From: Pseudomonadota bacterium
Lineage (GTDB): Bacteria > Pseudomonadota > Gammaproteobacteria > Steroidobacterales > JBCBZW01
Assembly: GCA_039193195.1 (NCBI GenBank)
Contig: JBCCWS010000012.1
Coordinates: 1-64,000, forward strand
DNA length: 64,000 bases
Direction of reading: 5' to 3'
This document shows positions 1 through 64,000 of this stretch, one piece after another; positions within the stretch are counted from its first letter, which is position 1, and each line of letters opens with the position of its first letter. The notes under the pieces were generated by a model. It was not told where the DNA came from. It saw nothing but the letters and a program-made list of their open reading frames with translations, and did no database searches. Position numbers and translations under genes: made by a program.

Positions 1-2
1 CC

Positions 3-3000
3 GCAGTCGGTGACGGGGATGGCGCTGCCAATTCCATCGCCGAGAGTGCCTCCATAGGCGACTCGGTCGGCGTGACGGCGTTCGCCAACGACGCCGACGG
101 CTCCGCTAACGGCGTCGCGTACTCCCTGAGCGAAAACCCACATGAGGCCTTCGCCATCGATCCGACTACGGGCGAAGTCACTGTTGCAAATCCGGCGAGC
201 TTGGACTTCGAATCAGCTCAGTCAATGCAGATCGAAGTGACCGCTACCTCGCAAGACGGATCCTCGTCGGCGCAAACCTTCGATATCGCGGTCACGGATA
301 GCAACGAGTTCGACGTCTCTCCAGTCAGTGACCACGATGGTGCGGCAAATTCAATCGCCGAAGACGCTTCCGTCGGAGACTACGTCGGTGTTACAGCCAT
401 CGCCGATGACGCCGACGGTTCAGCGAACGGCATCGAGTACTCGTTGAGTGAAAACCCCAGCGGTACCTTCGCGATCGATCCAACTACGGGCGAAGTGACT
501 GTTGCAGATCCGGCGGGTTTGGACTTCGAATCGGCCCAGTCTATGCAGATCGAAGTCACTGCCACCTCGCAGGATGGCTCCACCTCAACCCAGCGCTTTG
601 AGATCGATATCGCCAACGTCGACGAATATGACACCTCGTCCGTGAGCGACACGGACGGCGCAGCCAGTACGCTCTCCGAGAGCGCTGGCAATGGCACCGC
701 CGTCGGTATCACCGCCTTCGCAAGCGATGCGGACGGAGTCAATAACGAGGTGACCTACTCCCTCAGTGCTAACCCAAACGACGCCTTTGCCATCGATGCG
801 AACACCGGTGTGGTCACGGTTAACGACAGCACCGCGCTCGATTTCGAGTCCGGCAACACGATGCAGATCGAGGTCACGGCGAGCTCCGCCGACGGTTCCT
901 CCAGTGAGCAGATCTTCGATATCGCGCTCACCGATCAGAACGAATTCCACGTCTCCGCCGTGGGCGATACGGACGAGGCGGCCAACTTCATCTCCGAGAA
1001 CGCCTCGGCCGGGGACACGGTCGGCGTGACGGCCTTCGCCTCCGACGGCGACAGCACCGATAGCAGCGTTAGCTACAGCCTCAGCGACGACGCGGGCGGT
1101 GCCTTTGCGATCGATGCAAGTACCGGCGAGGTGACCGTCGCCGATCCGTCGGCGATCGACTACGAGTCGAACGCCAGCCTGCAGATCGAAGTCACCGCCA
1201 CCTCCGAGGATGGCTCGGCAACCAAGCAGCTGTTCAACATCGAGGTGGGCAACGAGTCCGAAGGGCTGTTCACGGTCAGCGCAGAGACGGAGACCTTCGA
1301 CGATGGCGCCTCTGGCTGGTCCAACGATGCTACGACTGGCGAAGGCGACTCCGGCTTCGGTGCTTTCTTAGGTCGCTTTGGTTCCGCCGACGGGGCTGAG
1401 GCCACCACCAAGGACTTCGGTGTCGCCGACGATGCCGAGTTCGTCACAGTCACCTTCGACTTCTATGAGATCGACAGCTGGGATGCTGGCTATTGGGGTC
1501 CCGACGCGGGCATGGAGTCGTTCCTCGTCGACGTCAACGGCGAGCGCGTGCTCGAGGAGAGCTTCACCCACGAGAGCAGCAGCCGTCCCACCGACGTGGA
1601 CCGCCAAGGCGGCTCGGATGGAGTGACGTACACGATCGATTCCGAAGAGTCCGTACAGATGGGCTACTCGGGCTGGGCCGACCAGGTGCATGAGATCACC
1701 ATCACCATCGAGGCGCCGGAAGAAGGTGTCATGGCCCTCGCTTTCGGCAGCACCCTGCACCAGTCCCTGCGTGATGAATCCTACGGTATCGACAACATCC
1801 GCGTGCAGAGCTTCGACAGCGACGGCAACGAGATGCTCGTGATCGAAGAGGGCGCCGCAGGCGGGGAAGTGGTGGGCGTGCTCGCCGCGACCGACAGCGC
1901 CAGCGGGTCGGTGAGCTACGCGCTTGCCGACGCGGAGTCACCCTTCGAGATCGTCGACGGCAAACTGCAGGTGAAGGACGGCGCCACCGTCGACTACGAA
2001 GCCCAGTCCTCCTACGATCTTGAGATCGTCGCCACCGATGATAACGGTGAAGTGGAAGCGCAGACCATCACGGTCCACGTGGCCGACCGCAGCGGGGCAG
2101 ACGACACCGCGGATGCAGGCGCTGCCGGAGCCCCGGGCGGCGGCGACCCCACCAGCAGCGTCGGCGCCGTCACGGACAGCGATGGAGATGGCAACAGCGT
2201 CTCGGAGAATGCCGGCACAGGCGTTAGCGTCGGCATCGTGGCCCGCGCCGTCGATGGCGATATCGGCGACGCCGTCACCTACTCCCTGAGCGAGAACGCG
2301 GGCGGTGCCTTCGCCATCGACCCAGATTCGGGGCTAGTGACTGTTGCCGACAGCGACGCGATCGACTTTGAGTCCGCCCAGTTGATGCGGATCGAGGTGA
2401 CCGCTACCTCGCAGGACGGCTCGAGCTCCAGCCAGACCTTCGATATCGCGATCACCGACCACGATGAGTTCGACCTCTCCCCTGTGCTCGACAGCGACGA
2501 CGCACGGAACTCCATCGACGTGACCCACGTCGCGAGCGAGGTGCCCCAGAGCGTAGCGATCGGCATCGACGTGCCGGCTTCGGTCGTCGAGGGCAGCGAG
2601 CTGCACTTCGTGGTCGAGGGCGTGCCAGAAGGTGCGAGCCTCTCCGCCGGACATGATCAGGGCGACGGCACCTGGCTGGTGAGCGCAGACGAGGCGAGCG
2701 ATCTCACGCTGACTCCGCCGGCGGATGGTTCCGGGGCGGAACTGACCGTTACTCCCGTCGAGGTCAGCGCCGGCGGTGACAACCTATTGATCAACGGCAG
2801 CTTCGAGAGTGAGTCGGTACACAACTGGACCCAGGTCACGGAGCTCGATGGGTGGGAGACGGTCGGCCGCACCGAGCTGTGGGAGTCAGGCTTCTCTGGC
2901 ACCGAAGCGAGCGACGGCCAAGTGTCCATCGAGCTGGACGCCAACCGCGGCGGCGCCGAGGGCATCTATCAGAACGTCGACGTCGCCGAGGGCGAAGTGC

Positions 3001-3860
3001 ATCAGGTCAGCTTCGACCTGCGCCAGCGCCCGAGCACCGCCGAAGACACCAACACGGTGGAGGTGTATTGGAACGGCGAACTAGTGATGGAAGTCACCCC
3101 GGACTCCACGCAGTGGGAGACCGTGACCTTCGAGGTGACCGGCTCGGACGGCACTGACCAGCTGATGTTCATGGAGTCGAGCGAAGACTCGGACAGCTAC
3201 GGCGCCCACATCGACAATGTCTCCCTGGTGCAGCTAGAGGTGGAGCACGAGCATCCGGCCCAAGCATTCGTGTGGGAGGAGCAGGAGGGCGTGGCCGCGG
3301 GGGACAGCGTGGGCATCACCGCCGCGGCCTCCGACGGCGACAGCTCCGACGATGTCACCTACACTCTGACGGAAAACCCCAACGACGCCTTCGCTATCGA
3401 CGCGCAGACCGGTGAGGTCATCGTGGCCGACGTCGATGCCGCGCGCGAGCTCGGGGGCAGTTCGGTGGAGCTCCAGATTACCGCCACCTCGGCCGATGGG
3501 AGCAGCTCGTCGCAGGCCTTCGCGGTCGATGTGACGCGCGACAGTGACGCCGACGAGACCTTCACCGGTGGCGCGGGCGACGATACGGTGGAAGGTGCTG
3601 GCGGCGACGATCTTTACCAATTCTTCACCATGGACTCGGGCACCAACAGCTTCGACGGCGGCACCGGCTGGGACGCGGTGGAGCTGGAGGTACCTGCCGG
3701 TGGCGATGACACCCCGTGGACGATCGAGGTCGGCGGTGAGACCCTCGACTACGATCTAGATGCAGGCACGATCAATCTCGATGGCGACGCTAGCGGTACG
3801 ATCACCTACGAGGACGGCAGCCAGCTAGAGTTCGAGCGTTTGGACAACATCTTCTGGTAG
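3..3860 (+). CDS. Cadherin-repeat adhesin, C-terminal part (5' end outside window)
   Basis: The reading frame is open from the window edge, so the start lies upstream. Four cadherin-like repeats of about 103 residues follow each other up to about nt 1270; each carries a variant of AIDPTTGEVTVADP and DFESAQSMQIEVTATSQDGS. A beta-sandwich-like segment comes next (nt 1290-1825; EDF-type start, ends YGIDNIRV). A fifth repeat lies at 2165-2470. A DUF642/galactose-binding-like domain occupies about 2780-3235 (starts LLINGSFE, ends GAHIDNVSL). A sixth repeat lies at 3270-3540. The tail has RTX-like glycine/aspartate turns (GGAGDDTVEGAGGDDLYQF) at 3565-3625. Such architecture belongs to calcium-binding adhesins of the RTX type exported by type I secretion. 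That route is inferred, since no secretion genes lie in the window. No Cys-rich or membrane segment is visible. Confidence 0.85.
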   Translation, partial: AVGDGDGAANSIAESASIGDSVGVTAFANDADGSANGVAYSLSENPHEAFAIDPTTGEVTVANPASLDFESAQSMQIEVTATSQDGSSSAQTFDIAVTDSNEFDVSPVSDHDGAANSIAEDASVGDYVGVTAIADDADGSANGIEYSLSENPSGTFAIDPTTGEVTVADPAGLDFESAQSMQIEVTATSQDGSTSTQRFEIDIANVDEYDTSSVSDTDGAASTLSESAGNGTAVGITAFASDADGVNNEVTYSLSANPNDAFAIDANTGVVTVNDSTALDFESGNTMQIEVTASSADGSSSEQIFDIALTDQNEFHVSAVGDTDEAANFISENASAGDTVGVTAFASDGDSTDSSVSYSLSDDAGGAFAIDASTGEVTVADPSAIDYESNASLQIEVTATSEDGSATKQLFNIEVGNESEGLFTVSAETETFDDGASGWSNDATTGEGDSGFGAFLGRFGSADGAEATTKDFGVADDAEFVTVTFDFYEIDSWDAGYWGPDAGMESFLVDVNGERVLEESFTHESSSRPTDVDRQGGSDGVTYTIDSEESVQMGYSGWADQVHEITITIEAPEEGVMALAFGSTLHQSLRDESYGIDNIRVQSFDSDGNEMLVIEEGAAGGEVVGVLAATDSASGSVSYALADAESPFEIVDGKLQVKDGATVDYEAQSSYDLEIVATDDNGEVEAQTITVHVADRSGADDTADAGAAGAPGGGDPTSSVGAVTDSDGDGNSVSENAGTGVSVGIVARAVDGDIGDAVTYSLSENAGGAFAIDPDSGLVTVADSDAIDFESAQLMRIEVTATSQDGSSSSQTFDIAITDHDEFDLSPVLDSDDARNSIDVTHVASEVPQSVAIGIDVPASVVEGSELHFVVEGVPEGASLSAGHDQGDGTWLVSADEASDLTLTPPADGSGAELTVTPVEVSAGGDNLLINGSFESESVHNWTQVTELDGWETVGRTELWESGFSGTEASDGQVSIELDANRGGAEGIYQNVDVAEGEVHQVSFDLRQRPSTAEDTNTVEVYWNGELVMEVTPDSTQWETVTFEVTGSDGTDQLMFMESSEDSDSYGAHIDNVSLVQLEVEHEHPAQAFVWEEQEGVAAGDSVGITAAASDGDSSDDVTYTLTENPNDAFAIDAQTGEVIVADVDAARELGGSSVELQITATSADGSSSSQAFAVDVTRDSDADETFTGGAGDDTVEGAGGDDLYQFFTMDSGTNSFDGGTGWDAVELEVPAGGDDTPWTIEVGGETLDYDLDAGTINLDGDASGTITYEDGSQLEFERLDNIFW

Positions 3861-3909
3861 AGCGATCCCCGACCAATCACGGTCTCGCCACCGCCGCCGG
3901 ACCTAGGAA

Positions 3910-3926
3910 TGCCCCTGGCAGGGGCA
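3910..3926 (+). terminator. Short GC hairpin after the adhesin gene
   Basis: TGCCCC and GGGGCA pair around a TGGCA loop, 50 nt after the adhesin stop codon. No T-run follows, so it is at best a weak or factor-dependent terminator. Confidence 0.3.
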
Positions 3927-4016
3927 AACGGTCATCGCCCGTACTCCTTCGATCAATGACGTTCCCGGGATACCCTCGCGGTATCTCAGACCGACTTGCT
4001 AAAGGAGTAGCTCGCG

Positions 4017-6047
4017 ATGCTGCTGCAGTCCACGAACTCCAATCTCGCCCTCCTGCGCTGCGTGCGCCAAGCGTTAGCCCAAGGGGCGTCAATCCCCCGC
4101 GGCCGAACTCGACTCTGCGTGGTCGCCCTCGGCGCGCTCGGTGCAGCGAGCGGCGCCACCGCCGAGGACTTTGCACCGGTCATCGACCTAGGGGACCTGG
4201 CGGCCGGGGACGGTAGCGGCGGCTTCGTCCTGAACGGGGCAGAGGTCTACGACGAACTCGGGGTGGGCCTGGCCGGCCTTGGCGACCTCAACGGCGATGG
4301 CATCGACGACTTCATCGTCGCGACCGACAACGAGGACTTCGTCGCCAACCAGCCCAGTCAGGCCTACGTGGTATTCGGCTCCGACCAGGGCTTCCCCAGC
4401 GAGTTCAACCCCTCAGCGCTCGCCGACGGCGACGGCAGCACCGGCTTCGTGATCAACGGTATAAGTAACGTCGGGCGCTACGCCGCGGTTAACGCCGCAG
4501 GGGACATCAACGGCGACGGGCATGAGGACCTGGTCATCGGTTCGCCCGGCGAGCAGGCCGACGGTCTACCGCCCAACTCCGGCGTGGCCTACGTGGTGTT
4601 CGGTAACGAGAGCGGCTTTCCTCCCAGCGTCGATCTGCCGAGCCTCGACGGCAGCAACGGGTTCGCCATGCTCGGAATTGAGATCGGCGACTACGCGGGA
4701 GATGCGGTCAGCGGTGCGGGAGACATCAACGGTGATGGCGTGGATGACCTGGTTATCGGCGCCAGCGGCATCGACCAAGGCCTGATCGTCAATACCGGGG
4801 GAGCGTACGTCGTCTTCGGTAGCCGGCAAGGCTTCCCGGCGAACTTCCCCTTGGCGCTGCTCGGCAGCGGAGACGGCACCCGTGGCTTCGCCATCCGGGC
4901 GCCGGTCGACAGCTTCGGTAGCGTCGGCGTCGGCGTGGGAAGCGCGGGCGATGTCAACGACGATGGCGTGGACGACGTACTGATCGGCGGCCCCTTCTCG
5001 GGGAGCACCAACGGCGAGGCCTACCTCCTTTACGGGACGACCCAAGGCTTCACGCCAGTCGTCGATCTCGCGGACATCGCCGCCGGAGACGGCAGCGTTG
5101 GCACGGTCTTCCGCGGTGCGAACGGCGAGCGCGTCGGCGAGTTCCTCACCGAAGTCGGCGACTTCAACGGCGACAGCGTGAGCGACTTGATCATCTCCCA
5201 AGAAGACGGTGCCTACCTCTTACTCGGCAACCCGTCCGGGTTCCCCGCCGAGTTCGAACTCGAACGCCTCACCACCGGCGATGGCAGTGAGGGGGCCCTG
5301 CTTAGCGGGATGGGCGTGGATCGCGCGAACGCCGTGGGAGACGTCAATAACGACGGCCTTGCAGATGTCATCGTCAGTGACTCAGCGGCTGACGTGGGCG
5401 GTAACACCTTCGTCGGCCGCACCTACGTCGTGTTCGGCACGCGCCGAGCCTTTCCGGGTGTCTTCGCCCTGGATACGCTGGCCCAAGCCGAGGGCAGTGC
5501 CGGCTTCGTGCTCGAGGGCATCGATGGCGTGGACCGATCGGGCTACGCAATCGGCGGAGTCGGCGACATCAACGGTGATGGTACCGATGACCTCGCCATC
5601 GGCGCCTTCGCTGCCGATCCTGCAGGCCAAGCCAGCGCAGGGGAGGCCTACGTAGTCTACGGACGCCCATCGCAGGTGAGCTTCTCCGTCGAGGGCCTGG
5701 CCACCCTAGGTGCCCTTTGCCTAAACCTAACGGATCCTCAAACTGTATTCATCCCCTCGCCAGGCCAAGGCCTGTCCGCTGAGGTGTTCTGCGCCAGCAC
5801 GGCGCCCTTCTCCGCTGGCGAAGGTGATGAGCTGAGGCTGATTGCAATCGGCAATAACTTCCGTGCACAGCTGTCGGGCCGCGTCATTGGCGTGATAGAT
5901 GCCACCGCCAACTGCATCAACCTCACCAGTGGGCAGAACGTGATCGCACGCCTCGCAGAGGACGGTCGCTGGGACTGCGCGGCGGCAGGCTTGACGCTCG
6001 AGGACGGCGACCGAGTGAACGTGGTGCTCAGCGGTATGGCCCAATGA
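4017..6047 (+). CDS. Secreted FG-GAP / integrin-alpha-like repeat protein
   Basis: The 676-residue protein starts with a long basic n-region and a hydrophobic stretch ending GAASGATA, a likely signal peptide cleaved before EDFAPV. The body has about seven FG-GAP repeats. Each contains a calcium-loop motif such as GDLNGDGIDDF, GDINGDGHEDL or GDINGDGTDDL and a strand motif like AYVVFGS, which is the pattern of a beta-propeller. The last 130 residues are different and carry four cysteines in two CxNL/WDCA-like contexts; I cannot assign this part. An AAAGGAG ribosome binding site lies 10-16 nt before the ATG. The gene follows the adhesin in the same direction, so the two may act together at the cell surface. 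The binding partner is unknown. Confidence 0.85.
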   Translation: MLLQSTNSNLALLRCVRQALAQGASIPRGRTRLCVVALGALGAASGATAEDFAPVIDLGDLAAGDGSGGFVLNGAEVYDELGVGLAGLGDLNGDGIDDFIVATDNEDFVANQPSQAYVVFGSDQGFPSEFNPSALADGDGSTGFVINGISNVGRYAAVNAAGDINGDGHEDLVIGSPGEQADGLPPNSGVAYVVFGNESGFPPSVDLPSLDGSNGFAMLGIEIGDYAGDAVSGAGDINGDGVDDLVIGASGIDQGLIVNTGGAYVVFGSRQGFPANFPLALLGSGDGTRGFAIRAPVDSFGSVGVGVGSAGDVNDDGVDDVLIGGPFSGSTNGEAYLLYGTTQGFTPVVDLADIAAGDGSVGTVFRGANGERVGEFLTEVGDFNGDSVSDLIISQEDGAYLLLGNPSGFPAEFELERLTTGDGSEGALLSGMGVDRANAVGDVNNDGLADVIVSDSAADVGGNTFVGRTYVVFGTRRAFPGVFALDTLAQAEGSAGFVLEGIDGVDRSGYAIGGVGDINGDGTDDLAIGAFAADPAGQASAGEAYVVYGRPSQVSFSVEGLATLGALCLNLTDPQTVFIPSPGQGLSAEVFCASTAPFSAGEGDELRLIAIGNNFRAQLSGRVIGVIDATANCINLTSGQNVIARLAEDGRWDCAAAGLTLEDGDRVNVVLSGMAQ

Positions 6048-6066
6048 TCGACCGCGCCTGGCGTGG

Positions 6067-6990
6067 TTACCACACCTCGAGTTGGCGGAGTATGGCGAGG
6101 GAAATACCCAAGGTCATTGCCGCGTTCGCACTTAGGATAAGGAACACGCGGACCAGCATCGAGCGTCGACCAGGTGTGGCCCTGGGCGAGACGCACTGAG
6201 CGACGGCGAACATGGCAGGACCGGCGATCACGGCCCAGGTTGTGAGCGCGTTAGCGCCGAAGGGAGAGACGGCGATGAAGGCGGCGATGCCTATCCCCTG
6301 AAGCACGAGCGCGAGACGCTGCGCAGGGCCCTGCCCGAGGAGCACGGCTAGGGTTCGTTTTGCGCTATGGGCATCACTCGGTTGATCGGGTAGGGCCGTG
6401 GCGATAGCCCCTGCCAGCTGGAGGGGAAGCGTGGCGAGAAGCAGCGGCCAGGGAAACCCGCCCAGCGTGCCGGCCTGGGCGTAGTAGCCGAACGTCGGCA
6501 GTACCACGCCTAAGCCCACCATCTGCAGTAGTTCGCCGCCCCCCCGGTAAGACAGGCGCAGCGGTCGATAGCTGTAGGCCCAAAGCAACAAGACGGCGAG
6601 GCCTGCGAAAATTGGCGCTAGGACGCGCGAGTAAGCGCTGGCCAGCACGCCCGCAACCGACACCAGCAGCGCCGCGCACACGATGGCCGCGATCGCAAGA
6701 GCTCGGCCGGAGAGATGCCCGTCGACGAGCACTCGGCTACCGCCGGAGAAGGGCGTGGCCGTTCGGTTGTGGCGATCTGTTTCGACGTCGGCGACGTCGT
6801 TGGCGAAGACGATGTAGAGCTGATCGAGCAGCGCAAAGAGCAGCAACCACGCGAAGATGATCCAAGAGAACCGCGTAGGTGCCGGTAGCGCTAGCACCTG
6901 GCCGAAGATCAAGGAAGGAGCGATGTTACTCTGTGCCGCTGGGCGCGCGGCGCGCACCCACTCGCCTAGGCGCACGCGAGCACAAGCCAC
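6067..6990 (-). CDS. UbiA/MenA-type prenyltransferase, copy 1
   Basis: Integral-membrane aromatic prenyltransferase of 307 residues with about eight or nine hydrophobic helices. The first Asp-rich motif is NDVADVETD (residues 64-72) and the second is DQPSDAHSAKRT, the MenA-like form of the diphosphate/Mg site. These enzymes move an isoprenyl chain from a diphosphate donor to an aromatic or other acceptor in the inner membrane; the acceptor here is unknown. The start is a GTG, with another GTG five codons later. It is the last gene of a leftward three-gene unit, 21 bp after the unknown 234-residue protein. A second, diverged UbiA protein heads that unit, so this is not a simple menA or ubiA locus. 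Confidence 0.8.
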   Translation of the reverse strand: MACARVRLGEWVRAARPAAQSNIAPSLIFGQVLALPAPTRFSWIIFAWLLLFALLDQLYIVFANDVADVETDRHNRTATPFSGGSRVLVDGHLSGRALAIAAIVCAALLVSVAGVLASAYSRVLAPIFAGLAVLLLWAYSYRPLRLSYRGGGELLQMVGLGVVLPTFGYYAQAGTLGGFPWPLLLATLPLQLAGAIATALPDQPSDAHSAKRTLAVLLGQGPAQRLALVLQGIGIAAFIAVSPFGANALTTWAVIAGPAMFAVAQCVSPRATPGRRSMLVRVFLILSANAAMTLGISLAILRQLEVW

Positions 6991-7011
6991 GCGGCAGCGC
7001 GATGCCGCCGA

Positions 7012-7716
7012 TCACTTCGCAATGCCAAGCTCCGCAGCCAACTCCGCCCGGTGTTCAGCGAAGCGAGCGCCCCACTGCGCACGCCCGAGTCGATCCCATG
7101 TAGGGACGGGAATCTGCCCACGCTCGGCCAGCATCTCGTGTAGGAGGCGCTCGTCCTGGGGCTCCCGGGAAAATCCGAAGGGGTTACGTGGGCGCTCGTC
7201 GCGCAGGCGTCCGTACTTCGCATCATCCTGCGCGATCAGCTCTTGCAGCTCCTGGCGCCTGCGCTCCAGGTAGGTCAAAAAGCCCTCATCGAAAGGCCCG
7301 ATATGGGCCCGGCGTCCGGGTGCCTTAGCCACCCATTTTGCCCAATCGAATCCATAGGTGAAATCATGCACGTAGCGGAAGCGGATCACCGAGTGCATTC
7401 CGAAGCCGTCTATCAGCGCGACGAGGCGATCGCCCATTGCCTCCGTGGCATCGACACTCGCGCGATCAGCGAGCGCCTGCACGATGAGGTCGAGGTCCCA
7501 AAACACATTTTCGGGAAAGTGCATGGCGATGGCGCGCACCACTCGCTCCGTCTGCCGATACAAGGCGACGGCGTGGGCAGCCTCGAGACCCAAGGTCTGC
7601 CACAGCACCGCAAAGGACGTGGGGTGTGAGCGCCCCGGGCAGAGCGACACCCGCTCGCCTACTTCTTCATCTAGCCACGCATCGAGCGCGCCTCCATCGG
7701 TTGCCATCGCCGTCAT
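7012..7716 (-). CDS. Unknown 234-residue soluble protein between two UbiA genes
   Basis: I do not recognise this family. The protein has no signal peptide and no membrane helix. It is rich in Trp, Arg, Glu and Asp and probably helical, with an aromatic block around HFPENVFWDLDLIV and another around FRYVHDFTYGFDWAKW. The C-terminal third is charged (YLERRRQELQELI). Its ATG overlaps the TGA of the upstream prenyltransferase as ATGA, which suggests translational coupling. The next prenyltransferase follows after 21 bp. Tight linkage to both membrane enzymes suggests a partner or a tailoring enzyme of the same pathway; this is inference from position only. Confidence 0.7.
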   Translation of the reverse strand: MTAMATDGGALDAWLDEEVGERVSLCPGRSHPTSFAVLWQTLGLEAAHAVALYRQTERVVRAIAMHFPENVFWDLDLIVQALADRASVDATEAMGDRLVALIDGFGMHSVIRFRYVHDFTYGFDWAKWVAKAPGRRAHIGPFDEGFLTYLERRRQELQELIAQDDAKYGRLRDERPRNPFGFSREPQDERLLHEMLAERGQIPVPTWDRLGRAQWGARFAEHRAELAAELGIAK

Positions 7717-8654
7717 CTCAGCTCAGCTAGTGCCGCGAGTATCGCGGCCATGATCGTCGCGCTCCACCAGATCGCGCGGTGAAGCTCTAGCTTATACCGA
7801 CCCTGCTCGCGAAACGCATCAGTGACCGCACCTCGGGTCCGGGAGAGCAAGCGGGGCACGAAAGCGAACACCACTGCTGCCCCGAACGCCGTTACCGCCC
7901 AGGGCACGCGCTGCGGCATCCACCACGGTGAGCAAAGCCAACCGATCGCGCCCACCGCTAGCAGGGCTTCCACAAGCCGCCTCGTGGCTTGATTCCCCAC
8001 GGTGCTCGCCACGGTGCGCTTCCCGCCCCGGCGATCACTGCGCTCATCTGAGAGCCCGCTCGCGAGAGCACTCGCAAGGGAAAGCACGATGAACGGGCCA
8101 AGCAGCAGATAGGTCGAGCTCCAGAGCTCCCCCGCCTGCGCGTAGGCATTCATCCATGGCAGCACGGCGCCAACGCCGAGGGCCTCGAGCACCTCACCTC
8201 CGCCTCGATAGTTCAGGCGCACGGGGGGCAAGGTGTACGCCCAGAAGATCGCAAGCGCCGTGCCGCCTGCGAGGCCAAGGCCCGGGCGTGCCAGCCACCC
8301 TTCGAAGACAAAGCCTACGACAAGAGCACACCCCCCTGCGGCGACGCCTGCGATGAGCAAGGCACGACCCGGCAAAATGCGGTCGGGAATGGTCTTCGCC
8401 GAGCAGCCGTCGGGGAACATTTCGCGCTTGATGCGATCGACCGCTGCATCGCCCCAGTCATTCAAAAAGACGATGTACAGGAGATCAGCGATGACGAACA
8501 GCAGACCGAAGCAGAGCGCCGCGGCGCTCACGCCTCCTCCTACGTAGGCACCGAGCCCCTGACCGAACGCCATGGGCACTAGGAGCTTCGGCCAGCTCTG
8601 CGGTTTGGCCGCGTAGACCCAGCGGGACCCTGGGCTCAAGAATTGCGTCGTCAC
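7713..8654 (-). CDS. UbiA/MenA-type prenyltransferase, copy 2
   Basis: This 313-residue multi-helix membrane protein has NDWGDAAVD at residues 65-73 and a second site DERSDRRGGKRT, the two Asp-rich motifs of the UbiA family. KRT after the second motif is typical of MenA-like members. Compared with copy 1 it has an extra loop after the first motif (about DGCSAKTIPD). The frame stays open upstream for another 124 codons, but that extension is Arg-rich and unlike the family. I chose the GTG at 8654, preceded by GGAAG at ten-base spacing and directly before the usual N-terminal WVYAAKPQSWPK segment. It overlaps the next gene by four bases. The substrate is unknown. Confidence 0.78.
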   Translation of the reverse strand: MTTQFLSPGSRWVYAAKPQSWPKLLVPMAFGQGLGAYVGGGVSAAALCFGLLFVIADLLYIVFLNDWGDAAVDRIKREMFPDGCSAKTIPDRILPGRALLIAGVAAGGCALVVGFVFEGWLARPGLGLAGGTALAIFWAYTLPPVRLNYRGGGEVLEALGVGAVLPWMNAYAQAGELWSSTYLLLGPFIVLSLASALASGLSDERSDRRGGKRTVASTVGNQATRRLVEALLAVGAIGWLCSPWWMPQRVPWAVTAFGAAVVFAFVPRLLSRTRGAVTDAFREQGRYKLELHRAIWWSATIMAAILAALAELR

Positions 8655-9280
8655 GACATTCGATCTTCCAACGGGTGGGCGCCGGAGACCTGGGGCTACC
8701 GCCACTCGAGGCCGATCCTGCCTGCGCCGTCGATTGGACCATACCCGCAGGCGAGGTCTCCACTCGGCCCCTTCGACCGACCCCATCGCCACTGCGTTGA
8801 CGTAAGACTCGAGCACTGCCAAAGCGTCACCGATGACCCGCAATAGCTCAGCAGCTTTCACGATCAGCCCGCTGATCGCCCAGACGGGTGCCGTCCGGGC
8901 GCAGGAAAGGAGTGAGCCCGCACGCTCCTGCGAGACCCTCCGGCAACACCCATGGGGTCTCGCAGACGACGATCTTCTACGCAGCGCGTCCCCCCAATGG
9001 AGCCACTGCCTGCCGATGACCAGCATCGCCTTACGTGATGATGGCTACTTCAGCCCTACGTCGCCCCCATGGGGCTCGGACACCTCAAGCCGAGGGTCCG
9101 ATCGGCCGCTAACCGCACAACTACCCTTCGTCTCGCGTCTTCCATTGCCCGAAGTGATCGGGGACGACTTGGCGCGACAGGCCGACCCACAGCGATCGAC
9201 GCGGCAACCGAGCGAACTGGATAGCAGACTGCGCTCGGCGCCCTGCTAAGCTGTGGCCCGCGCTTCGAAAGCCCCCAGTC
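8655..9280. other. 626-bp divergent intergenic region
   Basis: This space separates the leftward prenyltransferase unit from the rightward reductase-exporter unit and must hold both promoters. Frames through it are open on both strands, but their translations are Arg/Ser/Pro-rich and look like high-GC chance frames. The clearest element is a perfect palindrome at 8861-8878. CCCATGGG occurs near 8948 and again near 9067. No convincing sigma-70 promoter was found. Confidence 0.5.
8861..8878. promoter_or_regulatory. Perfect 8+8 palindrome, possible operator
   Basis: CGATCAGC and GCTGATCG are exact inverted repeats separated by CC. The site lies about 210 bp upstream of the leftward operon start and 400 bp upstream of the reductase gene, in the only space where both transcription units can be controlled. 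A binding protein is not identified. Confidence 0.35.
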
Positions 9281-10327
9281 ATGTCAAAGTTCAAATCCAC
9301 TCTCCACCGCCGCGTCACCCTGACCAACGGCACTGAGTTCGACGTAGCTCCTGGCCAAACCCTGCTGCAGGCTGGACTGCAGGCAGGGCTCGACTGGCCG
9401 AACGGCTGCCGCGTCGGCCTGTGCGGCAGCTGCCGCTGCCGCGTGACGCGTGGAACGGTCCGAGCCCTCACGAGCTTCTCTGGCGTGCTCGATGCACAGC
9501 AGCAGAGTCAAGGTCATGTTCTCGCATGCCGCAGCGAACTCGAGAGCGATCTCACGGTGGACAGCGATCGCCTCTTCGCTGGACTAGGACCGGAAGATGC
9601 GGATATCGACGGCGTGATCTCCGGTGTAGAGCAGCTGACGCCACTTGTCTGCTTGGTAGAAGTCGCGCTCGATCACGCCCACGCGCGTGGCTACAGCGGC
9701 GGTCAGTACGCACGCCTCGAGGTGCCAAACGTCATCTCGCCCCGATGCTTCTCCTTCGCCAACGCCTGCCGCGGTGACGGCGGGCTGCGCTTCTTCGTAC
9801 GCTTGTTTCCCGGTGGGCAGTTGGGTGACTGGTTGAGCAGCGCCAATCGCATTGGGTCCGCCGTCCGAGTGAGCCGACCATTCGGCCATTTCGTCATGCG
9901 CAACACCCATCGCCCCGCACTCTACTTCGCGGGCGGCACGGGGTTGGCCCCGGTGCTGGCGATGCTTGAAGAGCTCGCGAGCCGGCCAGCTGCCGAGCAG
10001 CCGCCCGTGCGCGTGGCGTACGCCGCACGTGATCAGCAGCACCTGTTTCACCGACGCTATCTGGATCCGATCGTCGACCGATGGGCGGCGGGTACGCGCT
10101 TTGATTTCGTCAATGTGCTATCGCGCGAGCCGCGTCCGAGCAGTTGGCGTGGGCTGCGCGGGCACTTCTTTGATCACCTGCCTCTGCTTACGGCTGGCTT
10201 CGAGCAGGCTGATGCTTACCTGTGCGGCCCCCCGGGTCTGGTCGACGCCACTCAGCTCTTTCTGATCAAGGCCGGTTTTGCGCCTGAACGAATTTCCGCG
10301 GATCGCTTCCTGCCGTCTTTCACCTAG
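9281..10327 (+). CDS. 2Fe-2S ferredoxin / FAD-NAD(P)H reductase fusion
   Basis: A 348-residue oxidoreductase. The N-terminal plant-type ferredoxin domain has its cluster cysteines at C43, C48, C51 and C83 (CRVGLCGSC, then LACRS). A ferredoxin-reductase module follows, with an FAD-domain GGQYARLEVP and a relaxed RCFSFANA in place of RxYS. The NAD(P) domain has FAGGTGLAP at about 217-225 and YLCGPPGLVDAT near the C-terminus. Such proteins pass electrons from NAD(P)H to an oxygenase, hydroxylase or dehydratase (VanB, phenol hydroxylase reductase and CDP-6-deoxyglucoseen reductase types). No oxygenase is adjacent, so the acceptor is unknown. It opens the rightward arm of the divergent locus and could serve a redox step on the prenylated product; that is inference. 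Confidence 0.85.
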   Translation: MSKFKSTLHRRVTLTNGTEFDVAPGQTLLQAGLQAGLDWPNGCRVGLCGSCRCRVTRGTVRALTSFSGVLDAQQQSQGHVLACRSELESDLTVDSDRLFAGLGPEDADIDGVISGVEQLTPLVCLVEVALDHAHARGYSGGQYARLEVPNVISPRCFSFANACRGDGGLRFFVRLFPGGQLGDWLSSANRIGSAVRVSRPFGHFVMRNTHRPALYFAGGTGLAPVLAMLEELASRPAAEQPPVRVAYAARDQQHLFHRRYLDPIVDRWAAGTRFDFVNVLSREPRPSSWRGLRGHFFDHLPLLTAGFEQADAYLCGPPGLVDATQLFLIKAGFAPERISADRFLPSFT

Positions 10328-10498
10328 CCACCCAACGCCCCCGTAGATCACTTTCCCGCAGTCCCTCGTACCTCTCCTAAGGGCGCCTGCGCCCCCCTGG
10401 CTCCACGACTTGCTTAGGGAAGAGATGATGACTAAGACGGGATCAATGCTCGAGCGCCGGTCAGTCGGGACGGAGACTAGAGCGTGGGAGGCGACCAG

Positions 10499-13400
10499 AT
10501 GACGTCGCAACGGCTGCACCAGCGACGCTCCCTATTCGAAACCTTAACTTCACGACCCCGATGGGTGCTCCTGCTCAGCGCGGGCTGGTTGGTGTGGTCT
10601 GGCGTTGGCCTCACGCACCTGCACAAGGACGTCTCCCTAGAGGCCTTCGTGCCGCCAGATCATCCCTCACTCCTCGCCGACCGCGAGATCGATGCCACCT
10701 TCGCGGTGGGCGACCCCATGGCGCTGGCGGTGGAGGTGGAGCAGGGGCGATCCGTCTTCGAACCACAGGTGCTGGCACTGGTTGAGCGCCTGACACGTGC
10801 TGTCGAAGGGCTAGACAACGTAGTGGCGAACCGCGTGGTGTCTCTCGCGACCGAGTCGAGCATCAGCGGCACTGCACAGGCCCTACACGTCGACCGGTAC
10901 CTACTGGCCACGCCCATCAACCAGCTCAGCGCCACCGACAGCCGCGGGCGCTGGCGGCAGATGCCCCCGCACCAAGGCACGCTGGTGTCTTGGAATGAGC
11001 GCGGCGCGATGGTGCTGTTCGAGCTGATGGACGATGACCTTGCCACGCAGACCTACGCGAATCTGCAGGAGTTGATCGAGGACTACGCGACCGACGGAAT
11101 CCGCTTCCACATCGCCGGCCCGGCGGCGGTGAGCGCAATCCTCAGCGACCGCATCGATAAGGATGCGAAGGCGATGCAGCCACTGGTGTTTCTGGTCGTC
11201 CTCGGCTTCCTCTACCTGGCCTTCCGCCGCGTGCAGGCGCTGATAGCACCGCTGGTGGTAATCGCAGGCGCGACCGTGGGCGCGATGGGCGTGATGGCTT
11301 GGAATGGGGTGCCGTACTTCGCGATCACCAACGCTCTACCCGTGATCCTGGTGGCGATAGCAGTTGCCGATGCGATCCACATCCTGTCGCACTTCTACGC
11401 CCTACGTGCGAGCGCGTCACCGCAACGCACGCGCGAGCTGGTGGTCGAGACCATGAACGTCATGGCCAAGCCCATTACCCTCACAACGATCACGACGATG
11501 GCCGGCTTTGCAGGCATCGCGCTCACGTCCATCATGCCGCCGATCACATACTTTGCCTGGTATGCAGCCCTAGGCGTGTTCCTAGCCTGGGTGTTCTCCA
11601 TGCTCACGCTGCCGAACCTCCTAGTTGTGCTGCGGCCACTGCCGAGCGCGGTGTTCCGCGGCGAGCCCTCGTCAGGCGGACTCGGTAACTGGTGGCTGCG
11701 GGTTAGCCAGAGCGCTGCTCGACGGCCTAAAGCAACGCTGCTCCTGGTGCTTATGGCCATCACGATCGGTGGATGGCAAGCGAGCAGCCTGCGCTTTGAC
11801 CGCTCGCAGGTAGAGAACTTCGCCCCGGATGATCCCGTGCGTATCGCCGATGAATTCATCAACGAGACCTTTGCGGGCACCGCGTTCCTCGACGTGCTCG
11901 TCGAGGCGAGCGAGACCGGCGGCTTGCTGAGAACGAGCGCCATGGAGCGTATCGCACAGCTGCAGCGGTACATCGACGCGCAGGCGCACGTACGGATCAG
12001 CGTGTCGATCGTCGACTATCTATCGTTGCTTCACCAGGCGCTGCTGGTGGACGTGGGCGGCACCGGCGGGCGGGCCCTCCAGCCCCGTTCCCTGCCCGAC
12101 GAGGAAGATGCCATCGCGCAGTACCTGCTGGTCTACGAGGCATCAGGGGATCCGACCGACTTCGAAGAGGAGATCGACAGTACGGGCACGCGAGCCCTAA
12201 TCCGTATTGCCCTGGACGCCTCCCACTACTCGCGTACCCGCGATGCCGTGGAGTCCATCGATCGCTACCTACGAGACCACTTCAACGACGCCCAGCTCTC
12301 CGCACGACTCGGCGGAAACGTCAACCTCACCTACCACTGGATGCATCGTCTTCAGGCGACCCACGTGGTGGGCGTTCTGCTATCTCTGCTGCTGGTGACG
12401 CTAACGGCGGTGCTGCTCCTACGCTCTGTCGGCATCGGAGTGCTCGCCGTCGCGCCCGTGAGCCTTACGATCCTCCTGCTTTACGCGGTGATGGCGAGCC
12501 TGCAGGTGTACCTGGAGCCTGCGACCAGCATGTTCGCCGCCATCTCCGTCGGGCTGGGGGTGGACTTCGCGATTCATCTGATCGTGCGCCTTCGCGCAGC
12601 AGGCAAGCGCCATGGGCAAGCGCTCGACCTGGTGCTGCGCGAAGCGGTGCCCCCGACCGCTCGCGCCTGTTTTTTCAATGCGGCCGCGCTGGGCGTCGGG
12701 TTCTGCGTACTGACGGCCAGCGATCTGCTTACCTTGCAGCGTTTCGGAGCGATGATCGCGCTGGCAGCCTTCGCGAGCTTCGTGCTCGCGCTGATCGTCA
12801 TTCCCGCCTGCTACGGCCTTCTGCGCCTTCGATCGCCGATCCCGGGCGCTAGGCGCCCAAGCCGTGCAATCGCCAGCAGTCTCATCGCCCTGCTCCTCGG
12901 CGGACTCTGCATCACCCCCGCTCCATCAGCACGGGCGATGGTCGAGGTGGACGGCGACTGGGTGGCCCAGCAGGTGGCCGCGCGGCCGGAGGGGCTCGCC
13001 GTGCGGCGAGTCATCGATATGACGCTCACGGACCGGCGCGGCGCCACCAAGCAACGACAGGCCGTCGTACTCAAGCGAACCCCAGCTGACGGACAGCGCG
13101 AAACGCGCATCACCTACAGCGCTCCTCGCGCTGTGCGCCACACCTCTTTCCTGAGTCACGATCGTGGATCGTCCGGTGAAGATCTGCGTTGGCTGTATCT
13201 GCCTGCCACACGAAAGGTCAGACGCATTCCGGCGAATGAACGCGGCGACCACTTTCTCGGCACCGACTTCTCTTACGAAGACGTGCAGAGCGAACTGAAG
13301 TTCGATCTCGCCGACTACCGCTTCGAGTTGCTCGAGTCCCCCGGGCCGGGTCGCTACCTATTGGCGGGGGTCGCGGTGAACGCCCAGATCGCTCGTCAAC

Positions 13401-13687
13401 TGGGCTACGGACGCATCGAAGCGCTCATCGACGGCGAGAGCTGGCTGCCCATTAGTATCGAGTTCTTCGACCCCGAGCTGCGCCCATTAAAGATCATCGA
13501 GGTACGTCGCCAAGCGCGCATCGACGGCATTTGGACAGCACTCGAGATTCACGCGCAGCACCTTCAGCAGCAACACAGCACCCTATTCACCTATCGCGAC
13601 GTGACCTATCCGGAACAACTGGACGAGGGCTACTTCGACGCTCGGCGCCTGCTCCGCCACCTGTCGCAGGCACAGCTCGATCCATGA
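10499..13687 (+). CDS. RND/MMPL-type exporter fused to a LolA-like domain
   Basis: The first about 790 residues are an RND/MMPL transporter: an N-terminal membrane helix, a periplasmic loop, a helix bundle (from FLVVLGFLYLAF), a second loop, and a second bundle containing GLGVDFAIHLIVRLR. A further helix follows (ASSLIALLLGGLCITPAPS). The last about 250 residues match the LolA-like outer-membrane lipoprotein-sorting fold, with the core LRWLYLPATRKVRRI and SFLSHDR segments. Usually these two parts are separate neighbouring genes. I chose the ATG at 10499 because GGGAGG sits seven bases upstream; a GTG at 10484 is in frame but lies upstream of that site. The fusion suggests that the pump hands a lipid directly to a periplasmic carrier domain; the cargo is not known. 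The gene overlaps the next one by four bases. Confidence 0.85.
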   Translation: MTSQRLHQRRSLFETLTSRPRWVLLLSAGWLVWSGVGLTHLHKDVSLEAFVPPDHPSLLADREIDATFAVGDPMALAVEVEQGRSVFEPQVLALVERLTRAVEGLDNVVANRVVSLATESSISGTAQALHVDRYLLATPINQLSATDSRGRWRQMPPHQGTLVSWNERGAMVLFELMDDDLATQTYANLQELIEDYATDGIRFHIAGPAAVSAILSDRIDKDAKAMQPLVFLVVLGFLYLAFRRVQALIAPLVVIAGATVGAMGVMAWNGVPYFAITNALPVILVAIAVADAIHILSHFYALRASASPQRTRELVVETMNVMAKPITLTTITTMAGFAGIALTSIMPPITYFAWYAALGVFLAWVFSMLTLPNLLVVLRPLPSAVFRGEPSSGGLGNWWLRVSQSAARRPKATLLLVLMAITIGGWQASSLRFDRSQVENFAPDDPVRIADEFINETFAGTAFLDVLVEASETGGLLRTSAMERIAQLQRYIDAQAHVRISVSIVDYLSLLHQALLVDVGGTGGRALQPRSLPDEEDAIAQYLLVYEASGDPTDFEEEIDSTGTRALIRIALDASHYSRTRDAVESIDRYLRDHFNDAQLSARLGGNVNLTYHWMHRLQATHVVGVLLSLLLVTLTAVLLLRSVGIGVLAVAPVSLTILLLYAVMASLQVYLEPATSMFAAISVGLGVDFAIHLIVRLRAAGKRHGQALDLVLREAVPPTARACFFNAAALGVGFCVLTASDLLTLQRFGAMIALAAFASFVLALIVIPACYGLLRLRSPIPGARRPSRAIASSLIALLLGGLCITPAPSARAMVEVDGDWVAQQVAARPEGLAVRRVIDMTLTDRRGATKQRQAVVLKRTPADGQRETRITYSAPRAVRHTSFLSHDRGSSGEDLRWLYLPATRKVRRIPANERGDHFLGTDFSYEDVQSELKFDLADYRFELLESPGPGRYLLAGVAVNAQIARQLGYGRIEALIDGESWLPISIEFFDPELRPLKIIEVRRQARIDGIWTALEIHAQHLQQQHSTLFTYRDVTYPEQLDEGYFDARRLLRHLSQAQLDP

Positions 13688-15039
13688 GCCCAAAGGGAGC
13701 ACGAACAACCCTCGTCGTCTTGTCGCTGGCGGCTTCGGCGAGCGCAACTGCCGCCACGCTGACGATCGAGGAGACATCGCTGCAGGCCCGCGTGGCCTAC
13801 CAGCACGCGAGCGCTCGAGCGCAGAGTATCTCCACCCTAAGTACGCTGGAAGGCGGGTTCACCGTACGCTGGCGTGAGTCTCTAAGCTTGCGGGCTAGCG
13901 CATGGGTGGAGAGCGACGCCAGCGGCAGGCTGCGCCCGCGCGACTTCGACGAGCGCCGCTTCGATCACGCGAGCAACCTGAATCGTGCGATCGACCTTGG
14001 CTCCCACGCCAACCTCGAGTTGCGAGACCTGTACCTACAATGGCAGGGAGAGCGCACGCAGGTGCGGCTCGGCAAGCAGCAGGTGGTGTGGGGCAAGCTC
14101 GATGGGCTTCGCGTACTGGATCAGGTGCACCCTGCCGATTTCCACCGCTTTCTGCTGCTGGATGACGCCCGCCGCCGCCTGCCCCAGTGGGGAGTACACA
14201 GCACGCACTACCTACCGCGTTGGAGCTTCGAGGCGTTGGCCCTGGTGGACAACACGGTGCACGACATCGCCGACCCGGGAGGCTGGTTCGCCTTTCGCGC
14301 CCCGCGCCTGCGCTACGGGTTCTCGGGCGATTCGGTAACGGAGAGCGTGGGAGTCCGCTCCGATCTCCCAGACCCATGGTCCGATCTCACGCTTGGCGCG
14401 CGCGCCTCGCGCCAAGTTGGAGTCCATGAGATTGCCTTCGTCGCCAAGCGCGGTCACGACTTCGAGGGGATCGGCGAACTGCGTGCAGCGCCAGCGGACG
14501 CGGCGACTGCATCTTCCTTACTGCTCGTGCGACAGTTTCCGCGCCAAGACCTCCTGGGTGCGTCCTGGGAGAGCAGCCTGGGTCGCGTGGTGATGCGCGC
14601 AGAGCTGGCCTTTCAGCCCCAACGGCGCTTCAACGTGCGCGACACGCAGCAGCAGGATCTGAGCACCACGCGAGCGAATCAATGGCTGGTGGGTCTCGCC
14701 CTCGATGCCGACCTGCCCTTCGGCATCCTGGCCAGCACCCAATTGCTGCTCGATCGCGTGGTGAGCGCATCGCCCGGGCTGGTGCGGCCGCAGGAGGATT
14801 GGATCGCCACCCTCAGCCTCCGGCGCAAGCTGCGGTACGACGCTCTGCAGGTGCAGCTTCGCTACCTAGGCGACCTGAGGGTGGGGGACGGCATGATCGA
14901 CCTCGGCCTGCGCTACGCGATTAACGACCGTATCGCCCTGGCCCTCAGACATGCACAGTTCCACGGCGACGCGACCGGTCTTTTCGGCCAGTTCGCCGAC
15001 CGTGACTTGGTCGAACTTCGGGTCGAGGCTAGCCTGTAG
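13684..15039 (+). CDS. DUF1302-like outer-membrane beta-barrel protein
   Basis: The 451-residue protein has a signal peptide (VVLSLAASASATAATL). Alternating amphipathic strands follow to the C-terminus, which ends ...VELRVEASL, as in outer-membrane barrels. The segment RLGKQQVVWGKLDGLRVLDQ, with HPADFHRFLLLDD after it, resembles the DUF1302 signature, whose members occur with RND/MMPL pumps and LolA-like proteins. The ATG overlaps the TGA of the exporter gene as ATGA, so translation is probably coupled. It likely forms the outer-membrane end of the same transport path. The in-frame extension upstream of the ATG is inside the exporter gene and was rejected. Confidence 0.8.
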   Translation: MSPKGARTTLVVLSLAASASATAATLTIEETSLQARVAYQHASARAQSISTLSTLEGGFTVRWRESLSLRASAWVESDASGRLRPRDFDERRFDHASNLNRAIDLGSHANLELRDLYLQWQGERTQVRLGKQQVVWGKLDGLRVLDQVHPADFHRFLLLDDARRRLPQWGVHSTHYLPRWSFEALALVDNTVHDIADPGGWFAFRAPRLRYGFSGDSVTESVGVRSDLPDPWSDLTLGARASRQVGVHEIAFVAKRGHDFEGIGELRAAPADAATASSLLLVRQFPRQDLLGASWESSLGRVVMRAELAFQPQRRFNVRDTQQQDLSTTRANQWLVGLALDADLPFGILASTQLLLDRVVSASPGLVRPQEDWIATLSLRRKLRYDALQVQLRYLGDLRVGDGMIDLGLRYAINDRIALALRHAQFHGDATGLFGQFADRDLVELRVEASL

Positions 15040-15082
15040 GCGCACGCGAGGACGTTGCTGTGAGCTCACTCTAGCGCGGCTT

Positions 15083-15130
15083 CCTGCGCGCGCGGGGGAC
15101 TAGCGAGTTGCGCTCGCTAGGCCGCGCAGG
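15083..15130 (+). repeat. Nested hairpin after the exporter operon
   Basis: Outer arms CCTGCGCG/CGCGCAGG enclose inner arms CTAGCGAG/CTCGCTAG around a TTGCG loop. All arms are perfect 8-mers. It starts 43 bp after the barrel-protein stop. No T-run follows, so it may be a transcript-stabilising structure, a factor-dependent terminator, or a short relative of the CTAG-ended elements elsewhere in the window. Confidence 0.5.
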
Positions 15131-15297
15131 CGACTGGGGGAGCTAATCGGCCGATCCTCAAGACGCGTTTGACCTGGAAAAAACTATAAAAATCAGTGGC
15201 CTTTTTAGCACAGCGGATCTTTTACACGGAGACCTTTACTACGCACCCAGGCACGGTAAACTCATCGCAGTACGATAAGAACCATGGACGGACCATC

Positions 15298-15960
15298 GTG
15301 AAACTCAACGCTCTCGGCGCCGCCGCAGCCGCACTACTGCTCCCGCTGTCGGGATTCGCAGTTACCACCGGCTTTTACCAAACCGAGGTCGGGCTAGGCC
15401 TGGATATTCCCGACAACACTCCGGCTGGGATCACTAGCACCATCGAAGCGATTGCGGGTGATACGCTGCTCGGGTTTGTGCCGGAATCGGGCGGGCTCAT
15501 CGAAGACGTGGAGGTGGTGATCAGTCTCGACCACACCTTCATCGGCGACCTGATCATCACCCTGACCTCGCCCGAAGGCACCGAGATTACCCTTCTGGAC
15601 CGCCCCTCCGGTGATGCTGCCTTCGACAGTTCAAATCTCGATGGCCAGTCCTTTATCTATTTCACCGACCGCTCGATCGTTGACGCGGACACCGCTGGCG
15701 CGGGCTGCGGTACCGATGACATCGTCGGCTTGGACTGCCAGGGAATCTTCGCTCCCGTAGACGTCACAACGGCCCTCGCCGGCGAAAATCTTCTCGGCGT
15801 GTGGACCCTGACGGTCTCGGACAACGCCCTCATCGACACGGGCGACCTAAACGGTTGGTACATCGAGATCGACTTCACGCCCGTTCCACTGCCCGCCAGT
15901 GCTTGGATGCTCATCGCAGCACTGGGCGGCTTGGGCATGATGCGCCGTCGCCGCGGGTAG
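15298..15960 (+). CDS. P-domain protein with VPLPA-CTERM sorting signal
   Basis: The 220-residue protein begins with a signal peptide (NALGAAAAALLLPLSGFA). It contains a proprotein-convertase P domain: LDHTFIGDLIITLTSPEG at about residues 78-95, then GVWTLTVSDNA and LNGWYIEIDF. The C-terminus is VPLPASAW, a hydrophobic helix and MMRRRRG, the tripartite PEP-CTERM-like signal of the VPLPA type that an exosortase recognises and removes. The exosortase itself is not in the window. I chose the GTG at 15298 because it places the signal peptide at the N-terminus; a weak GGACGG precedes it, and the longer open frame adds an uncharacteristic leader. P domains usually accompany proteases, but no catalytic domain is present here. 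It is monocistronic, with its own terminator. Confidence 0.8.
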   Translation: MKLNALGAAAAALLLPLSGFAVTTGFYQTEVGLGLDIPDNTPAGITSTIEAIAGDTLLGFVPESGGLIEDVEVVISLDHTFIGDLIITLTSPEGTEITLLDRPSGDAAFDSSNLDGQSFIYFTDRSIVDADTAGAGCGTDDIVGLDCQGIFAPVDVTTALAGENLLGVWTLTVSDNALIDTGDLNGWYIEIDFTPVPLPASAWMLIAALGGLGMMRRRRG

Positions 15961-16421
15961 TTCTCTCGCGCCGGGAGCCGCCAGCCTCCTATCGAATGCC
16001 TAGCACGAAGGCCGCCGTCGAGCGGCCTTTTTGCTTTTTGCCGAATAAATAGAAGACATGCGCATCGCATGCGGGTGTACCGGCTTCGACCCGCCTTAGA
16101 ATCGCTGCCAACCGACACCCCTGCACACGAGCTCGGCCGGAGCGTGCGGACGCTAGCGTCCGTGCGTAACACTCCGTCAGCACTCTGTTGCTAGCTCATT
16201 TGCCTTCCGAGCTTCCTTGAAATGCGAAGGCAGCCACACCCAAGGCACTAAACAGGAAGAACTCGGGACCGAAGAGCTCTCGGCACTTTTGGGCCTTCTC
16301 AGGAGGGAAATCGGTGCTCGAGCTTGACAGATGCCGCGCTAGCTCTGGGAAAGCGTGCATGCGGACGGATCTCGCTCACCCAGAACCGCCGGGTATTCAC
16401 AACGCAACGGGGACCTAGGAA
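15961..16421. other. Intergenic boundary before the accessory cassette
   Basis: After the terminator at 16008-16032, base composition becomes more AT-rich towards 16200 and stays so through the two-gene cassette. A TTGACA hexamer lies near 16326, but no good -10 follows at 16-18 bp. No gene, att-like repeat or integrase remnant was recognised. Confidence 0.4.
16008..16032 (+). terminator. Rho-independent terminator of the VPLPA-CTERM gene
   Basis: AAGGCCGC pairs with GCGGCCTT across a six-base loop, followed by an uninterrupted T-run, 48 bp after the stop codon. It also insulates the downstream cassette from read-through. Confidence 0.9.
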
Positions 16422-17633
16422 GTGCAGGTAAAGCTTGAGGAAGATTCACTGGCCGAACTCGCCTACCAGTCGAGGCTTGGGCTGTTTGCGAGTGTCATGA
16501 CGGACGGGCCGGAACTACTTAAAGACGCGCTTCACTGGGCGCTAGCACAACCCGATGACCCGCCTGAGCCCGAAGAAGGTATGCAGAAGCGGCGGACGGA
16601 CTATCGCATACTCACGACCTTTGGCCAGTCGTTAAAGAAGTGTGGTGACGAACTCTTTGGCACCGTGGCCAAGCCCCGGAGCGAAGAGAACTCACCTGAG
16701 ATCAAGATTCTTCTGCTAGACCCTCTCTGCGAACTGTCTCGCCTCAGGGAGGGTGAGCTAAAGGACAACAATCTGGACATCAAGCTCGGATTGATGCAGA
16801 TCTTCAGTGCCCTTCGAGATAACAAGCACGTCGACCACAGCCTAATACCCGCAGATCTCGGTGACGGTGACGTCAACGCCTACGCGCGAACGATCCAAGA
16901 TCTTGGCAAAGATGTAAATGTTTTTCTTCGCTTTTATCAGACCATGCCGAGTGGCATCAGCTACTTCTTCAAGGATCTACTCATCAAAGGGTTTACTCCC
17001 TTCAGAGTTGCTTCCAAGCAGTCGGTATGGGACATCATCGTCAATCACTTAGATCGCGATGATGACCGCTACGATCACTTCTCACGCGAATTTGATCGAA
17101 TGTGGACCGATGGATCCTACACGGATCCCGGGGGCGCCCCGCCGAGCGGGTACAACATCTTCATTTCGCATACTTTCCCAAGAGGAGAAGACCAACACCT
17201 GCGGGAGGCTGGAATGATCCGACTGCAGGAACTGAGGTCGCTCATAGAGAGCTGGATGCCTGCACCCGAGTCTGATCGTGCCCGCGCGACATCTGTGGTC
17301 TACCTCAGCGCCGATGACTATCGGAACCAGGACTGGACCCTTCGACTACCAAGTGAAATGCGGCAAGCCTCTATCCAAATCATGATACTAGAGGAGGGTC
17401 AAGACCAGCTATCGGAGTACCAAGCGATGGAGCTAGGACACTTCTGGGTGGGTAACAAGGCCATCATTCCTCTTCAAATAGGCAGCAGGTCGATCGACAG
17501 CGAGGTGCTTCGAGCGAAATCCCCTGTTCACTGGAGCGGACATACATCGGATCAGACTGCGATGAGAGCCCTGCGCGAGAGAATCTTCGAAGCGCTGAAG
17601 AAGACTCCCGGGGCAACAGTATTCGATAACTGA
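16422..17633 (+). CDS. TIR-like domain protein with N-terminal PLD-like/sensor region
   Basis: This 403-residue protein has two parts. Residues about 93-230 contain EIKILLLDPLCELSRLR and later VNVFLRFYQTMPSGI and FSREFDRMWTDG. This layout resembles the non-catalytic phospholipase-D-like effector-binding regions of some signalling proteins; that is a tentative reading. Residues about 243-395 look like a TIR domain: GYNIFISH (first strand), VVYLSADDYRNQDW, IQIMILEE, then LSEYQAMELGHFW with IIPLQIG. E337 would be the NADase glutamate if the alignment holds. The start is GTG, with GGGGA eight bases upstream. The next gene follows after 17 bp. Base composition is well below the rest of the window (26 of 60 G+C at 16921-16980, hand count), which suggests transfer. 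A defence role is possible but unproven. Confidence 0.65.
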   Translation: MQVKLEEDSLAELAYQSRLGLFASVMTDGPELLKDALHWALAQPDDPPEPEEGMQKRRTDYRILTTFGQSLKKCGDELFGTVAKPRSEENSPEIKILLLDPLCELSRLREGELKDNNLDIKLGLMQIFSALRDNKHVDHSLIPADLGDGDVNAYARTIQDLGKDVNVFLRFYQTMPSGISYFFKDLLIKGFTPFRVASKQSVWDIIVNHLDRDDDRYDHFSREFDRMWTDGSYTDPGGAPPSGYNIFISHTFPRGEDQHLREAGMIRLQELRSLIESWMPAPESDRARATSVVYLSADDYRNQDWTLRLPSEMRQASIQIMILEEGQDQLSEYQAMELGHFWVGNKAIIPLQIGSRSIDSEVLRAKSPVHWSGHTSDQTAMRALRERIFEALKKTPGATVFDN

Positions 17634-17650
17634 AGAGTTTCGGGAGCTCA

Positions 17651-19135
17651 ATGAGCAAGCAGCTTTATAGTGACGTGGCTTTCCTGACAAGCCAGGATGC
17701 CTACGTAGCGATGGAGCAGGATCTTCGAGCAGCTAGGAGCCTGTCGCTCACGTCTCTGCAGCTCGACCCTCCGGAGACTGGTACCGGTGCGAAATACAAG
17801 CTCGCGTACTTTCAGGCCGTTGATACCCTCATCGCGGACAGATCAGTCGGCTCGAAACCCGTGCGTCGCCTCACCGTTGTCTCGCCAGGGAGACTCGTTG
17901 GCATTCGGGCCAGCGTGGCGCGAAGTCTCAGCAGCAACCACTACCAGCTGCGCGAGCTAATTTTGGCCTCAGGCACAACGATATGGAACTTGCAGATTTT
18001 CGAGGGATCCGCGCTCTACCTGATGGATCCCGAGGTTTCGCAGGACAATGCCAACACCTACATTCGGCACGTGCGTATTGCGTATCACCAACGTTGGGCC
18101 GACGTATTCACTCACTTCCAGCGCCTGTATGACTCTTACTGGGAAGGTCGCGTCCCCGGTGTCGGGACTGAACCTCTCAAGACAGGAGCAGGGATCACTA
18201 GACGACTGGATGAGCTTGCGGAGGTGGAGCCGTTCCGCGATACAAGATCAGACGCGCGACGTCCAGTGCTGTTACGGCTGGAGGATGTTGATACACCTGA
18301 AGGATTCGAGAGCTGCACGACAGTCCCAGACGTTGGTGCCGCAGTCGAAACCTTGCTGACGAAGATACGAAGGCACGAATACCGCGATCTAATCCCCTAC
18401 CCAGCATCCGATCTGAAGGAGCGAGTCTCGCGAGGCTCGACCGCTCTTCTTTTCGATCCAAGTGGAGAAGAGCTGCTAAGCCACATCAGCCTCAAGCCAC
18501 TCCTAAACCCAGAAATTGCACGTGGGCTTGCATCGCTTGCTTGTCTTGATGGTGCCTTCGAGGTCTTCGAGATGGCGACCGGTTGGACTCACCCGAGCGT
18601 ACGAGGGCGTGGATTCAGCAGTCGCTTGCGGAGAAATCTACTGCGTTCGATGCGTAGCCCCAATAGGGTCTTTGTGGGTTTTTGCAGAGGTCTCGGTGCG
18701 TCACCTGTGTTGCAGCGTCTGCGCTGGAAGTGCATTCCGTGGGATCAATTTCCGTACGTTAGCTCGCTAATCGGGTGGCGAGAGTCAGGAGCGTTCTACA
18801 AGACCGGGATCGGACTGCTGAGTCGTTGCCAAGAACCGTTCAACCAAGAATCCAGAACGTTCGAGATGACCCGTAAGACCGATCCCGATTACTTAGCGGA
18901 TTGGCAAGGACGCGTTCACTTCTGGTGCAACTCCGAACATGACTCGCGGCGAATAGACGACCATCTCCGTAGCGTTGTTTCACTTTACGCCAACTCTCCT
19001 GAACTCCCAAATGAGCTAGGCAACTGCGCGTCTGCGATAGAACTCTGGCGAGCGATGATTAAGGTCGGAATACCCGAACGCCCAGAGTTGGCTGCCGCAG
19101 CCTATGCGGCACCTGATAAGCAGGCTTTACGCTAG
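17651..19135 (+). CDS. Unknown N-terminal region plus GNAT-like acetyltransferase fold
   Basis: The protein has 494 residues. Residues about 70-165 (RRLTVVSP, TIWNLQIFEGSALYLMD, FTHFQRLYDSYWEG) end in a pattern like that of the neighbouring TIR-like protein (FSREFDRMWTDG), so the two may share a sensor-type fold. Residues about 262-365 look like a GNAT: a strand TALLFDPSGEELLSHISL, then FEMATGWTHPSVRGRGFSSR with the RGRGF acetyl-CoA loop at about 318-322, then VFVGFCRGLGASPVLQRLRW. The C-terminal 120 residues are not recognised. The ATG follows GGGAG at short spacing, 17 bp after the TIR-like gene, so both are one operon. Base composition is similarly low. The substrate of the acetyltransferase-like part is unknown. 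Confidence 0.6.
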   Translation: MSKQLYSDVAFLTSQDAYVAMEQDLRAARSLSLTSLQLDPPETGTGAKYKLAYFQAVDTLIADRSVGSKPVRRLTVVSPGRLVGIRASVARSLSSNHYQLRELILASGTTIWNLQIFEGSALYLMDPEVSQDNANTYIRHVRIAYHQRWADVFTHFQRLYDSYWEGRVPGVGTEPLKTGAGITRRLDELAEVEPFRDTRSDARRPVLLRLEDVDTPEGFESCTTVPDVGAAVETLLTKIRRHEYRDLIPYPASDLKERVSRGSTALLFDPSGEELLSHISLKPLLNPEIARGLASLACLDGAFEVFEMATGWTHPSVRGRGFSSRLRRNLLRSMRSPNRVFVGFCRGLGASPVLQRLRWKCIPWDQFPYVSSLIGWRESGAFYKTGIGLLSRCQEPFNQESRTFEMTRKTDPDYLADWQGRVHFWCNSEHDSRRIDDHLRSVVSLYANSPELPNELGNCASAIELWRAMIKVGIPERPELAAAAYAAPDKQALR

Positions 19136-19192
19136 TCAGCGAACGCAGCGGCCTTAATCAGCAGGCGCGCGTCACGGATAACCCACTTAGGA

Positions 19193-22100
19193 TCATCGGA
19201 AGTCTCGCGACCGCGCCGTCAAGCCACCGAGGAGGTGGCTGACGTCCTCCAGGCGCCGCGCAACCACGTGCAACACCTTACCCTCGCGCTGTACCGTACC
19301 GATCACACACAGTAGCCGTGAGCCTAGCAACTCCCGCCGTTGACGCTGCGCAATCGACGGCCACACCACGATGTTCATTCCCCCGCTATCATCTTCTAAG
19401 GTCACGAAGGTGACTCCACTCGCCGTAGCCGGTCGCTGACGCGACACCACCAAGCCCGCCACGCGCACCAACGTGTGCTTCTCCAGGTCCCACAGGCTAT
19501 CGCCACGGCGCACGCCACGCGCCTCCAACTGCTTACGGATCAGGGCTACGGGATGGGCACGCAAGGAGAGCCCCACACTCGCGTAGTCCGCCACCACGTC
19601 TTCTCCGATGCGGGGCGTCCGTAGCAGCGGCTCGCCCTCACTAGCCGCAGGCACATCCAACGGGGTGGGCTCCGCCACCCCCGCCACCTCCCACCGGGCC
19701 AGATGGCGATTTCCGCTGAGACCGCTCAGCGCTCCGGCGCCCGCCAAGGCGTGGAGAGCCTTCTGATCCAACCCTGCACGACGCGCCAGATCCTGCACAT
19801 CACGAAACGGCCGCCGGCAACGCGCCTCAACGATGGCCTGGGCGGATACTTCCGGCAGACCTTTCACCATTCGTAGCCCCAGGCGCATTGCAGGTCCCTT
19901 CGCACCCGTCGGCAGGATGACAGGTGCCCCGTTTTCCTGTGGATCAATTTGGGGCGGCGCTCTGACGCCCGTTCGGTGGGCCGTGTTAGCCGTGATGGCG
20001 CCGCGCGCCTCTAGCACGCAATCCCACCCGCTCACGTGCACGTCCACGGGTCGCACCTCCACCCCGTGGCGCACGGCGTCCTGCACCAGCTGCGAAGGCG
20101 CGTAGAAGCCCATCGGTTGGCTGTTGAGGAGGGCCGCAGCAAAGGCCGCCGGCTCGTAGCGCTTAAGCCATGCTGAGACGTACACCAGTAGTGAGAAACT
20201 GGCCGCATGCGACTCGGGAAAACCGTATTCCCCAAAGCCCATGATCTGCTTGAACACCTGCTCGGCGAAGGCCTCGTCGTAGCCACGCTCGCGCATGCCG
20301 TCCATGAGCTTGGCCTGAAACGGCTCCAAGCCCCCGCGCCGCTTCCACGCTGCCATCGCCCGGCGCAGCTGATCCGCCTCGCCCGGCGTGAAGCCCGCCG
20401 CCACCACGGCCAGCTCCATCACCTGCTCCTGGAAGATGGGCACACCTAAGGTACGCGATAGCACATCGCGTACGGCATCACTCGGATAGCTCACGGGCTC
20501 CAAACCATCGCGTCGACGCAGGTAGGGGTGCACCATGTCGCCCTGGATAGGCCCGGGCCGTACGATCGCCACCTCGATGACCAAGTCGTAGAAGCGCCGC
20601 GGCTTCAGGCGCGGCAGCATACTCATCTGGGCTCGCGATTCGATCTGAAACACGCCCACCGTGTCCGCCTGGCAGATCATGTCGTAGACCTTGGGATCCT
20701 CCGCCGGCACGTTGTGCAGGCCAAGATCGCCGCCGCGCCAGCCGTTCACCATCTCGAAGGCGCGTCGGATGGCCGTAAGCATGCCAAGGCCGAGCACGTC
20801 CACCTTGAGCAGGCCTAGGTCTTCGAGATCATCCTTGTCCCACTGGATGACCGTGCGCTCGTCCATGGCGGCATTCTCGACCGGCACCAACTCCGCCAAG
20901 GGCCCTCGAGAGATGACGAAGCCCCCCACGTGCTGGGAGAGATGGCGGGGAAAGCCGAGCAGCTGCCCCACCAACACGAGGAGGCGACGGATCACGGCGG
21001 ATGCCGGATCGAAGCCCGCCTCGCGGATGTTGGAGTCGTCTACCGTGCCCTGCCAACGATCGACGGTGCGCGCCAGGCGATCCACCTGCAGGAGATCCAG
21101 GCCCAAGGCCTTACCCACATCACGGACGGCGCTGCGCGCGCGATAGGAGATCACCGTGGCGGCCAGCGCTGCGCGGCCTCGCCCGTACTTGCGGTAGAGA
21201 TACTGGATCACCAGCTCACGCCGCTCATGCTCGAAGTCGACGTCGATATCCGGCGGCTCGTTACGCTCCTTGGAGATGAAGCGTTCGAAGAGCATGTTCG
21301 AACGCGAGGGATCGACGGAGATGATACCGAGGCAGTAGCAAACGGCAGAGTTAGCTGCCGAGCCACGCCCCTGGCAGAGGATGCGCTGGCTGCGAGCGAA
21401 GCGCACTACGTCGTGCACCGTAAGGAAGAAGGGCTCGTAGCGAAGTTCCGCGATGAGTTCCAGCTCCCGCTTGATCTGGCTCATCACATCGTCCGGAACG
21501 CCCTCGGGCCAACGCTCGCGCATACCGTCTCGGGTCAGCTTGCGTAGGTGACTGGTGGGCGTTTCGCCCTCGGGCACGAGTTCGGCGGGGTACTCGTAGC
21601 GCAGCTCATCGAGGGAGAAGCGACAGCGCTCGGCGATGGCCACGCTCTCGCGCAGCAGGCGCGCGGGGTAGAAGCGCTGTAAGGACTGCATCGGGCGCAG
21701 ATGACGCTCGCCGTTCGGGAACAGAGCATCACCGGCCTCGGCGACGGGAGTGCCGAGGCGGATGGCGGTCATCGTGTCCTGCAGGGCGCGGCGACTGCGC
21801 ACGTGCATGTGCACGTCGCCGGCAGCAGTGAGGGGCAATGCCAGCGTGTGGCCCAGAGCCTTCAGGGTGGCGAGGCGCTCGCGATCGTCGCCGAAGGCGT
21901 GGAGTTCGACGGTGATCCACAGGCGCGCCGGGAAGCGCTCGCGTAGCCAGCGACCGGTGAGCTCGGCAGCGGCATCGACGCGCGCTGGTGGGACCCAGAG
22001 GGCGAGGCATTCGTCGAGGTCGGCGTGCGCGTCGCCTAGATCGTCCTGCAGCAGCTCGTAGTCCCCCTTCTTCGCACGGCGTCGGGTGCGAGTGATCAGG

Positions 22101-22435
22101 CGACACAGCTGACCGTAGCCACGGCGAGTGGTGGCGAGGAGGATGAGGCGCAGCGGCAGATACTCGTCCTCCGCGCGCGGCGTTGTGCGAAGCTCGCTGC
22201 CAACGATGATAGCGAGATCGGTCTCCTTCGCGGCCGTGTGCGCGCGCACGATGCCGGCCACGGAGCACTCGTCGGTAATGGCGAGCGCACGGTACCCGAG
22301 GGCAGCCGCCTGACGTACGAGTTCCTCAGGCTGCGAGGCGCCGCGCAGGAAGCTGAAGCTGGTAATGCAGTGGAGCTCGGCGTAAGCGGGCGCTGCCTCG
22401 GCGGCAGCGCTGCTCCTGCGTGGCGGTGGGGACAC
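19193..22435 (-). CDS. dnaE2: Error-prone DNA polymerase III alpha-like subunit
   Basis: This 1080-residue C-family polymerase is of the DnaE2/ImuC type. The PHP domain starts with [17 protein letters not shown]; the polymerase core has [17 protein letters not shown], with the catalytic aspartates; a helix-hairpin-helix region and an OB fold ([18 protein letters not shown]) follow near the C-terminus. Length fits DnaE2 rather than the longer replicative DnaE. It performs translesion synthesis together with ImuA and ImuB. The start is GTG at 22435; a nearby ATG at 22455 is out of frame. A perfect LexA-type palindrome lies 33 bp upstream, so the gene has its own SOS promoter. It is separated from imuB by about 7 kb, although the usual cassette is contiguous. 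Confidence 0.95.
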
Positions 22436-22467
22436 GGGTTCGACTCGTCACTCATGGACGATCTTTA

Positions 22468-22487
22468 TACTGGTTATCTAACCAGTA
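22468..22487. promoter_or_regulatory. LexA box of dnaE2
   Basis: TACTGGTTA and TAACCAGTA form a perfect inverted repeat around TC. It fits CTG-N10-CAG (22470-22485), the gammaproteobacterial LexA consensus. It lies just upstream of the dnaE2 start and gives independent SOS control. Confidence 0.88.
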
Positions 22488-22612
22488 TCACAAGGCGAAA
22501 CACATTGGCCGAGATAGCGTCCAAGCGATCGCCGCCTGCAGCCTCCGTTATTATCGTCAAGCCGAGGACAAGGCGGAGCGACGCCCGCTTCGCTCCACCA
22601 CAAACACGTGGC

Positions 22613-23507
22613 CTACGATGGCCCGAGCTGGTTCAACAGTTCGAGGCTATCTGCCCAAAGGTCCGCCCCGGCCTCCGCTCCTCTCGCCAATGCGGAAGGC
22701 TGGACATCGATCAAGGCCTGGTCACGCACACACAGGTATCCGCCGTTACACGCCGGCGACCGATGACCAAGCAACACATCCGCGTAAGCCGCCGCCGCCG
22801 CTTCCAAGGTGCTCGTGCGATCAGCTGGCATCAGTAGGGGCACGATACGCTTGACCACTGCCGCGAGCAGCGGTGGGAACTCGCGCGCCAATCGCGTACT
22901 CGGTACGAACCCAGGGTCGAAACTCGCCGAGCAGAGCTTGGGGAATCGCCTAGCGATTTCCTTCGCCATAACGATGCAACACAGCTTCGATGCGGTGTAG
23001 GCTCGCCCCGCAGCACGCGGCCCAAAGCGATCTCGCTCAGGATCACGATGCGGATACGCCAGCCACTCGGCGTCCGCGTGACGCGGGGCTGGTGTGGGGG
23101 TCTTCTCCGCAGGATCATGCGTGCCGCTTCCGGTCATGGCCACGATGGCCTGGTCAGTCAACTGTTCGCGCAAGCACTGAAAGAGCAAGAAGTGGGAGAG
23201 AAAATTCACTTGGAAGCTGCGCTCGATGCCATCCTCCGTGAACCCGATGTTCGGGGCGTTAACCCCGTGCGTTGAGTCCAAGGCCACAGACGGGCACGCC
23301 CGCGAGCTCTCCGCAAAAGCGTCGCACGCTCGCGAGAGACTCAAGATTGAGGGGCAGCACCCTCACCTGCCCGCCCGCCAGCGCGTCCGCCGCAGCCGCT
23401 GATCGCGCACCCACGATGATCGGGTTCGCAACGCACTCGCGAATCCTCGCCAGTGCAACGGCACCGAATCCGCTGGTCACGCCCGTGAGGACGTAAGCTG
23501 ATTCCAT
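22613..23507 (-). pseudogene. Frameshifted short-chain dehydrogenase/reductase
   Basis: The N-terminal part (23259-23507 frame) has the Rossmann motif TGVTSGFG and ends near GLGLNA. The continuation, GVNAPNIGFTEDGIERSFQV, with the active-site AYTASKLCC and a C-terminal lid, is in another frame from about 23270 down to 22613. Joining them restores the usual SDR motif NAGVN. One extra base near 23270 explains the break. The restored protein would be about 297 residues, close to WWOX/retinol-dehydrogenase-like SDRs. It lies four bases after the broken DUF2147 gene and probably shared its transcript and the TetR-controlled promoter. A sequencing error is possible, but no core gene in the window shows one. 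Confidence 0.8.
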
Positions 23508-23511
23508 GTTG

Positions 23512-23996
23512 TTACTCCGGCTCGCTCTGCGCGGCAGGATACGCAGGGCTTCGATAGCCAGCGCTCGGCAGCGGTGCGTTCGCAGGGTAGCGAGGAAGGG
23601 TCGCAGTGCGTCCGAGTAGGGAGACTCCCACGAATCCGCGCATCTTCAAGTCACCTTCTCGAAGCCAAAGCTTGCCTCGGTAGGTACGGCCGTTGTCTGG
23701 CGCGTACACCCGACCGCCGATCCAACGGCTCTGACCGTCGAAGCGAAATCCACTTAGGAAAGGCACCCAAGCAGATTCCGCCCCCGGAGGCTCTGCACCG
23801 GATTCGCCGTATCGATTGGGACAGTCGCGCTCCAGCCCACCCGACCGCAGACCGATCCATCATCATGCGCGTAGATCTCTACGATGCGATCGCGGTCAGG
23901 GTTCCAGTAGAGTCCTAAGATACCGTCGGCTTGCGGCGCGCCTACGACGGCAGGCATGAGCACTAGATGGGACAGAAAAGCGATGACGAGACGCAC
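23512..23996 (-). pseudogene. Frameshifted DUF2147 secreted protein
   Basis: The first half (signal peptide from VRLVIAFLSHLVL, then GILGLYWNPDRDRIVEIY to SLRGRNLLG) and the second half (FLSGFRFDGQSRWIGGRVYA to GFVGVSLLGRT) are in different frames. The break is at about 23766-23770, in a G-run: one additional G would rejoin them. The intact paralogue at 24780-25268 shows the same order (YGYRFKGKRWVGGRIYDP, then GYVGAPMFGRT). I placed the start at the GTG at 23996, preceded by AAGGA at six-base spacing, rather than at the in-frame ATG at 24032, which lies over an operator-like palindrome. DUF2147 proteins are small periplasmic proteins of unknown function. Confidence 0.8.
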
Positions 23997-24011
23997 AGCA
24001 AATCCTTGATA

Positions 24012-24029
24012 ACAAAATATACATTTTGT
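24012..24029. promoter_or_regulatory. Operator-like palindrome 1 (TetR/DUF2147 divergent region)
   Basis: ACAAAAT and ATTTTGT are perfect inverted repeats around ATAC, in an AT-rich stretch just upstream of the leftward gene start. It could be a repressor site or cover the promoter. Confidence 0.45.
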
Positions 24030-24036
24030 CATTTAA

Positions 24037-24067
24037 AGATCGCTTGCACGTAAAAAGCAAGTGATCT
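24037..24067. promoter_or_regulatory. Operator-like palindrome 2 (TetR/DUF2147 divergent region)
   Basis: AGATCGCTTGC and GCAAGTGATCT form an 11-bp inverted repeat with one mismatch and a nine-base spacer, ending 13 bp before the tetR-like start. Placement fits autoregulation by the adjacent TetR-type protein. Confidence 0.5.
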
Positions 24068-24079
24068 ACCGGTATTCCA

Positions 24080-24673
24080 ATGAAAAAGACACGTCGACAA
24101 AACGACACTTCCGTAACGCGCCGCGCGATCGAACAGGAAGCAGCGAGGCTGATGGCCGTGGAGGGTGTAGCGGCACTCAACTTGTCCAGAATTGCCGATT
24201 CGCTGCAGATGACCCACGGCAATATCTATCGACACTTCCCGTCGAAGGGCGCTCTAGCTGCCGAAGTGGCCGCGCAGTGGATGGTGCAGATGCGAACCGC
24301 CTGCGAGAAGGCTGTCGCGCGAAAACGGACCGTGCGCTCACGCTTGCTCGCCCTGGTGTTGACGATCCGCGAACAACTCATGCTGCGCGCTGACGATGAT
24401 GACGCCCTCTCAGTCTACGAGTTCGTCCTGAAGCACAAACCCGCGGAGGCGCTCGCCCATCATGGACACCGACAGCAACTGGTCGCCACGATCATGCACC
24501 AGGCGGGCTGGCCCCGAACCGACCACACCGCAGCCCAGGCCGATGCCATCCTGGATGGCCTGCGATTCTTCACAGACCCCTACGCCATCTCCCTAAACGC
24601 AGGTATCGATTTATCCGCGCGCCTTGAATCCCTCGTGGAACTACTGAGTGATTACATCGAGCGCAAGACCTAG
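24080..24673 (+). CDS. TetR-family transcriptional regulator
   Basis: The 197-residue protein has the N-terminal TetR helix-turn-helix (VTRRAIEQEAARLMAVEGVA, then LNLSRIADSLQMTHGNIYRHF at about residues 30-52). The C-terminal ligand domain is helical and not assignable. It is divergent from the broken DUF2147-SDR pair. Only 83 bp separate it from the GTG start of that pair, and this space holds two palindromes. It probably represses the pair and itself. No clear ribosome binding site is seen before the ATG. It may now regulate only a decayed target. Confidence 0.85.
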   Translation: MKKTRRQNDTSVTRRAIEQEAARLMAVEGVAALNLSRIADSLQMTHGNIYRHFPSKGALAAEVAAQWMVQMRTACEKAVARKRTVRSRLLALVLTIREQLMLRADDDDALSVYEFVLKHKPAEALAHHGHRQQLVATIMHQAGWPRTDHTAAQADAILDGLRFFTDPYAISLNAGIDLSARLESLVELLSDYIERKT

Positions 24674-24779
24674 TGGCGACGTCCAACGAGCTCCACCACG
24701 GCATCGGCTACCGCGATGACCGACAGGACGCCACGCAGGCAGACGCATCGATGCGAGTTCAGCACGCACCGGCGTGTTG

Positions 24780-25268
24780 CTATTGGCTAGCAGCCGACGG
24801 CGACGGCTCAGCCACCCGCGTCCAGCGCTGCGTTCGACCGAACATGGGCGCACCGACGTAGCCACGCACCTCAAGCGTTCGACGGTCCAGCAGCTGCAGG
24901 CGTGACTTGTACTCTTTTCCTAAGTCCGGGTCGTAGATCCGCCCGCCTACCCAACGTTTGCCCTTAAAGCGATAGCCGTAGATCAGCCGCAAATCTAGGA
25001 GGGGACGGGTGCGCAGGGCCGGGTCCGGGTTGTTCACATCAAGGGCATCAGGTCTCAAGCCGGCGGGCGCACCGATGATCACGCCGAAGTACTCATCGCC
25101 ACTGCGCACGATTCGAATCCAGCCGTCTCCATCCTCATTCAGCCAAACCCCTAGGATACGCTCGGAGAGGGGGCTGCCTGTAGCCGTCCCCTGGTCGTCC
25201 GCCAGCGCGTCCCCCGCTAACCCCGAGGCGTGCATAACAGCAAGGCAAGGACACGCGTAAGCGACCAT
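24780..25268 (-). CDS. DUF2147 family secreted protein
   Basis: The predicted 162-residue protein contains a complete DUF2147 domain: GVWLNEDGDGWIRIV, FGVIIGAPAG, LIYGYRFKGKRWVGGRIYDP and VRGYVGAPMFGRT. The family is periplasmic and of unknown function. The N-terminus is doubtful. The used ATG gives a poor leader with Cys residues and lacks a ribosome binding site. Another ATG at 25285, with AGG upstream, starts a better leader (TEWSLTRVLALLL) that is out of frame and soon stops. So this copy too may carry a frameshift inside its signal peptide. It is a paralogue of the broken copy 800 bp away. Confidence 0.7.
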   Translation of the reverse strand: MVAYACPCLAVMHASGLAGDALADDQGTATGSPLSERILGVWLNEDGDGWIRIVRSGDEYFGVIIGAPAGLRPDALDVNNPDPALRTRPLLDLRLIYGYRFKGKRWVGGRIYDPDLGKEYKSRLQLLDRRTLEVRGYVGAPMFGRTQRWTRVAEPSPSAASQ

Positions 25269-25631
25269 TCTGTGGAGTTGATCATGCTCTTTACCTTTGA
25301 CTATCTAAACTATAGTGACTCCTGATATAGCACTAATAAGGATCGAGAAAGTCATCGTTCCGACCAGACATGAGGTGGCCGGTGAATTCAGCGCGGAATC
25401 GCTGCCGAGGCAGCAGTGCGGAGGAGCGGGTTGACAGGGCACGACTGGAAAGCCGCAATCAGCCCGTCAGTGTCTGTAGTCGCGTTACGCACACACGACT
25501 TGGCCGTGTCTCGATTGGCGCTTCACCGGTCGAGGCCGGGCCGCTGATACGCTCCTGAGCTATGGCACTATGTAGCACGAGGGCGACACGTCTCGACGCC
25601 AAGATCGGGAGTGCGCCTGAGGAGTGACTCC
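25269..25631. other. 363-bp intergenic region between DUF2147 and HxlR genes
   Basis: The part near 25290-25345 is AT-rich and contains AACTATAGTG at 25308-25317, matching a palindrome on the other side of the HxlR gene. The remainder (25350-25630) is GC-rich, without a recognisable gene or hairpin. Confidence 0.45.
25308..25317. promoter_or_regulatory. AACTATAGT-type site upstream of DUF2147
   Basis: AACTATAGTG shares nine bases with the perfect palindrome AACTATAGTT at 25984-25993. Both sites border the HxlR-type regulator gene, so it is a candidate binding site. Confidence 0.35.
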
Positions 25632-25955
25632 ATGTACAACAACAAGTGCCCCGTCGGCCGCACCATGAACGTGATCGGCGAACGGTGGACCGTGATGCTG
25701 CTACGCGACCTCCTGCTCAATCCGACCCGGCGCTTCCAAGACTTTCTCAACGGCCACGATGGCCTCTCGCCCAATACCCTCTCCGCACGTCTGAAGTGGC
25801 TCGAGGAACAGGGCATTGTCGAACGCTACTTCTACGAGGAGCGCCCACCCCGCGCCGACTACCGTTTGACCAAAAAGGGAAAGGAGCTAGGTCCCGTGCT
25901 GCTCGCGATGAGGCGCTGGGGTGAGAAGCACTCGGCACCCGTTACGCCCGACTGA
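25632..25955 (+). CDS. HxlR-family (MarR-like winged-helix) regulator
   Basis: This 107-residue protein has the HxlR pattern: an N-terminal CPVGRTMNVIGERWTVMLLR with the conserved cysteine, FQDFLNGHDGLSPNTLSARL as the recognition region, and a wing ending YRLTKKGKELGPVL. Members often sense electrophiles or redox state through that N-terminal cysteine. I chose the ATG at 25632 with GAGGAG upstream over the GTG at 25611. Likely targets are the divergent DUF2147 gene and the MipA-like gene downstream, since AACTATAGT sites flank it on both sides. Confidence 0.88.
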   Translation: MYNNKCPVGRTMNVIGERWTVMLLRDLLLNPTRRFQDFLNGHDGLSPNTLSARLKWLEEQGIVERYFYEERPPRADYRLTKKGKELGPVLLAMRRWGEKHSAPVTPD

Positions 25956-25983
25956 AACCGAACGATATCGTCGCTCGTGCTTT

Positions 25984-25993
25984 AACTATAGTT
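25984..25993. promoter_or_regulatory. Perfect palindrome AACTATAGTT
   Basis: This 10-bp palindrome lies 28 bp after the HxlR stop and upstream of the MipA-like gene. Its sequence recurs at 25308. It is a candidate HxlR operator. Confidence 0.38.
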
Positions 25994-25999
25994 TTCGGA

Positions 26000-26042
26000 G
26001 TAGTTCTCAAATTAATAGCTACTGGTTGATCTCAAGAACTAC
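26000..26042. promoter_or_regulatory. Inverted repeat GTAGTTCT / AGAACTAC
   Basis: Perfect 8-bp arms are separated by 27 bp, and the repeat spans the probable start of the MipA-like gene. It could be a paired operator or a leader hairpin. Confidence 0.3.
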
Positions 26043-26601
26043 GACACTCACGCATAGAAAAGGCCCGACAAGACGCCTGCTGGCCTGCACAGCGGCCGCG
26101 GCAATTGCCGTGGGCATGACCCAGAGCGGATGGGCTCAACAACCATCAGCGCAGGCAGCACCTGCCTCCAACGCGAGCGACTTCATCGCCGTGGGCGCCG
26201 CACAGATCCTGGAGTACGAAGGTGCTGATGCCAGTCGCATCGTTCCCTTCGTTGCCGGTCGCCTGCCGCTGTTCGGTCGCCAACTGGAGATTGACGGGCT
26301 GCAGCTGCGCTACGACCTACTCGACTCCCCCGTGTGGCGAGCCGGACCGGGGATCAGCGCGACCATTCCCCGAGGCGATACTGCCGATTCGAACGCCGTC
26401 GCACTGCTGCCCTCGATTGGGGTTGGCTTAGAACTGGGCGCCTACGCCGGGTTCAGAATTCCCTTCAGCGCGGCCAAGGAGGGCGCCCTCTCCGGCTACC
26501 TATTCGCCCGGCGCGATATGGCCAGCGCCCATGACGGTTGGTTGGTCACGGCCGACATGGCACGCGCAATCGATCGGCTTGCAAGGAAGCCGAGGTGCTA
26601 A
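26026..26601 (+). pseudogene. C-terminally truncated MipA/OmpV-like outer-membrane protein
   Basis: The frame encodes a signal peptide (LLACTAAAAIAVG to GWAQ) followed by a MipA/OmpV-like start: DFIAVGAAQILEYEGADASR, VPFVAGRLPLFGRQLEI, AGPGISATIPRGDTAD and VGLELGAYAGF. Family members are about 250 residues and end with further barrel strands. Here the similarity stops near DMARAID and the frame ends at ARKPRC with no terminal strand, and I see no continuation in other frames. The start is uncertain; TTG at 26026 is the nearest plausible codon before the signal peptide, and the frame is open upstream into the HxlR gene. I call it truncated and probably non-functional. Confidence 0.6.
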
Positions 26602-26803
26602 AGAGGCGGCATGGGCTGGCAAGCAACGCTCCGGACAACGCCGTTCCCACCCATAGGGCCGTTCCACACTCCATCCCCAGACACCGGGAGGTCGCGCGGC
26701 CTCCCCACGGTCGCCGCCGCGTGACCACTCCTGCGAGGATTCCAACCCCTAGGTGCGCGCTGACATCCAACGCAGTTTCATCCAGTCGAGGGACACGCGA
26801 GTG

Positions 26804-27622
26804 ATGCAGCGCACACCTAACTCTCTGACCGTCATGCTGACCCTCATCGCCAGCGTCGCGATCATGCCCACCGCCTTCGCCGAGAACGCCGAAGCGCCCG
26901 CCCAAGTCATGCTCATCGGCGTCTGGCACTTCGCCAACCCTGGCTTGGACATGGTGAAGACCGACGTCATCGACGTGGCCACCGACGAGAACCAGGCCTA
27001 CCTCGAGGGACTCACGGACCGTCTCGCCGAATTCGCTCCCACCGCCGTGCTGCTCGAATTCGACCCCGCTGACCAACAGAAGATGCAGGCGCGCTACAAC
27101 GACTACCGTGCGGGCAACGTCGAGCTAGGGATCAACGAGATCTATCAGCTCGGCTTCCGCATCGCGCATAAATCCGATCTCAACGAGATCCACAGCTTCG
27201 ACGAGCGCACGGTGCAGTGGCTGGCCGAGCCCATGATGGCGCGCATGGAAAGCCTGCCGGCCCGCAAAGCGGAGTTCGAAGGCCTCATCGAGACGATAGG
27301 TAAGGATATCGCCGAACAACATCGGACGATGACCATGGCGCAGCTACTGCGTGTGCACAACTCACAGGAGGAAGATCGCCGCAACAAGGATCTATACCTG
27401 CGATTCAACGACGTCGGCGTGGGCGAGGATTTCTCCGGTGCCGACGCCACTGCGAGCTGGTGGCATCGCAACTTCCGCATGTACGCGCACATCCAGCACC
27501 ACGCCACTCCCGGCGAACGCGTGCTGGTGATCGCCGGCCAGGGCCATACGGCCATCCTGCGCGACTTGCTAGATCTCGACTCCCTACGCGAGGCGGTCGC
27601 TTTCGATCCCTACATCGATTGA
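26804..27622 (+). CDS. Secreted DUF5694-like (TraB/EreA-like fold) protein
   Basis: The 272-residue protein has a signal peptide (VMLTLIASVAIMPTAFA). The body begins with MLIGVWHFANPGLDMVK, continues with VLLEFDPADQQKMQ and ends with VLVIAGQGHTAILRDLL. This combination of an early HF, an acidic E in the second strand and a late GxGH is typical of the DUF5694 and erythromycin-esterase/TraB-like clans, where these residues form a metal or catalytic site. The substrate is unknown. I used the ATG at 26804, which places the signal peptide at the N-terminus. It is monocistronic, and convergent with the permease gene downstream. Confidence 0.7.
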   Translation: MQRTPNSLTVMLTLIASVAIMPTAFAENAEAPAQVMLIGVWHFANPGLDMVKTDVIDVATDENQAYLEGLTDRLAEFAPTAVLLEFDPADQQKMQARYNDYRAGNVELGINEIYQLGFRIAHKSDLNEIHSFDERTVQWLAEPMMARMESLPARKAEFEGLIETIGKDIAEQHRTMTMAQLLRVHNSQEEDRRNKDLYLRFNDVGVGEDFSGADATASWWHRNFRMYAHIQHHATPGERVLVIAGQGHTAILRDLLDLDSLREAVAFDPYID

Positions 27623-27668
27623 TGCCCTGCGGCGGCGGGTGATGACACCGGCTGCGTCGCCGCTCGAT

Positions 27669-28787
27669 TCAGTCTTCACGTCGCTCGGCGGCCTTGCGCA
27701 CTTCCTGCCCCGGCGCCGCCGGAAGGGTCATCGCGCCGTGGAACTGCGGCGTGCGACGATAGATATCCAGCACCGTGACCAGCACTCCGGCCAGCACGGG
27801 ACCGAGGATAATGCCGACGGGACCGAAGGCGCCCAGGCCGCCGAGGGTACTGATCAGAATCATCAGGTCGGACATCTTCGTGTCGCTACCGACCAGGCGC
27901 GGGCGCAAAATGTTGTCGATGGTGCCGACCACCAGGCCACCCCAAAGCAGCAGACCAACGCCGGCCATCAACTCTCCCTGGGCGATGAGATAGATACCCG
28001 CTGGCGCCCAGATGATTGGCGGCCCCACCAGAGGCATCGCCGACACCGGCACCACCAAGGCACCCCAGAAAGCCGCACCCTCGAGGCCAGCCACCTCGAA
28101 GCCGATCCCCACCAACAGCCCCTGCACGAGGCCGATGATCAGGATGCCCTTCAAGGTTGCACGGGTGACCGAAAGGCCCTTGTGGATGATGTGCTCGCGG
28201 TCCTTCTCCGTGAGGGGCAGGTTGCGCAGGAGTTCATCGAACATCGACGGCCCCCACATGAGGAAGAAAAACATGGCGTAGACCATGATGAACTGCTTGA
28301 AGATGAAGCCGACCGTGCCTTGTGTCGCCTTGCTCACGTACTGCACAAGGAAACGTCCCGCTGTCCCTACCCACTGCGCGAGTTGCTCGATGGCGCGGTT
28401 GGTGAAGGGTTGGAGCTGCTCGGGAATGGTGAGCCATGCCGGCAGGTTGGCAAGCACCTCATCGGGATTGCGCACGCGCTCCTCTACCCAGGGCAAGGCG
28501 ACCTGCCCCACTCGCACCGCCTCTACGGCGACGAGGGAGAACAGGGCGAGCAGCGGCAGGCCAAGCCCCACCGCGGAAATGAGCAGAACGAGGGCGGAAG
28601 CCAGCGCCTCACGGCCGCCCACTGCCTTCAGTACGCGCTGGTAAAGCGGGTGGAGCATGACGCTCAGCACTGCGGCCGTCGCCAGCGTCAGCATGAAGGG
28701 GCGGATCATGCCCAGGAAGGCGACTAGGGCCAGCACCACCAACACCACGATAAAAGCGTTGCGATGATCGCGCGCGGGGGTCTGCAT
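27669..28787 (-). CDS. AI-2E family permease
   Basis: The 372-residue membrane protein has about eight helices in the AI-2E transporter (TqsA/PerM/YdiK) arrangement. Two N-terminal helices (FIVVLVVLALVAFLGMIRP, then LATAAVLSVMLHPLYQRV) and a third precede a long amphipathic segment (about residues 85-150). A C-terminal helical block has VPVSAMPLVGPPIIWAPAGI. Members export varied small solutes, so autoinducer-2 should not be assumed. It is a single leftward gene; a CTAG-ended palindromic element starts 59 bp upstream of its ATG. Confidence 0.88.
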   Translation of the reverse strand: MQTPARDHRNAFIVVLVVLALVAFLGMIRPFMLTLATAAVLSVMLHPLYQRVLKAVGGREALASALVLLISAVGLGLPLLALFSLVAVEAVRVGQVALPWVEERVRNPDEVLANLPAWLTIPEQLQPFTNRAIEQLAQWVGTAGRFLVQYVSKATQGTVGFIFKQFIMVYAMFFFLMWGPSMFDELLRNLPLTEKDREHIIHKGLSVTRATLKGILIIGLVQGLLVGIGFEVAGLEGAAFWGALVVPVSAMPLVGPPIIWAPAGIYLIAQGELMAGVGLLLWGGLVVGTIDNILRPRLVGSDTKMSDLMILISTLGGLGAFGPVGIILGPVLAGVLVTVLDIYRRTPQFHGAMTLPAAPGQEVRKAAERRED

Positions 28788-28845
28788 GCGCGGGGAGTCC
28801 TCTCAAGCGATGGAATGCGAGCGCCAAGCCTAGCAGCTCTTGCGC

Positions 28846-29018
28846 CTAGTGGGCCGCTTGGTAAATGAGGTAGCGCTCAGTCTGCGTAGGGGCAGCGTCA
28901 GCAAGGCGCGTAGCGCAGCCAATGGCATCGCCATTGGCAAGCGATGCAACGCCGCGGACGCTGCCCCTGGGCAGACCCGAAGGGCGAGTAGCACCTTATT
29001 TACCAAGCGGCCCACTAG
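28846..29018. repeat. CTAG-ended palindromic element C
   Basis: This 173-bp snapback element has perfect 21-bp terminal inverted repeats (28846-28866 and 28998-29018), each beginning or ending in CTAG. Inside are perfect 11-bp arms GGGGCAGCGTC/GACGCTGCCCC (28889-28899, 28957-28967) and a central hairpin GCCAATGGC-ATC-GCCATTGGC (28918-28938). It encodes nothing. Its ends and size resemble elements A and B, but its core sequence differs. Confidence 0.75.
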
Positions 29019-29049
29019 CGCCCCAGATGAGGCCGAGTGCACAACACAA

Positions 29050-29464
29050 TCAGTTCTCCTTCCAATCCCATGCGTACAACATGAAGGGCTGCGCGGCTTC
29101 GGGGTCTTCGGTCCCTGCGAACAGGCGGTGCGCCGCATGGTTGTCAGGCTGCATGCCGACCCACCCGTAGGTACATCGACGGGGGCGGCCGCAGCGAGCA
29201 CAGCGTGCGTAAGACGCCGCCCAATGCCTCGCTGGCGATAAGCATCGGCGACGTCGATTCCATTCAGAAATAACTGCGGGCCTTGTCCGGATGAAAGTAC
29301 TCAAAGGAGGAACACATGCCGACCATCTGCCCGCCACTGAGCGCGACGATGAGCACGTGGTGCGGATCGTTGAGGAAATTGGTCAGGCCAGGTGATCGAA
29401 CACGCCATCGGCCACACGCTTGAGCGCGGCGTCGCCGGCGGCGCTCAGGCGTCGAATCGCGAGT
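29050..29464 (-). pseudogene. GNAT acetyltransferase remnant with at least three frameshifts
   Basis: Pieces of one GNAT appear in order in different frames. LAIRRLSAAGDAALKRVADG ends at FDHLA near 29395. LNDPHHVLIVALSGGQMVGM runs to HPDKARSYF near 29275. VADAYRQRGIGRRLTHAVLA, with the acetyl-CoA loop RQRGIGRR, ends near 29185. YGWVGMQPDNHAAHRLF then runs to the TGA at 29050. The reconstructed protein would be about 135 residues, similar to AAC(3)-I-like GNATs. The 5' end is unclear and abuts the imuB stop. Three breaks in 400 bp mean real decay. Confidence 0.8.
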
Positions 29465-29479
29465 CCCCTTGCGCGTCGC

Positions 29480-31051
29480 TTAAGCGAAGATCCCCTGTAG
29501 GAACCATTGGCCACTGCGGCAATCACGATACACCCAGAGCTGCTCGCCCTGCGTGTCCCTCGCCACAAAGTAGTCGCGACGTACATCCGCCCCGTCCCAC
29601 CAACCGCTCTCGATGCGCTCCGGCCCCTGGGCCAGGGTCAACACCCCGCGACGCCGTGGGCGCTGCGTACATCGATCGACCGTCAGCGGTTCTGACTGAC
29701 GCAGAATCCAAAGGGGTCGCTGGCGCGCTAACGCTGGCGTGACACGCGTGCCTGGCTCGACGCTGTGCCAAGCGGCTTCGGGGCGATGATCAGCCACTTG
29801 CGCGATACCGTGGACGCGACGCTCCCCAAGGCGCGTGCGCAGGCGCTCGAGCAGGCGCTGCGCGTCCTCTTCCACCCGCGTCGCCCGATCGAATAAATCC
29901 CCATTGCCCGCCTGCTGCGTACAGACCTCCAGTGCGTGCAGCTCCAGCTCCAACACCGGCGCTTCCAAGCGCTGCTGATCCAATCGCTCACGCAATAGAT
30001 CCATCAGGTAGTGACCATCGGTCACCGGATTACTCAACCCTAGGGTCAGCGCCTGCACGGTGCGATTCTCGAGCAGCAGATCCACACGCAAGCGGCGCAC
30101 GGCCGCCTGGCGAGCGATGAGAAACCGCTCCAACTCGCCAAGCAGTCGCTCCAGCGCAATCTCGAGCAGTGCGGTGGCATCCATAGGCGCCGGCAGCTCG
30201 AGCCGAGTGGAGAAGGCCAAAGGCGCTCGCCAGGGGGTCACCGGCTCGGCAAGACGGCCTAGGGCGCGGTCGAGGGCCTGCAGGGGAGCCTTACCGAAGC
30301 GGCGGGCGAAAGCGCCGCGGGGCAGGCGCAGGCAGTCAGCCAAACTGCACACGCCCATACCCTGCAAGCGCTCCACGGTCTTCTCCGGCCAGCGCAGACA
30401 CGTAAGATCCAGAGCCCCCAGGGCGCTGGCCAACTTGTCTTCATGGAAGACCGCGTGCTCGCGGCGGTCCCGAGCGAGCCACACGGCGGCCTGGGGCGTG
30501 GGCGCTAGCGAGAGCATCGCCGAGTACCCCAACTCCCCCTGCAACCCTCGACGAATACGTGCGGACAAGCGCCGATACCCACCAAACAGGCGGAAGCTAC
30601 CTCGCACTTCCAACAACAAGGCATCCGGGGGTGAGGTGCTCAACACGGAAGTAAAACGCATCGCCCAGCTGGCCAGGCGTTCCAAAGCTGCCTCCGTCCG
30701 AAGGGCATCGAAGGCGCGCGTGAGCAACCAGGGAGACAGGGCGTACGCCGCGCTCAGTCCCATGCCACGGTGGATGCCGGCACGCCTTGCGGATTCGTTG
30801 AGATCCACCACCACGCCCTGCGCGCCCACGCCCTGCACCACCACCAACGGCGTGTCCCCATCCCCCTGCGCGCGCCCAGCACACTCGAGGGCAAGATGTG
30901 GGAATCGCACGCACAGCCACAAGCGCTCGGGCAAGGCCGCGCCCTGGCTGGCGGCGGTACTCTGCGGCACCACGGCAGGCGCCGGCTGTGGTGTCGGGGA
31001 CGGCGTCGCCGAGGCTTGCCGCCCCGGCACGATCGGTTCTTCACCAGACAT
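29480..31051 (-). CDS. imuB: ImuB, Y-family-polymerase-like mutagenesis protein
   Basis: The 523-residue protein begins its Y-family fold with ERLWLCVRFPHLALECAGR. The acidic catalytic pair of true Y-family polymerases is missing (FPHLALE instead of a D-containing strand), as is known for ImuB, which acts as a clamp-binding scaffold for DnaE2. The little-finger region and a C-terminal tail (GWWDGADVRRDYFVARDTQG) are present. An N-terminal Pro/Ser/Thr-rich extension of about 45 residues precedes the fold. It lies 12 bp after imuA and is co-transcribed with it and probably with lexA. dnaE2, normally next, is about 7 kb away. Confidence 0.93.
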   Translation of the reverse strand: MSGEEPIVPGRQASATPSPTPQPAPAVVPQSTAASQGAALPERLWLCVRFPHLALECAGRAQGDGDTPLVVVQGVGAQGVVVDLNESARRAGIHRGMGLSAAYALSPWLLTRAFDALRTEAALERLASWAMRFTSVLSTSPPDALLLEVRGSFRLFGGYRRLSARIRRGLQGELGYSAMLSLAPTPQAAVWLARDRREHAVFHEDKLASALGALDLTCLRWPEKTVERLQGMGVCSLADCLRLPRGAFARRFGKAPLQALDRALGRLAEPVTPWRAPLAFSTRLELPAPMDATALLEIALERLLGELERFLIARQAAVRRLRVDLLLENRTVQALTLGLSNPVTDGHYLMDLLRERLDQQRLEAPVLELELHALEVCTQQAGNGDLFDRATRVEEDAQRLLERLRTRLGERRVHGIAQVADHRPEAAWHSVEPGTRVTPALARQRPLWILRQSEPLTVDRCTQRPRRRGVLTLAQGPERIESGWWDGADVRRDYFVARDTQGEQLWVYRDCRSGQWFLQGIFA

Positions 31052-31063
31052 GGGAAAGGCCGG

Positions 31064-31753
31064 TCAGGTGGGGTAGGAACAGTGGACGCGACCTGGTCGC
31101 GTCCCCCGGCACTTCACGATATCGACATCGATGCCCAATGACGCGGAGGGGCCTACCGCAAGGCGCAGGGCAGCGGGCGACGGTGTGCCTCGGTGGCGTT
31201 GATCGCGAAAGGCAACGCCCCAGGCACGCCCCTCCTGGGCGGCGAGTTGCAGGCGGCGCAACCCGCGATCGTCCACCCGCGAGAACCACCCGAGCACGGC
31301 TGCGCACAGACCGGAACGCAAGGTTTGCTCCGCGGCCCACAGGGCCTGCTTGTCACCTTTCGCCATGGCCTCGGTCTCCACCACGAGCACCCGCTCCAAG
31401 CTGATCCCCGCAGCTGCCAGCGCGGGCGCATAAGGCACATGAGGCGGCGCGATCCAGGCGATCCACGCATTCTCACGCTTCGCGTCAGTGAGCTGCGCAA
31501 GGGCCGGCAACAGTAAGGACAGCTCGCCGAGACCGTCCCGGCCAGTTAGCATTTCTGTTAAAGCACCGACCGGCCAGCCGCCACCGGGCAGCATCTCATC
31601 TAGGGCAGGCCAGCCGGTGGGCAAGGTCGCCAAGCGGTGAGGCGCCTGTGTCTGACGCCCGCGCCAGATGCGTGTGTCCGCCAGCAAGCTGGCCACCTCG
31701 TCGCCGCGAGTCAGCTCAGCATTGATCGACGATGAGAACCCATCGACTTGCAT
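31064..31753 (-). CDS. imuA: ImuA, RecA/SulA-like mutagenesis protein
   Basis: The product is about 229 residues. LPTGWPALDEMLPGGGWPVG matches the ImuA/SulA-like start of a RecA-type core without a proper Walker A lysine. WIAWIAPPHVPYAPALAAAG and VLVVETE follow, both typical of ImuA. It works with ImuB and DnaE2 in damage-induced mutagenesis. I chose the ATG at 31753 (MQVDGF, with GAGGGG upstream); a GTG at 31795 in the same frame is an alternative. It follows lexA by about 100 bp, with a weak hairpin between, and precedes imuB by 12 bp. Confidence 0.9.
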   Translation of the reverse strand: MQVDGFSSSINAELTRGDEVASLLADTRIWRGRQTQAPHRLATLPTGWPALDEMLPGGGWPVGALTEMLTGRDGLGELSLLLPALAQLTDAKRENAWIAWIAPPHVPYAPALAAAGISLERVLVVETEAMAKGDKQALWAAEQTLRSGLCAAVLGWFSRVDDRGLRRLQLAAQEGRAWGVAFRDQRHRGTPSPAALRLAVGPSASLGIDVDIVKCRGTRPGRVHCSYPT

Positions 31754-31809
31754 AGCGAGAAACACGCCCCTCGACTGACGTAACACCAAAACCACTGGGG
31801 CAAACGAAG

Positions 31810-31833
31810 CCCGCTGTCGCTAGGGGCAGCGGG
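31810..31833 (-). terminator. Hairpin between lexA and imuA
   Basis: CCCGCTG and CAGCGGG pair around a 10-base loop, with only a short T-containing stretch after it on the minus strand. It may attenuate read-through from lexA into imuA-imuB. Confidence 0.3.
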
Positions 31834-31850
31834 CGAGGCAGAACGCGAGC

Positions 31851-32456
31851 TCAGTGGGCGCGGATGATGCCGACCACAACGCCCTCGATCACCAGCTCCT
31901 GCTCCGCAAGATCGACGGTGATCGGCTCGAACTCCGGGTTCTCCGGCAACAGCCACACCACCTTGCCCTTCTGCCGATAGCGTTTCACGGTGACCTCGTC
32001 ATCCAGGCGCGCCACCACGATTTGGCTGCTGCGCACCTCGGGCGTGCGGTGCACGGCCACGAGATCGCCGTCGAGGATGCCGGCATCGCGCATGCTCATG
32101 CCGCAGACCTGCAGCAGGTAGTGGGGCTGGGGATGAAACAGATCGGGATCGATGCGGTAACGCCCCTCGATGTGCTCCTCTGCGAGGATCGGCGCACCCG
32201 CCGCGACCCGACCGACCAGCGGCAAGCCCATTTGGTTAGTAATTTGTTTAGCCTTGAGCTGAATACCGCGCGACGCACCGGGCACCAGCTCGATCACCCC
32301 TTTGCGCTGCAGGGCGCGCAGGTGGTCCTCCGCGGCGTTGGGGCGAAAACCCAACTCCTCGGCGATCTCCGCCCGCGTGGGTGGAATACCCGTCTCCTCG
32401 ATAACCCGCTCGATGAGCGCCAGTATCTCGGCCTGGCGGGGAGTGAGTTCGTCCAT
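31851..32456 (-). CDS. lexA: LexA repressor
   Basis: This is a 201-residue SOS repressor, essentially the E. coli length. The winged-helix N-domain has [20 protein letters not shown] and [15 protein letters not shown]. The self-cleavage site is A86-G87 (VAAGAPI), and the serine-lysine dyad is S121 (GMSMRDAG) and K158 (VTVKRY). The long in-frame extension upstream of ATG 32456 was rejected because it crosses two LexA boxes and lies in the promoter. Those boxes give autoregulation. It heads the imuA-imuB unit, which suggests it could be the cassette-specific LexA; whether another lexA exists in the genome cannot be seen. Confidence 0.95.
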
Positions 32457-32467
32457 GAGTGGCACAC

Positions 32468-32483
32468 CTGTATACATTACCAG
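32468..32483. promoter_or_regulatory. LexA box 1 of lexA
   Basis: CTGTATACATTACCAG matches CTG-N10-CAG and ends 12 bp upstream of the lexA start codon. Confidence 0.85.
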
Positions 32484-32485
32484 AG

Positions 32486-32501
32486 CTGTGATTATATCCA
32501 G
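32486..32501. promoter_or_regulatory. LexA box 2 of lexA
   Basis: CTGTGATTATATCCAG matches CTG-N10-CAG. It is two bases from box 1, the tandem arrangement known from E. coli lexA. Confidence 0.85.
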
Positions 32502-32701
32502 CTGATCGGCGGTGGCAATGGCAGGCGTTCTCAATCTCTTCGAAAGCCTCTCCCTGCTTGAATCTATGACATAAATTTCAAAGTTGGGAAAAACGGCCCA
32601 AATTTGTTGACCTCGTCCCCGGAGTCCTTGATGATGCGTTGAAGAGAAGACTGGCCACCGATGCGCCACGTCTGCGCCCTTTGCTGACAACAACGGACGA
32701 C

Positions 32702-34975
32702 ATGCAGGAAATCGACCCGGCTGCGGACCAGCTCGACGACGACGGTCCGCCCGCCCGCCAAAGCGCCCAACCTCGCCCTTCACCGGCGCCTGCATTGGAT
32801 GACCTCGCGGCCTTGCACGTACCGCCGATGCGCGCCGATGACACTTGCGTGGTGATGTGGGAGTCGGAACCAACCCGCGCTTTCCATACCTGGGTCAACC
32901 CCCACGCCGAGCAGCTCCTAGGATTCCCCCGCCACCGTTGGCAAACTGAGCCCGACTTCTGGGCTGAGCGCCTGCACCCGCAAGATCGCGACCGCACTCA
33001 CAAGGCCTTCCACCAGGCCCTCGAGGCCCACGGACACTGCCGGCAGACCTACCGCCTGCTGCACGCTGATGGGTCCGTGCGCTGGGTTGAAGAACACGTG
33101 AAGACCGTCGATTACCCCGCCAGCGAGGACGGTCTTGCCCCTCAACGCCTCCGCGGCACGATGATCGACGTGACCGACTACCATCAGGAGATCAATGCGC
33201 TCGAGCGCAGCCGCGCCTACTACCGCTCCCTATTTGAGGACGCCCCTGCGATCTACTTCGTGCTCGATGAGCACGGGATCGTCCGGCGCATCAACCAGCA
33301 CGGCGCCGATCAGCTCTCCTACACGCCCTCACAGCTGATCGGCCAGCATTTCGTCCAGCTGCAGGCAGGCGAGGATGTCATCGATATCACCCGCCTGATC
33401 TTGGAGAGCGATGCGCACTCGAGCGAATGGCACAACACCACTCTGCGCTGTGCTGACAAGCGCCTACTGCCGGTCCGCCTGCGCACCATGCGGGCCGAAG
33501 CAACGCAGATGCTGGAAGACGCTCCACTACCAGCGCCAGCACTGCTAGTCAGCTGTGAACCTCTCCCAAGCGTAGCCACCACCGCACCAAACGACACCGA
33601 CAGTGCTGCCGATGCGCTCACGGGCCTTGCCAAGCGCGCACAGTTCGAACGGCACCTTCAGCACCTGCTTTACCGCCACTACGAACAGCCGGGCGAACAT
33701 GTGCTGGCGGTCATCGACATCGATCAGTTCGGCCTCGCCAACTATCGCTTCGGGCAAAGCGCGGGGGATGCGCTGCTGCGCGAGGTGGCGGAGATTCTCC
33801 AGGACCACATGCGCCGCGGCGATCTGATCGGACGCACCGGCAGCGACGAGTTTGCGGTCATCCTCGAACGCTGTCCCATGCGACAAGCCAAGGTGCTGTG
33901 CGAAGGCGCTATCGACGCGATAAGTCAGCACGACTTCGAATGGGCTGACCACAGCGTTCGCCTAACCGCGAGCGCCGGCCTGGTCAAAATCGACGCTAAC
34001 CTCCAGAGCGTGTCGGAGTTGATGAGCGCCGCCGATGCGGCGCGCCGCGAAGCCTCCGCCCAGAGCCTCAGCGGTATCCGCCTGATCGATCCTGCCGCCA
34101 CCCCGAGCGTGCATCGAAACAGCGACGTCGCCCTGGCCGCAGAGCTTCAGAACGCCCTGGAAGACGGCCGCCTGGAGCTCTTCTACCAGCCGATTCGCCA
34201 ACTCTACGACAGCACCGGTCACCCCTGTGCGACGAGCGAAGGCCCGCCGGCACACTACGAACTACTGCTGCGCGTGCGTCGCAACCAGCTACTCATGAGT
34301 CCGCAGCAGATTCTGCTCGCCGCGGAACGCCACCACCTGATCGGCGAAGTCGATCGTTGGGTACTCACCGAAGCGACCCGCTGGCTCGACCGACGACCCG
34401 AGCACGTGGTGGCCCGCGAGATGTGCTGTATCAATGTGTCCGCCAAGTCGATCTGCGATAGGCAGTTCATCGACTTCGCGCGCAGTCGCCTGCGCGCCCT
34501 AGGTGATCGCGCCAGCTCCATCTGCTTCGAGATCACTGAGACCGCCATCATCGGCAACCTCGATGACGCGGTCACGGGCATGGAGCGTTTGCGCGCTACT
34601 GGGTGCGACTTCTCCCTCGACGATTTCGGCAGCGGCTCCGCCTCCTTCCCCTACCTACGTAAACTGCCCGTAAGCTACCTCAAGATTGACGGTAGCTTCG
34701 TGCGCGAGGCAGGCGCGAGCGACGACGACGCTCGCTTCCTGGAACTAATCAACCAGATCGGCCATCACGCGGGCAAACAGACCGTAGCCGAGTTCGTGGA
34801 GAACGAACACACCCTGTGTCGAGTGCGCGACATCGGGCTCGACTTCGCACAGGGCTACGAAATCGGACGCCCACGCCCTCTGGAGCACTTCGGTATCGCC
34901 GTAACCGCATCCCCGCCGGTGGTTGCCTCACATAGCGCCACGATCACCCCCTTCCCGAACGTCCGCTCCGTCTAG
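32702..34975 (+). CDS. PAS-PAS-GGDEF-EAL cyclic-di-GMP enzyme
   Basis: The product is about 757 residues and appears cytoplasmic (no membrane helix). PAS 1 is at about 45-145 ([14 protein letters not shown], then [12 protein letters not shown]) and PAS 2 at about 180-280 ([16 protein letters not shown]). The GGDEF domain is altered to [11 protein letters not shown]. The EAL domain keeps YELLLRV in place of [47 protein letters not shown] and [10 protein letters not shown]. So the phosphodiesterase looks intact, while the cyclase has GSDEF and may be weak or regulatory. I chose the ATG at 32702; a TTG at 32639 is in frame. It is divergent from lexA across 245 bp. Role: control of c-di-GMP in response to a PAS-sensed signal. 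Confidence 0.88.
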
Positions 34976-35028
34976 GCACGCGGACCCGCCCACCGTGTGG
35001 CGCGAGTTCACACCGCATCCCCCTAGTC

Positions 35029-35046
35029 GTGTGACCAGGTTCACAC
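35029..35046. promoter_or_regulatory. CRP/FNR-family-like operator
   Basis: GTGTGA and TCACAC are perfect arms around a six-base spacer, matching the CRP consensus TGTGA-N6-TCACA exactly. The centre (35037.5) lies about 41.5 bp before the start site predicted from the -10 box at 35067, the class II activator position. Confidence 0.72.
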
Positions 35047-35066
35047 AATCCATAAGGAAAAAACCC

Positions 35067-35072
35067 TATACT
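35067..35072 (+). promoter_or_regulatory. -10 box of the microprotein gene
   Basis: TATACT lies 34 bp upstream of the ATG at 35106, with no good -35 hexamer at the proper spacing. This is expected for a CRP-activated promoter with the upstream site. Confidence 0.55.
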
Positions 35073-35105
35073 TGCCGTCCCCTGACTTATGGACGGAGTC
35101 AAATC

Positions 35106-35336
35106 ATGAGCGCAGCGGCTACGCTGAAGCCGACCGACACGACGGTCGAAGACGCGCCGGATAGGGGTTGGGATCCCTACCGCGTCTGGAAGGAACAAGT
35201 TGAGGGCAGCCCCCACCAGGAAGACGCACTGCGGCAGACGACGGCCGTGAGTGTCACTCCCCTACAGCGCCCCGCCGCGCAAGACACCTGGAGCCCCTAT
35301 CAGGTGTGGATGCAGCACGTCGCCCGCAAGCCCTAG
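35106..35336 (+). CDS. 76-residue protein with duplicated W-x-PY-x-VW motif
   Basis: I do not know this family. The protein is small, hydrophilic and without a signal or membrane segment. It contains the same motif twice: GWDPYRVWKEQV (about residues 21-32) and TWSPYQVWMQHV (about 61-72), with a Gln/Thr/Pro-rich linker. GGAG lies eight bases before the ATG. It has its own promoter with a CRP-like site. The duplicated aromatic motif suggests two identical docking sites for a partner; this is inference. The convergent fabH gene ends 84 bp downstream. Confidence 0.7.
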   Translation: MSAAATLKPTDTTVEDAPDRGWDPYRVWKEQVEGSPHQEDALRQTTAVSVTPLQRPAAQDTWSPYQVWMQHVARKP

Positions 35337-35420
35337 GTGCGTGCCTGGCCGCCTGAGGCCACCACTTCAAGTTGCTCTGAGCTGAGGAGCTGCGGCCGCG
35401 GCCCCTCGAAGACGTGCGAC

Positions 35421-36389
35421 CTAGAAGCGCACCAGGGCTGAGCCCCAGGTAAACCCGCCGCCGAATGCCTCGAGCAGCATCAGATCACCGCGCTTGATAC
35501 GCCCGTCACGCACCGCTACATCGAGAGCCATGGGGACGGAAGCTGTGGAGGTGTTTCCATGCTCTTCCACGGTGGTGACGACGCGCTCCATCGGCATATC
35601 AAGCTTCTTCGCAATCGCCTGGATGATGCGGATGTTGGCTTGGTGGGGCACCAGCCAGTCGACGTCACTCTTCGCGACGCCGTTGGCGGCGAGGGCTTCC
35701 ATCACCGCACCCCCCAAGGTGTTCACAGCGACCCGGAACACCTCGTTGCCCTTCATCCGCACGAAGTCCCTGCCCGAGCGAATGTTATCGAAGCCCTTGG
35801 AGATCCCCGACGGCACCCCGAGCAGCTCATGGTGCTTACCATCGGCATGCAGGTGCGTGCTAAGCACGCCGGTTTCCTCCGACGGGGTCAGCACTACCGC
35901 GCCGGCACCATCACCGAACAGCACACAGGTACCGCGATCGGTCCAATCGATAATCCGAGAGATGGACTCGGCGCCAACCACCAGGGCACAGCGCGCCGCG
36001 CCACTGCGAACGAATTTGTCCGCCACACCCAATGCGTAGATGAAGCCAGCGCAAGCAGCCTCAAGGGAAAAGGCGGGAAAGCCGTACGCGCCGAGACGGT
36101 CCTGCAGCAAGCACCCGACATTGGGGAAGACCTGATCGGGCGTGGTGGTGCCGACCACGATGAGATCAAGATCGCAGGGCTGAACGCCAGCCGCCTCTAG
36201 CGCCTGGCGCGACGCCTTTTCGGCGAGATCACAGGTGGTCTCACCTTCCGACACGACGTGGCGTTTGCCGATTCCCGTGCGAGCGCGAATCCACTCGTCC
36301 GAGGTGTCGACCATCTTCTCCAGGTCGTGGTTCGTGATGACTTTCTCAGGTAGATACCGGCCGGTGCCGGCGATCCTCGGATAGATCAC
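35421..36389 (-). CDS. fabH: Beta-ketoacyl-ACP synthase III
   Basis: The 322-residue condensing enzyme starts fatty-acid synthesis from acyl-CoA and malonyl-ACP. The active-site triad is C113 (EAACAGF), H249 (VPHQAN) and N279 (EHGNTSTA). The glycine-rich C-terminus [13 protein letters not shown] is complete. It follows rpmF after 45 bp, where E. coli and most relatives have plsX in between. fabD, fabG and acpP, which normally follow, are also absent downstream, so the fab cluster is broken after this gene. Confidence 0.97.
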
Positions 36390-36434
36390 CTAGTACTCCC
36401 TTCGATCCATCACCACCGCGGGTCGAACGACGAC

Positions 36435-36635
36435 TTACTCCTCGTCGTCGATCTCGATCTCGGCCTTTGGCTCGATCACCCGCTTGCCGCGGTAGTAGCC
36501 GTCGGCAGACACGCGATGGCGAAGATGGGTCTCGCCGCTGGTGGGGTCGATGGACAGGGCTGGCTTCTTCAAGCCGTCGTGGGCGCGGCGCATGCCTCGC
36601 TTCGACGGGGTTGTGCGGTTCTGCTGAACAGCCAT
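36435..36635 (-). CDS. rpmF: Ribosomal protein bL32
   Basis: This 66-residue protein begins [20 protein letters not shown], the highly conserved L32 start, and contains [20 protein letters not shown]. The tail [10 protein letters not shown] is acidic. No zinc-ribbon cysteines are present, as in many gammaproteobacterial forms. It follows yceD by five bases, the conserved arrangement. Confidence 0.97.
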
Positions 36636-36640
36636 GGTTG

Positions 36641-37186
36641 CTACTCCGTTTGGTTGTCTTCCGTGCGCCCCATTCCCGCCAACGCGGTGGCGAAGGGACG
36701 CTGTGTCTCTTTCTGCTCGCGCGCCTCACCCTCTCGAGGCGCCTGCACGTCAACGCCCCCGGGCAACACCGGCGGCTCGCAATCTTGGTGGCTCGGGAAA
36801 TCTGGCAGTGCGAGCAGCACTTCCTCTTCCAGGATATCCACCAATCTGCCCATCAGGTCGGGCGCGTAGTGCACGTCAGCCGTGTCCGGCAGGGCGTCCA
36901 TCGCCGCCTCGGTCCCGACCACCACCAGATCGATGTCTCGATCCACCTCGATCGCCACCGGACGCAGACAGCGACAGCAACTCACGCTAACCTCGCCGCT
37001 CACACGACCGCACAGGCGCACCCCGTGTGCGTGGGGTTCGGCGTCAACGTGCAGGGTAACTTCGTCCTCGGCGGCACCGACCTCGCGCAGGCGCTCGCAT
37101 CGATCGAGCGTGACGTTGAGCTCGAAACCAGCACGCCGCTCGCCGAGGCGCTCGTAAGACAAGCGGTCGAACAATGAGATGCGCAT
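36641..37186 (-). CDS. yceD: YceD (DUF177), rRNA/rpmF-linked protein
   Basis: The 181-residue protein has the DUF177 core: [20 protein letters not shown] (the conserved cysteine pair motif) and a later acidic [17 protein letters not shown]. YceD is linked to 23S rRNA or 50S precursor accumulation and is encoded with rpmF. The start at ATG 37186 ([16 protein letters not shown]) fits the family; the in-frame GTG further upstream would overlap the divergent maf start. Confidence 0.9.
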
Positions 37187-37218
37187 AAACCGCCAAATGT
37201 AAATCGGAGCCCCTGCAC

Positions 37219-37860
37219 GTGTCAAAAAAAGGCGTCGAAACAGCGTCCCCTACCGTAGTCCTCGCCTCCGGCTCGAGCTATCGCCGTGAGCTGCTGACTC
37301 GACTGCAAATCCCCTTCGACACGCTCTCGCCCGATGTCGATGAGACCCCCATGCCGAACGAACAGCCGCCCGCCCTCGCGGCCCGACTCGCCTGCGCGAA
37401 GGCCGACACCGCCCGGGAGCACCTCGCTGAGGCGCAGCCCGCCCTGGTGATCGGCAGCGACCAGGTGGCCGAGTGTGAGGGTCGCATCCTGGGCAAACCG
37501 GGAACCCGGGAGCGCGCCTTCGAGCAGCTGCAGCACAGTGCCGGGCGCGTGGTGACCTACCACACGGCGGTGTGTGTGCTGGGCCCGCAAGCAGGGGCGC
37601 TACAGCAGCACATAGACGTCACCCGCGTCGTGCTTCGTCCTCTCGATCCACGCGAGATCGAGGCCTACCTAGATCACGAGCATGCACTGGACTGTGCGGG
37701 CGCCCTAAAGTCCGAGGGATTAGGGATCACGCTGATGAGCACCTTCCACAGCAATGACCCTACGGCGCTGGTCGGCCTACCAATGATCTGGCTCAGCACG
37801 ACCCTACGCTCGCTGGGCGTTGCGATACCGGCCGCAACTCAGGGCGCACAGCAGCGCTAG
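37219..37860 (+). CDS. yceF: Maf-like nucleotide pyrophosphatase (YceF type)
   Basis: This 213-residue Maf protein has VVLASGSSYRRELLTRL at the N-terminus, SPDVDE, IGSDQVAECEGRILGKPG and YHTAVCV. YceF-type enzymes hydrolyse 7-methyl-GTP and related modified nucleotides. Assignment to YceF rather than YhdE rests on the conserved neighbourhood (divergent from yceD-rpmF, convergent with rluC). The start is GTG. The stop codon TAG is the end of a CTAG that begins palindromic element A. Confidence 0.9.
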   Translation: MSKKGVETASPTVVLASGSSYRRELLTRLQIPFDTLSPDVDETPMPNEQPPALAARLACAKADTAREHLAEAQPALVIGSDQVAECEGRILGKPGTRERAFEQLQHSAGRVVTYHTAVCVLGPQAGALQQHIDVTRVVLRPLDPREIEAYLDHEHALDCAGALKSEGLGITLMSTFHSNDPTALVGLPMIWLSTTLRSLGVAIPAATQGAQQR

Positions 37861-38021
37861 GGTCCTGTCCCGCAAGTTCGTTGAAGAGGTCGCACGGGGC
37901 TTTTCGTTCCTAGGCGCGGCGCGAGGACGAGCGTGGCAGGTCCCACGGGAGGAGGCGCAACGTGTTCAGGGGCGAAAAGGTGCCGCGAAGTCATCAACGA
38001 ACTTCTAACTCAGGACACTAG
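37857..38021. repeat. CTAG-ended palindromic element A
   Basis: This 165-bp element lies between the convergent yceF and rluC genes. Inverted arms occur in order: GTCCTG/CAGGAC, AAGTTCGTTGA/TCAACGAACTT and TTTTCG/CGAAAA. Both ends carry CTAG, and these tetramers contain the TAG stop codons of yceF (37858-37860) and rluC (38018-38020). A core at 37874-37962 recurs in element B; in one 37-base stretch 34 bases agree. It may also act as a bidirectional terminator. Confidence 0.8.
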
Positions 38022-39022
38022 GGGCGCCGAGCACCGCGGTTGCGTCCGCGCGCCACCACGCTAGCCTGCCTCTCCTCCAAGCGGTCGATGGTGCCGCGAA
38101 GAGCATCGTCCAGCGGCGCACTCATATGGAATGGCTCGCCGCTGTCGGGCCAGTCGAAGGCCACCGAGTGGGCATGAAGAAACATACGCTCCAGGCCTGG
38201 CGGAGCGCCCGCCTCCTCATCCCCGTAACGCGGATCGCCCGCCAAGGGGTGGCCGGCATGGGCAGCGTGCACGCGGATCTGATGGGTGCGCCCGGTCTCC
38301 AGCTCGGCCTCAAGTAAGCTCCAGCGACCGAACAGCTGGATAGGGCGGAAACGAGTCCGCGCCGCCTTTCCCGCCTTATCGACACTCACCCAACGCTCGC
38401 CGCCGCGCCGCTGGTGCGTCAAGAGAGGCGCATCGATCAGCTGCTCGCCCAACTGCCAATCCCCCTTGACCAATGCCAGGTACCGCTTGTCCATGCGATG
38501 CTCTCGAAGATTCTCGTGTAACCATCTGAGTAAACTTCGTTTCTTAGCAATTAAGAGACAGCCTGAGGTCTCGCGATCGAGGCGATGCACGAGCTCCATG
38601 GCGCGCTCATCAGGGCGCATATGGCGTAACGTCTCGATCGCACCCACGCGGATACCGCTCCCTCCATGGACCGCCAGACCGGCGGGCTTATTCAAGACCA
38701 GCAGGCGCCGATCCTCGTAGAGGATGCACGTTTCGAGGCGAGAGGCCATGGCGCTGGCGGCGCCGGCGGAGCGACTCGCGGCGTCCTGCGGCGCGGTGCG
38801 GCGTACAGGCGGAATGCGAATGCGATCACCAGCTTGCAGTCGATAGCTCACGGCCACCCGACCACCATTCGCTCGCACCTCGCCCTTGCGGACGATGCGG
38901 TAGACCACGCTGCGGGGCACGTCGCCAAGCTCGCGCAGAAGGAAGTTGTCCAGCCGTTGGCCGGCGAACTCGGGATCCACGATCACCTGCCGCACGGAGG
39001 AATGCTCGCCCGGGCGGTTCAC
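38018..39022 (-). CDS. rluC: 23S rRNA pseudouridine synthase RluC
   Basis: The product is about 334 residues. An S4-like N-domain (QRLDNFLLRELGDVPRSVVY) is followed by the RluA-family catalytic domain: VHGGSGIRVGAIETLR, VHRLDRETSGCLLIAKK with the catalytic aspartate in HRLDRETSG, and GRTHQIRVHAAHAGHPLAGD. RluC modifies positions 955, 2504 and 2580 in E. coli 23S rRNA. The start is uncertain; I used GTG 39022 for length. The frame is open about 70 codons further into the rne leader. The C-terminus is Arg-rich and its TAG stop lies in palindromic element A. Confidence 0.92.
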   Translation of the reverse strand: MNRPGEHSSVRQVIVDPEFAGQRLDNFLLRELGDVPRSVVYRIVRKGEVRANGGRVAVSYRLQAGDRIRIPPVRRTAPQDAASRSAGAASAMASRLETCILYEDRRLLVLNKPAGLAVHGGSGIRVGAIETLRHMRPDERAMELVHRLDRETSGCLLIAKKRSLLRWLHENLREHRMDKRYLALVKGDWQLGEQLIDAPLLTHQRRGGERWVSVDKAGKAARTRFRPIQLFGRWSLLEAELETGRTHQIRVHAAHAGHPLAGDPRYGDEEAGAPPGLERMFLHAHSVAFDWPDSGEPFHMSAPLDDALRGTIDRLEERQASVVARGRNRGARRP

Positions 39023-39521
39023 GGGCAACTCCGAACTGGCTCCACAGGCCTCAACGAGGTGCAGTACTGGTTTGGCATGACGTGCTCTGTTATCCTCCGC
39101 GGGTACGTATAACCGCGTGACATGCCGGCATTTTTCCGGCGCAGGCCGCGCCCACGAGGGCGGCTGGCGCGAGTGTCCGTACAGGCCCCCGAAGCGCGCC
39201 ATACTGCGTTTTTCGGGCCCGGGATTCAATTGAACCCTGGGTCGCCCTCAGGCCGGCCGGCAGCGCTGGCGCCCGCTTTCGAGTCGCGCGTCTGGCGTCG
39301 TTCGTCACCCGTCTCCGTTTCCGTTCGACGCTTCCGGATCTTCGGACCCGGAACATCGGTCGGTGAGTTTTTTCCGGCAGCGCCCCGCCGCCTATCGTCG
39401 CGCGCAAGGGCAGCAGCCGAGCTGGAGCCAAGTGTGTCTGCAACGACCACCATGAACGCGAAATTCAGCGACGCCCCTGCCGAGCGCCCAGCAGGCGACC
39501 CCCTCTTCGGTCAGACCACTC
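39023..39521. promoter_or_regulatory. rne-rluC divergent region and long rne leader
   Basis: In E. coli, rne has a 361-nt leader with hairpins through which RNase E represses its own message. Here the space before the rne ATG is similarly long. A hairpin GCCGG-CATTTTT-CCGGC lies at 39124-39140, and T-rich loops recur near 39206-39213 and 39368-39374. The structure supports, but does not prove, the same autoregulation. Confidence 0.45.
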
Positions 39522-42239
39522 ATGAAAAGAATTCTCGTCAATGCAACTCAGCAAGAAGAGTTGCGCCTGGCCACCGTAGATGGCCAAAAGCTCTATGATC
39601 TCGACATCGAGACACCCTCAAGGGAACAGAAAAAGGGCAATATTTACAAAGGGCGTATCACTCGAATCGAACGTAGCTTAGAAGCTGCGTTCGTCGACTA
39701 CGGCGCCGAGCGCCACGGCTTCTTGCCACTCAAGGAAGTGGCTCGTAGCTACTTCCAGAGCAAGCCCGATGGCGGCTCGCGGATCGATATCAAGGAAGTA
39801 CTGCGCGAGGGCCAGGAAGTTGTCGTGCAGGTAGAGAAGGAGGAGCGCGGCAACAAGGGCGCGGCGCTGACGACCTTTATCAGCCTCGCCGGTCGCTTCC
39901 TGGTGCTGATGCCCAACAACCCCCGCGCCGGCGGTGTGTCCCGCCGGATCGAGGCGGAAGACCGGGCCGAGATGCGCGAGATCCTTGCCAGCCTGGACGT
40001 TCCCGAGGGCATGGGCCTGATCGTTCGCACGGCCGGAGTAGGCCGATCTCAGGAGGAGCTCGACTGGGACCTGCGCTACCTCATGAGCTTGTGGACCAGC
40101 ATCGAGGAGGCCTGCGCTGGCCGTTCCGCCTCCTTCTTGGTGTACCAGGATTCAAATCTGATGATTCGCGCCCTGCGCGATCACTTCAACGCCGATATCG
40201 GCGAGATCCTCATCGACGATCCGACGGTCTTCAAAGACGCCAAGACCTTCGTCGAGCAGGTCATGCCTACGCAGACCCGTCGCGTGAAGCTCTACGAGGA
40301 CGAGGTCCCCCTGTTTACTCGCTTCCAGATCGAGAGTCAGATCGAGTCGGCCTTCGCCCACACGGTGAGCCTTCCCTCGGGCGGCAGCATCGTCATCGAT
40401 CCGACCGAGGCACTGGTGTCCATCGACATCAACAGCGCCCGAGCCACCAAGGGCGACGACATCGAAACCACCGCGCTCAATACCAACCTCGAAGCCGCTG
40501 ACGAGATCGCCCGCCAGCTGCGCCTGCGCGACATCGGCGGTCTCATCGTCATCGACTTCATCGACATGGGCCCCTCGCGCAACCAACGTGAGGTGGAAAA
40601 CCGCTTGCGCGAGGCAGTGAAGATGGATCGCGCGCGGATCCAAATCGGCCGGATCTCGCGCTTCGGCCTCCTGGAGATGTCACGCCAACGCTTGCGCCCC
40701 TCCCTCGAAGAGTCGGCCACCATCGTCTGCCCGCGGTGTAACGGCCAAGGCTACATTCGCGATGTGGAGTCGCTTTCCCTGGCCTGCCTGCGCCTGATCG
40801 GCGAAGAGGCGCGCAAAGATAAGACGGCGCTGGTGGTCGCCCAAGTACCGGTCGAGGTAGGGACCTACCTGCTCAACGAGAAGCGTGAAAACCTCGCCAG
40901 CATAGAGACGCGCACTGGGGTGCGAGTCGTCATGGTGCCGACGCCTAAGCTGGAGACGCCAAACTACAACCTGCGCCGGGTGCGCACCGACGAGGTGGAT
41001 CTGCCGGAGAACGCTGACGTGAGCTACCGGCTTGCCCCGCCGGAAGAGGAGGATGCGCCCAAGATCGCGCCCACTCCCCCGGCCCGCTCCGAAGCGCCGG
41101 CAGTTCAGAACGTTGTGCCAGACTCGCCGGCGCCCGCCCCGAGCCCGGACAAGGTGGCCGATCAACCTGAACCGCAGCCCGGCGTGATCACGAAGATGAT
41201 GGCGTGGATGTCTGGCGTGCTCGGCGGCGAAGCCCAAGACGAGACGCCCGCGGAAGACCCCGCGCCCAAGGCACGTAGTCGAACGGCGAACGGCTCTCGG
41301 CGCGGCGGCGGTCCGAGCGGCGGGCGTGCAGCCAACGGTAGCAGCGGCTCCGGTCAGTCGCGCAGCGCCGGTGCCGGGGGGCGCAAGCGAGGCGGCCGAC
41401 GTAGCGGAAGTAGCCGTCGCACCGAGGGGGACGGCACGCGCAGTGCGAATGCTGACAGTCGATCAGCTCGCGACGGCGACAATCGAACGGAGGGCGGTAG
41501 CCGCCGTTCCCGCAGCCGTCGCGGCAGCGGCGGCGGTGAGGAGAACGCCGGCGCCAACGCGAGCAACGAACAGCAGCAGTCACGGCGCAGCCGCGGTGGC
41601 CGTGGCGGAAATCGCCGGGGCAACGCGGCCGGCGATGGAGAGAACGCTGCCGCGGTGGCCGCCGCTGCGACGCCAGACGCGGCCGTAGAGGCCAACGCGA
41701 AGTCGGAGGCGCCCAAGAACGAGCCCTCCTCTAACGGCCCGCAGGACGGAACCAACGCCAGCCCAGAGGGCGGCGAGCGTCCCAGCGGTCGCCGCCGCGG
41801 CCGCCGTGGGGGCCGTCGTCGCAGGCGCGGTGGCGCTGGCACGGGCGAGGGCGAAGGGGCACCGAACGCTGGCCCGGACGCTACCCAGCAGATCAGCGCC
41901 GAGACCGGCGGCAGCGGCGCGCCGCGGGCCGATGGCACCGCCGAGGCGAAGGCATCCCGCGAGGGAGGAGATGCCGGGCCCAGCCGACGCCGAGCTCCGG
42001 GTAGCGAGTCGACGGAGGGCACCAGCAAGACGGCAGCCAAAGAGTCGGCCGCCCCGCCGGAGCCGAAGGTCGCCGCCAGGGCGGCGGATGAAAACGCGAC
42101 GCCTGCGGCCCCCAGTGCGCCTGCATCGGAGGCCCCCAAACCGCTGCCTAGCGCGCCCGCATCTGCACCATCCTCAGGTGACACTGGCGGCGGCGACAGC
42201 GCACCGCCAAAGCCGCCAGCCGCGGCGGCGAATGACTAG
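39522..42239 (+). CDS. rne: Ribonuclease E
   Basis: This 905-residue endoribonuclease is the degradosome scaffold. The N-terminus [20 protein letters not shown] is nearly that of E. coli. The S1 domain follows ([20 protein letters not shown]). Catalytic aspartates are D302 ([15 protein letters not shown]) and D345 (IVIDFIDM); the zinc-link cysteines are C403 and C406 (CPRCNGQG). From about residue 510 the protein is disordered and rich in Arg, Gly, Ser, Ala and Pro, with several RRGGRRRR-type RNA-binding stretches. A membrane-targeting-like amphipathic helix may be [14 protein letters not shown] at about 551-564. It is shorter than the 1061-residue E. coli enzyme. Confidence 0.97.
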
Positions 42240-42246
42240 CGTCGCG

Positions 42247-42741
42247 TCAACCAGGGGCCTGCCGGCGCAAGTGCGCGAGTAGGCCCTCGGCAGCTTCCTC
42301 CACGAGATCGAGTACCCGCTCAAAGCCCAGGCCGTCGCCATAATACGGATCCGGCACCTCCTCGACGTCGGCCTTGGCTGCGAAGCTCAGTAGCAATCCA
42401 ACCTCAGCGGTGGCATCAGTCGGCGCCATCGACTGGAGGACCCCAAGGTTGTCTCGGTCCATCGCGAGAATCATCGAGTAGCGGTAGAAGTCGTCCGCCG
42501 CGACCTGGCGAGCTCGTTGCGCCGAGAGGTCGTAGCCCCGGGCAAGAGCTGCGGCTTGGGAGCGGCGGTCAGGTGGCTGACCCACGTGGTAGGCGTGCGT
42601 GCCGGCTGAATCTAGCGCACAGGAAAGATCGGGTGCGCGCGCCTGGACCACGCTCTCGAACACCCCTTGAGCAGTGGGCGATCGGCAGATGTTGCCCATA
42701 CAAACGAAGAGTACGGAAGCTTGCCGGTGCGTCTTGGCCAC
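42247..42741 (-). CDS. Low-molecular-weight protein tyrosine phosphatase
   Basis: The 164-residue enzyme has the P-loop VLFVCMGNICRSPTAQG (C-x5-R-S) near the N-terminus and the general acid in EVPDPYYGDG, both diagnostic of LMW-PTP. In proteobacteria such enzymes regulate polysaccharide kinases or act more broadly; no kinase is nearby. The GTG start at 42741 has AGGAG eight bases upstream. It is the last gene of the leftward lol-to-kds run, 19 bp after kdsB, and converges on rne with only seven bases between. Confidence 0.93.
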   Translation of the reverse strand: MAKTHRQASVLFVCMGNICRSPTAQGVFESVVQARAPDLSCALDSAGTHAYHVGQPPDRRSQAAALARGYDLSAQRARQVAADDFYRYSMILAMDRDNLGVLQSMAPTDATAEVGLLLSFAAKADVEEVPDPYYGDGLGFERVLDLVEEAAEGLLAHLRRQAPG

Positions 42742-42760
42742 GCGTTGAACTCCTAAGCGA

Positions 42761-43504
42761 TCAGGTAAGAAAGGACTCTCGGACAAGCGCCAGGTCCTGC
42801 GCGGTGTCGACTCCCCGGGGTGGCAGTTCCTCGGCGAGCGCGACGCGGATCCGCATGCCGAGCCACAGGGCGCGCAGCTGCTCGAGGCGTTCACGTTGCT
42901 CCAGAACCGGGGCAGGGACACCTGCCAGGCGCAGTAGCGAACGTACCCGATAGGCGTACAAGCCAATGTGGCGCAGGGCCAGCGGTGTGCCCGGCGCAGG
43001 CACGCCCTCACGATCGAAGGGGATCGAAGCGCGAGAGAAGTACATGGCATCGCCCTTCTGATCGCAGACCACCTTGACTACGTCGTCGCTGGCGAGTTCG
43101 TCGGTCGTCTCAATTGGCCAGGCGAGGGTCGCGAGGTCGGCCCCAGCGTCCTCGGCAAGCAAAGCAGCACACTGACCGATCACCGCAGGCGGGATGAGCG
43201 GCTCGTCCCCCTGCACGTTCACCACTACCTCGTCCTCGGGCCAAGCGCGCGCTCGCGCAACCTCAGCGATGCGGTCCGTTCCGGATTGGTGAGCGACATC
43301 GGTCATCTGAACATCGCCGCCGGCGGCGCGCACCGCCTTGGCGATTTCCGCATGATCGGTGGCGACCAGTACTTGGCGGGCTCCGGCGCGCTGGGCGCGG
43401 CGCATCACGCGCACCACTAGGGGCTCACCGGCGATGTCGAGGAGGGCTTTGCCGGGCAGACGCACGGAGGCGTGGCGTGCCGGGATGACAATGCGGAAGG
43501 TCAT
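42761..43504 (-). CDS. kdsB: CMP-KDO synthetase
   Basis: This 247-residue cytidylyltransferase activates 3-deoxy-D-manno-octulosonate for LPS inner core. The N-terminus has FRIVIPARHASVRLPGKAL, followed by VLVATDHAEI, HQSGTDRIAEV and VVNVQGDEPLIPP, all KdsB hallmarks. It sits downstream of lpxK and the Trm112-like gene as in E. coli (lpxK-ycaR-kdsB). Confidence 0.97.
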   Translation of the reverse strand: MTFRIVIPARHASVRLPGKALLDIAGEPLVVRVMRRAQRAGARQVLVATDHAEIAKAVRAAGGDVQMTDVAHQSGTDRIAEVARARAWPEDEVVVNVQGDEPLIPPAVIGQCAALLAEDAGADLATLAWPIETTDELASDDVVKVVCDQKGDAMYFSRASIPFDREGVPAPGTPLALRHIGLYAYRVRSLLRLAGVPAPVLEQRERLEQLRALWLGMRIRVALAEELPPRGVDTAQDLALVRESFLT

Positions 43505-43552
43505 GGGGGCGGGGCCGCCGGAGGGCGGTCCGGCGTTCTCGAGCCCGTAAGC

Positions 43553-43744
43553 TCAAGCGCCAGCTTTGCGGTCCAGCTCTTCCAAGCTCAGCTTGCGCGC
43601 TTCTTCCTCCAGCATGACCGGGATGCCGTCGTGAATGGGAAAGGCGAGCCGGTCAGCTCGGCACACCAGTTCCTTTTGCCCAGGCCAGTACTCGAGCTCT
43701 CCCTTGCACACCGGACAGGCGACGATCTCCAGAAGCTTACGGTC
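43553..43744 (-). CDS. ycaR: Trm112-like zinc-ribbon protein (YcaR)
   Basis: The 63-residue protein starts [20 protein letters not shown]. It has a CPVC pair and a single later Cys ([12 protein letters not shown]), then [12 protein letters not shown], the Trm112 family pattern. The last eight bases of the lpxK gene overlap its start. Bacterial function is not established. Confidence 0.9.
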
Positions 43745-44858
43745 CATTTGGGGCTCCTTGCGCGCACAGCGCGACAACCGACGCCACGAGGTTCCTACGG
43801 GCCTCAGGCGCCATCCGCACGTCCAAGCGCACCGCCCAACAGCGCGCGTCCGCGAAAGAACGGCATTTTACCGCATCCTTCTCGGTCATCAGCACTGGCA
43901 TATCGTCGTCGAAGTCGATCGCCTGCGCCTCAAACACCGCATGGTCCGACAAGGGGTGCTCGAGGATCTCCAAACCGACCTCGCGCAGGAGAGTGAAAAA
44001 TCGGCTGGGATGGGCAATGCCGGCAACGGCGTGGACTGGCCGGCCGACGAACTCGGCAAGGGCGCGTTGCCGTCGCGGCGTAGCGACTGAATAGGTTGTC
44101 GTCAGCAGCGCCTCGGCTCGCAGCGGTGTTGGCGCACCGTTTGGCAAGGGAATACTGCGCGGCTTCTCGACAGCGCCCCCGACGCGAGACCTCGACTCAG
44201 CACCGGTGATTACCAGGGTGTTGACGTCGCTGAGTCGCGCAAGGGGCTCGCGCAGGGGGCCGCTTGGCAGAAGGCGTCGATTGCCGACGCCCCGCTCGCC
44301 GTCTAGGAGCACGATCTCGAGATCTCTGCTCAACCGCAGGTGCTGGAGCCCGTCATCGGCGAGCAGCACGTCAACCTCCCCCGCTAGGGTACGCGCCGCC
44401 GCCACACGATCACGCCCCGCGACCACGGGCGATCCGCTGAGCATGGCTAGCAATACCGGCTCATCGCCAACCGCGCGCGCATCGCTAGACGCATCGACGC
44501 GAACGGGCTGGTCGCCGCGCGCGCGCTGCGCGCCGTACCCTCGCGTGATGATCCCCACCCGTAACCCCGCATCCTCGCGAAGGCAACGCGCGAGATAGCT
44601 CGCAAAGGGCGTCTTGCCCGTACCGCCCACCGTGATATTGCCGATCACCACCACCGGCGTACCGACGCGGTGGGCGCTCAGCGAACCTTTTTGATAGGCC
44701 CGGTAACGGGCAGCGACGACCGCCCGAAACAACCACTCTAGCGGCGCGGTGAGCAGCGAGTATGCGAGGCAGGACACGCGGCGCCATCCCGACGCCTGCG
44801 CGGCGGGGTACCACACGCGATTTAGGGCGGACTCGATCCTCGCCTGCGCCCCGCTCAC
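43737..44858 (-). CDS. lpxK: Tetraacyldisaccharide 4'-kinase
   Basis: This 373-residue lipid A kinase phosphorylates the 4' position of tetraacyldisaccharide-1-phosphate at the inner membrane. An N-terminal hydrophobic helix precedes the Walker [27 protein letters not shown] and [12 protein letters not shown] follow. The C-terminus has [17 protein letters not shown] and [10 protein letters not shown]. The GTG start overlaps the msbA stop by four bases, so translation is coupled. Confidence 0.97.
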
Positions 44859-46654
44859 GGCGCGGCAGGCCCACGAATCGCTGGTCCGGACTCGCCCGCC
44901 GCTGACTCGAGCTCGCCCTGGCTGCGCTGCAGCTGATGCAAGCTCGCGTAATGGCCATTCTTCGCTAGAAGCGACGAGTGCGGACCCTGCTCCACGATCT
45001 GCCCGTCGTGCAGCACAACGATCCGATCCGCGTTCTCGATTGTCGACAGGCGGTGGGCGATCACTAGCGTCGTGCGACCGCGCACGAGCGTCTCCAGGGC
45101 CGCTCGTATGTGATGCTCGCTCTGCGTATCGAGGGCCGAGGTCGCCTCGTCAAGGATCAGAATGGGCGCTCCCTTTAGCAAGGCTCGCGCGATGGAGATC
45201 CGCTGCCGCTGGCCCCCCGAGAGCAGTACGCCGCGATCGCCGACCTGCGTTTGCAACCCCTGCGGAAGCGCCTGCGCGAACTCGCTAACGTGGGCTGCTC
45301 GAGCCACGGCGTCCAACTCCTGCGGCGACACGCTACGCGGGGCTCCGTAGGCAATGTTGGCGGCAATCGTATCGTTGAAGAGGGTGACGTCTTGGCTCAC
45401 CAGTGCGATCTGGTCACGCAAGCTGTCGAGAGCGTAGTCGCCCAGGGCACGCCCATCGAGGGTAATGCGGCCCTCACTCACCTCGTAGAAGCGGGGCAAC
45501 AGGCTCACGAGAGAAGTCTTGCCCGAACCGGATCGACCCACGAAAGCCACGGTCTCGCCGGCGCTGATCTGCAGGTCGATGTCGCGCAGGACATAGCCCT
45601 TGCTCGGGTCGTACGCCAAACCAACCCGCTCAAAGTTCACTTCGCCCCGCGCTCGCCCCACGCGCAGCTCTCCGCCCGTGTGCTCCACCGGTGAGTCGAG
45701 CAGCGCGAAGATGTTCTCGCCCGCCGCGATGCCTTGCTGCAGACTTGAGTTCAGCCCCGTCAGTCGCTTTAGCGGTGCCATCATCAAGGTCATCGCGCCG
45801 AGGAAGGCGGCGAAGCTACCTGCGGTGATCTCCATCGTCTCCAACGTCGCCACGAACACGATGCTCGCCACGCCGATCGCTGCCAGCATCATGATCGATG
45901 CATCGCTAGCGCCCTGGGCCACGACCAATCGCATATGGAGCTTTCGGTTTAGGTCGCTGGCGCGGGCGAAGCGTTCCGCCTCGCGCTCTTGACTATTGAA
46001 TATCTTCACCACGCGATGGGAGGAGATGACTTCTTCCGCCACTCGAGTCACACTCCCCATCGACTCCTGGATGCGCTTGTTGTAGCGGCGGAAGCGCTTG
46101 CCTACCCAAACGATGACGAGGCCGATCATCGGCGCAACCACCGCAATGAACAGGGTGAGCAGCGCGCTCAGATAGAGCATGAGCGCGAAAAGCCCCACGA
46201 TCGTCAAGGTATCGCGCACGAGCACCGCCAACGTCTTGGTAGTGGAGTGCGCGACCTGCTCTATGTTGTAGGTGAGGCGCGACAACATCTCTCCGGCAGA
46301 GCTGCTGTCGTAGCCTGCACAGGACATTCGCAGGTAGTGTTCAAGCACCTCCTCTCGCAGACGCGTGATGACCTGACGGGAGACCCAGTTCGTGCAGTAC
46401 TCACCCACGAAACCCGCCACGCCGCGCAGGGCGAACAGACCGAGGACCGCCACGGGGATGATCATCACGACGCCGCGATCACGCTCGGCGAAGCTGCCGT
46501 CGAGAAGCGGCTTTATCAAAAAAGCGAAACCGCTATCGGTGCCCGCGTAGAGCAGGTTCGCGAATACAGCAGCGATAAGCACACCCCGATGGGCCAGCGC
46601 GTAGGCGATAAGACGTCGGTAAACACTGGCCGTACCTGGCCCTGACGCGCTCAT
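44855..46654 (-). CDS. msbA: Lipid A export ATP-binding/permease MsbA
   Basis: The 599-residue ABC half-transporter flips lipid A-core across the inner membrane. Six membrane helices are followed by the nucleotide-binding domain: Walker A GRSGSGKTSL, signature LSGGQRQRISIARALL, Walker B ILILDEATSALD and the H-loop IAHRLSTI. The ATG at 46654 gives an N-terminus (MSASGPGTASVYRRLIAYAL) of family length; 30 further in-frame codons upstream overlap exbD. Confidence 0.97.
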   Translation of the reverse strand: MSASGPGTASVYRRLIAYALAHRGVLIAAVFANLLYAGTDSGFAFLIKPLLDGSFAERDRGVVMIIPVAVLGLFALRGVAGFVGEYCTNWVSRQVITRLREEVLEHYLRMSCAGYDSSSAGEMLSRLTYNIEQVAHSTTKTLAVLVRDTLTIVGLFALMLYLSALLTLFIAVVAPMIGLVIVWVGKRFRRYNKRIQESMGSVTRVAEEVISSHRVVKIFNSQEREAERFARASDLNRKLHMRLVVAQGASDASIMMLAAIGVASIVFVATLETMEITAGSFAAFLGAMTLMMAPLKRLTGLNSSLQQGIAAGENIFALLDSPVEHTGGELRVGRARGEVNFERVGLAYDPSKGYVLRDIDLQISAGETVAFVGRSGSGKTSLVSLLPRFYEVSEGRITLDGRALGDYALDSLRDQIALVSQDVTLFNDTIAANIAYGAPRSVSPQELDAVARAAHVSEFAQALPQGLQTQVGDRGVLLSGGQRQRISIARALLKGAPILILDEATSALDTQSEHHIRAALETLVRGRTTLVIAHRLSTIENADRIVVLHDGQIVEQGPHSSLLAKNGHYASLHQLQRSQGELESAAGESGPAIRGPAAP

Positions 46655-46685
46655 AGGGTACAACTGCGGCCGCGGCTCGCCGCCT

Positions 46686-47126
46686 CTAAGGGCTGGGGCT
46701 GCCGCCGCTGTTGACGGTGGCAATGTCCACGCGCGTGAGGCCAATGCGCGCCGCTACATCCATCGCGCTCACCACCGCTTGGTGCGTAGCGTTCGCATCG
46801 GCACGAACCACTAGAGAGACGCCACTCGGGTCGTTGAGATCCTCACCGAGTTCGCGTTCCAGGGCGCGGCGCAGAGTGCGTGGCTGATCGTTGACCAACG
46901 CCTTACCGTTGACGAAGTAGCCTCCTGCGGCGGACACCGCCACCTCGATGGATCGCTGATCGGGCGTAGCTTCGTCGAGGGAAGCCTCAGGCAGTTGGAT
47001 GCTCAGCTCCGTCTCTTGCACGAAGCTGGTAGAGACCATGAAGAAGATGAGCAGTAACAAGACCACGTCGATCAACGAAGTCAGGTTGACGTCTGGCTCT
47101 TCGTTGCCGCGAGCGCTGAGCTTCAC
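46686..47126 (-). CDS. exbD: ExbD/TolR-type proton-channel subunit
   Basis: The 146-residue protein has one membrane helix with the essential aspartate (NLTSLIDVVLLLLIFFMVST) and a periplasmic domain ending VDIATVNSGG. With ExbB it forms the proton-driven motor that energises TonB-type transport. The start overlaps the exbB stop by four bases. No tonB is adjacent; exbBD between comEC and msbA-lpxK is also seen in other gammaproteobacteria. Confidence 0.93.
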   Translation of the reverse strand: MKLSARGNEEPDVNLTSLIDVVLLLLIFFMVSTSFVQETELSIQLPEASLDEATPDQRSIEVAVSAAGGYFVNGKALVNDQPRTLRRALERELGEDLNDPSGVSLVVRADANATHQAVVSAMDVAARIGLTRVDIATVNSGGSPSP

Positions 47127-47878
47127 GAGTTCGCTCGACGCCGTGAGGCACGCGTGTCTGGTGTGGGCGAGGGCTTGCCGGCCCTGCCCGCCGCCTGATC
47201 TCGCCGCTCACCGCGGTTGCCGGCGCGTGCCGCCCGCCCCGCCTCAGCGGTGGCCGCAGGGGCGATTGAACCGCCGTCGCCGCGCACCAGCGCATCGACG
47301 AGCGTGATCGCCTCCTGCTCCATTTCCAATACCAAGGTGTCCACGCGACGGCGCAGGTAGCGGTAGGCCACCAGCGCCGGAATCGCGATGGAGAGCCCCG
47401 CCGCCGTGGTGATGAGCGCCTCGGAGATGCCGCCGGCGAGCACCTCGGGGTTGCCCACCCCCTGCAGGGTGATCGCCGCGAAAACCTTCACCATGCCGAC
47501 GACGGTGCCAAGTAGACCGAGCAGGGGTGAGATCGCTGCGATGGTACCGAGCGTGTTGAGGAAGCGCTCCAGGTCGTGAACCACCTGACGCCCGGTGTCT
47601 TCGATGCCCTCTTTGATAAGTTCCCGGTTTGCGTTGCGACGCGCCACGCCGGCGGCGAGGATACGCCCGAGCGGCGAATTCTCACGTAGCGCACGCACGT
47701 GACGATCGTCGAGTTGTTGCTTTTCCACCCACACGGCGACCTTGGCGGAGAGGTCGGCTGGCAATACCCGTTTGCGCTGTAGCGCCCACAGGCGTTCGAC
47801 GGTGATGGCCGCAGCCACTACCGAGCACATGATCAAGGGCAACATCAGCCAGCCGCCGGCGCTCACGATTTCGAACAT
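47123..47878 (-). CDS. exbB: ExbB/TolQ/MotA-type proton-channel subunit
   Basis: This 251-residue protein has three helices: MLPLIMCSVVAAAITVERLW, LGTIAAISPLLGLLGTVVGM and the third LITTAAGLSIAIPALVAY. The second and third are the conserved MotA/TolQ/ExbB channel pair. The C-terminal 40 residues are Arg/Ala/Gly-rich and probably disordered. It lies 75 bp after comEC. Confidence 0.93.
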   Translation of the reverse strand: MFEIVSAGGWLMLPLIMCSVVAAAITVERLWALQRKRVLPADLSAKVAVWVEKQQLDDRHVRALRENSPLGRILAAGVARRNANRELIKEGIEDTGRQVVHDLERFLNTLGTIAAISPLLGLLGTVVGMVKVFAAITLQGVGNPEVLAGGISEALITTAAGLSIAIPALVAYRYLRRRVDTLVLEMEQEAITLVDALVRGDGGSIAPAATAEAGRAARAGNRGERRDQAAGRAGKPSPTPDTRASRRRANS

Positions 47879-47953
47879 GGTGAGATTGCTGCTCCGGACC
47901 GCAAGAGTGGCGCAGATGATACGTGATCCGCGCCAGCGCTGCCTTCGACGCCG

Positions 47954-50275
47954 CTAGGGGACTGACCAGTATCGCCGCCCTCGACGGCGCTCACCGCTCA
48001 CGCGGGAGACCTCCCCCGGCCGCAGGGTCACCGTCAATGCACCGTCACTGGCCGTCACGTGGATGGCGGCGCCGGCGCGCGTCCAACGCGCGCGCACCGA
48101 CTGTCGCGGGAAGTTCCAGCGATTCGCGTAGCCGCAGGCGAACAAAACGTGCTCGGGCGTCGTGGCGCCGACGAAGGCGGACGTCGACGAACTGGCACTG
48201 CCGTGGTGAGGGGCGAGTAACACATCCACGTCCAACGCCGAAGTCGCTTGCTGCAACAGATGGGCTTCCGCTCGCGATTGGATGTCACCGGTGAGCAGCA
48301 CGCTGCGCTCGCGCGTCTCCTCGCCCACGGCGATGCGCAGTACACAGGAACCATCGTTCCCTTTCCAACCGGACGACGCGGGGTGCAACACCGCGAAGCG
48401 CACCCCATTCCACTCCCAGCCTTGGCCAGCCCGGCAGGCCGGCCACGGCGTGTCGGCGCCGCCAGCCAACACAGGCGTGCCGGGGTAGAAGCGCAGCACA
48501 TCGCCTAGGCCACCGGCGTGGTCGCTATCGCCATGGGAGAGCACGATGCGATCCAGGGACCGAACTCCGCGACCGGCCAGGAACGGCGCCACCACCGCCG
48601 CGCCCGCGCTGCCGCCGCCGAAGTACGCTGGACCCGCGTCGTAGAGCATGACGTGATCACGTGTCTCGACGACGCTCGCCATCCCTTGGCCGACGTCGAG
48701 GAGCGTCACCCGCACGACATCGGATGGAAGGGCCGCAGGTCGAGTCTGCACAAGTATGGACATGAACAGCCGGGTACAGAGAAGGCCGCCGAGTCGGCGC
48801 CCGGGCAGGCCATGCGCGAGCAGCAGGAGCACCCCCGCTTGGGCGAGGAGCAATGCCCAAAGCGCGGGGCGATGCGCGACCTCAAGGCGGATCATGGGCG
48901 ATGTACCCAACCACTTCAGGCCACCGAGCACCGCAAGCAAGCACTGCCCCGCCAGCCACAGCGGCCAGCTTGCCAGCGATGGCGACACTGCGGCGGCGAG
49001 CACACCGATCAAGCTAATCGGCACGATGGCCACAGCAAAGATCGGCACGACGAGTAGATTGGCGACCGGTGCGATGAGACTGATCTGACTGAACACCGAT
49101 ACACCGAGCGGCAACAGACCCAGTCCCAATCGGAGCTGAGCCATCACCCACGAGCGCGTGACCGTCGCCTCTACGCGCCCAAGCACAAGGCAGGTCACCG
49201 CCAGAAAGGACAGCCAGAACCCCTCGTCCAATGGAGCCAAGGGATCGAGTATCAGCACGCCGAGCAGTGCCAAGGCTAGCGCCCTAGGCGCGCTCGCCTG
49301 TCGCCCTAGGCATCTCGCGCCCAAGACCACGGCCAGGCCCAACAGTGCCCGTTGCGTAGGCACCGTAAAACCGGCGAGCAGAGCGTAGGCGCAGGCGGCG
49401 AGCAGAGCGAAGAGCAACGGCCCCCGCGCAGGCGCTGGGCGTACCCCAAAACTACAGCCGACCCTGGAGAGTACGAGACACAGCCCGCTGAGCAAGCCGA
49501 TGTGTAAGCCGGAGATGGCGAACAGATGGCCCGTCCCCGTGATGGTCAAGGTCTCCCGAACTGACGGCTCAAAGGGCTTCCCCAGTCCGAGCGTCAGGGC
49601 GGCGAGCAGCGGGTAGGCCTCGCTGAGCGAAGGCGGCAGGGCTGCGCCCAGGCGCTCGGCTAACGCACGGCGTAGGCGGGCCACTGCGGCGCGCCCCTCA
49701 GGCCCTGCCACCTGCTCGTGCGGCTGCTCTGCCCGCACCCAGGCGCGCCCATCGATGTGTGCGCGGAACCAGCGGCGCTCGCGCGAGGAGATTCCCGGGT
49801 TGGCGTTTGCCCTTGGCAGGCCCACGCGCAACACGAGCGACCAGCGGCTTCCCGGCTCCAGCGGCTCACAGGCAAGCTCACCATACCATCGCACTTGCAA
49901 GCGAAGACGCTGCCGACGCCCGTTTAGCGCCAGCGTGTCCATCATCAATTCGCAGCGATCCGCTCGCTGCACGGGCACGCCCACCACCTGCGCCAACGCG
50001 CGCACGCTCATACCGTGCTGACTCACAGGAAGGCGACCGTCCAGCCGAACGCCAGCGGCGAGGACGACCCAGACCACCATTGCGACGCCGCCGAGCAAAG
50101 CCCCCGCAGCACGCCGACGACGCCAGCGCCAGCCCGCGGCAAGTACAAGCACGGCGGTGACCGTGCCGATCGCCAACGCCGTTGGCAAGGGCAGGACGGG
50201 CAGCGTCGGTAGCCGATGCACCAGACAAACGGCCAGCAGGACTGCGCAGGCGATACTTGGCGACACGGCGTCCAT
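47954..50275 (-). CDS. comEC: ComEC/Rec2 DNA-uptake channel
   Basis: This is a 773-residue competence protein. Two N-terminal helices and a DUF4131-like OB region (about 90-200) are followed by the multi-helix Competence domain (GTGHLFAISGLHIGLLSGLC is the hallmark). The C-terminal metallo-beta-lactamase-like domain has VTLLDVGQGMASVV and LSHGDSDHAGGL. Known members carry single-stranded DNA across the inner membrane. I used ATG 50275 (MDAVSPSIACAV, GAGG upstream) instead of the in-frame start at 50314. It corresponds to E. coli ycaI, in the same position before msbA. Confidence 0.95.
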   Translation of the reverse strand: MDAVSPSIACAVLLAVCLVHRLPTLPVLPLPTALAIGTVTAVLVLAAGWRWRRRRAAGALLGGVAMVVWVVLAAGVRLDGRLPVSQHGMSVRALAQVVGVPVQRADRCELMMDTLALNGRRQRLRLQVRWYGELACEPLEPGSRWSLVLRVGLPRANANPGISSRERRWFRAHIDGRAWVRAEQPHEQVAGPEGRAAVARLRRALAERLGAALPPSLSEAYPLLAALTLGLGKPFEPSVRETLTITGTGHLFAISGLHIGLLSGLCLVLSRVGCSFGVRPAPARGPLLFALLAACAYALLAGFTVPTQRALLGLAVVLGARCLGRQASAPRALALALLGVLILDPLAPLDEGFWLSFLAVTCLVLGRVEATVTRSWVMAQLRLGLGLLPLGVSVFSQISLIAPVANLLVVPIFAVAIVPISLIGVLAAAVSPSLASWPLWLAGQCLLAVLGGLKWLGTSPMIRLEVAHRPALWALLLAQAGVLLLLAHGLPGRRLGGLLCTRLFMSILVQTRPAALPSDVVRVTLLDVGQGMASVVETRDHVMLYDAGPAYFGGGSAGAAVVAPFLAGRGVRSLDRIVLSHGDSDHAGGLGDVLRFYPGTPVLAGGADTPWPACRAGQGWEWNGVRFAVLHPASSGWKGNDGSCVLRIAVGEETRERSVLLTGDIQSRAEAHLLQQATSALDVDVLLAPHHGSASSSTSAFVGATTPEHVLFACGYANRWNFPRQSVRARWTRAGAAIHVTASDGALTVTLRPGEVSRVSGERRRGRRYWSVP

Positions 50276-50390
50276 CCCTGACCTCGTGAAGAGCGCAGTG
50301 GGACAAATCACCACTACTCCTCGGCAAGAGCCAAGGATCGCCGCGTAGCCAGCACCCGATTCGCCGCCTATCCGGTCGTTTTTGCCAGAT

Positions 50391-51098
50391 TCAGGGGGCT
50401 TCTTCGTGCAGACCAGACTCGTCTAAGCGACAGATCCGGTCCATCGCCGCGGCCAGCTGAGGGTCGTGGGTCACCACGACAAGGCTCGCCCCCGTGTCCT
50501 CGTTCAGCTTGAGCATCTGCTCAAACACCTGTCGGCCCGTGGGGCGGTCCAGATTGCCGGTGGGTTCGTCCGCCAGCACCACCACGGGCGAGGTGACCAA
50601 GGCACGGGCGACAGCCGCGCGCTGACGTTCGCCTCCGGAGAGTTCCGAGGGTCGATGGCGTATGCGAGCACCCAGCCCCACCCGCTCTAGCAAGTCCCGT
50701 GCCCTAGGCAGTGCCTGCGCGGGGGGTTGCCGTCGGATCAGTAGCGGCATCGCCACATTCTCCAGGGCACTGAACTCTGGCAATAGGTGGTGGAACTGAT
50801 AGACAAAGCCCACGTGCTGGTTGCGCCAGCGCCCGCGTGCCGCCTCGCCCAAGGAAGCGACGTCCTCGCCGTTGATCACCACCCTTCCCTCGCTAGGCGT
50901 ATCGAGACCGCCTAGGAGCTGCAGCAGAGTCGTCTTACCTGAGCCCGAGGCACCGATGATGGCTAGGCGCTCCCCCTTTTCGACGTGCAGGTCGATGCCC
51001 TTCAGCACGTCGATTCGATGCTCGCCGTCACCGAAGCGTCGAACCAACCCCTCACAGGCGAGTGAGCAGTCAGCGGCGGAAGGGGAATCAGCTCTCAT
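50391..51098 (-). CDS. lolD: Lipoprotein-releasing ATPase LolD
   Basis: The 235-residue ABC ATPase has Walker A IIGASGSGKTTLLQLLGGLD, the LolD Q-loop region VGFVYQFHHLLPEFSALENV, signature LSGGERQRAAVARAL and Walker B VVLADEPTGNLD. It powers release of outer-membrane lipoproteins to LolA. The ATG at 51098 overlaps the end of lolE; the longer in-frame extension runs inside lolE and was rejected. Confidence 0.97.
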   Translation of the reverse strand: MRADSPSAADCSLACEGLVRRFGDGEHRIDVLKGIDLHVEKGERLAIIGASGSGKTTLLQLLGGLDTPSEGRVVINGEDVASLGEAARGRWRNQHVGFVYQFHHLLPEFSALENVAMPLLIRRQPPAQALPRARDLLERVGLGARIRHRPSELSGGERQRAAVARALVTSPVVVLADEPTGNLDRPTGRQVFEQMLKLNEDTGASLVVVTHDPQLAAAMDRICRLDESGLHEEAP

Positions 51099-52344
51099 GG
51101 CGTAGGGTCTCCGCCGGCGCCGTAGTCGAGGCGCGCCAGGCTGGATACAGGGTGGACAGCAGAGAGAGGGCCAACGCCGTCCCGCAGATGAGTGTGAGGT
51201 CCGCCAAGCGCAGGTCCGCGGGCAGATCATCGATATAGTAGATGCTGGCATCGATCAGCGAGCCGCCGATGAGCACCTCCGCCCAGGCCACCAGTCGATC
51301 GAGGTTGAGCGTCACCAGCGCACCGGCAAGCAACCCTGCGAGCGTACCGACGATCCCTATCGTGCCCCCTTGGATCACGAAAACACCAAGCATACTTGCT
51401 GGGGAAGCGCCGTTGGTGCGCAAAATCGCGATGTCAGCGCGTTTCTCATTCACCACCATGATGAGGGTTGAGACGATATTAAAGGCGGCCACAGCCACCA
51501 CCAGCAGCAGGATAATGAACATCACACTCTTGGTGAGGGCGATCGCGCGGAAGAAGTTGGCGTGCTCGCGGGTCCAGTCGCGTACGTAGAAGATCTCGCC
51601 GACTTCCAAGGCGATATCGCGAACGGCACGCGGCGCGTCGAAGAGATCGTGAAAGCGCAATCGAACACCTGTCACCCGATCCCCCAATCGGTAAAGCGCC
51701 TGCGCGTCCCGTAGCAACACGAAGGCGAGACGTCGATCGTACTCGTGCATACCAGCCTCGAAGATCCCTGCCACCTCGAAGCGCCGCTGCCTCGGCAACA
51801 CGCCGGCAGGCGTAACGTTAGCCTCGGGGATTAGCAGCGTAACGCGGTCGCCCACATCCACGCCTAGGGAGTCCGCTAGGGCACGCCCGATCAGAACGCG
51901 AAAGCGTGCCTCTGCCAAGGCCGCCAGGGAACCCCGCTGAAGGTGCATCTCGAGGGCAGCCACCAGAGCCTCCCGCTCAGGCGCCACGCCGCGAACTTGG
52001 ACGCCGCTGGTGAGACCATGGTCGCTCACCAACAGCCCCTGCCCGTCTACGAATGGCGCCGTGGCGGCCACCCGAGTGTCGCGCCTCGCCGCACCTTCGA
52101 CCGCAGACCAATCCTCGATGGGCCCTCCATAGCCCATGACGGCACCGTGCGATGTGACATCGAGGATGCGCTCGCGCAGCTCGCGCTCGAAGCCGTTCAT
52201 CACTGACAGCACGACGATCAGCACGAAGACGCCGGTCGCAATCCCTGCCATCGATACCAGGGAGATGAACGAGAGGAACCCAGGCCCTCGGCCGCTGCGC
52301 ACGTAGCGCCACCCAATCGCCAGCTCGTAGGGGCTGAGTAACAT
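51088..52344 (-). CDS. lolE: Lipoprotein-releasing permease, second LolC/E subunit
   Basis: The 418-residue FtsX-type permease has an N-terminal helix after YELAIGWRYVRSGRGPGFLSF, a large periplasmic domain and three C-terminal helices, including FIILLLVVAVAAFNIVSTLI. It pairs with LolC and LolD. Whether it is the strict LolE orthologue cannot be settled by eye; the name follows gene order. It starts a few bases after the lolC stop (ATG 52344, GTG 52350 possible). Confidence 0.9.
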   Translation of the reverse strand: MLLSPYELAIGWRYVRSGRGPGFLSFISLVSMAGIATGVFVLIVVLSVMNGFERELRERILDVTSHGAVMGYGGPIEDWSAVEGAARRDTRVAATAPFVDGQGLLVSDHGLTSGVQVRGVAPEREALVAALEMHLQRGSLAALAEARFRVLIGRALADSLGVDVGDRVTLLIPEANVTPAGVLPRQRRFEVAGIFEAGMHEYDRRLAFVLLRDAQALYRLGDRVTGVRLRFHDLFDAPRAVRDIALEVGEIFYVRDWTREHANFFRAIALTKSVMFIILLLVVAVAAFNIVSTLIMVVNEKRADIAILRTNGASPASMLGVFVIQGGTIGIVGTLAGLLAGALVTLNLDRLVAWAEVLIGGSLIDASIYYIDDLPADLRLADLTLICGTALALSLLSTLYPAWRASTTAPAETLRHES

Positions 52345-52350
52345 GGCCAC

Positions 52351-53604
52351 CTACTCGTAGCGCAAGGCGTCTGCAGGCTGCGTGCGTGCCGCTCGCCGGG
52401 CCGGATACAGGGTGGACAGGGCGGATAGGGCGAAGGCACCGAGGGTAATCAGGCTAACTTCGTGTACCCGCACGTCGGTGGGGATATCGTTGAGGTAATA
52501 GACGTCGGTGGGAATCAGCTTGATCCGAAGCACGCCCTCGACGGCGGGTACGAGGGTCTCCAGATTGAGCGTGATGAGAAGGCCTAGGGCCAGGCCCCCA
52601 AGCACGCCGATCAAGCCGATCAAGCACCCCTGAGTGAGGAAAACGAAGGTCACGCTACGCGGGGTCAGCCCCATCGTGCGCAGGATCGCGATATCCGTGC
52701 GCTTGTCATTGACCACCATGACCAAGGTGGCGACCACGTTGAAGGCAGCTACTGCCACGATCAACGAGAGAATCAGCGTCATCATAAACTTCTCAGTAGC
52801 CACAGCGCGAAAGTAGGACGCTTGCTCATCGGCCCAATCCTCCACCGTAAACCCCACTGGCAGGCGCTCCTGCCACCGTTCAGCAACTGCCGGTGCGGTC
52901 ATCAGATCCTCGAGCTGAACGCGGACGCCGTCCAGGTGTGAGCGCTCACGGCCGAGCAGGGCGGCGACGTCACTTCGATGCATGACCAGCCGGGTACTGT
53001 CGATCTCCTGCACACCATCTTCGATGATCCCGGCCACCGTGATGCGCTCGAAGCTGGGTGTCACTTTGCCCCTCGGCCCTACCTTCGGCACCAGTAGATT
53101 CAAGCGCTCCCCCACTTTCGCACCGAGCAGCGCTGCTAGGCCCGCGCCGACCAACGCAGCGCGACTGTTCACGGTCACGCCTGAAAGATCACCGGCGACT
53201 AAGGAGTTCTCGAGTTGCCGCGATACGGTGGGCGCAGTCGGATCGAGGCCTTCCACGCGCGTCCCACGCAAACGAGCCCCACGAGCCAACATGCCCTCCC
53301 CCTCGACGTAGGCCGTTACACCGCTCACCCCGTGGCCCCGACTCAAGGCCTCTAGCACGGGGGCCCAACCCTCCTGCGGAGCAGCCCCAGGATGGCGCAC
53401 GGTGACGTGAGCACTCACTGCTAAGAGGTTGTCGCGCAGCTCTGCGCTGAACCCGTTCATGACGGAGATGACCGTAATCAGGGCGGCGACACCAACGCCG
53501 ATGCCCACGGTGGACGCCAGGGCGATGAAGGACACGAAGCGGTTGCGCGTACGCGCACGCAGGTAGCGCAAACTGAGAAGCAGTTCCAGGGGGCGGATCA
53601 TCAT
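52351..53604 (-). CDS. lolC: Lipoprotein-releasing permease, first LolC/E subunit
   Basis: The 417-residue FtsX-type permease has the LolC/E start PLELLLSLRYLRARTRNRFV, then SFIALASTVGIGVGVAALIT, and ends with helices including ILSLIVAVAAFNVVATLVMV. It forms the inner-membrane complex with LolE and LolD. The ATG at 53604 (MMIRPLEL) was chosen for family length. It heads the long leftward envelope operon or series of operons. Confidence 0.92.
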   Translation of the reverse strand: MMIRPLELLLSLRYLRARTRNRFVSFIALASTVGIGVGVAALITVISVMNGFSAELRDNLLAVSAHVTVRHPGAAPQEGWAPVLEALSRGHGVSGVTAYVEGEGMLARGARLRGTRVEGLDPTAPTVSRQLENSLVAGDLSGVTVNSRAALVGAGLAALLGAKVGERLNLLVPKVGPRGKVTPSFERITVAGIIEDGVQEIDSTRLVMHRSDVAALLGRERSHLDGVRVQLEDLMTAPAVAERWQERLPVGFTVEDWADEQASYFRAVATEKFMMTLILSLIVAVAAFNVVATLVMVVNDKRTDIAILRTMGLTPRSVTFVFLTQGCLIGLIGVLGGLALGLLITLNLETLVPAVEGVLRIKLIPTDVYYLNDIPTDVRVHEVSLITLGAFALSALSTLYPARRAARTQPADALRYE

Positions 53605-53890
53605 GGAAAGAGTGGGACCCCACACGCAGAACCGTGGTTCCAGAGGCGGCAGACTCGCGGTCGGTGCGAATCTCCGTGCTGGCCGAAGCAGTATCGGCAA
53701 GCTTCAAGCCCGCCCACCATTGGTATCTAAATCAACTGGTTGGACGGCTGCGCGGATGTTAAGGCGAAGCGTCTGGCGACGCAACAACGGGATTTAGGGT
53801 CTGTCAACGATTGTGAATCGGGGTAGGCCGGTGATAAAAACTGGCTCTCACGCCCTACCGGGGGCGCGATCGGAGTAGGAGAACGTCGCG
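53605..53890. promoter_or_regulatory. Divergent promoter region lolC / small secreted protein
   Basis: On the plus strand TTGTGA near 53811 and GATAAA near 53833 are separated by 16 bp, a reasonable sigma-70 promoter for the gene at 53891. Nothing clear is seen for the leftward lol genes. Confidence 0.4.
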
Positions 53891-54247
53891 ATGTTTAAGC
53901 GTACCCAGGCGCCTGCCATCACACTTCCCCGACACGCAATGGAGCGCCCGCTACGGCTGGCGGCGGCGGTCGGTGCGGCCGCTTTGGCTGTGTTCGCCCT
54001 CGGCGCACTAGTGGCGAGCTCGGCGCGAGCCGACGAGCTGCGGATGGAGCCGATCACCGAGCGCGGCAACATGGCCGTGCCTGCCAGGGGCATGACCATG
54101 GACCGCGTGCGCAACAGCTTCGGCCAGCCTTCCGGCCAGCGTGCGGCGGTGGGCGACCCACCGATCACCCGTTGGGAATACGACGGCTTTGTGGTCTACT
54201 TCGAATATCAGTACGTCCTGCACACGGTCGTCAAACGCGTCCGCTAG
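53891..54247 (+). CDS. Small secreted BamE/SmpA-like protein
   Basis: The 118-residue protein has a signal peptide or anchor (RLAAAVGAAALAVFALGALV, with SSARADE after it). The mature domain has GMTMDRVRNSFGQPSGQRAA, PITRWEYDGFVVYFEYQYVL and HTVVKR. The M-x2-V-x3-FG-x-P pattern and the following strands resemble BamE/SmpA-type small envelope domains, but no lipobox cysteine is present. Function is unknown. GGAG lies before the ATG. mfd follows 125 bp downstream in the same direction. Confidence 0.7.
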   Translation: MFKRTQAPAITLPRHAMERPLRLAAAVGAAALAVFALGALVASSARADELRMEPITERGNMAVPARGMTMDRVRNSFGQPSGQRAAVGDPPITRWEYDGFVVYFEYQYVLHTVVKRVR

Positions 54248-54372
54248 CAGTCCCGCGCCAAACGGATTTTCCAACGCCTCAATCGCACCATACGCCGGGC
54301 CTGACCTTCACCGACAGGTCGGCAGGTGGCGCTGCGGACGGGGTTGCGGCGCGCGTCGACCATGACTAACGC

Positions 54373-57300
54373 ATGCCAGATTCCCCCGACTCGCGGGCGA
54401 GCGTGTTCGCCCCACCCGTCGCCGATGGCGATCACGCCCTGGCCTGGGGCGCACTGCAGGGCAGTGCTTACGCGCTAGGCCTCACGCGCGCCGCAGCCCG
54501 CTCGGACGCTCCGCTTGTGGTGATCGCCAATAGCGCGCGTGACACCGAGCAGCTCGCCGCCGAGATCAAGTTCTTCGCCAGCGCCGAGAGTGACCTGCCG
54601 GTCCTGCAGTTCCCCGAGTGGGAGACGCTTCCGTACGACGCCTTCGCTCCACACCCGGATATCATCGCCACCCGCTTGAGCGCAATGGCACGCCTGCCGT
54701 CGTTGCAAAGGGGTGTCCTGGTGCTGAACCTCGCGACCTTGCTGCAACGGCTCGCGCCGCGCAGCTTCGTCGACGGCAGCAGCTTGGCCCTCGCCGCCGG
54801 CGACCTCCTCGACCTAGACGCAGCCCGTCGCCGCCTAGACGAAGCGGGCTATATCAATGTGGCGCAGGTGCACGAGCACGGCGAGTACGCGATCCGCGGC
54901 GCCCTCCTCGACCTGTTCCCCACTGGCGCCGAGGCTCCCCTGCGGATCGATCTGTTCGACGATGAGATCGAGAGCATTCGACGCTTCGACCCCACCACCC
55001 AGCGCTCCATCGATAGGCTAGACAAGGTATCGCTATTGCCAGCCCGTGAGTTCCCACTCACGGAAGATGGCATCAAGCAGTTCCGCTCAGCTTACCGAAA
55101 GCGCTTCGAAGGCGATCCGAACCGATCGGTCATCTACGCGGAAGTCTCCCGTGGCGTCCCGCCAGGGGGCATCGAGTACTTCCTACCCCTGTTCTTCGAG
55201 CGCACGGCGTCGCTCTTCGACTACCTACCCGAGCAGGTGTCAATGGCCTGGCGGGACGGCCTCGAGGAAGCCATCAACGCGGTCTGGTCCGAGCTCGAAT
55301 CGCGCTACGACCAGCTGGCCCACGACATCGAGCGGCCAATCCTCACGCCGGACGAGTTGGCCCTGCAACCGGCGCGCGTGATGGAGCTGCTAGCGCAGCA
55401 CTCTCGGGTGCAGGCTAGCCCGCACGCGATCGACCTCGAGCTCGATCCGCGGCGAGCCGTGAACTTCGCCACCTCCCAACCCCCCAAGCTGCCGATAGAC
55501 CCCCGAGCTGAACAGCCGGCCGCCAAACTACTGGACTTCGCTGCCACCTTCGACGGGCGCCTGCTGCTCGCAGCCGAATCGGCCGGGCGCCGAGAGCAGC
55601 TGCAAGACACCCTGCGTGAGACCGCCCTCGCCAACCTCAAGCAGGTGAGCTCTTGGGGCGAGTTCTTGGAAACAGGCGATGCACACTGCGTGCTCATCGC
55701 TCCCCTGGAGCGGGGCCTAGTGCTGAGCGAGGCGGGCATCGCGCTGATCAGCGAAACTCAGCTGCTCGGCGAACGCGCGCGTCGGCGCCACCGGCGCAAG
55801 GCGGAAGCCGACCCCGAGTCGATCATCCGCGATCTCACGGACCTGCGCGAGGGCGCGCCAGTGGTACACGAGGAGTACGGTGTCGGCCGCTACCTCGGGT
55901 TGACTACCCTTCAGGTCGGCAGTACGCGCAACGAATTCCTCACCCTGCAGTACGCGGGCGGCGACAAGCTCTACGTGCCAGTGCACGCCCTTCACCTCAT
56001 CACTCGCTACACGGGGGCCTCACCGGAATCCGCGCCCCTGCATCGCCTAGGCACGGACCAGTGGGCCAAGGCGCGCTCACGCGCGGCCAAGCGCATCCGC
56101 GACGTCGCCGCAGAACTGCTCGATATCTACGCGCGCCGCGCCGCGCGCAAGGGCCATGCGTTCAGCTTCTCCGAACGCGATACGACGATCTTCTCATCGG
56201 GCTTCCCCTTCGAAGAGACACCTGATCAGCTCGAAGCGATCGCCTCGGTGATCAACGATCTGCGCGCACCGCAACCGATGGATCGGATCGTCTGTGGCGA
56301 TGTAGGTTTCGGCAAGACAGAGGTGGCGATGCGGGCCGCCTTCGTCGCCGTTCAGGGCGGCAAGCAGGTAGCCGTTCTCGTTCCCACTACCTTGCTCGCC
56401 CAGCAGCACTACCAGACCTTCACCGATCGCTTCGCCGACTGGCCCGTACGGGTGGAGGTCATCTCACGTTTCCGCTCCAGCAAGCAGATGAGCACCATCT
56501 TGGAAGGCGTTGAAAGCGGCACCGTCGATATCATCGTCGGCACCCATCGCCTGCTCCAATCGAGTGTGAAGTTCAAGAACTTAGGGCTGGCCATCGTAGA
56601 TGAGGAGCAACGCTTCGGCGTGCGCCAGAAGGAGCGCCTGCGGGCCCTGCGCGCCGAGGTCGACTTGCTCACGCTGACCGCCACGCCGATTCCCCGCACC
56701 CTCAATATGGCGATGGGCGGCGTGCGCGACCTGTCCCTTATCACCACGCCACCGGAAGACCGCTTGGGGGTGAAGACCTTTGTCACCCCCTGGAACGCGC
56801 CGCTGATCCGGGAGGCCTTTCTGCGCGAGATCAAACGCGGCGGGCAGGTGTTCTTTGTCCACAACTCGGTCGAGACCATCGAAGCGATGGCGAAGAAGCT
56901 CCAGGAGCTCGTGCCGGAGGCTAGCATTCGCATCGGGCACGGGCAGATGCGCGAGCGTGACCTAGAGCACGTGATGCTCGACTTCTACCATCGACGCTTT
57001 AACACGCTCCTGTGCACCACGATCATCGAGAGCGGCATCGACGTACCCACGGCCAATACGATAGTGATCGACCGCGCAGACCGCTTTGGCCTCGCCCAGC
57101 TGCATCAGATGCGCGGCCGCGTGGGACGCTCCCACCACCGCGCCTACGCCTACCTGATCGCACCCCCACGAGAGGCGATGACCGCCGACGCGGTAAAGCG
57201 CCTAGAGGCGATCGAGTCCCTTGAGGAACTCGGCGCCGGCTTCGCCTTGGCCACCCATGACCTCGAGATTCGCGGCGCCGGGGAACTGCTCGGCGACGAG

Positions 57301-57861
57301 CAGAGTGGGCAGATCCAAGAGATCGGCTTCGCTCTGTATACGGAGTTGCTCCAGCGCGCCGTCGACGCCCTCAAGCGGGGCGAGGTACCGGACCTGGAGG
57401 GTAATTCAGATCACGGTCCGGAGATCGATCTGCACACCCCCGCCCTGCTGCCTGAGCAGTACATGCCGGACGTGCACATGCGCCTGGTACTCTACAAGCG
57501 CATCGCGAGCATGGATGATGAGAGCGCCCTGAAAGATCTCAAGGTAGAGATGATCGACCGCTTCGGACTACTGCCGCCACCTGCCCAGCTTTTGTTCGAG
57601 ATCGCCCACCTGCGTGTGCTGGCCGCACCGCTTGGCATCGGCAAGATAGATGCGGGCGCCGCCAGCGGACGCATCGAGTTCCGGGCCAAGGCCAACGTCG
57701 ACCCGGCGCAGCTCATCGGCCTCATTCAGAGCGATCCACACACCTTCCGCTTGGACGGTCAGAGTATCCTTCGCTTCAAGGCAGACATGGCCGATGTTGA
57801 GGATCGGATCGAACAGGTTCGAACGCTCCTAAGCGCGCTCGGCGCAGGCACCGCCGCGTAA
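54373..57861 (+). CDS. mfd: Transcription-repair coupling factor Mfd
   Basis: The 1162-residue translocase frees stalled RNA polymerase and recruits UvrA. The UvrB-homology start has FPEWETLPYDAFAPHPDIIA. The RNA-polymerase-interacting domain includes PVVHEEYGVGRYLGLTTLQV. The helicase core has Walker A CGDVGFGKTEVAMRAAF, Walker B DEEQRFG, TATPIPRTLNMAMGG and the motif VI region QMRGRVGRS. The length equals the family norm. csiV follows after 47 bp, a known gammaproteobacterial neighbour. Confidence 0.98.
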   Translation: MPDSPDSRASVFAPPVADGDHALAWGALQGSAYALGLTRAAARSDAPLVVIANSARDTEQLAAEIKFFASAESDLPVLQFPEWETLPYDAFAPHPDIIATRLSAMARLPSLQRGVLVLNLATLLQRLAPRSFVDGSSLALAAGDLLDLDAARRRLDEAGYINVAQVHEHGEYAIRGALLDLFPTGAEAPLRIDLFDDEIESIRRFDPTTQRSIDRLDKVSLLPAREFPLTEDGIKQFRSAYRKRFEGDPNRSVIYAEVSRGVPPGGIEYFLPLFFERTASLFDYLPEQVSMAWRDGLEEAINAVWSELESRYDQLAHDIERPILTPDELALQPARVMELLAQHSRVQASPHAIDLELDPRRAVNFATSQPPKLPIDPRAEQPAAKLLDFAATFDGRLLLAAESAGRREQLQDTLRETALANLKQVSSWGEFLETGDAHCVLIAPLERGLVLSEAGIALISETQLLGERARRRHRRKAEADPESIIRDLTDLREGAPVVHEEYGVGRYLGLTTLQVGSTRNEFLTLQYAGGDKLYVPVHALHLITRYTGASPESAPLHRLGTDQWAKARSRAAKRIRDVAAELLDIYARRAARKGHAFSFSERDTTIFSSGFPFEETPDQLEAIASVINDLRAPQPMDRIVCGDVGFGKTEVAMRAAFVAVQGGKQVAVLVPTTLLAQQHYQTFTDRFADWPVRVEVISRFRSSKQMSTILEGVESGTVDIIVGTHRLLQSSVKFKNLGLAIVDEEQRFGVRQKERLRALRAEVDLLTLTATPIPRTLNMAMGGVRDLSLITTPPEDRLGVKTFVTPWNAPLIREAFLREIKRGGQVFFVHNSVETIEAMAKKLQELVPEASIRIGHGQMRERDLEHVMLDFYHRRFNTLLCTTIIESGIDVPTANTIVIDRADRFGLAQLHQMRGRVGRSHHRAYAYLIAPPREAMTADAVKRLEAIESLEELGAGFALATHDLEIRGAGELLGDEQSGQIQEIGFALYTELLQRAVDALKRGEVPDLEGNSDHGPEIDLHTPALLPEQYMPDVHMRLVLYKRIASMDDESALKDLKVEMIDRFGLLPPPAQLLFEIAHLRVLAAPLGIGKIDAGAASGRIEFRAKANVDPAQLIGLIQSDPHTFRLDGQSILRFKADMADVEDRIEQVRTLLSALGAGTAA

Positions 57862-57908
57862 GACCGTCAGCGAGCCGGGCGCGTCGAGGAAAAGGGGAAC
57901 GTGAATAG

Positions 57909-58838
57909 ATGACAGTGCACGGCCGATCGCGCCCCCACACGGGCGCAAGCTATCAGGGTTATCGCCCCGCGGCGGCGATGGCAGTCGCCTTCCTGGCGCT
58001 CCCATTGGGTAGCGTTGCACAAACCGAGTCGCAGCTGCGCGCCTACGCGGTGGAGATCATCTTGTTTCGGCCCCTGCAGCGATCGGATCTGGATGAACGC
58101 CAGTGGCGCGAAGCCGCCGACGCTACCGCGGCCGGCGACGCCGCGGCACTGGACCAGCTCAGCGCACCGCTAGAGGATGAGAGTGCCCAATCGCCGTCGG
58201 AACCGGCTCCCTTCGCCGATGGCTTCGGGTACTTGAGCGCTGAGGGCCTACCGCCTGTGTATCGCTACGAGGCGCCGCTTCCGGAGCGCTTTGCCGATAT
58301 GGCGCCGGACACGCGCGAGCTGTCCACGCTCTTCGACCGCCTGCGCCGATCTAGCGCGTACGAACCCTTACTGCACGAGCGCTGGATGCAGCTGACCTAC
58401 CCCCGCGACGTTGCCAACCCCCGTCCAATCACCTTGCAGCGCGACGACCTCTCGATAGACGGCACTGTGAAACTCGCCGTCGAGCGCCGTCTTCACCTGG
58501 AGCTTAGTCTCACCCTTTCGCAAGCGGGAAGTGTGAACTACGAGCTTCAGCAAGCCCGAGTGATGACCAGCGGAGAGCTGCACTACGTCGATCACCCAGC
58601 CTTCGGTGCTGTCTCACGGATCACCCCTATCGAGCTGCCTGAGGGCTACCCGGACGCGCTGCTCGATGATCTGCTAGAGGACGCTCGTTTGTACGGCGCC
58701 GACCCCGTTCGACGCATGCAGAGCATCCCGTGGCCTCCTCCCGCACCGCCGCCGGCCGAGGCGATGCCGAACGAGTCGTCGGACGAGACATCAGGGGATG
58801 AGATGCCACCTAAGAGCGACTCAGATGTCGCTCCCTGA
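57909..58838 (+). CDS. csiV: CsiV-like peptidoglycan-binding protein
   Basis: The 309-residue periplasmic protein has a signal region (AMAVAFLALPLGSVAQ) and the CsiV hallmark YAVEIILFRPLQR at the start of the mature part. LDGTVKLAVERRLHLELSL-like strands and an acidic Pro/Ser-rich tail (ESSDETSGDEMPP) follow. In Vibrio, CsiV binds peptidoglycan and is needed for cell shape in the presence of D-amino acids; its gene is next to mfd there too. The function here is by family and context. Confidence 0.75.
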   Translation: MTVHGRSRPHTGASYQGYRPAAAMAVAFLALPLGSVAQTESQLRAYAVEIILFRPLQRSDLDERQWREAADATAAGDAAALDQLSAPLEDESAQSPSEPAPFADGFGYLSAEGLPPVYRYEAPLPERFADMAPDTRELSTLFDRLRRSSAYEPLLHERWMQLTYPRDVANPRPITLQRDDLSIDGTVKLAVERRLHLELSLTLSQAGSVNYELQQARVMTSGELHYVDHPAFGAVSRITPIELPEGYPDALLDDLLEDARLYGADPVRRMQSIPWPPPAPPPAEAMPNESSDETSGDEMPPKSDSDVAP

Positions 58839-59060
58839 AATGAATGTCGTGGTCTTAGTACTTAGCGGCAGTTTTCGTAGACTTCACAACAAGGCCCAAA
58901 AAGGCCGATTCTGGTGCGATTCTTGGGCAGTAACGTGCGTAAACGCGTCGTCAGCGAAAATGCGTCATAAATTTGGTCGCGGTCGCCACGCCAAACACCG
59001 GCTCGTCAGTTAGCGCATCCGATAGCGCGCCATAGCTCAAGGCGCAGCTGGAGTCGCGAA

Positions 59061-59627
59061 TCAGTCGGCTGACAGTGCCCTTAGCTCAGGTAAGCCGCGG
59101 AAGTATTCCTCGTAGTCCATTCCACATCCGAACACGTAGCGATCGTCGATTTCGACGCCGATGAAATCGGGCCGGTACTCGGAGATGTAGCGCTCTCGCC
59201 GTTTCATGACGAAGGTCGCGCTGTACACGGCAGCCGCACCCGCACCCCGGCAGTACTCCACAATGGCTTCCAGGGTTTGGCCGTAGTCGAAGATGTCATC
59301 GACCACCAACACGGTGCGCCCCTCTAAGCTCGTGAACGGCTCGGCGCGCCAAGTGAGCTCGCCACCTTCCAGCCCACCTGCATAGCGACTGGCGTGAAGG
59401 TAGTCGAGCGTAAAGGGCACCGTGAGGCGCGCCATCACCTGTACCGCTGGGTACATCCCGCCCTTTAACACTGGCAATAGAAGCAGATCGCTGTCGCCGA
59501 GAACCTCGCCCAGAGATTCGTTGATTCGCCCGGTCATGGTGTCGAAGGCGTCGGAAACCGCCTCGCTGCTGTAGAGCAACTCGGAGGTGCGCAGTACGTC
59601 CACCAGTTCCTGTCGCGAGCGCTGCAT
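59061..59627 (-). CDS. hpt: Hypoxanthine phosphoribosyltransferase
   Basis: This 188-residue purine-salvage enzyme has the PRPP-binding loop TVLVVDDIFDYGQTLEAIVE and the early LLLPVLKGGMYPAVQVM. The final IDDRYVFGCGMDYEEYFRGL is typical of the Hpt family. It converts hypoxanthine or guanine with PRPP to IMP or GMP. It is leftward and converges on csiV across 222 bp, in which I see no clear terminator. Confidence 0.92.
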   Translation of the reverse strand: MQRSRQELVDVLRTSELLYSSEAVSDAFDTMTGRINESLGEVLGDSDLLLLPVLKGGMYPAVQVMARLTVPFTLDYLHASRYAGGLEGGELTWRAEPFTSLEGRTVLVVDDIFDYGQTLEAIVEYCRGAGAAAVYSATFVMKRRERYISEYRPDFIGVEIDDRYVFGCGMDYEEYFRGLPELRALSAD

Positions 59628-59712
59628 CTGGGTCTCCGTTCAGTCCCTTGGGAAGTGTTGCGCGAGGTCGGAAGGAGCCCGCATCGCGCGCAGCGCAGCA
59701 TACACCAGCTAT

Positions 59713-60216
59713 TCAACCCGTCGCAGCGCTCGCCGCAATCGTCACGGGAGTGCCTACCGGCACGTGGTCGAACAACCAAAGCACATCATCATTGCGCATT
59801 CGCACACAGCCGTGGGAGGCAGGACGCCCCATAGGCTGATCGTCCGGCGTGCCATGGATGTAGATGTAGCGACGCATGCTATCCACGCGCCCGAGACGAT
59901 TTAATCCGGGCTCCGTCCCGCTGAGCCAGAGAATCCGTGTCAGTATCCAGTCGCGCGCCGGAAACTGGACATCCAGCTGGGGCGACCAGATCTCGCCCGT
60001 TTCACGACGACCGACGAACACCGCGCGCAGGGGAGCGCCATCCCCTATGCGCGCCCGAACGACGTGCCGCCCGAGAGGCGTCTGCTCACTGCCCATCTGT
60101 TGCCCGATACCACTGGCGGCCGTGGATACAAGGAAACTCTGCGCGTGCCCGTGACCGTCCGACCACCGCAAGCGCTGGGAGGCGATATCCACATGTACGC
60201 TAATGGACCGTTCCAT
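59713..60216 (-). CDS. YkuD-type L,D-transpeptidase-like protein without signal peptide
   Basis: The 167-residue protein is essentially a bare YkuD domain. The signature is YIYIHGTPDDQPMGRPASHG followed by CVRM, with H121, H135 and catalytic C137. L,D-transpeptidases crosslink peptidoglycan in the periplasm, but this one begins MERSISVHVDIASQRLRW directly, with no signal or anchor. Either it is exported otherwise, or it acts elsewhere on other substrates, or the true start lies upstream; no better start was seen because rlmD ends ten bases before it. Confidence 0.88.
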   Translation of the reverse strand: MERSISVHVDIASQRLRWSDGHGHAQSFLVSTAASGIGQQMGSEQTPLGRHVVRARIGDGAPLRAVFVGRRETGEIWSPQLDVQFPARDWILTRILWLSGTEPGLNRLGRVDSMRRYIYIHGTPDDQPMGRPASHGCVRMRNDDVLWLFDHVPVGTPVTIAASAATG

Positions 60217-60226
60217 AGACAGCCCC

Positions 60227-61591
60227 TCAGCGCCCGCGCTCGAACACTGCGATCGACTCGACGTGGCCTGTATGCGGGAACATGTCGATCACGCCCACCT
60301 GACGCAAGCGATAGCCATGTTCATTCACCAGCTTACCAGCGTCCCGCGCGAGCGTACCAGCATGGCAGGAGACGTAGCAGATCCGTGCTGGCTTCCAGCG
60401 CCTCACCATCGGCACTACGCCGTGCGCGCCGGCGCGCGAGGGATCGAGCAGGAGTGCATCGTAAGCGCCCTTCGCCCATGGGAACGGTGTGATGTCTTCG
60501 GAGAGATCCGCCACGTGGGCCTGGATCTTGCCTTCCAAGCCGTTGCGTAGCGCATTGTCACGCAAGCGAGCTACGAGCGCTCCCTCCCCTTCCACCGCCA
60601 CCACCTGCGATGCCCGCCGCGCCAAGGGCAAGGTGAAGTTACCGACGCCGGCAAACAGATCGAGGACCTTCTCATCACCTTGCAGCGCGAGCAGCTCTAC
60701 GGCCCGCTCCACCATTCTCTCGTTCAACCGCGCGTTGATCTGCACGAAGTCACCTGGCAGGAAACCAATCGTGACTGCGAAGGCTGGTAAGGTGTAATGG
60801 AGCGTGGGCGATGGCGCGCCGTCTACGTCGACGACACTTTCGGGCCCCGCCGCTTGCAAACAGAGGCAAACGCCATGTGCGCGCTCGAACGCGCGTAGCG
60901 CGCTCAGGTCCGCACTGGATAGCGGTGCCAGATTGCGTAGCACGAGTACGGTCGCGTCCTCGCCCTGAGCCACCTCGATCTGCGCGATTCGCTCGCGCAC
61001 TGTGAGCGCCCTGATGAGCTCGGACAGTGGGTGGAGCAAATGCCCAACCGGCGCGCTGAGAATCTCGCAGCTGTCTATGTCGGCGATGGTCGGGCTGAGA
61101 CGCTCGCGGAAACCGACCAGCACCCGTCCCTTCGATCGCACGTGGCGCACCCCGAGGCGCGCCCGGCGACGGTAGGCCCAAGGCTGCGCGGTGAGAGGCT
61201 CCAACACACGCTCGGGCGTGACTTGCCCGATGCGCGAGAGGTTCTCGAGCAACACGCGCTGCTTCGCCTCGATTTGATCGGCCGCGGTGATGTGTTGCAT
61301 CGAGCAGCCACCGCAGATTTCGAAGTGCTTACAGCGAGGCGTGATGCGTCTATCGCTGGGCTCGAGAATCTCGAGCAACTCGGCCTCATCATGGCGGCGG
61401 TGGCTGCGGCGCCGGGCGATGCGCACAAGTTCGCCTGGAAGCGCTCGTGAGACGAACACAACCTTCCCATCGATATGGGTAACACCACGGCCGTCATGAG
61501 TAAGATCATCGATTCGTACGGTCTGCGCCGCACGCTTGCGCGGGCGGGGCTTGGCGCCGGACGCACCGGCGCGCGAACCCTTGCCGCGCAT
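60227..61591 (-). CDS. rlmD: 23S rRNA m5U1939 methyltransferase RlmD
   Basis: The product is about 454 residues. After a basic N-terminal tail come a TRAM domain (TVRIDDLTHDGRGVTHIDG) and the 4Fe-4S cysteines in PRCKHFEICGGCSMQH, plus a fourth later. The SAM domain has KVLDLFAGVGNFTLPLA and the catalytic cysteine is in CYVSCHAGTLARD. The fold matches the RumA/TrmA family; the Fe-S cluster points to RlmD. ATG 61591 is used; a TTG eight codons upstream is possible. Confidence 0.93.
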   Translation of the reverse strand: MRGKGSRAGASGAKPRPRKRAAQTVRIDDLTHDGRGVTHIDGKVVFVSRALPGELVRIARRRSHRRHDEAELLEILEPSDRRITPRCKHFEICGGCSMQHITAADQIEAKQRVLLENLSRIGQVTPERVLEPLTAQPWAYRRRARLGVRHVRSKGRVLVGFRERLSPTIADIDSCEILSAPVGHLLHPLSELIRALTVRERIAQIEVAQGEDATVLVLRNLAPLSSADLSALRAFERAHGVCLCLQAAGPESVVDVDGAPSPTLHYTLPAFAVTIGFLPGDFVQINARLNERMVERAVELLALQGDEKVLDLFAGVGNFTLPLARRASQVVAVEGEGALVARLRDNALRNGLEGKIQAHVADLSEDITPFPWAKGAYDALLLDPSRAGAHGVVPMVRRWKPARICYVSCHAGTLARDAGKLVNEHGYRLRQVGVIDMFPHTGHVESIAVFERGR

Positions 61592-61642
61592 CGGCGATTG
61601 CTCACGATCCGTCAACGCGCGCTCACCTGCTCGCCGCCTCCC

Positions 61643-61796
61643 GGTGTCTCGGCCGGTGAGTTCGTCGAACTAGTCGCGCCTGTTCCTGGGCGCGGCGCGA
61701 CGACGCGCGTGGCAGGGCCCACGGGCGTAGGTGCGACGCACCTCGGGGTAAAGAGTAGCTGCGAATTCTCCAATGGCTAGCCGTGCAGAACCCTAG
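61643..61796. repeat. CTAG-ended palindromic element B
   Basis: This is a diverged relative of element A, located between acpS and rlmD. The core at 61659-61738 aligns with 37874-37962: AGTTCGTCGAAC, then TTCCTGGGCGCGGCGCGA, then GCGTGGCAGGGCCCACGGG. The right end CTAG (61793-61796) contains the stop codon of acpS on the minus strand. The palindrome is more decayed than in A, and the left boundary is approximate. Confidence 0.7.
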
Positions 61797-62194
61797 TGTG
61801 CGCTCGGCCCCGCCTGGGCACGCAACAGCACGGCCACAGCCACGATCAAGCCAGCCTCGTCGGTGAGGGTGAGGAAGCCCTCTCCCACGCCTAGCCGCTC
61901 GCGCACCTCCTCGCCGCGCGCCGAGAAGATCGGCGAGGGGCGTCCCGCCTCGTCGGACGCCACTCCAACATCACGCACCCACAGCCCGCGGGCAAAGCCC
62001 GTGCCGAGGGCCTTAACGATGGCCTCCTTGGCAGCGAAGCGTTTAGCTAGGTAGCGAGCCTTGTGCTTCGTGGTGGAGAAGCGCTCGAGCTCTTCGGGCA
62101 TGAGGATACGTTCGGCGAAGCCCTCGCCATGGCGAGCATAGATATTCTCGATGCGCTCGATTGAGATTAGGTCAGTGCCGATGCCGTAAATCAT
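61793..62194 (-). CDS. acpS: Holo-ACP synthase
   Basis: This 133-residue phosphopantetheinyl transferase has the AcpS N-terminus MIYGIGTDLISIERIENIYA, then ARYLAKRFAAKEAIVKALGTG with the metal-binding glutamate, and a C-terminal SLTD-like FLTLTDEAGLIVAVAV. It loads the 4'-phosphopantetheine arm on ACP. It starts three bases after recO; pdxJ, which usually lies between, is absent. Confidence 0.96.
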   Translation of the reverse strand: MIYGIGTDLISIERIENIYARHGEGFAERILMPEELERFSTTKHKARYLAKRFAAKEAIVKALGTGFARGLWVRDVGVASDEAGRPSPIFSARGEEVRERLGVGEGFLTLTDEAGLIVAVAVLLRAQAGPSAH

Positions 62195-62197
62195 GCG

Positions 62198-62953
62198 CTA
62201 GCGCTCCGCCGTCGAGCTTGCTGCGCTTGTGCGCCGACGGCGCACGGTGGCTTTCGCGACCTCCCGAGTGCGCAAGGCGCGCCCCCCAAGCTGGCGCTGC
62301 AGCGCCTCGCTGAGAAGTTGGCGAGCTACCTGCAGGTGCTGAGCCTCCTCAAGGCGCTCGGCGGCCAGGGCAAGCAGAGCCTCGCCCGACACCACGGTAG
62401 CGCCTTCGGCAACGCCCGCAGGCTCCGGGCCGCTCTCTGCGTAGTAATGGTAATCGCAACCGCCCTGCACTGGACGGCCGCTTAGGCCCTCGTGGGTGAG
62501 ATTGAGCCCGTAGCCCAACGCGTCGAGTAGGCGCTTCTCGAACAAGCGCAGGGCGCGAGCCGCAGACTGATCATCCCCCGCCGACGCGAGGGAACGGATC
62601 ACGACCTGATAGTCATCGAAGACCTCGGGATGCGGATCCTGGCGCTGCAGCAGCTTGAGCAACAGCTCGTTAACGTAGAAGCCGGCCATCAGCTGTGCAG
62701 GAGGGAGGCGAGGAGAGGCTCGGTCGCGCTCCACGGTGGCCAAGGTGCCAAGCTCGCCCCGCCCGGCCCAGCTCACGAGCAGCGACTGGAAGGGCTGCAA
62801 GAGCCCGCGTGATTTAGATCTTGCGCTGCGAGCCCCGCGGGCGATGACACCGACGCGCCCATGATTGGCCGTGAGCAGCTCGAGCAACAGAGAACTGTCC
62901 CGATAGGGGTGGTGGTGCAGCACCCACGCCGACTCGAGTTCGCACCGACTCAC
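62198..62953 (-). CDS. recO: DNA repair protein RecO
   Basis: The 251-residue protein has the OB-fold start ESAWVLHHHPYRDSSLLLEL, then GVIARGARSARSKSRGLLQP, and the helical C-domain ending in an Arg-rich tail. RecO loads RecA with RecR at gaps. It overlaps era by four bases. A long Ala/Arg-rich C-terminus (RREVAKATVRRRR-like) exceeds the usual end by about 15 residues. Confidence 0.95.
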   Translation of the reverse strand: MSRCELESAWVLHHHPYRDSSLLLELLTANHGRVGVIARGARSARSKSRGLLQPFQSLLVSWAGRGELGTLATVERDRASPRLPPAQLMAGFYVNELLLKLLQRQDPHPEVFDDYQVVIRSLASAGDDQSAARALRLFEKRLLDALGYGLNLTHEGLSGRPVQGGCDYHYYAESGPEPAGVAEGATVVSGEALLALAAERLEEAQHLQVARQLLSEALQRQLGGRALRTREVAKATVRRRRTSAASSTAER

Positions 62954-63891
62954 GGGTTCTCGTAGCCGAGTGAACGCAGCGCTTGCTCGTTGTCGGCCCA
63001 GTTAGCCTTCACCTTTACCCACAGGCGCAGGTCTACCGGCACGCCCACCTCACGCTTTAGCTGCAAACGCGATGCACGACCGGCCTCTCGCAGATTCAGT
63101 CCACCCTTGCCGACCACGATCGCCTTCTGCCCCTCGCGCTCCACCCAGATGAGGGCTTGGATACGCAGACCGCGCCCTGCCTCAACGTATTCCTCGATCT
63201 GCACCGTCAGGCCGTAGGGAAGTTCCTCACGTAGACGCATCGTGAGCTTCTGACGAACGATCTCCGCGGCCCGGAACTGAGCATTGCGATCGGTCACCTG
63301 ATCTGCGGGAAACAGCATGGGGCCCTGCGGCAGGCGATCGACGACCGCCCGCTCCAGGGCCTCGAGATTTTCCTTCTTGGTGGCCGATACGGGCACCACC
63401 GCCGCGAACTCGGCGCGCTTACTAAGCTCCTCCAGAAAGGGCAACAGCCGATCGCGAGGGCGCGCTTGGTCGATCTTGTTGACGACGGCGATCACGGGCA
63501 GCTGCGTCGCCCGCAACTTCTCCAGGGCTTGCGCGTCCTCGGCCCGCCACTGGAGCGCTTCGACTATGAACAGCTCCAGATCGGCTTCGGCAGCCGTGGA
63601 GACGGCAGTGCGGTTGAGATAGCGATTCATCGCCCGCCCGCCGCTGTGGCGATGCATGCCGGGCGTGTCCATGAAGACGAGCTGGTAGTCCTCGCGCGTA
63701 CGTATGCCCAGGATCCGATGCCGGGTGGTCTGCGGGCGCGGGCTCACGATGCTCACGGGATGCTCGACAAGTGCGTTCAGCAGCGTCGATTTGCCTACAT
63801 TCGGTCGGCCGACGAGCGCCGCAAAGCCGCTGTGAAAGACCTTTGGCGCCGGCGAGGGCGTGGAATGTTCGGGGGAGTCCGTCTCACTCAT
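62950..63891 (-). CDS. era: GTPase Era
   Basis: The 313-residue 16S rRNA-maturation GTPase has G1 VGRPNVGKSTLLNAL, G3 DTPGMH, G4 NKID and a C-terminal KH domain (KAIVVGKGGLNLREAGRASR). An N-terminal Pro/Ser/Thr stretch precedes the G domain. It lies after rnc and overlaps recO, as in most gammaproteobacteria. Confidence 0.97.
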   Translation of the reverse strand: MSETDSPEHSTPSPAPKVFHSGFAALVGRPNVGKSTLLNALVEHPVSIVSPRPQTTRHRILGIRTREDYQLVFMDTPGMHRHSGGRAMNRYLNRTAVSTAAEADLELFIVEALQWRAEDAQALEKLRATQLPVIAVVNKIDQARPRDRLLPFLEELSKRAEFAAVVPVSATKKENLEALERAVVDRLPQGPMLFPADQVTDRNAQFRAAEIVRQKLTMRLREELPYGLTVQIEEYVEAGRGLRIQALIWVEREGQKAIVVGKGGLNLREAGRASRLQLKREVGVPVDLRLWVKVKANWADNEQALRSLGYENP

Positions 63892-63950
63892 GCGCGTAGC
63901 TTGGGGCCATGCGTCGCTGCCCGCAAGCGAAGCGGAATCCTCCAGCTGCC

Positions 63951-64000
63951 CTATTCGCCGGCTGCCTCTAGCCGTTCCAGCATCAGCGCAGCTGCGCGCT
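63951..64000 (-). CDS. rnc: Ribonuclease III, C-terminal end (partial)
   Basis: Only the last 16 codons are in the window: RAAALMLERLEAAGE with a TAG at 63951-63953. Ala-rich ends of this kind are typical for the double-stranded RNA-binding domain of RNase III. The position directly before era supports the name. Most of the gene is outside the window. Confidence 0.65.
   Translation of the reverse strand, partial: RAAALMLERLEAAGE

Follow-up and report, generated by a model that had tools for sequence, protein, structure and literature searches.

A candidate prenyl-transfer module of UbiA enzymes and the protein p234 beside a putative HAE3-like exporter in a gammaproteobacterium

Two UbiA-superfamily prenyltransferases (UbiA-A and UbiA-B) and a 234-residue protein encoded between them (p234) form a gene set that is patchily distributed among distant bacteria. 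In the 64,000-nucleotide stretch of gammaproteobacterial DNA analysed here (the window), this set is the left arm of a divergent locus whose right arm encodes a reductase, a pump and an outer-membrane-barrel-type protein. We tentatively favour, at somewhat below an even chance, the reading that UbiA-A and p234 are the core of a prenyl-transfer module not described before, which has been placed beside a known kind of lipophile exporter. We could find no description of the p234 family or of a UbiA-A/p234 module in the literature searched, whose coverage leaves out most subscription papers, and searches there for UbiA combined with MMPL, LolA and outer membrane, or for tandem UbiA genes, gave no paper.

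Locus organization

Open reading frame calling and a Pfam scan found six frames at the positions given by an earlier, sequence-only reading of this DNA (Table 1). The gene identities, coupled starts and intergenic length which that reading proposed are borne out by the frames, by family profiles and by the starts in a sister species (G008). The six genes share 74–86% amino-acid identity with their sister-species counterparts at dN/dS of 0.09–0.20, and this conservation marks them as real genes. UbiA-A and p234 overlap by four bases, as do pump and barrel. At full length the UbiA-A frame extends over 7713–9026 on the minus strand and the barrel frame over 13531–15039 on the plus strand. UbiA-A most likely starts at the GTG at 8654 because the sister-species frame has at most 315 residues and opens at the matching GTG; this start would give a gap of 626 bp between the arms (8655–9280). 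The barrel most likely starts at the ATG at 13684 rather than at 13531; in the sister species the barrel frame opens with a GTG that starts on the pump gene's final base.

Table 1. Features of the divergent locus, with positions in the window
Feature	Position	Strand	Basis
UbiA-B, UbiA-superfamily intramembrane prenyltransferase, loop SGGSRVLxxGxL	6067–6990	−	PF01040 81.1 bits; clade B 98/97; motifs
p234, 234-residue soluble all-helical protein, motif HDFxYGF[DE]WA[KR]W	7012–7716	−	26 homologues aligned
UbiA-A, UbiA-superfamily prenyltransferase, first gene of the operon, loop MFPxxxSxKTxPDxIL	7713–8654	−	PF01040 72.2 bits; clade A 100/99; fold matches
Eroded gene remnant	8831–9063	+	blastn/tblastn and alignment to the intact sister-species frame (287 residues)
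BenC/MmoC-type NADH reductase, 2Fe-2S, FAD and NAD domains	9281–10327	+	Fer2/FAD/NAD profile matches
HAE3-like RND (MMPL) pump with C-terminal LolA_like domain (residues ~824–1056)	10484–13687	+	PF03176, PF17131
DUF1302 outer-membrane-barrel-type protein, hydrophobic N-terminus	13684–15039	+	PF06980 35.6 bits (cut-off 23.2)

The gap had been read as a regulatory region. Its length stands, and its purely regulatory nature does not: the remnant interval aligns in two pieces (70% and 79%) with the start and a middle piece of the intact sister-species frame. Judged by this alignment, the gap is more than regulatory and carries what is left of a gene that the sister species retains. With an eroded third gene between them, the arms are not just two operons served by one dedicated promoter region. 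Rfam gave no RNA element match within 5900–15300 at E 0.1.

Distribution of the module

Relatives of p234 were sought through exact short peptide patterns, and all carrier counts are lower bounds. Ten carriers were found outside ordinary cyanobacteria (the window, G008, L017, L019, L021, L023, L025, L026, L106 and L107); in every one of them the gene immediately upstream of p234, in the same orientation, is that of UbiA-A. Seven of the ten have the UbiA-A/p234/UbiA-B triad, always in one order, and three have a UbiA-A/p234 dyad; the p234 sequences of the seven triads form one clade (98/95), in parallel with operon content. Of 15 ordinary cyanobacterial carriers from one search, ten were viewed with flanks of about 10 kb (G593, which is L011, among them) and five with 1.5 kb only. 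The UbiA-A profile scores 411–535 bits in the eight genomes searched among the carriers outside ordinary cyanobacteria and no more than 41 bits in the ten cyanobacterial genomes. No other gene of the locus was near p234 in any of the 24 other cyanobacterial loci examined, and the lack of UbiA-A in all of them indicates that p234 functions without a strict need for UbiA-A, a circumstance that weighs against the core claim. No acceptor pathway is linked to the module loci, which also weighs against it.

UPF0047 and NIF3, each present at 14 of 19 cyanobacterial loci, were weighed as partners of p234; both resemble genes of general function whose surroundings are conserved. Chance was taken to account for an acetate-kinase-like and a channel-like gene close to the Persicobacter module, both identified by reading, and for a gene of the Rv3169 family close to L025 and L026 (the L025 copy was scanned). 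The label "non-photosynthetic" for the triad genomes was dropped, as the window's own genome and G607 have BchG.

The two prenyltransferases

Both enzymes score above the PF01040 cut-off of 34.2 bits. The two Asp-rich motifs of the UbiA superfamily, NDxxDxxxD and DxxxD, are present in 10/10 UbiA-A and 7/7 UbiA-B sequences. The predicted UbiA-A model (pLDDT 76) resembles the Archaeoglobus UbiA homologue 4tq3 and the entry 4tq4 (TM 0.63–0.67, E about 1e-4), and also UBIAD1 (8djk). UbiA-A and UbiA-B are separate sister clades that together form a clade (92/84) beside MenA and outside it, with the deep placing unsure given three MenA sequences and long branches. A loop Arg is kept in 17 of 18 other UbiA sequences and in 7/7 UbiA-B, and is replaced by Lys in 10/10 UbiA-A, inside a stretch conserved in clade A only. 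Extra loop length was rejected as a peculiarity of UbiA-A; UbiA-B has the same extra length in the alignment, which leaves the Lys and the residues around it as the sole peculiarity of the UbiA-A loop. Confidence in the UbiA-A model is lowest in this loop, and the exchange of Lys for Arg is chemically mild.

The pair could instead act in the synthesis of a quinone, whether menaquinone-like or not, and p234 could be an accessory factor; we consider this reading unlikely. Besides sharing PF01040 and the Asp-rich motifs with the MenA branch and adjoining it in the tree, both enzymes have 1,4-dihydroxy-2-naphthoate prenyltransferase as their best NCBIfam match (59.5 and 52.1 bits), no clear MenA stands out among the six UbiA hits of the window's own genome (one of them, C23, without an assigned type), and a methyltransferase that follows the Persicobacter module matches UbiE/MenG below threshold (47 bits, cut-off 158). 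However, the prenyltransferase scores are far under the cut-off of 264, and the enzymes differ from the MenA branch in forming clades of their own, in the Lys-bearing stretch of UbiA-A and in the presence of p234 beside UbiA-A in all module loci seen. A proper 4-hydroxybenzoate octaprenyltransferase is encoded elsewhere in the same genome (TIGR01474, 320 bits), Persicobacter encodes a MenA that passes the cut-off (358 bits) in addition to its UbiA-A, and the Persicobacter methyltransferase has sarcosine/dimethylglycine N-methyltransferase as its best family. Nor is the UbiA pair confined to quinone-gene neighbourhoods: no quinone genes were noticed beside triads or dyads, where neighbours were judged mostly by reading.

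Lycopene elongases are UbiA-family enzymes, and UbiA-A and UbiA-B might likewise lengthen a carotenoid or other hydrocarbon with p234 as a helper. Two paralogues would fit attachment at two ends, and the host has BchG; but no carotenoid gene was noticed adjoining the module and neither enzyme has a specific family match, and we regard this as highly improbable.

The p234 protein

p234 conserves many invariant H, D, R and W residues and has no match in Pfam, NCBIfam, PADLOC (E 0.01) or PDB sequences; it was thus dismissed as a PADLOC defence protein. It was found in neither viral contigs nor plasmids. Its predicted model (pLDDT 84) has no clear fold match and none that suggests an enzyme, the latter a further observation against the core claim; lack of a match does not establish that the fold is new. 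Similarities to designed repeats and SidK (Z up to 6.4) were judged to be common helical arrangements, and a weak profile match to the RsbU N-domain (E 0.011) was taken for chance.

The module might make a prenylated carrier that moves metabolites across the inner membrane, as has been proposed for the ebo cluster. The ebo genes are required for passage of the scytonemin monomer to the periplasm (PMC6282210). Like the present module, ebo pairs a UbiA-like protein (EboC) with a small soluble protein of unknown function (EboA). EboA was sought in 14 p234 genomes and in a sample of 292 Cyanobacteriota genomes. Within the sample, p234 (16 genomes) and EboA (11) overlap in eight genomes, with 0.6 expected (hypergeometric 2e-9, or 2e-8 without the centre genome, with shared cyanobacterial ancestry uncontrolled), and Persicobacter and G601 have both. 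Against this, the overlap figure ignores cyanobacterial kinship, EboA is absent from all seven triad genomes, the window's own included, and from G1371, and p234 lies 2.6 Mb from eboA in G593. p234 shows no homology to EboA (hhalign probability 0.7%; NF035938 gave no match at E 0.1), and no relation of UbiA-A or UbiA-B to the EboC clade was detected, with the EboC model NF035940 absent from both hit lists at E 0.1 (positive control L120, 424 bits). We therefore hold an ebo-like carrier to be very unlikely, and keep to the reading of a separate prenyl-transfer module.

The putative exporter arm

The best NCBIfam match of the pump is TIGR00921 (HAE3; 160.9 bits, E 3e-47, cut-off 351.9), and its LolA domain is structurally like the LolA-type entries 9tp6 and 3bk5. 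Beyond the genus, 23 genomes of the order have a barrel match; the loci fetched from eight of them all carry the pump–barrel pair, and none of these eight has the reductase, UbiA or p234. The proposed export line is upheld to this extent: the barrel and the pump with its LolA domain belong to one module, and a known exporter of the AmeABCD kind is implicated in apolar terpene export (PMC6394551). Like AmeABCD of Castellaniella defragrans, which comprises an HAE3 RND pump, DUF1302, a DUF1329/LolA-superfamily protein and AmeC, the right arm combines an HAE3-like pump, a DUF1302 barrel and a periplasmic part from the LolA superfamily. Unlike in AmeABCD, pump and LolA part are a single fusion protein here, the LolA part belongs to PF17131 (with a DUF1329 match just under the cut-off), and a reductase takes the place of an AmeC-like gene, none of which was found among the ten proteins scanned at 4017–19132. 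The hopanoid transporter HpnN, of the HAE3 branch, is likewise an RND pump, but the present pump scores only 72.4 bits against its cut-off of 751.85; HpnN functions with no partner protein in the periplasm or the outer membrane (PMC6394551). The reductase shares its 2Fe-2S, FAD and NAD(P) domain order with BenC, AntC and MmoC, and 1krh is its nearest solved structure, whereas its BenC score (178.7 bits) is below the cut-off of 430 and no oxygenase lies in its operon or among the same ten proteins.

Relation between the arms

The sequence-only reading joined both arms in a single pathway that would build a prenylated aromatic or lipid with the left-arm genes and carry it to the outer membrane with those on the right. 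The divergent arrangement is kept in both genomes covered for the family (the window's and G008, of one genus) at the protein identity given above, and the implication of an AmeABCD-like pump in apolar terpene export would suit such a pathway. Against it stand the eroded third gene in the gap and the separation of the arms in every other lineage examined: no pump, barrel or reductase match occurs in the eight other UbiA-A/p234 loci (10–21 kb stretches), and with none of the eight pump–barrel loci combining the arms either, they are unlinked outside the genus. The arms are separable modules, and the case for one pathway is weak; we rate it as rather unlikely.

Proposed function and significance

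The genes present, their order and conservation, the clades, the motifs and the separability of the two modules are observed; from these we infer all catalytic and transport steps as follows. In the inner membrane, UbiA-A, whose Asp-rich motifs are intact, would transfer the prenyl moiety of a prenyl diphosphate to an acceptor unlike those that known UbiA enzymes use. p234 may be an enzyme or subunit that prepares this acceptor or hands it over, and the sister paralogue UbiA-B would add a second prenyl chain or act on the product, for which a prenylated aromatic is possible. The RND domain would extract its cargo from the inner membrane, with the fused LolA domain as a shield during periplasmic passage and the DUF1302 barrel as the acceptor at the outer membrane, and the reductase may serve an oxygenase whose gene lies elsewhere. 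We can only guess, from their placement in one genus, that this cargo is the product of the prenyl-transfer module.

UbiA enzymes decide the membrane anchoring of quinones, chlorophyll, haem O and archaeal lipids. A bolder proposal, which we consider quite unlikely, is that p234 represents a new enzyme family that gives a dedicated UbiA clade an acceptor used by no known UbiA, and so yields a new class of prenylated membrane compounds; this unit would travel between phyla and could carry a second prenyltransferase, and p234 would serve another UbiA-dependent system, such as ebo, in Nostocales-type cyanobacteria. The occurrence of p234 with one distinct UbiA clade, and also alone in Nostocales-type cyanobacteria, suggests that a prenylated product or carrier may be undescribed. 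The two- or three-gene unit is small enough for expression and assay, and p234 may help to explain why small helical proteins of unknown function, such as EboA, recur beside UbiA enzymes.

Gene layout and the gap between the two arms

Open reading frames (ORFs) and family matches confirm the six genes at the positions proposed by the sequence-only reading: a leftward triad, in which a 234-residue protein (p234) is flanked by two prenyltransferases (UbiA-A and UbiA-B), and a rightward export arm. UbiA-A overlaps p234 by 4 bases, as does the pump the barrel at the likely barrel start. Amino-acid identity to the sister species (G008), the sole other genome of the family available for comparison, is 74-86% for all six genes with dN/dS of 0.09-0.20, which indicates that all six are real, conserved and functional.

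Coordinates of the two arms and of the remnant between them
Feature	Position in window	Strand	Remark
UbiA-B	6067-6990	-	
p234	7012-7716	-	
UbiA-A	7713 to ~8654	-	GTG start, matching sister species
Decayed remnant of gene intact in G008	8831-9063		DNA alignment
Three-domain NADH reductase	9281-10327	+	
RND pump with C-terminal LolA_like domain	10484-13687	+	
DUF1302 barrel	likely start 13684	+	

The 626-bp gap between the arms had been read as a regulatory region; its size stands, but a purely regulatory content does not. Its G008 equivalent spans 1472 bp and contains a 287-residue ORF (L009:13379-14242) whose start looks, by reading, like a signal peptide and which a Pfam scan assigned to no family. 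The window gap aligns with the beginning of this gene and with a single stretch from its middle (70% and 79% DNA identity) and lacks the remainder, so part of the gap is a decayed gene. The remnant ORF (8833-9249) begins MTRNSSAAFTIS (sister counterpart MISNRSAAFTIS) and includes LPMTSIALRDDGYF (sister counterpart LPMTSAALRDDGYF). Promoters can still lie in the gap, and its length does not point to special regulation.

Long repeat proteins on the opposite strand end next to UbiA-B in both species (window 3-6047; L009:3064-10398), with FG-GAP at 4017-6047 in the window; the 2444-aa protein of the sister species has cadherin domains. Directly after the barrel lies a P-domain protein (15196-15960) with a PEP-CTERM match just under cut-off; two adjoining ORFs (16422-17633, 403 aa; 17651-19135, 494 aa) have no Pfam match.

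The p234 protein

Searches of Pfam (18 homologues one by one, E up to 1; best 0.06), NCBIfam (E 0.1), PADLOC and, by sequence, the PDB (E 10) left p234 without a match. The best hit of a PDB profile search (E 0.011) was put down to chance. AlphaFold2, given 16 sequences, predicts an all-helical structure with confidence (pLDDT 84, pTM 0.84); Foldseek matched this model to no known structure at E 0.001, and VIA-align gave Z ≤ 6.4, mostly to designed helical repeats. In all 26 homologues every 19-residue Kyte-Doolittle window stays below 1.6, so p234 looks soluble. The 26-row alignment has 31 invariant residues, including D74, D76, H117, D118, W125, W128, R136, R177, N178, R184, E189, W207 and R223, and the conserved polar and aromatic positions are more suggestive of a catalytic or ligand-binding site than of a scaffolding role.

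Distribution and history of the module

The family is rare and patchy within the sampled genomes: p234 occurs in 2 of the 196 genomes sampled from the order (the own one and G008), 1/398 drawn from the phylum (own), 1/194 of another carrier's order (that carrier alone), 16/292 Cyanobacteriota and 2/296 Bacteroidota (centre genome counted in the last two). Scanning GTDB r220 contigs by pattern turned up 16 loci, from 10 Nostocales-named cyanobacteria, Persicobacter, one contig filed under Thalassobius and four Gammaproteobacteria. The 'uncultured Thalassobius' contig (L019) encodes PorP/SprF-like and PKD-repeat-like proteins that, by reading only, look like those of Bacteroidota; it is perhaps mis-binned.

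Seven genomes carry the full triad on one strand, ordered UbiA-A, p234, UbiA-B: own, G008, four other Gammaproteobacteria (L021, L023, L025, L026) and G827 (L107) from the Cyanobacteriota sample. A UbiA-A/p234 dyad without adjoining UbiA-B occurs in Persicobacter (L017), L019 and G1371 (L106). The Persicobacter dyad is followed by a class I methyltransferase that fits a glycine-type N-methyltransferase family best and matches many other families, UbiE/MenG among them, more weakly. In the other 24 cyanobacterial loci inspected (10 from the GTDB scan, 9 with ~10-kb flanks, 5 with 1.5-kb flanks), nothing matched either prenyltransferase or the export genes. With a UbiA-A profile, all 8 carriers searched outside the cyanobacterial set reached 411-535 bits, against at most 41 bits in 10/10 cyanobacterial carriers. 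The p234 phylogeny tracks gene context, with the seven triad rows in one clade (98/95) and 16 cyanobacterial rows in another (96/96); this parallel fits a single module that moved between phyla and gained or lost UbiA-B once. Cyanobacterial p234 lies near UPF0047 and a DUF34/NIF3 gene, each in 14 of 19 neighbourhoods (L011-L016, L018, L020, L022, L024, L108-L116), and in some loci shares a 4-base overlap with the latter.

EboA occurs in 11 of the 292 Cyanobacteriota genomes, p234 in 16 and both in 8, with 0.6 expected by chance, a figure that ignores kinship among cyanobacteria; common descent may explain the overlap because many carriers are perhaps close relatives. Persicobacter and G601 also have both. 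EboA was found in none of the seven triad genomes nor in G1371, and no homology between p234 and EboA was detected. The ebo cluster is required for the scytonemin monomer to reach the periplasm, and its authors considered a prenylated carrier (PMC6282210, PMC5133447). The co-occurrence is an association, a lead rather than a result.

The two prenyltransferases

Both UbiA proteins exceed the PF01040 cut-off. Among 35 UbiA proteins placed in a tree, UbiA-A (10 rows; 100/99) and UbiA-B (7 rows; 98/97) each form one clade; these join each other (92/84), then one very long-branched own-genome protein, with MenA next, and long branches make the deep joins unsure, including the MenA neighbourhood. 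Two Asp-rich motifs are kept in both proteins, and the loop from motif 1 to the next helix, which may shape substrate choice, is longer than in most other rows. The UbiA-B loop reads SGGSRVLxxGxL, with an Arg kept in 17/18 other rows; that of UbiA-A reads MFPxxxSxKTxPDxIL, with Lys at the Arg position in 10/10 rows. The predicted UbiA-A fold is that of an Archaeoglobus UbiA homologue and UBIAD1 (TM 0.61-0.67), the loop being among its lowest-confidence parts.

The alternative that the pair always accompanies quinone genes alone gains nothing from its neighbourhoods, in which no quinone genes were noticed beside triads or dyads, mostly by eye. NCBIfam scores of both proteins are far under MenA cut-offs, Persicobacter has a true MenA in addition to UbiA-A, and in the own genome 4-hydroxybenzoate octaprenyltransferase and bacteriochlorophyll synthase are each encoded by a gene of their own that scores over cut-off. 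A quinone role is possible in the own genome since there is no clear MenA among its six UbiA hits. The sixth (G000:C23:57796-58503) is very divergent (29.5 bits, under cut-off), and NCBIfam gave nothing for it at 1e-20. With its over-cut-off BchG gene (G000:C1:360384-361112, L003), the host is a possible bacteriochlorophyll producer; G607 (L124) has BchG too.

The export arm and its link to the module

The best pump families are HAE3 (TIGR00921, 161 bits, under cut-off) and PF17131, and its LolA part matches the solved lipoprotein-sorting proteins 9tp6 and 3bk5. The barrel has matches at E 0.001, many short, in 25/196 genomes of the order. Pump adjoins barrel in all eight of the strongest loci besides the genus (fetched stretches of 5-16 kb), in line with the expected co-occurrence of RND pump, LolA domain and DUF1302 barrel; in L085 a gene of its own encodes the LolA part, and in L087 a stop interrupts the barrel. 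The nearest studied system is AmeABCD, which combines an HAE3 pump with a DUF1302 protein and a pair of periplasmic proteins, of which one belongs to the LolA superfamily, and helps Castellaniella tolerate monoterpenes (PMC6394551). On this likeness the right arm is a predicted exporter of a known kind, from which it differs in its LolA fusion and fourth gene.

The arms had been proposed to form one pathway carrying a prenylated product to the outer membrane. They occur together in 2/2 genomes of the family, but the export arm is absent from the other eight UbiA-A/p234 loci, and the eight pump-barrel loci lack the left arm, with reductase, UbiA or p234 in 0/8; this separation applies within the fetched stretches only. 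The arms may work together in this genus, a reading that finds no wider support; mechanism, for either arm, is inferred. A predicted exporter of a known kind stands next to the p234/UbiA module in one genus, and p234 represents a family not described before that goes with one distinct clade of UbiA proteins.
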